This document shows, piece by piece, positions 1-37,039 of a stretch of DNA of 37,039 bases (its first letter is position 1; every line of letters begins with the position of its first letter). The stretch covers positions 1 to 37,039 of the forward strand of contig JACPNH010000026.1 in assembly GCA_016185565.1 (NCBI GenBank), in the 5' to 3' direction. This DNA is from Candidatus Woesearchaeota archaeon. GTDB lineage: Archaea > Nanobdellota > Nanobdellia > SCGC-AAA011-G17 > JAGVZF01. A program made the position numbers and the translations under genes. The notes beneath the pieces are model-generated. The model made no database searches. It worked only from the letters and a program-made list of their open reading frames with translations, and was not told the DNA's origin.

Positions 1-3000
1 ACTTTGGATGATAACTATAAAATTACTCTGCTAAGAACAGACACAAAAAGCCAAATAATTGTAACAGTACTACCAGGAGAAGAAAGAACATTCTCTGTTT
101 CAAGATTTACTGTGCATATTCCGATTGAAAAAAGATTTTTCAAATTAACACCAGAACAAATAGAGAAAGAAATACAGGCAACAAATAACGCGATAAAAAC
201 CCTTGACAATGTTATTGATAAAACTTCAAAGCTCTGGAATGTTTACACCGGCTATTGCCTTACTTACGCTTCTTACCTGTATGTTAAAAACTTCTTTACA
301 GATAAAACCACAGTAAAAGCCAGAAAGGAGGTAATTGACAAATGGAAATCATACTGCGTAGACCTAGTGAAAGAATACGAGAAAACTTATGAAACAGCAA
401 AAACAAACAGTTACAGTTCTACCCAAGACTGCTTAAATGAAAATGCAAAATCCATAGAAGAAGAAGTAAACTACGCAAAAGAAATAATAGAAAATGTAGA
501 ATCCGATCCTACATTTAAAGACAAACCATATCTAAGGGAAGCAGAAGTAAAAAGAAGAATAGCTGATAATGCAATTAATAAAAATAAAGATCCTGGTCTA
601 ATTAAAAAATATGTGGACGACTTCCTAACCACAGAAAAAAACGCTAACCAACAAGGCAGAATAAACTTTGATGTAGATCAGATTAAAAACTACTTATACG
701 ACAAAGAGGGAAAGCGCATTGAAAATGTTAATTTTGAAGAACTCTTCAAAAAATATCCAGAATTGCAAAGCTACAAAGAAGAAATAAACATATTAAAAGA
801 TTCAAACACAAAGGGTTTTGAAAAAGAACAAGCAATAAACAATATTTTAGAAAAAGAAAGACTAGCCAGAAGCTATGAATACAATAAAGAATTCATTAAT
901 TCAGAAGCCGGATACAGTAAATATAATGTAAATGATGCCGTAACAACTTTCTTCAATAAACTTAAACAACCTGCTACAACACAAAAAGATGAGGGCCAAG
1001 AACAAATTATTTTTGATAATATAGCCCCTGATAAAAACGGAAACGCTGTTTATTTCAGAGATAGCAACCCAAATAGACCTGAAGAGATATTTAAGGATAA
1101 AGGGCTTACTCAAAAATCAATATATGCTGAAATCAATAAAAAAGACCAAAATCAATTGTATTATTTGAAAGGTCCTCAGGAAGTTAGAGTCACTGACATA
1201 AAGACTCAAGAGCCATTTACTCCAAAAATAAGCATAAGCGACGAGTCAGGAACCAAAGGCAGGATAAAGGCAGTTTCTATAGACTCGCTACATTACATAG
1301 AGGTAACAAAACGCGGTATATCTGGAGAAATAATCAAAGTTGCCGTGTTTAAAAGCAGAAATGAAAACGAGCTAGGCACTGGCTATAGAATTATTGATGA
1401 ATTTGACTTAAATGATTGCAATAAGAAGATAGAAGAAAACCCTATTAAAAGCGCATTGGGCAATGCAAAAGTTAATCCTTGTGAAATAATCAAAGATGCC
1501 GAGAGTGAAAACAACAGAAGATTAAGTCTTGGTGGGGTCAATGAACGAACCCTGCATATTAATGGAAAGCCATATGCACTAGAGAAATTCAAACTAGAGG
1601 CCAGCACATTAGAATGTGCTGATATAAACAGCATTAATGAATGCAGGATTTTATTTGGTGCTTGCGACCCTGTAATGTGCCCACCATCAAGATTTGATTT
1701 CGATGGCAGATGGAAAAATATAGACAATGTAATCCAGAGCGGAATTTCTGGAAGCATAGTTCTGGGGTTACATAACTACGATCCACCTTACGAACCATTG
1801 CCTGTTTGTGTAACAGGAATAAGAGCCGGCTTAAAGAACATACAAAGCATATTTGTTGGTTATAATGAATGCCTTCAGAGGAAAAAACTCAGAGGAGAAG
1901 CTATAGGCGGTTGTAGCTACATCAGAAGTCTTGGCTGGTGCCAAGTTGTATGGGGCGAGGCAACCTCAATCCTTGGCACTATAGGGACTGAAAGAATAGT
2001 CCAATTAGGTGCAAAGGCAATAGGTCAAGGAGGAAATGAGTATGTACAAAATTTCCATGAAAATTTCAAAAGAAGTAACGAATTTTTAAGCTTCTTTACA
2101 AGTCAGTATGGACAAAATGTGTTTGCAGCATACAGAGGCAAAGGCACTAAAGAAATAGGTTCTGAGTTCTGCGAAGCTGCAATATTTGGAAGACTGCCGG
2201 GTCAAGGAAGTATCATAGACCAACTAAGCAAACCAAGCGTTCCAGCACAGTTCTTTGCAGTATTTGACGAAAGTCCGCATGTAGACGTAGATGGTGAGCA
2301 ATTAAGCAATTATAGAATTTTATATCATGTTTATGCTGGCGAAGACCATGACATAAGATACATAATAAGTTTAAAACGCTCTGATACAGGCAAGGAAAAA
2401 CAAGTTACTTACTCTACATACCTACAAAAAGGCAGAACAGATCAAAACACTGTTAATGTAATCGAAGACTCTACCTATGACCAAATTTGTGTAAGAATAG
2501 ATGGATCTGCTCCAAAATGCGGATTCGGGAAAGTAGGCACAGAATTTGCAATTAGTTATGCGCAAGAAAAATTGCTTGAAAAAGAATATGCTAAAAATGC
2601 AAACAACGAACGTGAATGCATATCAGACAGCACAATGATTGTTACTAATCCAGACATCGTAACCACGCCATTAAGCTTGATTGCCAGCGGGGTTAAAGAA
2701 ACTGGAGCCAGAAGGACTTGTAGCCAAGAAAATCCCGGAAAGGGCACCATATCCGAAAATAAATGGGTACAAAGAGGAAGTTGTGGAAAAGACGCTCAAG
2801 GCCGCGATCTTGGCAAGTGCTGGCTTGATACAGAATCCTTAAACTTCCAAGATGAAAAAAACAAACAAAAGATAAAAGAGCTAGAAGAACTCAATCAAAG
2901 ATTAGAAGAACTCAGAGATAATAAAGAAATTAAAGAATCTTTGCAAAATCTTGAAATAAAGAAATTAACATTAGATTCAAATTTAAAGGCTTTATTTTCA

Positions 3001-4449
3001 AAGATAAATGCTTTATTAAGCAACACTGTACAAATTAAGAATGCCTTGAATACTATCGAGCAACAATATTTAGATTTAGCTAATGAGTATCTAGAATTAA
3101 ATAAGCAAACAATAGACCCCATATTTGATGGAAATATTTATTTCAAAGTAGCAGAGCTCTACCAAACTCTAGAAAGTATCAAGTTAAAGATAGAAAACCT
3201 AGAAAAAATTGCACAAACTATAGAAAAAGCAAAAACACTGGAAAAAGGTATAAAAGAATGCCCTAGATCAGGAGACTCATACGAATGTGGTTCAATGGCT
3301 GATGGAGAAACAGCCATTCTTCCTGGCACTCCAATAAGCATAAAGGTAAATCTAAGATCAGAGCAAATAGGCACTGTCCAAAAAGTAGAACTCGAAGTTT
3401 ATACCACAGAGAATAATAAGAAAAAGCAAGTAGATTGTGATTTTTGGAATCTATTTAATAAAAACATAATTTTTGATAGGGCAGATGATATTACGACTAG
3501 AAAAAATTGTGGTGAATTAATATCAATAAGATACCAAGGCTCTGATGAAAAATTCACTTCTGTATATTTTACTGCAACATTGCTTAAAAAAGGATTAGAA
3601 ATATCTAAAATAGAAATACCGCCAGAAGAAAAAATACTAACCACCAAAGACATAGAAAAAGCAAAAGTAACTCTTGAAAGATTGAAAGGATTTACAGGAG
3701 TTAATATAGAATACATAAAAAAAGCTGTAAAAACCTATAATGTAGACCCTAGTTGGATAGTAGCAATAATCACAGTTGAATCTGGAGGTAATGAAAAGGC
3801 CGTCTCCTTATGTGGAGCTGCTGGTCTTGGCCAATTAGTAGTTCCAACCGCAAAAGATGAGCTTGGACTTTATGTTCCTGATTATAAGATGATGAGTACT
3901 GCGAGTTACACAAACAGCAGGGGAGAAAAAGTCAGTTGTACAGTTACTTTTAAAAATAATGATCCTGCAATACCAGAACATTGTTACAGCGAAGACCAGG
4001 ATGAATGTGATTACCAAAACGACCAAAGATTTTTGCCAGAATTCGCCCTACCAGCTATAGCTAAATACCTATCTCTACTTAGGGGCGATGACCCCAACAA
4101 AAATTATGATATTTATACCAAAGGCAATTTAGATTATATATTTGCTGCTTACAACGGTGGATTCTGTAATAGCAAGAATAATTACGGTGCATTGTGCGAT
4201 AGCGATAATTGCCCAGGACTAAAATCTTTCCAATGTGAAAAGGATGCATATTATATTAACACCAAAGGCCAAACTAAGAACTATGTTGCATATGTTAATG
4301 CGTATATAAATCATTACAAAAATAGCCAAGAATTTATAGACCTATTTAAAGACGAGTTGTTAGCATCTACACAAGAAACAGTTCCTGAAGATACCCAACT
4401 AGCTGTTTTACTGCCACCAGAAGTCTCAATAGAAGAAGATGTCGCATAA
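1..4449 (+). CDS. Large extracytoplasmic protein with C-terminal SLT lytic transglycosylase domain (5' end probably outside window)
   Basis: ORF open from window edge; C-term 'DPSWIVAIITVESGGNEKAVSLCGAAGLGQLVVPTA...IFAAYNGG' matches the SLT catalytic-Glu and downstream motifs; coiled-coil central region; many Cys. Confidence 0.8.
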   Translation, partial: TLDDNYKITLLRTDTKSQIIVTVLPGEERTFSVSRFTVHIPIEKRFFKLTPEQIEKEIQATNNAIKTLDNVIDKTSKLWNVYTGYCLTYASYLYVKNFFTDKTTVKARKEVIDKWKSYCVDLVKEYEKTYETAKTNSYSSTQDCLNENAKSIEEEVNYAKEIIENVESDPTFKDKPYLREAEVKRRIADNAINKNKDPGLIKKYVDDFLTTEKNANQQGRINFDVDQIKNYLYDKEGKRIENVNFEELFKKYPELQSYKEEINILKDSNTKGFEKEQAINNILEKERLARSYEYNKEFINSEAGYSKYNVNDAVTTFFNKLKQPATTQKDEGQEQIIFDNIAPDKNGNAVYFRDSNPNRPEEIFKDKGLTQKSIYAEINKKDQNQLYYLKGPQEVRVTDIKTQEPFTPKISISDESGTKGRIKAVSIDSLHYIEVTKRGISGEIIKVAVFKSRNENELGTGYRIIDEFDLNDCNKKIEENPIKSALGNAKVNPCEIIKDAESENNRRLSLGGVNERTLHINGKPYALEKFKLEASTLECADINSINECRILFGACDPVMCPPSRFDFDGRWKNIDNVIQSGISGSIVLGLHNYDPPYEPLPVCVTGIRAGLKNIQSIFVGYNECLQRKKLRGEAIGGCSYIRSLGWCQVVWGEATSILGTIGTERIVQLGAKAIGQGGNEYVQNFHENFKRSNEFLSFFTSQYGQNVFAAYRGKGTKEIGSEFCEAAIFGRLPGQGSIIDQLSKPSVPAQFFAVFDESPHVDVDGEQLSNYRILYHVYAGEDHDIRYIISLKRSDTGKEKQVTYSTYLQKGRTDQNTVNVIEDSTYDQICVRIDGSAPKCGFGKVGTEFAISYAQEKLLEKEYAKNANNERECISDSTMIVTNPDIVTTPLSLIASGVKETGARRTCSQENPGKGTISENKWVQRGSCGKDAQGRDLGKCWLDTESLNFQDEKNKQKIKELEELNQRLEELRDNKEIKESLQNLEIKKLTLDSNLKALFSKINALLSNTVQIKNALNTIEQQYLDLANEYLELNKQTIDPIFDGNIYFKVAELYQTLESIKLKIENLEKIAQTIEKAKTLEKGIKECPRSGDSYECGSMADGETAILPGTPISIKVNLRSEQIGTVQKVELEVYTTENNKKKQVDCDFWNLFNKNIIFDRADDITTRKNCGELISIRYQGSDEKFTSVYFTATLLKKGLEISKIEIPPEEKILTTKDIEKAKVTLERLKGFTGVNIEYIKKAVKTYNVDPSWIVAIITVESGGNEKAVSLCGAAGLGQLVVPTAKDELGLYVPDYKMMSTASYTNSRGEKVSCTVTFKNNDPAIPEHCYSEDQDECDYQNDQRFLPEFALPAIAKYLSLLRGDDPNKNYDIYTKGNLDYIFAAYNGGFCNSKNNYGALCDSDNCPGLKSFQCEKDAYYINTKGQTKNYVAYVNAYINHYKNSQEFIDLFKDELLASTQETVPEDTQLAVLLPPEVSIEEDVA

Positions 4450-5113
4450 ACTAGCGTATACAATAACACCAATAGTATTTGTATTAATTTTACTACTTCC
4501 CTCTATAAAACCCCAAGAGCAACAAATTAATTTTGTACTTGATGAAGCTAATATAATAACAAATGACGAAGAGCTTAATATTTTAATAACAGACCTTAAT
4601 TCTTACAAAAACTCCAATGCACAGATAATAATTTTTACCTCTACTGACGAAGAAAAAATAAAAGCCAGATTGGAGCAAGGTTTTTATTTATATAATCTAG
4701 AAAAGATAAACGGAAATCTACAAAGCAACCTAAACATACTAATTGTATTTAATCCATCCTGGACCAGGCCAGCAATAATATATGCTAGCTCAAATTGTGG
4801 TCTTGATATAAATAGAATAAAACTAGCTCTTGATGAACAATCCATATTTTATGGCCAAGAAGAAAAACAAGTACCTTTTCTTGAGTATTTCTACAATCAA
4901 GACTATGACGCCGGCTTTAAAGGCATGGTGCAGTTTTTAGTAGATGAGATAAAACTTAAAATTGATGAGCAAACTTGCATTATCCCACAATCATTTAATC
5001 AAGAAATAAAGCCAGAATTATTTCCTGATATAGAACCTATTGAAATACTTAAAACCGATTTACAAAGGATAAACACTTATCAAGCATATTATGAATTATC
5101 AAGCATATTATGA
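4439..5113 (+). CDS. TPM-domain (YgcG/DUF477-like) protein, N-terminal part of a frame-split TPM-SLT gene
   Basis: Signal-peptide-like N-term; 'VLDEANIITNDEELNILITDLNSYKNSNAQIIIFTSTDEE' resembles TPM domain; ORF ends in a 19-bp tandem duplication. Confidence 0.65.
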   Translation: MSHKLAYTITPIVFVLILLLPSIKPQEQQINFVLDEANIITNDEELNILITDLNSYKNSNAQIIIFTSTDEEKIKARLEQGFYLYNLEKINGNLQSNLNILIVFNPSWTRPAIIYASSNCGLDINRIKLALDEQSIFYGQEEKQVPFLEYFYNQDYDAGFKGMVQFLVDEIKLKIDEQTCIIPQSFNQEIKPELFPDIEPIEILKTDLQRINTYQAYYELSSIL

Positions 5114-5114
5114 A
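5077..5114. repeat. Perfect 19-bp tandem duplication (ttatcaagcatattatgaa x2)
   Basis: 5077-5095 identical to 5096-5114; 19 is not divisible by 3, so it shifts frame. Confidence 0.97.
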
Positions 5115-5696
5115 GAAGCCCACAGTAAATATCCAGAAGTCACAATAAACTTGATTAAAGCTACTACGATGAAGGAATCTGCAGGCATTAGAACTAGAAT
5201 AAGCCAGGATGGTGCTCGCGGTTTATTGCAATTAATGCCTTGTACTGCAAAAGAACTAAACAGCAGAAAAGACAACTTATTTGTTTTGCAAAGAGTAAAA
5301 TGTTTGCAATGCAGAGATGGGACTACTAACTGCAATCCATGTGAAAGATACGGCAATTGTGTAAAGGCCGGCCCTGGAGCCGGATATGATCACAGTTTAG
5401 ATGCCAGAACAAATATACTTGCTGGCACTAAATACTTAAAACAAAAACTAAATGATTGTTCTGCACTGCCAAATTATGTAAAAGGACAAGAAATAACTGA
5501 TGAAGAAATAATAAAATGCGCACTCGCTTCCTATAACGCAGGACATGGAAAGGTCATAAAGGCTGCAGTCAGTGCAGATAGCACCTCATTTGCTGATTAC
5601 AAAATTAAATTTAAGCCTACTGTAAGCAAAGAAGTAGTTCCTTATGTCACTATAGTTCTTGGTTATTATAAATGGCTTGAAGAAAATAATGTATAA
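5091..5696 (+). CDS. SLT-type lytic transglycosylase domain with Cys-rich insert (C-terminal part of frame-split gene)
   Basis: 'INLIKATTMKESAGIRTRISQDGARGLLQLMPCTAKEL...CALASYNAGHGKV' SLT motifs; no signal peptide of its own. Confidence 0.8.
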   Translation: MNYQAYYEEAHSKYPEVTINLIKATTMKESAGIRTRISQDGARGLLQLMPCTAKELNSRKDNLFVLQRVKCLQCRDGTTNCNPCERYGNCVKAGPGAGYDHSLDARTNILAGTKYLKQKLNDCSALPNYVKGQEITDEEIIKCALASYNAGHGKVIKAAVSADSTSFADYKIKFKPTVSKEVVPYVTIVLGYYKWLEENNV

Positions 5697-5738
5697 AAAC
5701 AAAAATTACTTAAACATATTCTAAAGTTTTCATAGCAT

Positions 5739-5822
5739 GCGGAGGTAGCGAAGTGGACAAACGCGGCAGCCTCAAGAGCTGTTCCCTTAGTGGGTTCACA
5801 GGTTCGAATCCTGTCCTCCGCA
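5739..5822 (+). tRNA. tRNA-Leu (anticodon CAA)
   Basis: GCGGAGG/CCTCCGC acceptor stem, anticodon loop CTCAAGA on GCAGC/GCTGT stem, long type II variable arm, GGTTCGAATCC T-arm, no encoded CCA. Confidence 0.95.
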
Positions 5823-5890
5823 CTTTCTTTATACCATTACATAATTATCAAAAACACAAAATTTAAATACTTTGTAATGGTAATAGTTTT

Positions 5891-6754
5891 ATGAGAATAA
5901 TAAAGAAAAAGAAGGGAAAAAATACCTATTTCTATTTACAACACTCTATCAGAAAAGGTAATAAAGTTATAACAAGAGAGAAATATCTTGGAACGACTAT
6001 TCCTAAAGATTTAGAAATTATCAAGAAAGAGCTAGAAAAAGAATATAAAAAAGATTTGTATAAAAAACTGGAAAAAATAAGGGAAAACTTCCAAGAAGAA
6101 TGGAAGAAATATCCTAAAACTGTTCAAGAAAAAGAGAAAGAAGAGATTGCAATTGCATTTATATATAATACTAATGCAATAGAGGGTTCTACTATAACTT
6201 TAGAAGAAACAAGAGATATTACGAAAGAAGGTATAGCTCCTAACAAACCTTTAAGGGATATAAAGGAAACTGAAAATCATTATAAAATTTTCTTAAATAT
6301 GTTAAATGAAAAAGAAGTGATATCCAACAGCTTATTATTAAAATGGCACATGGAAATTTTCGGAAGTACAAAGAGTGATATAGCTGGAAAATATAGAGAC
6401 TATTCAGTTAGAGTAGGAAATTATAGGGCTCCAGATTGGCAAGATGTAGAAAAATTGATGAACCAATTTGTTAAATTTCTGAAAGAGTCTAAAATAAACT
6501 CTGTAGAGCTAGCTGCTAGGGCTCATTACAAATTCGAAAGGATTCATCCTTTTGGAGATGGTAATGGAAGGATAGGTAGGCTAATAATAAATCATATTCT
6601 ATGGTGGAATGGTTGTCCTATGATTATTATAGAATACCAAAGGAGAATATCATATTACAAAGCTTTAAACAAAGATGAAGAAGGTTTTGTCAAGTATTTC
6701 TTAAGAAGATATTTAGCAATTCATAAGAGAAGGATTAATTCTAGAATAAATTAA
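5891..6754 (+). CDS. Fic-family protein (putative AMPylase/NMPylase) with N-terminal inhibitory motif
   Basis: 'HPFGDGNGRIGR' Fic motif; 'TNAIEG' fits the (S/T)xxxE(G/N) autoinhibitory motif. Confidence 0.93.
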   Translation: MRIIKKKKGKNTYFYLQHSIRKGNKVITREKYLGTTIPKDLEIIKKELEKEYKKDLYKKLEKIRENFQEEWKKYPKTVQEKEKEEIAIAFIYNTNAIEGSTITLEETRDITKEGIAPNKPLRDIKETENHYKIFLNMLNEKEVISNSLLLKWHMEIFGSTKSDIAGKYRDYSVRVGNYRAPDWQDVEKLMNQFVKFLKESKINSVELAARAHYKFERIHPFGDGNGRIGRLIINHILWWNGCPMIIIEYQRRISYYKALNKDEEGFVKYFLRRYLAIHKRRINSRIN

Positions 6755-6770
6755 GAAAGACCAGGTAATT

Positions 6771-6799
6771 TTCGAACCTGTATATGCATGTCCTCCGCA
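6771..6799 (+). repeat. Degenerate copy of the tRNA-Leu 3' end (candidate att scar)
   Basis: 'ttcgaacctgt...tgtcctccgca' versus tRNA 'ttcgaatcctgtcctccgca'; perfect 11-bp direct repeat tgtcctccgca at 5812-5822 and 6789-6799. Confidence 0.75.
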
Positions 6800-6863
6800 T
6801 AAGTATTCTAAAAATATCTACAGATAGAAATATTTATATAGTACCTTATGTTAATATGTACAT

Positions 6864-7115
6864 ATGTCACTAAGACTGGAATTAAACGATACGGAAAAAA
6901 AATTTAGAGAGGCTGCAATGAAAAAGTACGGATATTCAAAAGGAGCCTTAAAGAAAGCGAGTATAGAAGCCTTAAATAGATGGGCCAATGAACAAAAAGA
7001 GATTCCGGTATCCGACAATCCTTTTGGTTTAATAGAAGGCATTTTAAAAGACTACAAAGGGAAAAAAAATTCTGTAGAGTGGCAACATTCAGCAAAAAAA
7101 TTATGGGTGAGATAG
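6864..7115 (+). CDS. VapB-like antitoxin
   Basis: 'EKKFREAAMKKYGYSKGALKKASIEALNRWANEQK' resembles archaeal VapB; directly abuts a PIN ORF. Confidence 0.75.
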   Translation: MSLRLELNDTEKKFREAAMKKYGYSKGALKKASIEALNRWANEQKEIPVSDNPFGLIEGILKDYKGKKNSVEWQHSAKKLWVR

Positions 7116-7508
7116 TTGTTCATTGATACAAATATCTTCTTAGAGATCTTTCTTAAAGATAAAAATTATGTAAAATGCGAGGAATTTATACGAAGATTAA
7201 CAAACAAAAAAATTTCTTTCTACACTTCAGATTTTATAATTTTTTCTTGTTTATTGATTATTAAAAATAAATTAAAGTCCACCACACATATGAAAGGTTT
7301 TCTTATTTTTATTAATAGTATAAAAATTGAAATAATAAGACCGAGTCTAAAAGAAATGTACGGAGCCATAGAGTTTATGAAAAAATATAGATTAGATTTT
7401 GACGATGCCCTTATTATTAGTTGTATGGTGGAAAATAATATAAAATCCATAATATCTTATGATAAACATTTTATCAAAGTAAAAGAAATTGATGTTGTTG
7501 AGCCATAA
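7116..7508 (+). CDS. PIN-domain ribonuclease, VapC-like toxin
   Basis: 'MFIDTNIFLEIFL' N-term acidic motif, 'LDFDDALIISCMVENNIKSIISYDKHF' C-term PIN motif; TTG start immediately after antitoxin stop. Confidence 0.85.
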   Translation: MFIDTNIFLEIFLKDKNYVKCEEFIRRLTNKKISFYTSDFIIFSCLLIIKNKLKSTTHMKGFLIFINSIKIEIIRPSLKEMYGAIEFMKKYRLDFDDALIISCMVENNIKSIISYDKHFIKVKEIDVVEP

Positions 7509-7546
7509 TGTTGAATCCTTACCTTCATACTTTAATATAACACAAT

Positions 7547-7717
7547 TTATTTATTCGGTTTCATCCAGCTGTAATGCCTTAATCTGCTGGAAGCACCAAA
7601 ACCGCAACTGCTGCATACCTTTTGCTTCATATGATAACTTCTATTCCCACATCTTCTGCACCTTATATGATTGCTGCCTTTATTATGCTTGCCTCTAGAA
7701 GCAGTACCCTTGGTCAT
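7547..7717 (-). CDS. rpl37e: 50S ribosomal protein eL37 (56 aa; not in supplied ORF track)
   Basis: Hand translation of minus strand: [56 protein letters not shown]; CxxC...CxxC zinc ribbon; adjacent to LSm as in other archaea. Confidence 0.97.
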
Positions 7718-7718
7718 T

Positions 7719-7943
7719 TTATTCTAAGCTTATTAAAACTATTGTGTCTCCTCTTATGAAAACACTACCTACTTTTCTTTTTATCTCGCCATTAATACGT
7801 TCTTCAGCATCATCCACAACACAATTAATATGAATATCAAATGCCCTTAACTTGCCAACATATTGTTTTCCGTTCTTTAATTCTATAATGACCCTTTTAT
7901 TTCTTGCCTCATTTAAGGCGTCTAACGGCCTTGACGCTTCCAT
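7719..7943 (-). CDS. LSm/Sm-like archaeal protein (SmAP)
   Basis: '[44 protein letters not shown]...[12 protein letters not shown]' Sm1/Sm2 motifs. Confidence 0.96.
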
Positions 7944-8070
7944 TCTTTTAACCCCCTACAAAAGGAATGCTAAAGGCTTAATTATTACATTTATAAGCTT
8001 TTGCTTTTGAATTCTGTAACAGAAATGTAGCAACATAAAAATTATATTGTAATATTTAAAAAAATTACTT

Positions 8071-8229
8071 ATGGAAGTTATTGAATTAACCAATATTAGC
8101 AAGAAATACAGGGACAAATATGAAGAAAAATCAGAGCTAAAGAAAGTCCACTATCCGATTAGATTTTTTAAAAGGTTTCACTCTGCGTCTTCTATATTAC
8201 AGCCATTTGTTGCAATAACGGGTTTTTGA
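8071..8229 (+). pseudogene. Possible relic or short ORF resembling an ABC transporter ATPase N-terminus
   Basis: 52-aa ORF MEVIELTNISKKYRDKYEEKSELKKVHY...; first ~15 aa look like an ABC ATPase start, stops before any Walker A. Confidence 0.25.
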
Positions 8230-8492
8230 ATTATTACAAAAAAGAGAAATATAAACATTACCCCAAATAATCTTAGCGCTATAATAACATACCCCCGTGC
8301 TTTTTTAAAGAGTTAATATAATAAAAAAACAAGTTTATAACAATTTTTATGCCAGAATATATTATACCAGAATATATATTTATTTTACTTGCTAGTTAAG
8401 TTTAAAAAATATTCGATTTAAGGACTTGGTAAACAAAGCCTAAGCAATCACTAATAACAAAATTTATAAATGATTAATTTTCTAGCATAAAC

Positions 8493-8876
8493 ATGGCAAT
8501 ATCTCAATTCAGATCAAAGAGAAAAATCTCTGGTGGAAGATACAAAGATTTCAGGAAAAAAAGCCTGAAAGACTTAGGCAGAGATCCTACACTCACAAAA
8601 ATAGGTCAAACTAGAAAAACAGAATTTAGAATAAAAGCTGGCCATCATAAAAGAGTGCTATTGAATTGCAATATTGCAAATGTCTACGATCCTAAGGAAA
8701 AGAAATACAAAAAGGCAAAGATAGAAACTGTAATTGACAATCCTGCTAACAGAAACTATATAAGAAGAAATATTCTTACTAAAGGCACTATAATAAAGAC
8801 CGAATTTGGAAATGCAAAAATAACTAATAGACCTGGTCAAGAAGCGCATGTAAATGCAATTCTCATACCGTCCTAA
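8493..8876 (+). CDS. rps8e: 30S ribosomal protein eS8
   Basis: 'MAISQFRSKRKISGGRYKDFRKK...NPANRNYIRRNILTKGTIIKTEFGNAKITNRPGQEAHVNAIL'. Confidence 0.97.
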   Translation: MAISQFRSKRKISGGRYKDFRKKSLKDLGRDPTLTKIGQTRKTEFRIKAGHHKRVLLNCNIANVYDPKEKKYKKAKIETVIDNPANRNYIRRNILTKGTIIKTEFGNAKITNRPGQEAHVNAILIPS

Positions 8877-9041
8877 AAACCTTATTTTTAAATAATTATT
8901 ACCATTTAGTTAATACAAATATTTATATAGTGATAATTTTGTAAAATTTTATAAAAGAATTTAAAAAATATATAGTTTTATCGTTGAGTGACAAAAATCA
9001 TTCAACCATTTTTGATTATGATTATATTTGGGGGGCAAAAA

Positions 9042-9965
9042 ATGAAAGGTTACATAAAAAAGTGTCCCGAATGTGGCAGCATCAATCTACTTCTTAATAA
9101 AGAGAAGGGTGAAGTTATTTGCAAGGACTGTGGATTAGTAGTAGAAGAAAAAATGATTGACTTCAGCCATGAATGGCGTGAATTCGATCATGAGCAGAGT
9201 GCTAAAAGAAGACGTGCAGGAGCTCCTATGAGCTATACTCGGTATGATCGCGGTCTTGGAACTTCTGTAGGACAAAAGGCTGATGTCTATCAGCTCGATA
9301 CCAAAGAACGTTCAAAATTCTTCAGGTTAAGAAAATGGCAGTACAGAATATCAACAGCAATTGAAAGAAATCTTAAACTTGCTTTAGCTGAATTAAAAAG
9401 AGTAAGCTCTTATTTAAAACTTCCAAAAAGTGTTGAAGAAGAATCAGCTAGAATTTACACAATGGCTGTTCAAAGAGGTTTAGTTCGTGGAAGATCTATG
9501 GAAAGCGTAGTAGCAGGCGCCTTATATGCTGCCTGTAGAAGACATGAAGTTCCTAGAACTTTAGATGAATTAAGCGAGGCTTCTGGCATTGACAAAAAAG
9601 AAATAGGCCGTACATATAGATTTATCACAAGAGAACTAGGAATCAGAATACTCCCAAGTAACCCAGTAGACTATATCCCAAGATTTGCTTCAGCATTAAA
9701 ATTAAGTCCTGAAACTCAGAGCAAAGCCGTCGAGATTCTTGAACAAGCCCAAGAAGCAGAATTAACTTCAGGAAGAGGTCCTACAGGAATTGCAGCCGCT
9801 TCTTTATATGTAGCAGCCCTTGCAAATAACGAAAAGAGAACCCAAAGAGAAGTAGCAGATGTTGCAGGTGTAACAGAAGTCACTATAAGGAACAGATATA
9901 AAGAACTTTTAAAGGAATTAAAGCTTAAAGAGCAAATAAAAAAGAAAAACAAGAAGGAAATTTAA
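9042..9965 (+). CDS. tfb: Transcription initiation factor IIB (TFB)
   Basis: Zn ribbon CPECGS..CKDCGLV, two cyclin repeats; ATG at 9042 preceded by ggggggc is a better start than 8988. Confidence 0.97.
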   Translation: MKGYIKKCPECGSINLLLNKEKGEVICKDCGLVVEEKMIDFSHEWREFDHEQSAKRRRAGAPMSYTRYDRGLGTSVGQKADVYQLDTKERSKFFRLRKWQYRISTAIERNLKLALAELKRVSSYLKLPKSVEEESARIYTMAVQRGLVRGRSMESVVAGALYAACRRHEVPRTLDELSEASGIDKKEIGRTYRFITRELGIRILPSNPVDYIPRFASALKLSPETQSKAVEILEQAQEAELTSGRGPTGIAAASLYVAALANNEKRTQREVADVAGVTEVTIRNRYKELLKELKLKEQIKKKNKKEI

Positions 9966-10023
9966 AATATTTTTTATTTTTTGTTTAGAAACATTTTTAT
10001 ATCAGTGTAATCTAGTTTTAGTC

Positions 10024-10341
10024 ATGGAGAGAGAGGATGACGTATTAAGACAAATAGCCCATAACAATATTGCATTGCAAAGAAGTTCTTTGCATTTAAT
10101 AGAAAAGATTTCTGATTTAACTAAAAGAATAGACAAATTAGTTTCTTTGTTTGAAGAAGCTTCTAAGCATATTGAAGACGTAGAGGAACAAGAAGATAAA
10201 ATAAAATCATTAACAGAGAAGCTAGAACTATTGCTAGAGCAAAATAAGGAAATAGCCCATGGCTTATTATTACTTGACAAGTATATTCGTGGTAAAAGTG
10301 AATTTGAAAACATAAATCCAAAACCTTTAAGGTCTCTTTGA
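10024..10341 (+). CDS. Hypothetical coiled-coil protein
   Basis: 105-aa ORF with heptad-like pattern; TATA ~26 nt upstream; abuts next gene. Confidence 0.7.
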   Translation: MEREDDVLRQIAHNNIALQRSSLHLIEKISDLTKRIDKLVSLFEEASKHIEDVEEQEDKIKSLTEKLELLLEQNKEIAHGLLLLDKYIRGKSEFENINPKPLRSL

Positions 10342-10342
10342 T

Positions 10343-11269
10343 ATGGATGATGAAATCTTATTTCTATATGATGAACTGGCAAGTGAACGTGAAAAATTAA
10401 TAAAAGAATTAATTCATGAGCTTAACAAGAAACCATTTAAGCACTTTAAAGAAGCAAGATTTCTGAAAAATTATATAACGGCCTTAGTCTTGGCTTCAAA
10501 AAAACAATCTTTTACTTTTAAACATATTCCAATCTCTGAAATAGAACAACCAATTCAACAAAAAACATCTATACAGCCCAGATTACAGTCCAGATTAGAA
10601 ATTCCTAAAAAAGAGTTTAAACCTATGCAAAAACCTATGCAAATTGCCCACAAAAAACCAATCTCTGTACCAGTCTCTGTAGCAAAATACTCTAAAATTG
10701 ATCTCCCAGAGCCACCCAAACCCAGCTTTTATCAAGAGACTATTATTAGACAATCGCCCAATGCCATAATTGAGAATTATATTTATAAAGTTCCACAAGA
10801 ATCTCTAGATCCTTCAAGCACAAAAGTACTGGAAACGCTTGAAACAAGAATAGACACTCAAGAAAAATTAAAAAACTTTGAAAACATATTTAAAAAGACC
10901 GTCTCGACATTAAATATAAAAGATAAACAAGTAGCCAAAGAAAAAATAAAGGAATTTCTCTACAATAATCTCCTAGGATTCGGGAAGATTAACATTTTAT
11001 TAAGAGATCCAAATGTTAAAGAAATACACTGCAATGGTCTCAATATACCATTAACAATAATCCATTCCCAATATGGAGGTATTAAAACTGATTTGGTATT
11101 GACAGATCATTTTGAATTAAATCGTTTAATAACAAATATAGCAAAAATGGCAGGTTTCCTTATTGATGAAAACAACCCTATTGCTGAAGGAACTTTAAGT
11201 TCTGGAGAGCATTTTAAATTAACCCTCGGCACCCACATATCGAATGCCAGTTTCTCTATCCATAGATAA
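10343..11269 (+). CDS. Stand-alone N-terminal domain of a type II/IV secretion (GspE/FlaI-like) ATPase, lacking the ATPase domain
   Basis: 'LLGFGKINILLRDPNVKEIHCNG...ISNASFSIHR*' aligns to the N2 domain of the 33860-35356 ATPase and stops before the Walker A region. Confidence 0.75.
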   Translation: MDDEILFLYDELASEREKLIKELIHELNKKPFKHFKEARFLKNYITALVLASKKQSFTFKHIPISEIEQPIQQKTSIQPRLQSRLEIPKKEFKPMQKPMQIAHKKPISVPVSVAKYSKIDLPEPPKPSFYQETIIRQSPNAIIENYIYKVPQESLDPSSTKVLETLETRIDTQEKLKNFENIFKKTVSTLNIKDKQVAKEKIKEFLYNNLLGFGKINILLRDPNVKEIHCNGLNIPLTIIHSQYGGIKTDLVLTDHFELNRLITNIAKMAGFLIDENNPIAEGTLSSGEHFKLTLGTHISNASFSIHR

Positions 11270-11422
11270 TTTTTAACATTTTGTAAAAATTGAAGGTAAA
11301 ATGTTTTAACATTCTAAAAATTTTGATAATTTTTAACATAATAGAAAAATTTAAGACCAAATTTATTAATATATTGTAAATTCTGTGATAAAGTTTAAAT
11401 ACCAAATTGAGTTTTTATCTCC

Positions 11423-11965
11423 ATGCTTAGCGCATTTTTAAAAAGATTATTGTTCACAAGGCAATTCTTCATAATAAACGGAAAAGTAGAAGTTCTTAAT
11501 GTTCAATTAGTTATGCTGCCTCCTGATGTTATTTTTGAGATTCAAAACCTCGATGAAAAAAAGAGCTATGATATAGGAAAGAAGATTGCCCATGATAACA
11601 TGAGATTATTTGCTAAAAAACTAGGCACTTCCAGCGAAGGCATTTTAAAAGACATACAAGACATTTATGAGACATTTGGCTTGGGGGCCATGCAAATTGC
11701 TGATCTTGACCAAAGCAAAAAAAGAGCTATAATAAGAATTAAAGACAGTCCTACAGCGAATTTATATCTTGAAAAAAACAAGAAAAAAAGTTCTAAAGCA
11801 ATATGTATCTTTATTTCAGCGTTCTTAGCTGGAACATTTTCCTTTCTGTTCAATACAAGTGTCGACTCTGTAGAAAAAAACTGCTTGGCTCAAGGAAAAG
11901 ACTATTGCGAGTTTATTATTCAGTCAAAACAGTCAAAAAAAATTGAAAAAATTAAAAAAGCTTAA
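11423..11965 (+). CDS. V4R (4-vinyl reductase-like) small-molecule-binding domain protein
   Basis: C-term 'NCLAQGKDYCEFII' Cys motif and overall V4R-like layout. Confidence 0.7.
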   Translation: MLSAFLKRLLFTRQFFIINGKVEVLNVQLVMLPPDVIFEIQNLDEKKSYDIGKKIAHDNMRLFAKKLGTSSEGILKDIQDIYETFGLGAMQIADLDQSKKRAIIRIKDSPTANLYLEKNKKKSSKAICIFISAFLAGTFSFLFNTSVDSVEKNCLAQGKDYCEFIIQSKQSKKIEKIKKA

Positions 11966-13334
11966 ATATAAGAACCAACTTAAATCAATGGTGAAAAAAT
12001 CTAGAAAGATCTCAAATAAAAAGACAAAGCACATCTATGTAGGGGTGGGTTCTAGTAAAAACAAAGATGGTTATCAGGCAGCATTAGAGGCTACAAAACA
12101 AGCTTTAACGGAATGTAAAACAACTAAACCTACTTTTTCTTTTGTATTTGTAGATTCAAGATATGATGGCTATAAGGTATTAAATGGGATAAACAAAGTT
12201 CTAGGCAACAACAGCTGGGTTGGATGTAGTACTGATAGGCAGCTTAATAATAAAATTGTTTACACAGATGATCCAGTTATAACTGTGGTTTGTATTAATA
12301 CAAATTTCATGTATTTCGGGATGGGGGCAGTAGAAAATTACAGAAAGGATTCTTTTAACAAAGGTATAAAAGCAGTTAAGGAAGCCATATCTAAAGTAAG
12401 GGTAGATCAATACATTTCTCCTTACATTCAATTTAGAAGGGCACAAATAAAAGATTATAGCGATATTGTAAAAACACCACCATATTTTATACTAACTTTT
12501 ATGTCTGGAACTTACTTTGATGATAAGAAGCAAGTAGTAATGGGCAAAGAAACGGAATTTATTGAGGGTGTGTTAAGTGTTACTGGCGCCAATATCCCAG
12601 TATTTGGCTCGGTAAGTAATAGTGATTTTGGAAGGTTTATGAAAGATGCTGTTGCAAAAAATTGGCAATATGCAAACGGGAAAATGATTAAGGATGGTGG
12701 TATAGTTGTTTTTGTAGTTTCTAGTCTATACTTCTCTCACGCGCTAGAACATGGTTATAGAGAAACCGATGTTGTTGCTATGATTACAAAAGTCGATCCT
12801 TCAGGGCATATAGTCCAAGAGATTAATGGAAAACCATCAGTAGACGAATATTGCAGATTAGTTGGTATAAATAAAGTAGATTTCTTAAAAGATCCATATA
12901 AGTATACACTCTCAAAATCATTGGCCGTTATAGACTCTGGAGGCCAAAATTATATCAAGGCTATGGGCACTACACCAGATGGAAAGTATCTATTTTCACA
13001 GGCAAAGTTACCACCAAAGGTAGCAGTTACACTAGTTAATTATGATAAGGGCCAAGTCATAGATGCAGCAGTAGACGCCATCAACAATGCGAATAAAGCA
13101 GTAGGAAAAAAGGACGTAGCGTTTGTATGGATTTCTAGTTGTAGTGCCAGAAGAGCTATGTTGGGTGAAGACACTAAGGAAGAAGCTAAAGCAATATTAA
13201 AGAACTTCAAAAATATTCCATTCTTCGGATTTTACACATTTGGCGAAATTGGTAGTAATAAAGCTAGAACTTGCCAACTTAACGAACAAACAATTACTTT
13301 ATTAACAGTTTATGATAAATTGCTAACAGAGTAA
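11943..13334 (+). CDS. FIST-domain sensory protein (FIST_N + FIST_C); real start may be 11988
   Basis: 'HIYVGVGSSKNKDGYQAALEATKQAL...WVGCSTD', C-term 'FFGFYTFGEIG' typical of FIST_C. Confidence 0.82.
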   Translation: MKKLKKLKYKNQLKSMVKKSRKISNKKTKHIYVGVGSSKNKDGYQAALEATKQALTECKTTKPTFSFVFVDSRYDGYKVLNGINKVLGNNSWVGCSTDRQLNNKIVYTDDPVITVVCINTNFMYFGMGAVENYRKDSFNKGIKAVKEAISKVRVDQYISPYIQFRRAQIKDYSDIVKTPPYFILTFMSGTYFDDKKQVVMGKETEFIEGVLSVTGANIPVFGSVSNSDFGRFMKDAVAKNWQYANGKMIKDGGIVVFVVSSLYFSHALEHGYRETDVVAMITKVDPSGHIVQEINGKPSVDEYCRLVGINKVDFLKDPYKYTLSKSLAVIDSGGQNYIKAMGTTPDGKYLFSQAKLPPKVAVTLVNYDKGQVIDAAVDAINNANKAVGKKDVAFVWISSCSARRAMLGEDTKEEAKAILKNFKNIPFFGFYTFGEIGSNKARTCQLNEQTITLLTVYDKLLTE

Positions 13335-13368
13335 GTTTTTTAAATTCTCTTTTCTGATAGGTTATAAA

Positions 13369-14502
13369 ATGGAATTAAAGGACTTTAAAGTTAAATTTGG
13401 CAATATAGCAGTAGCAGTAGCTAATAAAGAACTTGACTATATGGAAAAAAAAGAAAGACAAGAATTAATGAATTCATTATTTTCAGCATACATAAATGAT
13501 ACATATGAGAAATCTACTTTCTTTAGAAACTATCTAAAAAAGAAAAAAATTGACCCAAAAAGAATATCAAAGCCAGAAGACTTAAAAGACATATTCCTAG
13601 GAAAGAATACCCTGGCTGTTATAAGTGCTGATGATTTATTACCTGATGGATATATACAAAGTTTTGATAATGGACTAGAAAATAAATCTTATCAGTTACG
13701 TATAGGAAAAACATTTTCTAGTTCTGGATCTACTGGGAGAGTAGCAGAAGTTTATTACACTAAAGAAGATTGGGATAACTCTATGGCTGTAATAATAAGA
13801 TGCATGCATCATATTCCATTAAAAGAATGGAGCCGAATTTTTAATGGATTCCATCAAGGGCATGTAGCAGGGAAAGTTTTTGAGGATGCTTTCAACAGAG
13901 CAGGAGCTTTAGTAAAAAATAGACATTTTACTAGTAAAGAAGACACTGATTCTATAAAACAAATTATTCTAAACAAATCAAATGCTCTTGCGTTACCAGC
14001 TGATACAGGCAAGGTAAGTAAAGGTGGTGACTTAAAAACACTGCTGTCTGTGGATAACGAAAATATAATCGGCAAACAAATAAAAGTAATAATCACAACT
14101 GGGGGCCCAAGACCCAGCTACTTAATTGATCAGGTTCATAAAAGAAATGAATTAGCAAGAGTTGATTTTAAAACTAAATTTGTTGATTTTGCAGGTTGTG
14201 CGGAAGTCCTGCCAACTGTTGCTGAATGTGAATACAATAATGGATTGCATTTAATTCCAGGAATCACTTACACTGAAGTTATAAATCCAAAAACCATGAA
14301 ACATGTTAAAAACAATGAACGCGGCTTATTAATTTATACCGGTTTTAAATATGGCAGTAGATTTATTAGGTATATCGTGGGTGATGAAGCTACTTATGTC
14401 GAAGAGCCTTGTAGATGTGGTAGAACCACCCCCAAAATAAAGGATATCCAAAGAGTAATTGACATTCAAAGATTTGAAGAAGGCTGTGGAGTCTGGAAGT
14501 GA
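13369..14502 (+). CDS. LuxE-like acyl-protein synthetase / adenylate-forming enzyme
   Basis: 'FSSSGSTGRVAEVYYTKEDWDNSM' nucleotide-binding loop, 'FVDFAGCAEVLPTVAECEYNNGLHLIPGITYTEV', C-term 'CRCGRTTPKIKDIQR'. Confidence 0.75.
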   Translation: MELKDFKVKFGNIAVAVANKELDYMEKKERQELMNSLFSAYINDTYEKSTFFRNYLKKKKIDPKRISKPEDLKDIFLGKNTLAVISADDLLPDGYIQSFDNGLENKSYQLRIGKTFSSSGSTGRVAEVYYTKEDWDNSMAVIIRCMHHIPLKEWSRIFNGFHQGHVAGKVFEDAFNRAGALVKNRHFTSKEDTDSIKQIILNKSNALALPADTGKVSKGGDLKTLLSVDNENIIGKQIKVIITTGGPRPSYLIDQVHKRNELARVDFKTKFVDFAGCAEVLPTVAECEYNNGLHLIPGITYTEVINPKTMKHVKNNERGLLIYTGFKYGSRFIRYIVGDEATYVEEPCRCGRTTPKIKDIQRVIDIQRFEEGCGVWK

Positions 14503-15923
14503 AAGAATATAGTGTCAAAAATCTAATTTTAGGTGAATTCAAAGATAGTTATAGTAAAGAAAGAATTTTTGTAGAAGATATTTTAGGCAAGAAAAGCATC
14601 ATCTCAATGCCTAATTCTATAGAAGCAGATTTAGCAGATGCTTTTTTAGCTACAAAACAAGCAGAAAACAAATTTAATGAATTACCGATAAAAGAATTAA
14701 TAAACATCATCAAAAAAGTAGGAAAAAATTATTTGAATGATGAAGAAAAAATCAAGCTGATTTCTTTAACCACCGGAAGTCCTATAAGCTATGTAAAATC
14801 TTCTCTTAATTCAATTAAAGAGTGGATGATTAATATAGATAAATTTATAGAAACTGTTTTTGGGTCTATAGACAATTTAGAAAATGGACTTCCAGTTAAA
14901 ATTGAAAATAAAGAAATAAGCAAAATCTTTTATAAACCTGGCGGTATTATTTCAATAGTTTTAGCTGGAGATGAGGTAGCTTTATCAACCTATGTAATAA
15001 CACAATCACTTCTATCAAGAAATCCAACCGTAGTTAAGCCTAGCACTATCGAGTTAATTTCTTGCAATGAATTAATACAAGAATTTGCAAAAAATGGATT
15101 AAAGGATTTTATACAATTAGTATGTTGGAATGCCCAATTAAGACCGGAATTAATAAAAGAATTAATAAAAAACGGAAAGCAAGTTGTTTTATTTGGAAAT
15201 GATAACACTGTAAACAATTTCATTTACGAAAAAGATGCAAATGGGGCTGTAATAAATGATTTTTCCCAAAGTAGAAAAATAATAAAATTCACTAGTGGTA
15301 GGAGCGCAGCCATAGTAATGGAAGACTGTGATTTAAAATTAGCAGTCGATGAAATTTTATATGGAGCTACAATGAACCGTGGCATTGAATGTATAAACAC
15401 AAAAAAAGTCTATCTCCATGAAAAAATTTACGAAGAGTTTATAAAATTATTAAAACTAAATGCGAAAAATTTAAAGCTTGGAAAACCACTCGACAATAAA
15501 ACTGCTATAAGTCATATTGACAAAAACAATTTAAAAAAAATAAAATCTCTTTGTAATGAAGCTCAAGTTATTTTTAGTAGTTTTAATAAAGATTTTATGG
15601 GTTTGTTGGCTATAGAAGATAATTCCAATAATTCCAGATTTGTAAAAGAAGAAATTCCTGGCCCCGTAATTGCAATAATAAAAATAAGCAGCATAGATGA
15701 TGCAATAAAAAAAGCAAATCTAGCCTTAAATAATACTAGCTTTGCTACCACCACATCACTTTTCACAAAAAACAATAACTACATTAAAAAATCGGCAATA
15801 AATCTAAAAACTTATAAATTAAACATAAATAAATCAAGCACTTTCATGGATTTTTTTGTAATGCACGATGGCAAATATTTAGTCAAGGAATTGCTAGATG
15901 AAAAGGTTTTAAGCAATTATTGA
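14499..15923 (+). CDS. Aldehyde-dehydrogenase-superfamily acyl reductase (LuxC/CoA-acylating ALDH-like)
   Basis: 'YKPGGIISIVLAGDEVALSTYVITQSLLSRNPTVVKPS', 'SGRSAAIVMEDCDLKLAVDEILYGATMNRGIECINTKKVYLH' with catalytic-Cys region; GTG start overlaps previous stop. Confidence 0.78.
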   Translation: MKEYSVKNLILGEFKDSYSKERIFVEDILGKKSIISMPNSIEADLADAFLATKQAENKFNELPIKELINIIKKVGKNYLNDEEKIKLISLTTGSPISYVKSSLNSIKEWMINIDKFIETVFGSIDNLENGLPVKIENKEISKIFYKPGGIISIVLAGDEVALSTYVITQSLLSRNPTVVKPSTIELISCNELIQEFAKNGLKDFIQLVCWNAQLRPELIKELIKNGKQVVLFGNDNTVNNFIYEKDANGAVINDFSQSRKIIKFTSGRSAAIVMEDCDLKLAVDEILYGATMNRGIECINTKKVYLHEKIYEEFIKLLKLNAKNLKLGKPLDNKTAISHIDKNNLKKIKSLCNEAQVIFSSFNKDFMGLLAIEDNSNNSRFVKEEIPGPVIAIIKISSIDDAIKKANLALNNTSFATTTSLFTKNNNYIKKSAINLKTYKLNINKSSTFMDFFVMHDGKYLVKELLDEKVLSNY

Positions 15924-15971
15924 ATAGATAGAATAGATAGATTTATATACCACTTTTAAGTAAATAAAAAT

Positions 15972-17750
15972 ATGAAGCAGTTTAAACGGCCTTATAAGCT
16001 TTATAATATACTAAAAAGAAAATCGCGTGAAGAAGCGCATGATTTAGTAGTTTTTGGAGCCGGGGCTCTTGGAAATGTAATAGCGAGGTACCAATTTCTT
16101 ACTGGTAAAAGTATTGGGTTGTATAGTAGAAGAAGTTGGGCAGATGCTGTCGGAGAAAAAGGTGTTGAATTTGTAAGGGGGGGTTCTAGCGGTGAAATTT
16201 TAGAAAGAGATAGGCTAAGGCAGAGTGAAAGATTTACGTTTTATAGTGATGATACTCAAGACCAATTAAGAAATAGAGGTTTAAAACCAAATGGGCTTGT
16301 CGTTCTTGCATCAAAAACTCCAAACTTAGAAGAAATTTTACAGGCTGCCGAAGCAGTAATAGATCCAAAACGTAATCAATATATTTTGATGATCCAGAAT
16401 GGTATATGCCCCGAAGTTGGAGTTGAAGAAATTTTAAAAAGGAAATATGACGATCCAAGAAGAAAAAATAATGGGGTTAGCGATAGATTAGTTGGTGGAG
16501 TTGTCATGGCTAGAATGGCAATCAGCGACTATAAAAATCCCACTATAAATTATGGAATAGCAGAAATAACGCTTGGGTCTTGGAATAACTTTGAGTCAAA
16601 AAAAGACAGCATGATAGAAATAAATGACTCCTTATCAAGATCTCTAATAGGTGTGGCAACAGTTGGGATAGCCACCGATCAAATGTCTTACAGAAAAGTA
16701 AGAATGGAGAAAGCCGCAAAAAATGGAGCTAATTCTGTGAGTGCATTATTCAATGCCAAGGTCGGAGAGATTTTGGATAATCCTGTTCTGAATCAAACAA
16801 TGAGACATAAACTGGAAGAGGCAGTAGCTGTTGCTAGAGCCTTAGACATCCCAATAGATTCCGACGAGCTTATGAAGAGCACAAGGTTAGATTATGATAA
16901 AAAAGTAAGAAGCCATTTTGCATCGATGGCACAGGACTTGCAACTCGCTGCTAGAACTCCTGGAAGAATGTTAGTGACCGAGATAGATCATTTAGATCTG
17001 GCTTTTTACAGAATGGGTAGCCCTCATGGTGTTTCTACTCCCATGTACCTCTTTTATGGCGGTTTAATGGAAGATTTTACATGTGCTTATAATACGTTAA
17101 AAGCTGTTGACTCTAGAAACGGCAGTAATAAAGCTAAAGAATTTGCTAATGAATTTTTAAGAACAAACAGATCCTTAGCAGGTTTAGAAGGAACTTCTTC
17201 AAGAATAAGCCCAGAATCACTTGCAGATAAAGTTTATGAGAGTCTGCAAGAATTAAAGTCTATACATCTTAAAGATTGTAAAAAAGATGTTGGTTATCGA
17301 TACACTTTAGAGCCCAGAGTTGAAAAGCCGACATTACATATTTTAGTAGTAGACGATGAAAAAGATAATGCTAACATAACAGCCGAAAGAGTAAAAGAAA
17401 GGTTAAGCAAGAAAACCGAAATAACCGAAAGATATAAAGTAGAAGTTTTGACTGCTTACAGTGCTTTGCAGGCTGTTGAAGTCAGCGCCGGGAAGAATAA
17501 CATCGGTATTGTTGTTGCAGATGTCGTTATGCCAGAACAAAGAGGTTATGAGATGGCTGAAAGATTTCCTATAACAACTCAGTTTATATACTATTCAGGT
17601 CAAGCTTCATTAGATGATAAAATGAAAATCAGAAGGAGACCAGGATCTCCTGAGATATTAATGAAACCCTTTGAATATGGAATAGAAGATCTTATAGATG
17701 CTATCACATTCAGAATTGAAAAATATGAGCAGCAAACAACTATGTTTTAA
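15972..17750 (+). CDS. Ketopantoate-reductase-like (PanE/ApbA) NADP-binding enzyme fused to a C-terminal response-regulator REC domain
   Basis: N-term 'LVVFGAGALGNVIARYQFLTGKSIGLYSRR'; C-term 'LHILVVDDEKDN...IVVADVVMPEQRGYEMAE...YYSGQAS...LMKPFEYG' with the acidic pair, phospho-Asp, Ser and Lys of REC. Confidence 0.85.
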   Translation: MKQFKRPYKLYNILKRKSREEAHDLVVFGAGALGNVIARYQFLTGKSIGLYSRRSWADAVGEKGVEFVRGGSSGEILERDRLRQSERFTFYSDDTQDQLRNRGLKPNGLVVLASKTPNLEEILQAAEAVIDPKRNQYILMIQNGICPEVGVEEILKRKYDDPRRKNNGVSDRLVGGVVMARMAISDYKNPTINYGIAEITLGSWNNFESKKDSMIEINDSLSRSLIGVATVGIATDQMSYRKVRMEKAAKNGANSVSALFNAKVGEILDNPVLNQTMRHKLEEAVAVARALDIPIDSDELMKSTRLDYDKKVRSHFASMAQDLQLAARTPGRMLVTEIDHLDLAFYRMGSPHGVSTPMYLFYGGLMEDFTCAYNTLKAVDSRNGSNKAKEFANEFLRTNRSLAGLEGTSSRISPESLADKVYESLQELKSIHLKDCKKDVGYRYTLEPRVEKPTLHILVVDDEKDNANITAERVKERLSKKTEITERYKVEVLTAYSALQAVEVSAGKNNIGIVVADVVMPEQRGYEMAERFPITTQFIYYSGQASLDDKMKIRRRPGSPEILMKPFEYGIEDLIDAITFRIEKYEQQTTMF

Positions 17751-17751
17751 A

Positions 17752-19218
17752 TCATAATGGAATTTCTATAGTAAATTCAGTGCCTTCTCCGTATACACTT
17801 TTTACTTTTATCTCTCCTTCATGTTCTCGGATGTAATTTCTACATATACTTAACCCTAGACCTCTGCTTCCCCTACCAACTTCTTCTCTTGTAGAGAAGC
17901 TAGGCTCGAAAATTCTTTCTAGACATTCTGGTCTTATTCCGATTCCATTGTCTCCCACAGAACTATATATTACTCGATCCATTATACGTGTGGTTAGCAT
18001 AATTTCTGGATTATAGTCAGTATCACCAATAAGAGCTCTTTTTCTTTCAATGGCTTCTACACTATTCTCTATTAAATTAGTATAGATTTGATTCAGATAC
18101 CAAGGCACCATCTCTATTCTTGGCAAATTGGAATCGAGTTCAGTCCTCACAGTTATTTTTTTATCTCTGAGATCTGGACCTAGAACGTTAAGCGTTATTT
18201 CTATGCATTCATTGAGATTACCGTCGACTCTTTCTATGCTACCTTCTCTTGCATAATCCCTTAGACCCCTAGCCATCCTGTGCATTGCCCTGGCCTTGAT
18301 TACTATATTTTCAAGAAAATTTAAAAGCTTCTCAGTAGGCATTGTGCCTTCTTTTATAGATTCTTGTACGTGTTGAGCAGTTTCTATTTGACTATACACC
18401 ATGTTACTCACATCGTGTGCAACTCCTCTGGCAAATTTCCCTATCACTCTTAGGTTCTCTGTGCTAACTAATTGTGCTTGTGCTAGTCTGCGCTCTTCTT
18501 CAGAAGCTGCCACCACGATTGAAATGTAAGCTCCATAATTAATCATAAGTTGGGCTATATTAACTTTATAGTCTGATATGGCCTCGCGAGCCTGTATTTC
18601 TTTTGGCTCATCAAAATTAAAATAACCCGCAGATTCTTGCTTACCATTAAATGGAAGTATGATAGGAAATATCGCAAATCTAAACCAGTCAGAAAAGCCC
18701 ATTGCTTTTTCTCCATACTCCTGAGTTCTAGCAATATATTCATTATATTGCAACTTGCTCCAATCATAATAATTTTGCTTTACAACACCTTTTGACTCTA
18801 ATTCTCTGATAAAATCTTCATTATCATAACATTGAACCGCCGATTTAGTTCTTAAGGCGTATAAATAAGGTCGTATATCTGTTAGATCCATATTTTTTTG
18901 TTTTTCTCTCATCTTGCTATTTTTAATTTCATTCTCTGCATCCGCATCCGATAATCCAACATGAGTAACAAAATCCAAGAATAATTTTTCTTCTTTATAT
19001 GATGATGCCGGCTTTACTCTTTTATGTTCGTCCCTCACTAAGACTATCTCTCCTCTCCCAAAACCCAAAAAATCTGCAGTTTGTTTTAATATCTCATTTA
19101 ATGATTTATCTAAAGAAAATTCATCAAGGTTAATTGCAGTAGTTCCTACCAATAATCTTGGTGTTAGTTCTATTATTGATTTATAGTCTTTTACTAGCTG
19201 TTCAAGATCATTTTCCAT
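17752..19218 (-). CDS. Sensor histidine kinase (N-terminal GAF-like sensor)
   Basis: H-box 'FARGVAHDVSNMVYSQIE'; N-box 'NQIYTNLIENSVEAI'; 'VGDNGIGIRPECLERIFEPSFSTREEVGRGSRGLGLSICRNYI' HATPase. Confidence 0.93.
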   Translation of the reverse strand: MENDLEQLVKDYKSIIELTPRLLVGTTAINLDEFSLDKSLNEILKQTADFLGFGRGEIVLVRDEHKRVKPASSYKEEKLFLDFVTHVGLSDADAENEIKNSKMREKQKNMDLTDIRPYLYALRTKSAVQCYDNEDFIRELESKGVVKQNYYDWSKLQYNEYIARTQEYGEKAMGFSDWFRFAIFPIILPFNGKQESAGYFNFDEPKEIQAREAISDYKVNIAQLMINYGAYISIVVAASEEERRLAQAQLVSTENLRVIGKFARGVAHDVSNMVYSQIETAQHVQESIKEGTMPTEKLLNFLENIVIKARAMHRMARGLRDYAREGSIERVDGNLNECIEITLNVLGPDLRDKKITVRTELDSNLPRIEMVPWYLNQIYTNLIENSVEAIERKRALIGDTDYNPEIMLTTRIMDRVIYSSVGDNGIGIRPECLERIFEPSFSTREEVGRGSRGLGLSICRNYIREHEGEIKVKSVYGEGTEFTIEIPL

Positions 19219-19315
19219 AAAAATAAATGATAAATTAGATTATTTAAATATTACTATTATAAAATAGTAAATTTATAATGAGAATACGAGATTTTACACT
19301 TTATTTACATATTCG

Positions 19316-19390
19316 CTAAATATCAGCCGACATTCTCGTAGACTTTGCTTTCTTCATCTTTTTTGTTTTGACTTTTCTTCTTTTTGCCAT
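19316..19390 (-). CDS. 24-aa basic microprotein ORF with strong SD
   Basis: MAKRRKVKTKKMKKAKSTRMSADI*; aaggaggg (minus strand) ends 10 nt before ATG; lies 65 nt downstream of the M50-like gene, same strand. Confidence 0.55.
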   Translation of the reverse strand: MAKRRKVKTKKMKKAKSTRMSADI

Positions 19391-19454
19391 TAATTATCAA
19401 CCCTCCTTTTTTGTTGATTTTTAATGTAGAACATGTTTTAGTATTTAAAGTTAT

Positions 19455-20873
19455 TTATTCGGGCGTGTATAATTCTTCTCTTGCTAGTCTATCTAATCTT
19501 CTTACTAAATAAGTTAAAAATAATCCAAATAATACTGCAAGAATCGAAATCATTAAATAAAATGTTGAAAATTTATTTAAGAAAATAAATGTTGTTAATA
19601 TTAATGCAAAAACAATCAAGTAACTAGAGCTTATTAAAGAAAATAAAGCCAAATAATAAAGCCTGGGTCTTAAATACAATCTGTGATGCCTTATTAATCC
19701 ATACACCAACAAAGCAAAATGTATCAAGAAGAACACTACAAATATCATTGCATCATAAAATATAGCATAATTTTCCCCCGTAATGCCTTCATAAATATTG
19801 TTTAATGCCTGGAGTATTAAATCTAAAGTTATAGGGAGATAATAAAAGAAAAAATTAAACAACAAAACTATAAATCCAACTAAAAATAATATCGTATAAA
19901 AATGAACTATATTTTTTTCCCTGTTATCTTCAAAATGTGTGCTATGATGGTTCTTATTAAATAATTTAAAAAATTCATTTTTAATAAACAGATCAGTCTT
20001 TTCATTTAAATTATATACTTTAACTAAATTTTCAAATGCATAATAAACATCTGTTCTCAAGAAAAATAAGAACTGCCAAAGTATTCCTAAAAATTCGCTT
20101 AATGTAACAAACCTTAATAGCTTGTAAAAAAAGCTTGAAATATGTATAAAATTTGAATCACTCAAAAACATAAGTATTATAGCTAAAGAAAAAATTGTAA
20201 TATCTGCAAAAATTCCAGCCAAGATAATTCTAAATCTTTTTTCCCTTTTTAATGCATAAATATTTGTTATATCTGAAGTTGCAACTAAATAAAATAATCT
20301 ATTACTAATACCAAATTCGGCAGGCAGCTTGTATGATTTCGCTGCTAGAAAATGCATTAACTCATGAAATCCAACTAAAATCCAAGAAACTATAAAAACT
20401 ACTGGCACTAAAATTAAAAATCTGGCAGATAAGAAATAATGATTTATTCTAGGGAAATAGCTTGTGTTAAAAACTAATATCAAGAATGCCATTAAAAATA
20501 TTAATGAATATATAAAATACATTTTCCTAAAAAAAATCCATTTTACATATTTGGGGTCAATAAATTTCAGAATGGGTTTTATTTTTTTTATTTTTTCTTT
20601 TAATATCTTTTTATCTATTTTTTCTACATAACCCTGCATCATTAAGTAATTAATAAACCTGTCAACATTAAACAAGCCATATTTTTTCTTAATTATGTTT
20701 TTAACCTCTCCAATTTTATACTCCTTCTCTAACAGTCTTATTATTTCATACCCAACTTCTGAAGTAGAAATATAGATTTCAGTATTTTTTCTTCCACATA
20801 TATAGTAGTTGTCCTCCTTTCTTTTCACTAGGCTGTAAAGTTTAATCTTGCTATTATTACTAAAAAGATACAT
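19455..20873 (-). CDS. Polytopic membrane M50-like metalloprotease with N-terminal PqqD/RRE-like domain
   Basis: 'GFHELMHFLAAKSYKLPAEFGI' HExxH in a TM region; N-term 'YYICGRKNTEIYISTSEVGYEIIRLLEKEYKIGEVKNIIKKKYGLFNVDRFINYLMMQGYVE' PqqD-like. Confidence 0.7.
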   Translation of the reverse strand: MYLFSNNSKIKLYSLVKRKEDNYYICGRKNTEIYISTSEVGYEIIRLLEKEYKIGEVKNIIKKKYGLFNVDRFINYLMMQGYVEKIDKKILKEKIKKIKPILKFIDPKYVKWIFFRKMYFIYSLIFLMAFLILVFNTSYFPRINHYFLSARFLILVPVVFIVSWILVGFHELMHFLAAKSYKLPAEFGISNRLFYLVATSDITNIYALKREKRFRIILAGIFADITIFSLAIILMFLSDSNFIHISSFFYKLLRFVTLSEFLGILWQFLFFLRTDVYYAFENLVKVYNLNEKTDLFIKNEFFKLFNKNHHSTHFEDNREKNIVHFYTILFLVGFIVLLFNFFFYYLPITLDLILQALNNIYEGITGENYAIFYDAMIFVVFFLIHFALLVYGLIRHHRLYLRPRLYYLALFSLISSSYLIVFALILTTFIFLNKFSTFYLMISILAVLFGLFLTYLVRRLDRLAREELYTPE

Positions 20874-20976
20874 GATAATTTTTTGATTACTTTCATATAT
20901 TAAAATTAAGTATAACTTTAAGATAGTGAAATTCCACTAGAAATGTTTAAATATAGTATTAAATTAATTTCTTTAA

Positions 20977-21435
20977 ATGAAAACAAAGCATATTTTTGTA
21001 CCGGCCTTAGATGTTTCTGAACTTCTTCCATTCACAAAAAGAAAAACAAAAAAGCTCTCTGAAAGTTTAAAAGAGCAAGAAAGAGCCAGAAAAGAACTTG
21101 AAAAATTTGTTGACAAACTTGAAAAAAATTACAAGGAAAAAATCTGGTATATGGGGATGGATGTTATTACCGGCAAGACCTACGAACGTTTTATATTTGA
21201 TAAGGGTGGTTTTTTTGAAATCATGATAGAAGCTCCGCTAGCAATGAATGCTCATTTTGTTCACGAAAGGCAAGCAAAAAAATTCAATGAAGCTCTGAAA
21301 AAAACATTAAAGCAGATAATGCCAAAAACAAGTGTAAGTGATTTATTTATTAACTCTATAGAAGTTGGGAGTGAAGAAGAAGAAAGCCTTACTTACAAAA
21401 CTTGGGCCAACATAAAGGAAATAAGAAACAGATGA
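20977..21435 (+). CDS. Hypothetical protein (152 aa)
   Basis: Intact ORF with TATA 27 nt upstream. Confidence 0.75.
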   Translation: MKTKHIFVPALDVSELLPFTKRKTKKLSESLKEQERARKELEKFVDKLEKNYKEKIWYMGMDVITGKTYERFIFDKGGFFEIMIEAPLAMNAHFVHERQAKKFNEALKKTLKQIMPKTSVSDLFINSIEVGSEEEESLTYKTWANIKEIRNR

Positions 21436-21498
21436 AAATAATAAACAACAACATTTAAATAAAAGTTCTATTTTTATTATGTTAAAAGAGGTGTTTTA

Positions 21499-21957
21499 AT
21501 GAAGTTAAAAAAGAAACCAACTGTTGTAGGCTCTTTTTTAGGGGTATTAGCCGGCTTACTATACACGATTTATTCTTACTCTAATAACTACACTTCAAAT
21601 TCTAATCTAATCATTTTTCTCATTGCAAACATACTTTATTTCAGCTTGCTTGGATTTATTCTTGCAACAATATTCAACCTTGCTACTAATCCAAAAAAAG
21701 CAGAAAAAATACATGTTACAGCCTTACTAGGATTTATTGCTTTTTTAATAATAATCTCGCTGACCTCAATAAAAAGTTCAGGCTTGGTATGCAGAAACTT
21801 AAATGCTGTTTTCAATTGCAATTTTAACCAGTTCCTAAGCTTCATGATATTAGAAGGGCCATTTCCATTGCATTTGTTGCAAATATTCTTGATACTACTA
21901 GGCATTTTAATAGGATTGCTTTTGCAAAATAAAGACTTAATAAGGTTTAAAAAATGA
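21499..21957 (+). CDS. Hypothetical integral membrane protein (about 4 TM)
   Basis: Hydrophobic segments; SD aagaggtg upstream. Confidence 0.75.
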   Translation: MKLKKKPTVVGSFLGVLAGLLYTIYSYSNNYTSNSNLIIFLIANILYFSLLGFILATIFNLATNPKKAEKIHVTALLGFIAFLIIISLTSIKSSGLVCRNLNAVFNCNFNQFLSFMILEGPFPLHLLQIFLILLGILIGLLLQNKDLIRFKK

Positions 21958-22118
21958 AAGTTGCGGGAAAAGAACTAAGAAAGCAGGTATTCGAAGCGAT
22001 TCAAAAAAATTGGCCCATCCATATTTCAGGAGTTTGCCGGGAGCTCAACATTAAAGAAAATGTCTCAAACATATCAAAACTGCGCTACCATATCCAAATT
22101 CTTAAAAAAATAACTTAA
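21954..22118 (+). CDS. Winged-HTH protein, apparently truncated by frameshift in an A7 run
   Basis: MKVAGKELRKQVFEAIQKNWPIHISGVCRELNIKENVSNISKLRYHIQILKKIT*; coding continues in +1-restored frame to 22213. Confidence 0.65.
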   Translation: MKVAGKELRKQVFEAIQKNWPIHISGVCRELNIKENVSNISKLRYHIQILKKIT

Positions 22119-22288
22119 TTCATACCAAGAAGATAGACAGGGCTTTGGTATCTTGGCCTGTTGAAATGGAAAAAATCAGAGTGATGCACGAATTCTTAAA
22201 AGACATCCACTAAAACTAAAAGAATAAAAGGAATAAAAGAAACATTTTTATATAACTAGCTATTAAATTTCATGTAAGAGGTGATATT

Positions 22289-23470
22289 TTGAAACTTAAT
22301 AAAATTACGATCTTACTTGCCTTTTTATTATTAGCAAATTTTGTTAGTGTAGTCAATGCAGTACAAATTAATACTGACAAAACCAACCTTGACTTTAATA
22401 ATGTAAGGCGCGATGGTTATGCCTCTAATACATTAACCATTACAACCAATAGCGATGAAGATATAGGGCTCAATTACATAATAACCGGCGATCTTAAAAA
22501 TTTTATTTCAATTTCTGCAGAAAAGGAATTTTTTGTTAACCAGGCCTCTCCTTTAAATTTGCTAATCGAAGTAAAGCCGGATAAAAGCATAGCTAATGGA
22601 ATCCATACAGGAAACATTATTTTTACTTTTCAGTCGCAAGTCCAAACTCAAATAAGCTCGCAGCCTAATTCCTTTATTATATCTTACAATGTTGAAATCA
22701 CTGACAAAATTATAAAACAGGCCATAGTAAAAAGCATTGACATCTCAGATATTAATTATGGAAGCCCTTTAAACGCTATTGTGGAAGTAGAAAATAAAGG
22801 CAATATACCTGTACAACCAATCCTAGAATTAAGTTTCAAAGACAATCAAGATGCCTTAAAAAAATATAGTCTCTCAACTAACGAAAAAATTCTTCCAGGC
22901 CAGGATAAAACAATAAACTACCAAAAAACCATAAGTGAACTAAATCTTGGAATTTATGAACTTGAAAGTAAAATAATAATTGACAACAACATAATATCTC
23001 AGCAAAGTCAGAATTTTTATGTGCTTAACATCAATGAGCCAGCAAGGAGAATATTGCTTAAAGGAGTAGAAAATGCCAATAAGATTCATGTAACTGATAA
23101 TATAGAAATAAAAGCCTTTATTTCCAATAATGGCCAAGATTCATTGATTAAATTTAAAGCTAAGGTCTCGCTTGGAGACGAGTTTATTACAAACCTTGAA
23201 GGCCCTGAAATCATAGCCTCGTCAAACAAAGAAACAATCTCAAGTTTAAATTTCAAGCCAATTAAAACTGGCATTTACACAATAAAAGGCTACATAGAAT
23301 ACGGCTCAAGAAAAACTGAAGAAATTGAAACAGTATTTGAAGCAGTTCCAGAAACACAAAATTTAAAAGAGGTACCTCTCTCAAGTAAGCCACTATTAGC
23401 TATAATAATAATGCTAATTTCAATATTCACGATAGTAAAAATAAACAAAAATAGGCAAAAAAAGAGGTGA
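22289..23470 (+). CDS. Secreted/membrane-anchored Ig-like repeat surface protein
   Basis: Signal peptide, beta-rich body, C-terminal TM + KNRQKKR; TTG start with SD gaggtgat. Confidence 0.75.
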   Translation: MKLNKITILLAFLLLANFVSVVNAVQINTDKTNLDFNNVRRDGYASNTLTITTNSDEDIGLNYIITGDLKNFISISAEKEFFVNQASPLNLLIEVKPDKSIANGIHTGNIIFTFQSQVQTQISSQPNSFIISYNVEITDKIIKQAIVKSIDISDINYGSPLNAIVEVENKGNIPVQPILELSFKDNQDALKKYSLSTNEKILPGQDKTINYQKTISELNLGIYELESKIIIDNNIISQQSQNFYVLNINEPARRILLKGVENANKIHVTDNIEIKAFISNNGQDSLIKFKAKVSLGDEFITNLEGPEIIASSNKETISSLNFKPIKTGIYTIKGYIEYGSRKTEEIETVFEAVPETQNLKEVPLSSKPLLAIIIMLISIFTIVKINKNRQKKR

Positions 23471-23472
23471 AG

Positions 23473-23619
23473 ATGGCTACCGACTATTTTCAGGGTGTTG
23501 CTATAGCTACTTCTATAATTGCTTTAATCATTTTAATTTACATCAAAATTTTACGTAAAAAAATGAAAAAATTCATACTTAGAAGTGAAAGAATTGCTAA
23601 ATACTTTGAGCGTGATTAA
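23473..23619 (+). CDS. Small single-TM protein (48 aa)
   Basis: MATDYFQGVAIATSIIALIILIYIKILRKKMKKFILRSERIAKYFERD*, tightly packed between flanking genes. Confidence 0.6.
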   Translation: MATDYFQGVAIATSIIALIILIYIKILRKKMKKFILRSERIAKYFERD

Positions 23620-24186
23620 ATGGAATCTGAAATAATTACATTTTCATTAATTGTATTGGTTTTGAGTATTGGAATATTCTTTTTTGTGGAAAATGCTCAA
23701 CAAAATCTTTCATTTGTAGGAAAAAAATTCTTTTCTGGAGAAATCTGGCGCATAGTAACTTTTAATTTTGTGCATTTGAGCCTAAGCCATTTAATAGGCA
23801 ATGTAATCGCTTTCATTATTACCACCATGCTTTCATTTGAAGTAGGCTTAAAGAGCGAATACTTTATCATGCTGTTTTTTGTTTCTGCAACTTCAATAGC
23901 ATTAATCGAAGGAATATTTTTTCCTGGCTTAATAATTGCAGGCGCATCTTTAGGAATATACTCAATATTGGGAGGAATTTCGATTTCAGGCAGGCGGCTA
24001 ATACCATTATATTTTTTCCTTCCGTTAATTGTACTTTCGATATTCCTAAACAAATTCTTCCTAGATACAGTAACATTTTTTGAAATCATATTCCATTTTT
24101 TTGGATTTTTGTCAGGATTATTGCTGTATTATGGAATTGTAAAGTATATAAATAAGAAAAAATCCTATTTAGAGGTGGTTGAATAA
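23620..24186 (+). CDS. Rhomboid-family intramembrane protease
   Basis: 'GEIWRIVTFNFVHLSLSHLIGNVIAF', catalytic 'GASLGIYSI', 'HFFGFLSGLLLYY'. Confidence 0.85.
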   Translation: MESEIITFSLIVLVLSIGIFFFVENAQQNLSFVGKKFFSGEIWRIVTFNFVHLSLSHLIGNVIAFIITTMLSFEVGLKSEYFIMLFFVSATSIALIEGIFFPGLIIAGASLGIYSILGGISISGRRLIPLYFFLPLIVLSIFLNKFFLDTVTFFEIIFHFFGFLSGLLLYYGIVKYINKKKSYLEVVE

Positions 24187-24935
24187 TGATAGAAAGAATA
24201 AAAAGCGGTGTGCCTGGACTTGACAGGCTATTGGATGGAGGAATTCCTAAAGGCAAGGTAATCATGGTTTCTGGTCCTAGTGGATCTGGAAAAACTATAT
24301 TAGCAGCCCAATTCGTTAACGAAGGCATAAAGAATAACGAAAATTGCGTGTTTATTACTTTAGAAGCAGGCAAGCAAAAATTAATAGAAGATCTTCAGCA
24401 AATAGGCATAGACTTTAGCCAATTAGAAAGAAAAAATAAACTAAGAATTATTGGCGGTCCTGTCGGCCATGTAAAATATTTCAAAGAAAAAACTAAAGCT
24501 ACCATCTATGACATAGCAGACGAAGTAAAGGAAGTAGTTCTTGAAGTTAGTGCAAAGCGAGTAGTTCTTGACTCTATAAACCTATTCACAATGCTATTTG
24601 AAAATGACTTGGAAAGAAGAAAGGCCCTTGCAGATTTAGTTGCAGTACTCAGTAGCTTAAATTGCACCACCCTGCTTACATGCGAAGTAAAAGAAGGCAG
24701 TCCAAGGTCTATTAGCTGGCATGGATTTGAAGAATTTGTAGTTGATGGAGTCATAGTGCTTTATAGGCTGCCTTTTGGCAATAAGTATGAAAGAGCAATA
24801 TCTGTAGTAAAAATGCGTGGCGTAAATCATAGCCAAAAAGTGGTTAGCATGGCCATTACAAAAAGAGGTATTGAAGTTTACTATGACAGGGAGCCATACC
24901 ACGATATCATAAAGAACAATCATAATGGAGGCTAA
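24186..24935 (+). CDS. KaiC-like RecA-superfamily ATPase (copy 1)
   Basis: Walker A GPSGSGKT, Walker B VVLDSIN, 'SGVPGLDRLLDGGIPKG'. Confidence 0.92.
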   Translation: MIERIKSGVPGLDRLLDGGIPKGKVIMVSGPSGSGKTILAAQFVNEGIKNNENCVFITLEAGKQKLIEDLQQIGIDFSQLERKNKLRIIGGPVGHVKYFKEKTKATIYDIADEVKEVVLEVSAKRVVLDSINLFTMLFENDLERRKALADLVAVLSSLNCTTLLTCEVKEGSPRSISWHGFEEFVVDGVIVLYRLPFGNKYERAISVVKMRGVNHSQKVVSMAITKRGIEVYYDREPYHDIIKNNHNGG

Positions 24936-24936
24936 A

Positions 24937-25656
24937 ATGAGAAATGAAAGAGTCCCTACTGGCATTCCAGGTTTTGATAAACTAATAGGGGGGGGATTTT
25001 TAAAAAACAGTATCAATTTATTAGCAGGAGGCACAGGTTCGGGAAAAAGTATTTTCGGCTTACAATTTTTGTATAATGGCATCACAAAATACAACGAGTC
25101 AGGATTGTATATTAGTTTTGAAGAGTCTATAGAATCCCTAAAACAGGATGCTGAGATTTTTGGCTGGGATTTTGAAAAGTTTGAAAAAAATAAAAAAGTA
25201 ACATTTTTGTATCTAACACCGTATACTACAACAGACTTGCAGGCATTGCTGGCAGAAGAAATTCCAAAAGCAAAAGCAAAAAGAGTTGTCATTGATTCAA
25301 TCTCAGTTTTTGCAATGGCACTTAATGATTTATACAGGATAAGAAAACAAATCTATTTCTTAACAAGTTCTCTGCAAAAAATAGGCGCAACATCTATTCT
25401 GACTTCAGAGATAGTGGGCGAGGCCCCAATTGACATATCTGGGGGCGGCAGAGACGGAAGCTTTTCGAGATATGGCGTTGAAGAATTTATAGCAGATTCT
25501 GTGGTAACATTCCATAACGCAGGCCTTGGCGGCAGTGGAGACAGGGCAGTAAGAATATTAAAAGTTCGTCGCACTGATCATATTAAAGGACCTGTTCCTT
25601 TTGAGATAGGAAATCAGGGAATTAAGGTATTCCAAAAGGAAAGAAGTTATAAATGA
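24937..25656 (+). CDS. KaiC-like RecA-superfamily ATPase (copy 2)
   Basis: Walker A GGTGSGKS, Walker B VVIDSIS; start 24937 preferred (GGAGG SD) over 24925. Confidence 0.92.
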   Translation: MRNERVPTGIPGFDKLIGGGFLKNSINLLAGGTGSGKSIFGLQFLYNGITKYNESGLYISFEESIESLKQDAEIFGWDFEKFEKNKKVTFLYLTPYTTTDLQALLAEEIPKAKAKRVVIDSISVFAMALNDLYRIRKQIYFLTSSLQKIGATSILTSEIVGEAPIDISGGGRDGSFSRYGVEEFIADSVVTFHNAGLGGSGDRAVRILKVRRTDHIKGPVPFEIGNQGIKVFQKERSYK

Positions 25657-25733
25657 AATCTAATAAGCCAATAAGTTCTCAAATCGAAGACAGCCTAAAA
25701 AATCTTGGACTCGAATTAATAGAAGAAGATTAA
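25653..25733 (+). CDS. 26-aa acidic microprotein ORF overlapping KaiC-2 stop
   Basis: MKSNKPISSQIEDSLKNLGLELIEED*; ATGA overlap suggests translational coupling. Confidence 0.45.
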   Translation: MKSNKPISSQIEDSLKNLGLELIEED

Positions 25734-25782
25734 TCGAACAAGTTCAACAACATTTATAAATATAGTTCTATCAATTTTAAAC

Positions 25783-27462
25783 ATGAACAAAGATTTAATT
25801 TATGCATTAGCTCTTGAAAATGCAATCAAATTTAATGGCAGGGCATCTCAAAGCAGCGTAACTGGAATTTTAATTTCTATAAGTCCAAGTATCAAAAGCA
25901 ACATAAAAGAAGCAAGTAAATTAATAGCAAAAATAATAGAAGAAGTAAATTCTATGTCATTGCAGGAACAAAAAGAAAAATATGAAAAGCTAAAGCACTT
26001 AATACATCATGAGGAAAAACAGCTCAGAATAGGATTGCCGGAATTAAAGAATGCAGAAAATTTAACAGTAAGATTTGCCCCATTTCCAAGCGGGCCTTTG
26101 CACATAGGAAACGCCAAGCAGCTTGTCTTGAATGACGAATATTCTAAAACCTATAACGGCAAGTTCTTATTAGTTTTTGATGATACTATTGGCAGCGAGG
26201 AAAAAACTATTTCAAAAGAAGCCTATAGCTTAATTCTTGATGGAGTGAAATGGCTCGATGTCAAGATTGATTCAACTTACTATAAATCTGACAGACTGGA
26301 AATTTACTATAAATATGCTCTAGAACTTGTTAAAGAAAACAAAGCCTATGTATGTTTTTGCAGGCCTGAAGAACTGCGCAAAAATAGAGAAAAAGGTCTT
26401 GAGTGCAGTCATCGCAATTATTCTATTAAAGAAAACCTTGAGTTTTGGAATCAACTGTTAAAAAAGAAATTCAAGCCAAGTCAAGCCACTTTAAGGATTA
26501 AGACTTCTATGCAGCATAAAAATCCTGCCTTTAGAGACAGGGTTTTATTTAGAATTTCAAAAAGATCACATCCAAGAACTAAAAACAAATACACAATTTG
26601 GCCCTTGCTAGAATTTTCATGGGCCATAGACGATCATTTACTAGGCGTTTCTCATATAATAAGAGGCAAGGATTTAATGATGGAATCCGAAATGGAGCAA
26701 TTTATATGGAATATCTTTAATTGGGCTAATCCTGAAATAATACATACCGGCCTAGTAAATATAAAAGGTATAAAACTTTCAAAGTCAAAATCTAAAGAAG
26801 AAGTACAATCAGGATTTTATAAAGGCTGGGACGACCCTAGGACATGGAGTCTGCAATCTTTAAGAAAGCGAGGCATTAAACCAAAAGCAATAAGAAATTT
26901 CTTGCTTAAATCTGGATTAAGCAAAAATGATGTCACAGTTCCTATTGAAGATTTATATGCTGAAAATAGGGCCTTAATAGAAAAAGAATCCAATCGTTAC
27001 TTTTTTGTTCAAGATCCTAAATTAATTAAAATTCAGAATTTTAAAGGCAGGGACGTATCCCTCAATCTGCATCCAGACATTCCCGAACGTGGAAAAAGAA
27101 AATTAAAGGTAAAAAATAGTTTCTACATAAATAAAAAAGACTTTGATGTTTTAAGGGAAAAGGAACTCTACAGATTGATGGATTGCCTTAATTTTACTAA
27201 ACAGAAAAATAAATTCATGTTTCATTCTCTTGATTATGAATCTTATAAAGAAAAAGGCTCAAGAATAATGCACTGGCTTCCAGAGCAAGGAAACTTAAAG
27301 GCCTCTGTAATAATGGACAATTACAATATTATTAATGGCCTGCTAGAAAAAAACGCCTCAAAAATGAAAATTAATGAAATCTGCCAGTTTGAAAGAACCT
27401 TTTTCGCTAAATTAGACAAAAAAACAAATAATGTTCTACTTTTCTACTTTACTCATAAATAA
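25783..27462 (+). CDS. gltX: Glutamyl-tRNA synthetase (archaeal type)
   Basis: 'RFAPFPSGPLHIGNAK' HIGH-like, 'KLSKSKS' KMSKS-like motif, archaeal N-extension. Confidence 0.92.
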   Translation: MNKDLIYALALENAIKFNGRASQSSVTGILISISPSIKSNIKEASKLIAKIIEEVNSMSLQEQKEKYEKLKHLIHHEEKQLRIGLPELKNAENLTVRFAPFPSGPLHIGNAKQLVLNDEYSKTYNGKFLLVFDDTIGSEEKTISKEAYSLILDGVKWLDVKIDSTYYKSDRLEIYYKYALELVKENKAYVCFCRPEELRKNREKGLECSHRNYSIKENLEFWNQLLKKKFKPSQATLRIKTSMQHKNPAFRDRVLFRISKRSHPRTKNKYTIWPLLEFSWAIDDHLLGVSHIIRGKDLMMESEMEQFIWNIFNWANPEIIHTGLVNIKGIKLSKSKSKEEVQSGFYKGWDDPRTWSLQSLRKRGIKPKAIRNFLLKSGLSKNDVTVPIEDLYAENRALIEKESNRYFFVQDPKLIKIQNFKGRDVSLNLHPDIPERGKRKLKVKNSFYINKKDFDVLREKELYRLMDCLNFTKQKNKFMFHSLDYESYKEKGSRIMHWLPEQGNLKASVIMDNYNIINGLLEKNASKMKINEICQFERTFFAKLDKKTNNVLLFYFTHK

Positions 27463-27530
27463 ACACAATTGATAATTATATTCTAAATTATAATAAAGTT
27501 TATAAATAAAAAACCAACTTAATTTTATTT

Positions 27531-27941
27531 ATGCAAATCACTTTCAACACTGAAGACAGCCTTGATGACTTGAGCAAGATACATGAGATTCTTGCAGATG
27601 CCATAAGGAAGAAGGGCGGCGTTATTAAACTGGAGCAACCCCAGGCGCAACAACCTCAAACTCAGCAGCAAACAGTAACCATTCCCTTGTCCCAGGTTCC
27701 GGGATTCGGCAGCTTCTCAAACACACTAAAGCAGGACATGGCATTAAGCATGGGCCTTGGAACTCCCCAAAGACCAGTAGTACAGCAGCCACAGCAACCG
27801 AAATCTGAAATACAGATAATAAACGAGCGGTACAGGCGAGAATACGAGGAAAACAAAAGAAACCAAAATAAGCCAAAAGACCAGAACCCCGAAATAGATA
27901 TGAGCAACATCTATTATTCTAACAAACGCAAAAGATTCTAG
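27531..27941 (+). CDS. Hypothetical Gln/Pro-rich protein
   Basis: 136-aa ORF with TATA 27 nt upstream. Confidence 0.7.
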   Translation: MQITFNTEDSLDDLSKIHEILADAIRKKGGVIKLEQPQAQQPQTQQQTVTIPLSQVPGFGSFSNTLKQDMALSMGLGTPQRPVVQQPQQPKSEIQIINERYRREYEENKRNQNKPKDQNPEIDMSNIYYSNKRKRF

Positions 27942-27979
27942 TTTTTAATATTTATTAGTTTAAATCAAAAATTCTTAAG

Positions 27980-28016
27980 TTGTAAAATAAAAATAAAAAG
28001 AAAAAAAGAAAGAGGT
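27980..28016 (-). terminator. Oligo-T tract downstream of pilin gene (minus strand)
   Basis: Minus strand reads cctctttctttttttctttttatttttattttac after the stop; T-rich tracts terminate archaeal transcription. Confidence 0.4.
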
Positions 28017-28550
28017 TTACTCTATCTTAGTATTTATTGTACCTGTAGCTGTTCTTACACCCAAGGTGCTTCCTGCATCACCATAGCTTAAACTTAGCTC
28101 TCCCTTAAACTTTGCACCTGTTATTCCAAATGAGGTAGGGGAGGCGGTACCAGAAAGGCATTCACCTACTCCATATGTATATTTCTGAGCAACTCCATCA
28201 TTGAGTGTTGTTATTGTAGTACCAGCATCGTCACAGGTATACTCAGTTCCGCCAATATTTGTCTTAACAATAAGATTTAATTCCGTCGTGGGAGTAGCTG
28301 GGTCGCCTTGAATATTAACACCCCTACCGTTTCTTATGATTATATCTATAGTGCCTGATGCGCCCGATGTTACCCTAAATTCTTCACATCCTAGTTGATT
28401 GCTTATAACACATGCGCTTGGCAAGAATCTTCCTGGGTTTAAAACTCCGAAATAAGCCAATGCTCCTATTGCAATCAAAACAACCAGAATAGCCCAGCCA
28501 TAGGTCATCAAGAACTCCATAGCTGCTTGTCCTTTCTTAAAGATCATCAA
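28017..28550 (-). CDS. Pilin/archaellin-like protein with class III signal peptide (candidate major pilin)
   Basis: 'FKKGQAAMEFLMTYGWAILVVLIAIGALAYF'. Confidence 0.88.
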   Translation of the reverse strand: MMIFKKGQAAMEFLMTYGWAILVVLIAIGALAYFGVLNPGRFLPSACVISNQLGCEEFRVTSGASGTIDIIIRNGRGVNIQGDPATPTTELNLIVKTNIGGTEYTCDDAGTTITTLNDGVAQKYTYGVGECLSGTASPTSFGITGAKFKGELSLSYGDAGSTLGVRTATGTINTKIE

Positions 28551-28670
28551 ACCACCGCTTTGTTTTTTGTCTATAACAATTTAAAGTTACTAGAATTAAC
28601 TATCACAAGTTTTAAAACTACTTCACAGTAAGTAATAAGTATTTTAAACTTTTTTACAAAAATTATAAAC

Positions 28671-29093
28671 ATGGATGTAAAAAGAGGTCAAATAAGCATT
28701 GAATATATTATAATTCTTGGAATGGTCATTTTTGTTCTACTACCTTTGATATTTTATACAGCCCAAACTACAACAGAAACAACAAAATTTAATGACGCTG
28801 AAACCTCATTAAAACTTATTAAAGAGACTGCTGAAAGGCTTTATTCCTTAGGGCCAGGAAACAAAGAGACAATAACAGTAAAAATCCCAGCAGGGTTAGA
28901 GTATTTCATTATAGAAAGTACTGGAGAGTCGTTATTATTGCGACTTCAATCAAAAGGCGGCTATTCTGATGTATACACTAAAGTAAATGCAGTTTTATCT
29001 GATACATCTTTATTGCCTCAGCAATTCGGCACATATACATTTACTTTATTAGTACTAGAGAATGGTCAGGTGGAGATAAAATATGCCCAATAA
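28671..29093 (+). CDS. Pilin-like protein, class III signal peptide
   Basis: 'KRGQISIEYIIILGMVIFVLLPLIFY'. Confidence 0.82.
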   Translation: MDVKRGQISIEYIIILGMVIFVLLPLIFYTAQTTTETTKFNDAETSLKLIKETAERLYSLGPGNKETITVKIPAGLEYFIIESTGESLLLRLQSKGGYSDVYTKVNAVLSDTSLLPQQFGTYTFTLLVLENGQVEIKYAQ

Positions 29094-30813
29094 AAAAACC
29101 CAGGTAGCAATTGAAGCCATCTTCGTAATAGGATTTTTATTTATGTTTTTTATTATGTTATATTTAGTTAGCAGCGATAAAACATTGCAGTTCTCAAAAA
29201 CAAAATCAAGTCTAGAACAAAGAGAGCTATGCCTGCAAATAGCCTCTGGAATAAATGAAGTCTACTCCAGAGGCGAAGGAACCGTTCTAAGATTAGACTT
29301 AAAAGCGCATAAAGTTAGATTCGATGGCCCTAATCAAAATTTAGAAGTAGATAATAACTATATCTGCAACATTCCCTTAAAAGAAATAAGCGACGGTAGC
29401 ACCAATATATTTACTATATCGCAAGGAGGAAAGATACAAATGTCTAACATAGAAAATGTTGTTGTTGTTAATTCGAATTGCGTAACAAACAAGGTTAGCT
29501 TTGCATCAGATTCGGGATTAAAGGTTGTAACAGACCTTGTGAAGGACATTGACACAGATAGAGCAACAATTCCGTTGAGCAGGGTTGTACAAGCATGTAG
29601 CAGCGGTGCAGATTGTCTTAGTCAATATAATTTGAAAATGGCCTATATAACCAAATGTAAAAGTAACTGCCAAGCTCAAGATATTTGTATGCCAGAAGAG
29701 TTTAAAACTAATTTAATAAGTGAGTATCGATGTGTTGAATATCCACAAGGCGCTAATCCGACTAACTGTGATCTTTTTGTAGGCACAAGTAGTTTTTGGG
29801 ATGTTGGTGTTGACATAAATAAATATGCTCTCATAGTATTTGAGAACATAAACAATATTGCAGACAATGGTGCACATCAATCTTCAGTAGAAAACTGGGT
29901 AAAAAATGGAAATACCTTAATTTTACTTGGAGACATAGCCCAATTGTCTAATAATGGGCAAATAGACATTTTAGGTATTAGATGGACAAGCTTACAAAAC
30001 GCTCCCAATCCAAACAGAGTTACAACAACCAATGCTTATTACATCTCTGTAAATAATGGACAAGAACCATATATATTATTTGGTGGGGATTCTGGAAATC
30101 GTGCTTATTGGACCCCAGCAAGAGGCCATCATATGCAAAACCTAAATTCGGATAATCTGCCAGATCCTAGTACTCCAAAGGCATTCAATTTCATATCAGA
30201 AGCTGTATACAGTGACAACACAATAGGTCTTGGAAAATGGGAATATGGAACTACAAGTAGCTTTGGGCAAGTTTACTTCTTTTCAAGCTGTGTTCCTAAC
30301 AATGACCCTTACATATATTTATCCAACCAATTAACCCCTTGCCCTGATACTAACCCCAATGACGAGTACTGCAACACCTTCCAGTTAAGATTAAGAGAGT
30401 CTATCCAAAGAATTTTTGGAACCTATTTTTTGGGTTATTTAGAAACTATAATACCAATTACTAAAATTTTAAACGCCCCTGTTACTGACATTGTTATATC
30501 AACAAAACATTACATAGATACATTGCCACAGGGCGCGGTTGTTGAAGAATTTGTAGATGAATATCTTACAAGCAATAGTTCTTACAAAAAAATCTGTGAT
30601 TTAAAAACCTCTACAACAGAAATTCTAGATCCAGCAGACCTAGACCCAATTGATCGTACAGGACTTAATCCTGCGTGCGATGAAATTAATACAATGAAAG
30701 TACTAGACAATGAAATTAAATTAAGAACTATAGCCAAAGTTACTAGGCCCCAATTAAATAAAAATTCATACTACAATTACCAAGACCTTAAAGTATGCTA
30801 TGATATACAATAA
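29083..30813 (+). CDS. Large (576 aa) pilin-like protein with an amidotransferase-fold-like insert
   Basis: N-term 'KKTQVAIEAIFVIGFLFMFFIML'; internal 'YALIVFENINNIADNGAHQSSVENWVKNGNTLILLGD'. Confidence 0.7.
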   Translation: MPNKKTQVAIEAIFVIGFLFMFFIMLYLVSSDKTLQFSKTKSSLEQRELCLQIASGINEVYSRGEGTVLRLDLKAHKVRFDGPNQNLEVDNNYICNIPLKEISDGSTNIFTISQGGKIQMSNIENVVVVNSNCVTNKVSFASDSGLKVVTDLVKDIDTDRATIPLSRVVQACSSGADCLSQYNLKMAYITKCKSNCQAQDICMPEEFKTNLISEYRCVEYPQGANPTNCDLFVGTSSFWDVGVDINKYALIVFENINNIADNGAHQSSVENWVKNGNTLILLGDIAQLSNNGQIDILGIRWTSLQNAPNPNRVTTTNAYYISVNNGQEPYILFGGDSGNRAYWTPARGHHMQNLNSDNLPDPSTPKAFNFISEAVYSDNTIGLGKWEYGTTSSFGQVYFFSSCVPNNDPYIYLSNQLTPCPDTNPNDEYCNTFQLRLRESIQRIFGTYFLGYLETIIPITKILNAPVTDIVISTKHYIDTLPQGAVVEEFVDEYLTSNSSYKKICDLKTSTTEILDPADLDPIDRTGLNPACDEINTMKVLDNEIKLRTIAKVTRPQLNKNSYYNYQDLKVCYDIQ

Positions 30814-31282
30814 AAAATCACAAGTAAACATTCTGGATTTAATTGTTGCAATGTCAATTGCATTAATGTTGATAGTTGCAATACTTATTAGTTGGGACAG
30901 GTTTGTACTAATACTAGGAAAAAAAACTGCCCAAAATGATTTGCAAATAGTTGCATTTCAACTGTCAGACATTTTGATTAGCAACACAGGAACTCCTGAA
31001 AATTGGAGTTCTGGCTCTGTAAGCTCTCTGGGCCTTGCAATCGAAGACCGGAGACTAACAAAAGATAAATTGCAAAATTTTAGTGCGATAAGTTATAATG
31101 ACATAAAAAGTCTGTTGAAGATTCAAAATTTTGATTTTAATCTTAATTTAAGCTACCTAAACGAGAGTCAGGTATTTTTCGTAGGAGCAGATGACATTTC
31201 TGCTAAAAGTCTTGTAAGAATAAGAAGATTGGTATGGTACAATGGGACAACAACACAACTCAAAATCTCACTTTGGAAATAA
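30800..31282 (+). CDS. Pilin-like minor subunit
   Basis: N-term 'NKKSQVNILDLIVAMSIALMLIVAILI'; position in cluster. Confidence 0.6.
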   Translation: MIYNKKSQVNILDLIVAMSIALMLIVAILISWDRFVLILGKKTAQNDLQIVAFQLSDILISNTGTPENWSSGSVSSLGLAIEDRRLTKDKLQNFSAISYNDIKSLLKIQNFDFNLNLSYLNESQVFFVGADDISAKSLVRIRRLVWYNGTTTQLKISLWK

Positions 31283-31691
31283 GGCTATAGTCTTCACTCT
31301 AGATGCACTTGTTGCCTTCATGTTTGTTATAATTTTACTTACGTTTGCTAATTTTTATTTTTATAGAATAGAAGAATCTACTCCAAGTAATTTACAGACA
31401 ATAAAAACTGGTAGCGATGTAATGATGATGCTTTACTATAATGGCACATTCAACTACTATGATGCCGATCTTATTAACAAAGACAAGAATTTTTTATTGC
31501 CAAAAGTTTATGTAATGAAAATCAGCATAAAAACACTTAATAACCCATTGCCAATTGAGACTAGCGAGGGTATTCCAAGTGATGGGAGATTTGTCGCTAG
31601 TGGAAGAATTGCAATTGCAATAGAAGACAGTACTGTTCTTCCGAATAAAATGAGGGCTGCTGTTGGGAGGTACTGGATTTGGGGGAAGTAA
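31242..31691 (+). CDS. Pilin-like minor subunit
   Basis: N-term 'NKAIVFTLDALVAFMFVIILLTFANFYFY'; position in cluster. Confidence 0.6.
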   Translation: MGQQHNSKSHFGNKAIVFTLDALVAFMFVIILLTFANFYFYRIEESTPSNLQTIKTGSDVMMMLYYNGTFNYYDADLINKDKNFLLPKVYVMKISIKTLNNPLPIETSEGIPSDGRFVASGRIAIAIEDSTVLPNKMRAAVGRYWIWGK

Positions 31692-32641
31692 AGGGCCAAT
31701 TCTTAATTCTGGGATTTTCAATATTGGGAATGGCGTTAATAGGATTGGCAATTTTAGTAATATTCATTTCTAAAGAAAGCGCATCCCAGGTTACTCTATT
31801 AGGCAGTTTAGAAAGATTAAATAATCTTGATTCTTCAATACAAAAATCATTAAGGGACATATTTTATGCAAATGCAAACATTAAAATATCAGGAAATAAA
31901 ACACAAGTTGTTTTTACAGAGAATATAAGCAACAGCCAATTTTTTAGTTATAACATAAGCCTTTTTAATTTAACAACACATATACGTAGTGAATTTCCAA
32001 ATATCCCAATATACTTTAACCTTACAAACGGTATATTAGACGCTCCTCGTGAGCTTCATTTAATGATACTTCCTAATTTAATAGACTACCATCATGATTT
32101 TGCTAACAAAAAAATTAAAATTTTACCGCAGGCATTGAATGTTAATGGCTATCATTTTATTATTAATATCACCAATCCTGCAGTTTCAACAGTTAATTGT
32201 GAGGGAACAATAACGCCTGGAAATTTTTATTTTAGGATAGAAGCATACTCGCCAGATGGAATTAATTCATGCGAAAAACTCCATTCAATAGACCCGAAAA
32301 AAACAAGTACGATAGACATAGTAGGCAGCCCAAACCCCAAAGTTTCTATAAATATAGACAATCCTGCATTTGTAACAATAACAAACAATGATGTCTATAA
32401 TATAACAGTAACAAGCGAAATAATCTTAAATAACACCTTTAATAAAGGCTCTATAAAAGTTACACAAAATTCTTACACAATTGATTTCATAAGCGAATTT
32501 GGTCTATATAGTTCACAAGGAACTCTTCTTCAAAAGTATAGGACTAGTCTAGGATTGTATAAGACCAGAACTGTTACTCTGTATAATAAATTAATAAACT
32601 CAGAAACTGTGCTAGATGAAGTAGATGAAGGTGATAAATAA
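31679..32641 (+). CDS. Pilin-like minor subunit
   Basis: N-term 'VKGQFLILGFSILGMALIGLAILVIFI'; position in cluster. Confidence 0.65.
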   Translation: MGEVKGQFLILGFSILGMALIGLAILVIFISKESASQVTLLGSLERLNNLDSSIQKSLRDIFYANANIKISGNKTQVVFTENISNSQFFSYNISLFNLTTHIRSEFPNIPIYFNLTNGILDAPRELHLMILPNLIDYHHDFANKKIKILPQALNVNGYHFIINITNPAVSTVNCEGTITPGNFYFRIEAYSPDGINSCEKLHSIDPKKTSTIDIVGSPNPKVSINIDNPAFVTITNNDVYNITVTSEIILNNTFNKGSIKVTQNSYTIDFISEFGLYSSQGTLLQKYRTSLGLYKTRTVTLYNKLINSETVLDEVDEGDK

Positions 32642-32721
32642 ACTTAAGCAAATTACTAACTTACTAACCACCAATTAATTAATACAACAATTAATAAATT
32701 ATTTAAAAAAGTAACTATACA

Positions 32722-33876
32722 ATGAAAAAGAGGCTGAAAATTTCTAAGCACAAAAAGAAACTATTACATAAAAAACATAAGCACAAAATAAATTTTTATT
32801 TGCCTGAAACAGAAAATATTAGTTTTCAAGGTGCCGATAAAACAGCCCAGCCCCAAATACCTCAAATACCAGCAATGAAAATACCATTTCTGGAAGAAAA
32901 AAGAACCCCTATTGAAGAAAAGTCAAAAACTAAAATAAAACAATTTCAAAACTTAGAACAAAAGCCTTTTTCTAATGTTTCTGGTGTTGCAAACCAAGAA
33001 AAACCAAAGCATAAAATAAGCATAAAAACAATCATATTTGAGATTTTTTTCTGGAGCGGCTTGTTGTTAACAATATATGGGATTTTAACAAAGTTAAAAT
33101 CGCTTCTACTTCCAATAATCGGAATAGGGCTGATGATTTTGGGATTACTTTTATTTGCAATACCCTCAAAAAAGCAACGAGCAGCAAAAAAAGAGGAGCA
33201 GCAAAAAATACCAATAGAAAAAAAATTGCCAGAAACTAAAACAAAACCAGGCACTCAAAAAGAATCTCCCTCTTTAACACAATTAGAGCCTATTAAGCCC
33301 ATTAAGAAAGACATTAAATCTCAAAAATCTGCAACTCAAGCTAGAATATCTGTAAAAGCAGAGCTAGCGCCTGAAGAAGTTTTAGCCTCAAAAGAAGCAA
33401 AAAAGAACCTCACAAAGAAGTTCATAACAACCATAGCCATAATAGTTGTAATGGGCACTCTTTTAATAGTTCTAAATAAGTTCAATTTATTAAGAAATAT
33501 CTATGGAATCTCTGTTATAGTCATAGTACTAGCTATCATATTAATAGCTCTTATCCAGAACAAAAGGAAATACAAGCAAAAAACGAAAATGGGCATAGTC
33601 TCAAATCCAAGTCCAGAAATAGAAGTTGCAATCAAAAAATTAAATCCTGATGAAACAGAAATTGACTTATTTTTGGACTACATAAAGAATAAGAAAAGTG
33701 TATTAATTACTACGATAGCGAGGGAGTTCGGATTCAGCATAGAAAAAGTGGAGGAATTTGCTAAAATACTAGAAAAGAATGATTTAATAAAAATTTATTA
33801 TCCAGTATTCGGGCCTCCGTCATTAAAATACCTAGAAAAAATAAAAAAAGAGGAAAATAATGCCAAGCAAGATTAG
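32722..33876 (+). CDS. Membrane protein with Lys/His-rich N-terminus, TM segments and C-terminal winged-helix-like domain
   Basis: 'MKKRLKISKHKKKLLHKKHKHK'; hydrophobic helices; 'VLITTIAREFGFSIEKVEEFAKILEKNDLIKIYYPVFGPPSLKYLEK'. Confidence 0.65.
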   Translation: MKKRLKISKHKKKLLHKKHKHKINFYLPETENISFQGADKTAQPQIPQIPAMKIPFLEEKRTPIEEKSKTKIKQFQNLEQKPFSNVSGVANQEKPKHKISIKTIIFEIFFWSGLLLTIYGILTKLKSLLLPIIGIGLMILGLLLFAIPSKKQRAAKKEEQQKIPIEKKLPETKTKPGTQKESPSLTQLEPIKPIKKDIKSQKSATQARISVKAELAPEEVLASKEAKKNLTKKFITTIAIIVVMGTLLIVLNKFNLLRNIYGISVIVIVLAIILIALIQNKRKYKQKTKMGIVSNPSPEIEVAIKKLNPDETEIDLFLDYIKNKKSVLITTIAREFGFSIEKVEEFAKILEKNDLIKIYYPVFGPPSLKYLEKIKKEENNAKQD

Positions 33877-35356
33877 TGCAGACAAAGTTAAATTAGATGT
33901 CCAAATAAAGGGTGGTATAGGCTCTATAAAAAACTATTACTTATTACTGCCAGATATAAGGCCTGCAACTCTTGCATTGCTAAATGAAATAAAAGATGAA
34001 TTAATTGTAGAAGTGCAAGTCACGGGAAAAGAAATTCTAGACCCAACAGTAATAGACAAGCTTAAGGAGAGATTTGCCAAGATTGCTTCCATAATTCTTG
34101 AGAAAAAACTGCCATTAACCAAGCCTGAAACCAACAGCATCCTTGTAAATAAATTAGTCCGTGATATGCTTGGCTTGGGAGACATAGAATTTCTTTTAAA
34201 CGATACCTGGATTGAAGAGATTGTAATAAATAGCGCTATCGAACCCGTAAGAATTTATCATAAAAAATATGGCTGGCTCGAAACAAACATATTTATCCCG
34301 ACAGAATCCCAAATTCTAAACTATTCCAATATAATAGCAAGAAGGGTAGGTCGTCAGATTACAGCATTGAATCCGTTATTAGACGCGCATTTAGTCACAG
34401 GAGACAGAGCAAATGCCGTCCTCTATCCTATAGCATCAAAAGGTCATACAATAACAATCAGAAAATTCGCCCGTGACCCTTGGACAGTCACTGATTTCAT
34501 TGAGAACCAAACTGTAAACAGTGAAATAATGAGCATCATATGGCTAGGCATGCAATATGAAATGAACATTCTAGTAAGCGGAGGCACTGCTTCCGGAAAA
34601 ACCTCGTTGCTTAATGTGATGCTCCCATTTATTCCCCCTAACCAAAGAATTATTACAATTGAGGACACTCGTGAATTAGAATTGCCTGTTTATTTATACT
34701 GGGTTCCATTAGTCACAAGACTTCCTAATCCAGAAGGGAAGGGTGAAATCACGATGTTAGATCTTCTAATAAATTCATTAAGAATGAGGCCAGACAGAAT
34801 TATTCTAGGAGAAATCAGAAGAAAAAGAGATGCAGAAGTCCTATTTGAAAGCATGCATACCGGTCATAGTGTATATGGAACAGTTCACGCTAATACAGTT
34901 GGAGAAACAATCCAAAGATTAATAAATCCACCAATTGAAGTTGCAGAAAATCTATTACAAGCTGTACATCTAAATGTTGTAATGTTCAGGGACAGAAGGC
35001 GCGGAATAAGAAGAGTCTTCCAGGTGGGTGAGTTCCTTGCTTCTGAAGAGGAAGGCAACGTAAGGGTAAGGCCCAATATAATCTATAGATGGAAGCCGGG
35101 CGTCGATAAAATAGTTCAGCATGGAACAAGCACAAAATTCTTTGAAGAAGTCAACAGGCATACTGGACTTAGCGATTCAGAAATTCAAAGCGATTTAAGA
35201 GACAAGCAAAAAATCTTGGATTGGATGGTAAAAAACAAAGTTCGTCAAGTCAATGATGTTGGAAAGGTGATGAAGGACTACTACATAGAACCAGAGATTG
35301 TATTGAAAGTCATAAACAAAAACAGTGATCCAAAAGAGCTGCTTAAAAATGATTAA
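33860..35356 (+). CDS. Type II/IV secretion system ATPase (FlaI/archaeal T4P family)
   Basis: Walker A GGTASGKTS, 'IITIEDTRELELP', 'LRMRPDRIILGEIRRKRDAEVLFESMHTGHSVYGTVHANT'. Confidence 0.95.
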   Translation: MPSKISADKVKLDVQIKGGIGSIKNYYLLLPDIRPATLALLNEIKDELIVEVQVTGKEILDPTVIDKLKERFAKIASIILEKKLPLTKPETNSILVNKLVRDMLGLGDIEFLLNDTWIEEIVINSAIEPVRIYHKKYGWLETNIFIPTESQILNYSNIIARRVGRQITALNPLLDAHLVTGDRANAVLYPIASKGHTITIRKFARDPWTVTDFIENQTVNSEIMSIIWLGMQYEMNILVSGGTASGKTSLLNVMLPFIPPNQRIITIEDTRELELPVYLYWVPLVTRLPNPEGKGEITMLDLLINSLRMRPDRIILGEIRRKRDAEVLFESMHTGHSVYGTVHANTVGETIQRLINPPIEVAENLLQAVHLNVVMFRDRRRGIRRVFQVGEFLASEEEGNVRVRPNIIYRWKPGVDKIVQHGTSTKFFEEVNRHTGLSDSEIQSDLRDKQKILDWMVKNKVRQVNDVGKVMKDYYIEPEIVLKVINKNSDPKELLKND

Positions 35357-36236
35357 GATTCCTTACGCCGTTGTTCCGGCCCAAGTTCTATTGAGATGGG
35401 CCAAAAAAATTGGAGGCATTACAGAGAAACTAAGACTTATATTTCCAAAATTAAGCCTTGACCTAAAGTACAGTGAATCTGAAGTTTCTGATCGCGACTA
35501 TCTAGGCATGTGTTTAATAGCATCTGGAATTATTTTTGTCTTCTTTTTTTTACTGGTTTTTTTGTTACTGACAAGGCTGCAATTAAAAGGATTTTTTGTA
35601 TATGCTTTAATTGCGTCTTTAGTAATAACATTATTTATTTTTATTCAGCAGATTTCCTATCCCAGGCTCTTTGTGTCCAGAAGGGTGAGAAGCATCGAGC
35701 AAAATTTGATGCCCGCCTTGCAAAATATCCTCATTCAAATAAATTCTGGAGTTCCTTTATTTGACACCCTAGTCAACATAAGCTTTGGTGGCTATGGGGA
35801 AATTTCAAACGAATTTAAAAGAGGCGTCAAGAGGATTGCTGCAGGTGAAGATGAAATTACAGCCTTAGAAGACCTCGCAAAAAAAAATTCTAGTGTATTC
35901 TTCAGAAGAAGCATATGGCAGCTAGTCAATGGAATGAAAGCGGGCAGCGACATAAGCAATGTAATAAAAAACATAACAGAAAACCTTGGTGAAGAGCAAT
36001 TGATAGGAATCCAAAGATACGGTTCCCAATTGAATCCATTGGCAATGTTTTATATGTTGTTTGCAGTAATAATGCCGTCTTTAGGAATAACATTCATCAT
36101 AGTTCTGAGCAGTTTTATTTCTTTGGGTGAAAGTGTAACAAAATCAGTGCTATATGGCTTGACTACTGTTGTAATATTTTTCCAAATAATGTTTATGGGG
36201 ATGATTAAGGCCAGGAGACCTAACTTAATGCAGTAA
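35349..36236 (+). CDS. T2SSF/FlaJ-like pilus platform membrane protein 1
   Basis: 'SRRVRSIEQNLMPALQNILIQINSGVPLFDTLVNIS...' T2SSF motif; start 35349 (MIKIPYAVV) overlaps ATPase stop. Confidence 0.88.
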   Translation: MIKIPYAVVPAQVLLRWAKKIGGITEKLRLIFPKLSLDLKYSESEVSDRDYLGMCLIASGIIFVFFFLLVFLLLTRLQLKGFFVYALIASLVITLFIFIQQISYPRLFVSRRVRSIEQNLMPALQNILIQINSGVPLFDTLVNISFGGYGEISNEFKRGVKRIAAGEDEITALEDLAKKNSSVFFRRSIWQLVNGMKAGSDISNVIKNITENLGEEQLIGIQRYGSQLNPLAMFYMLFAVIMPSLGITFIIVLSSFISLGESVTKSVLYGLTTVVIFFQIMFMGMIKARRPNLMQ

Positions 36237-36237
36237 A

Positions 36238-37039
36238 ATGTACAAGATATTTACAAAAATAATACCAAAAAGATTCAGAGAAGAATATGTTGATTTGTTA
36301 AAGTACAGTAATATCAAGATAGATGCTGAAACCCTTCTGGGATTTTTGATTTTCTTTGGGTTTGGCCTAGGCCTGGGACTGGCATTTTTCCCTGCCTTTG
36401 TTTACAAAATAAATTACTTCCTTTCTGCATTTACAATATTCATAGCACTAGAAATTTTGATATTTACATGGCTTAATTTAAAAGCAGATAAAAAATCTAG
36501 ATTTGTAGAAAATATATTGCCAGACTTCTTGCAATTAATGAGCAGTAACTTAAGAGCTGGAATGACAACTGACAGAGCCTTATTATTAAGCGCAAGAGAA
36601 GAATTTGGGCCATTTCAAGAGGAAATAAACAGGCTTGGAAAAGAAATTAGCACAGGCAAGGAAATAGATAAAGCCTTGATAGATCTAAGCCATAGAATAA
36701 AAAGTGACAAGCTTGAAAAGACAGTTCTATTACTGGTTAATGGAATTAGAAGCGGCGGTGAACTAGCAGATTTATTGGATCAAACAGCCAGCAATTTAAT
36801 GTCCCAAAAGGTTGTTGAAGAAAAAGTAAGATCTAATGTTTTATTGTATGTAATATTTATCTTTGTGGCAATTTGTTTCGGAGCGCCTTTGTTATTTGGG
36901 TTAAGCACATACCTAGTTGAAGTCTTTGCCAAAAACCTTGCGAGTGTTGAATTGCCCGCTGATGTCTCGGCTGCCCAATTACCATTTGCAATAACTAAGA
37001 TAAGCATTTCCATCTCTTTCATAAAAAATTATGCCATAT
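36238..37039 (+). CDS. T2SSF/FlaJ-like pilus platform membrane protein 2 (3' end outside window; not in ORF track)
   Basis: Hand translation MYKIFTKIIPKRFREEYVDLLKYSNIKIDAETLLGF...ENILPDFLQLMSSNLRAGMTTDRALLLSAREEFGPFQEEI...; open to window end. Confidence 0.88.
   Translation, partial: MYKIFTKIIPKRFREEYVDLLKYSNIKIDAETLLGFLIFFGFGLGLGLAFFPAFVYKINYFLSAFTIFIALEILIFTWLNLKADKKSRFVENILPDFLQLMSSNLRAGMTTDRALLLSAREEFGPFQEEINRLGKEISTGKEIDKALIDLSHRIKSDKLEKTVLLLVNGIRSGGELADLLDQTASNLMSQKVVEEKVRSNVLLYVIFIFVAICFGAPLLFGLSTYLVEVFAKNLASVELPADVSAAQLPFAITKISISISFIKNYAI

Follow-up and report, generated by a model that had tools for sequence, protein, structure and literature searches.

The conserved cassette

The genes for a V4R protein, a FIST protein, an ANL-superfamily ligase and an ALDH/LuxC-like reductase form a conserved gene cassette (V4R-FIST-ANL-ALDH) in approximately 15 distinct DPANN genomes, belonging to the Woesearchaeota, Pacearchaeota and Aenigmatarchaeota. 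The copy described here lies in a 37,039 nucleotide stretch of Candidatus Woesearchaeota contig JACPNH010000026.1 (the window). We read it as a modular sensing and acid-reduction cassette of DPANN archaea in which a LuxE/LuxC-type acid reductase would make an aldehyde that is sensed by FIST and perhaps by V4R, and we give this reading slightly less than an even chance. The cassette, its conservation, its key residues, the exchanges in its slots and its sole two-component pair are described from sequence comparison. All six open reading frames of the original prediction (the four above, a reductase-REC fusion and a histidine kinase) are present where it had placed them. Its overall reading held for co-conservation and for the LuxE/LuxC logic; it failed for membership of the ligase in Pfam LuxE and for the kinase and REC as core parts.

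Gene order is mostly constant among the DPANN genomes. The arrangement seen in the window recurs at loci L075, L087, L093, L094, L096, L098, L099 and L100, and also at L091 and L095, but there with true LuxE and/or LuxC in the enzyme slots. Lack of co-conservation in related genomes was the main observation that could have told against the original prediction; instead, the same order of four genes is found again across the phylum. In some cassettes (L073, L076) no ligase was recognised. A search of open-access literature found no published description of the V4R-FIST-ANL-ALDH combination, in agreement with the original prediction, which knew of no such system.

The cassette had been taken to end at the histidine kinase gene, which is too short, since it reaches a fifth conserved gene, P5 (20977–21435, forward strand). 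The 152 amino acid product belongs to no named family and shows 45–63% identity to 15 homologs whose genes adjoin ALDH or V4R. Among 371 genomes, those with FIST (15) and those with P5 (16) have 12 in common (P~7e-17). Fold and family searches with P5 returned coiled-coil matches only, and no P5 was found in phages and plasmids. The cassette has in this way revealed a conserved protein family of approximately 152 residues that carries no name.

The slots differ greatly in conservation. Between L095 and L096 the V4R proteins are 70% and the P5 proteins 82% identical, the ligases only 21% and the ALDH proteins only 19%; in L095 the enzyme slots match Pfam LuxE (1e-37) and LuxC (1e-35). Median identity among cassettes is 20% for the ligase and 16% for the ALDH, and because both enzymes are so divergent their alignments are uncertain. 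V4R and P5, the sensor part, stay conserved; the enzyme pair and the REC-fused enzyme are exchanged between lineages.

The enzyme pair

The ligase (13369–14502, forward strand) is a 377 amino acid PaaK-like adenylating protein of the ANL superfamily which is devoid of the C-terminal lid domain and ends in ...EEGCGVWK. As predicted, its gene follows that of FIST after a 34-bp gap and overlaps the ALDH gene at GTGA. The term LuxE-like, under which it had been presented, is only partly apt: the protein is PaaK-like by sequence and fold and has no Pfam LuxE match, yet it possesses an invariant cysteine near its C-terminus (Cys373, codon 14485–14487). Membership in Pfam LuxE (PF04443) was ruled out, there being no match in the window protein or in the genome; the same slot in L095 does match this family. 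The combination that marks LuxE, an adenylation domain without C-terminal lid and with a cysteine near the C-terminus, is found in the window ligase, and ligase profile A2 matches LuxE (7xc6) over nearly its full length (2e-9). A cysteine 2–19 residues from the C-terminus occurs in all 14 cassette ligases compared, but in only one of 14 PaaK-like ligases that stand alone in genomes of the phylum (Fisher 7e-7). Single-protein patterns retrieved no close relatives of the ligase from GTDB contigs. The known acyl sites are LuxE Cys364 and LuxC Cys286 (PMC8301110). Cys373 is a candidate for a LuxE-like acyl carrier.

The reductase (14499–15923, forward strand) matches both Pfam Aldedh (2.3e-43, 148.9 bits) and LuxC (PF05893; 2.5e-15, 56.7 bits against a cut-off of 21), the former being the better match, so its designation as ALDH/LuxC-like was borne out. 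The catalytic Cys298 (codon 15390–15392) is kept and is invariant across cassettes. The general-base glutamate of ALDH is missing, FTSGR standing in place of EMGGK. The LuxE/LuxC logic is supported because the C-terminal cysteine of the ligase is invariant, the ALDH cysteine is kept with loss of the glutamate, and genuine LuxE and/or LuxC occupy the sister slots.

Like the LuxE-LuxC fatty acid reductase of luminous bacteria, the cassette pairs an adenylating protein, lacking the CoA-ligase lid and having near its C-terminus a cysteine (acyl-accepting in LuxE), with an adjoining ALDH-fold reductase having one catalytic cysteine; the likeness extends to L091 and L095, where the slots are held by the genuine enzymes. 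In contrast to the luminous system, the ligase of the window is of PaaK type and falls outside Pfam LuxE, the reductase scores higher as ALDH, and the archaeal cassette is without LuxD or LuxAB and is tied to V4R, FIST and P5.

The course of chemistry and signalling that we infer would begin with the truncated PaaK-type ligase, which would convert a carboxylic acid to acyl-AMP and load the acyl group onto its own C-terminal cysteine in the fashion of LuxE; the acid is probably aromatic, or hydrophobic in some other way. From there the acyl group would pass to Cys298 of the ALDH/LuxC-like partner and be reduced with NAD(P)H to the aldehyde, the partner being without the glutamate that would hydrolyse the acyl-enzyme. 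It speaks against this course that no gene for using up the aldehyde is conserved downstream of the cassette.

The same parts could work with the opposite flux. The ALDH would then oxidise a toxic or imported aldehyde to the acyl-enzyme and pass the acyl group to the ligase cysteine or to CoA, with FIST and V4R sensing the aldehyde and inducing the operon. The window ALDH does resemble NAD(P)-aldehyde dehydrogenases more than it resembles LuxC, and FIST could sense an aldehyde whichever the direction; loss of the general-base glutamate, however, argues against hydrolytic oxidation, true LuxE/LuxC are found in the same slots, and scavenging would need no dedicated ATP-using ligase. We regard it as unlikely.

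A purely biosynthetic module is likewise improbable in our estimation. V4R and FIST would here belong to an acid-reductase complex as its binding or carrier subunits, and the aldehyde or alcohol that it makes would go into lipids or surface glycans. LuxE/LuxC pairs outside bioluminescence serve biosynthesis, and the core cassette is present in two genomes (G153, G202) without any REC domain. Against this, the compared neighbourhoods share no conserved biosynthetic gene downstream of the cassette, the predicted V4R fold is of sensor-domain type, and a subset of cassettes has a histidine kinase and an enzyme::REC fusion.

The V4R and FIST proteins

The V4R protein (11423–11965, forward strand; 180 amino acids) is a stand-alone ligand-binding domain, recognised by Pfam V4R (1e-9, 38.8 bits against a cut-off of 31), by alignment and by structure prediction. 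The original assignment was thus confirmed by both the Pfam score and the fold search. Cassette alignments show a conserved N-terminal block, MLSxFLKKLLFxRQF. The AF2 model (pLDDT 82) gave a Foldseek TM of 0.71 to MopR (5kbh), and the domain is predicted to fold like the phenol sensors MopR, DmpR and PoxR. It differs from these in standing alone, without AAA+ or HTH output, and in that the cysteines of the C-terminal part are not conserved. Viral contigs searched with the V4R marker gave no match.

The V4R model also matches Bet3, the palmitoylated TRAPP subunit and a distant V4R relative. Together with the putative acyl-carrier cysteine of the ligase this brings up protein acylation, in which the ligase would pass its acyl group to V4R, FIST or P5 and the ALDH would remove it reductively. 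The Bet3 match is weaker than those to the phenol sensors and no V4R cysteine is conserved between cassettes, which makes acylation very improbable.

The FIST_N-FIST_C protein is encoded at 11943–13334 (forward strand), both domains scoring above the Pfam cut-off (7.6e-24 and 1.7e-15). The overlap with V4R that had been described exists only with the TTG start at 11943; the ATG at 11988 fits the homologs better, is the likely start and leaves a small gap. Cys400 (codon 13140–13142) and Glu435 (codon 13245–13247) are invariant and align with C326 and E362 of human FBXO22, a eukaryotic ubiquitin-ligase subunit. C326 of FBXO22 binds aldehydes, and the E362A substitution abolishes activity (PMC11208438, PMC13316043); its known aldehyde ligands so far are drugs, which sets it apart from the cassette protein. 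The cysteine is present in every FIST examined of the phylum and the glutamate in all but one, a shortened sequence. Since practically all the FIST proteins examined have both, reactivity towards aldehydes would belong to the family as a whole, and is no proof of a role here.

In bacterial NosP, a FIST protein carries heme and serves NO sensing. The window protein reaches 67.5 bits against the NCBIfam NosP equivalog (cut-off 450 bits). NosP-NosK-NosR and the cassette share FIST, and in cassettes of two-component type a REC protein and a histidine kinase are also encoded close by; at other loci of the phylum (L081, L083, L084) FIST is followed directly by a histidine kinase. Most cassettes, however, are without a kinase, REC where present is joined to a metabolic enzyme, and the heme-bound NO sensor NosP differs from the aldehyde role proposed for the cassette FIST. 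In that role FIST would trap the aldehyde by forming a hemithioacetal at Cys400, beside Glu435, and the ligand of V4R, in a pocket of phenol-sensor type, would be the acid, the aldehyde or the alcohol.

The ligands of FIST domains are largely an open question. Were the proposed role correct, this would be the first case from nature of a FIST protein paired with an enzyme that makes an aldehyde, and aldehyde sensing by FIST could be tested with a few purified proteins.

The two-component pair and neighbouring genes

Behind the ALDH gene lies a ketopantoate-reductase-type dehydrogenase with a C-terminal REC domain (KPR::REC; 15972–17750, forward strand), convergent with a gene for a soluble histidine kinase (17752–19218, reverse strand). 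Pfam ApbA and ApbA_C are matched, and the SM.QD and TEID motifs align with 2ew2; the score against the NCBIfam 2-dehydropantoate 2-reductase (TIGR00745) is 80.3 bits, below the cut-off of 141 bits. The enzyme is, on its sequence, a KPR-type dehydrogenase rather than an assigned 2-dehydropantoate 2-reductase. REC is borderline: the protein scan gave it 27.9 bits, below the cut-off of 30.2, and the genome scan 30.5 bits, above it; its conserved D/DD/S/K residues are in place, including phospho-acceptor Asp517 (codon at 17520). The kinase possesses HATPase_c (2e-20) and an H-box, GVAHDV, with His268. The two-component assignment is sound in its HATPase_c, H-box and REC Asp/Lys residues, and less so in the borderline REC score and in the Pfam HisKA model, which did not match the kinase.

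Scans of the window genome (84% complete) found no further REC domain and no further histidine kinase, which makes the pair its sole two-component system. The pair in G179 is likewise its sole two-component system, two other ATPases there having been judged by size. The kinase and REC had been counted as components of the system; being absent from most cassettes, they are not core. This absence, and the fact that P0005 relatives are not linked to cassettes, accord with an unrelated insertion beside the cassette, which was our first view. It was dropped once the slot behind ALDH was seen to hold LDH/MDH::REC in L034 and KAS-III::REC in L073, each with a kinase nearby and the L073 pair convergent as in the window (REC in L070 is weak). 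We now consider an insertion quite unlikely, and the comparison indicates that the placement of KPR::REC is not random.

Archaeal fusions of REC to KaiC and to a glycosyltransferase are known (PMC5847659). These resemble the cassette in having REC on a metabolic enzyme and a narrow phyletic range. KPR, LDH/MDH and KAS-III fusions are absent from that list, and in the cassette different enzymes share one operon slot, in some genomes as the sole two-component system.

A rhomboid-like protein (23620–24186) and two KaiC-like ATPases (24186–24935 and 24925–25656) are encoded on the forward strand of the cassette neighbourhood, a trio also found 3' of the cassette in L093 and L099. KaiC-like genes are near the cassette in 10 of 13 genomes, mostly within 5 kb and in one case at approximately 6 kb; their linkage is one of gene position. 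An M50-type membrane metalloprotease (19455–20873, reverse strand), with a homolog (E 1e-74) in the L073 neighbourhood, is an optional accessory.

In the weakest step of the proposed mechanism, the sensor state might be relayed through P5 and a further component that varies with lineage: either a KaiC-like ATPase or a histidine kinase with its receiver on a metabolic enzyme, in the window the KPR-type dehydrogenase. Two-component systems and small-molecule signalling are almost unexplored in DPANN archaea. More tentatively, the cassette may be a signalling system not known so far from archaea: a LuxE/LuxC-type pair would make an aldehyde messenger which FIST reads by a reversible hemithioacetal on its Cys/Glu, the sensor part being conserved and the enzyme pair and receiver-controlled enzyme swapped. 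On this view aldehyde would be a general FIST ligand.

The upstream region

A scan for bacterial promoters scored below shuffled background and is uninformative because its models are bacterial and the host is an archaeon. Inspection by eye revealed an archaeal BRE/TATA-like element (AAAGTTTAAATACC) at 11390–11405 on the forward strand, just 5' of the V4R start. Upstream of the cassette, two 60-bp imperfect direct repeats (73%) occupy 11265–11384 of the same strand and are possible regulatory sites.

Genome setting and gene content

The window is contig 10 of a 0.8-Mb genome that is 84% complete. It is archaeal, since it specifies TFIIB (8988–9965) and, downstream, class III signal peptides and a pilus-type ATPase. 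The original prediction placed V4R, FIST, LuxE-like, LuxC/ALDH-like and KPR::REC genes and a convergent histidine kinase at 11423–19218. The coordinates of these six ORFs are correct, and domain searches matched the V4R, FIST_N/FIST_C, Aldedh/LuxC, ApbA and HATPase_c assignments. The REC domain gave a weak sequence match with DD, Asp517, Ser542 and Lys565 present. The "LuxE-like" protein falls outside Pfam LuxE.

Two 60-bp imperfect direct repeats (11265–11384) lie immediately 5' of the cassette, ahead of a BRE/TATA-like element. The 308-aa ORF at 10343–11269 (+) has only a partial match to archaellum/pilus ATPases (FlaI/BasE) and is a truncated secretion ATPase. A 1481-aa ORF (4–4449) carries an SLT transglycosylase domain close to its end, which is unusual in an archaeon; a second SLT-domain ORF follows it (5091–5696).

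Conservation of the cassette

A total of 371 genomes of the phylum were queried with the ligase and with FIST, and the neighbourhoods were inspected. Co-conservation of the genes was borne out: the order FIST-ligase-ALDH, usually with V4R ahead, recurred in many genomes, the named relatives being Woesearchaeota, Pacearchaeota and Aenigmatarchaeota. The V4R N-terminal block was found at 16 loci in 84,980 species scanned, all DPANN or unassigned archaea, and most of these loci have the cassette. A second V4R-ligase arrangement exists within the phylum, in which V4R adjoins a full-length PaaK-like ligase without FIST or ALDH (L036, L037, L038 and L039).

Past the end coordinate of the original prediction lies a fifth cassette gene, P5 (20977–21435), specifying a nameless protein of ~152 aa. 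P5 is immediately 3' of ALDH at loci L075, L076, L091, L093, L095, L096 (where one small ORF separates the two), L098, L099 and L100, and adjoins V4R in L034, L073, L089, L090 and L092. It is the best conserved component (median identity 53%, against 37% for V4R, 28% for FIST, 20% for the ligase and 16% for ALDH). FIST occurs in 15 of the 371 genomes, P5 in 16 and both in 12 (hypergeometric P 7e-17); of the three genomes with FIST but lacking P5, at least two have a cassette cut by a contig end (L086, L094). An M50-type membrane protease (19455–20873, –) sits between the kinase and P5, and a homolog (E 1e-74) is found in the L073 neighbourhood, where an enzyme::REC fusion and kinase also occur.

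The ligase and ALDH pair

The relatives of the window ligase are PaaK-type ligases, and its predicted fold (mean pLDDT 70) resembles PaaK structures (TM 0.64–0.72). The cassette ligases all stop shortly past the adenylation domain, and 14/14 distinct ones examined have a Cys 2–19 residues from the C-terminus (EEGCGVWK in the window; KSCAGEF, VGCRYD, DSCSMPEQ, SCALDALAL and GGCSM in others). Glycines aside, it is almost the sole invariant residue. Stand-alone PaaK-like ligases of the phylum, in contrast, have a full C-terminal domain, and 13/14 lack such a Cys (Fisher 7e-7). In the ALDH partners the catalytic Cys is retained (Cys298 in the window) and the ALDH general-base Glu is missing, a loss expected of an ALDH whose acyl intermediate has to be spared from hydrolysis.

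The acyl carrier of LuxE is the C-terminal Cys364, and that of LuxC is Cys286 within YDQQACFSTQ (PMC8301110). The proposed cassette chemistry would be a variation on that of LuxE/LuxC. In L095 the ligase slot is occupied by a Pfam LuxE protein (1.3e-37) and the ALDH slot by LuxC (1.1e-35) with the motif YNRNACFSPQ; L091 is a near twin (ligases 91% identical; LuxC match 9e-34). L095 and L096 share 70% identity in V4R and 82% in P5, versus 21% in the ligase and 19% in ALDH; judged by these identities, they are a common chassis with an exchanged enzyme cartridge.

Candidate sensors and proposed pathway

The closest structural matches to the predicted V4R model (pLDDT 82) are the phenol-sensing domains of MopR, DmpR and PoxR (TM 0.71), followed by MJ1460 and TRAPP Bet3. 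The FIST profile matched FBXO22 (E 0.0024), aligning the invariant C400 and E435 with C326 and E362. In FBXO22, alkyl aldehydes and benzaldehydes become covalently attached to C326, and the E362A substitution leaves the protein without function (PMC11208438, PMC13316043). This Cys/Glu site looks like a property of the FIST family generally, because it is also kept in non-cassette FISTs (Cys in 7/7 examined; Glu in all six complete there). The new element is the constant company of a putative acid-to-aldehyde enzyme pair. In the DPANN loci L081, L083 and L084 a histidine kinase directly follows the FIST gene, a NosP-NosK-like arrangement.

Gene linkage and order, residues, replacements, co-occurrence and a sole two-component system are observed; each chemical step, the flux direction, the sensing and the output are inferred. 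The ligase would convert an acid through acyl-AMP to acyl-Cys, and the acyl group would pass to the ALDH Cys and be released as aldehyde; alternatively, flux through the same enzyme pair may run in reverse. The aldehyde would form a hemithioacetal on FIST, V4R would bind a hydrophobic partner molecule, and P5 may act as hub. Instead of this sensing scheme, the cassette may also have a purely biosynthetic role.

Two-component system and KaiC-like ATPases

KPR::REC itself was not found with other cassettes. The post-ALDH position is taken by LDH/MDH::REC in L034 and KAS-III::REC in L073, and L070 has, two genes past the ligase, an LDH-like protein with a probable C-terminal REC (motif only). A histidine kinase is nearby at each of the three, that of L073 being convergent as in the window. 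The clear fused RECs have an extra segment past the first helix and [ST]-G replacing [ST]-A; by eye, the KPR, LDH and KAS-III catalytic residues are intact. The component families are known; no description of their combination was found in the open-access literature, and the KPR, LDH/MDH and KAS-III REC fusions are not in the archaeal TCS census (PMC5847659).

KPR::REC is the only REC of the window's genome, whose two other HATPase proteins besides the kinase appear to be a GyrB and a topoisomerase VI B; the kinase and KPR::REC are its sole two-component system. Genome G179 has one REC (KAS-III::REC) with an adjacent kinase, and two further ATPases identified by size as GyrB/Top6B. In G153 and G202 the core cassette occurs in the absence of any REC, and the two-component system is therefore an optional output.

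Where it is missing, KaiC-like ATPases are candidates for the output. They lie near the cassette in 10/13 genomes, mostly within 5 kb and once at ~6 kb, each of the 13 having 3–9 KaiC matches (rough binomial P 1e-10, assuming a chance of 0.06 per genome). One locus, L073, has two V4R genes with a KaiC-like gene between them (5821–8942).
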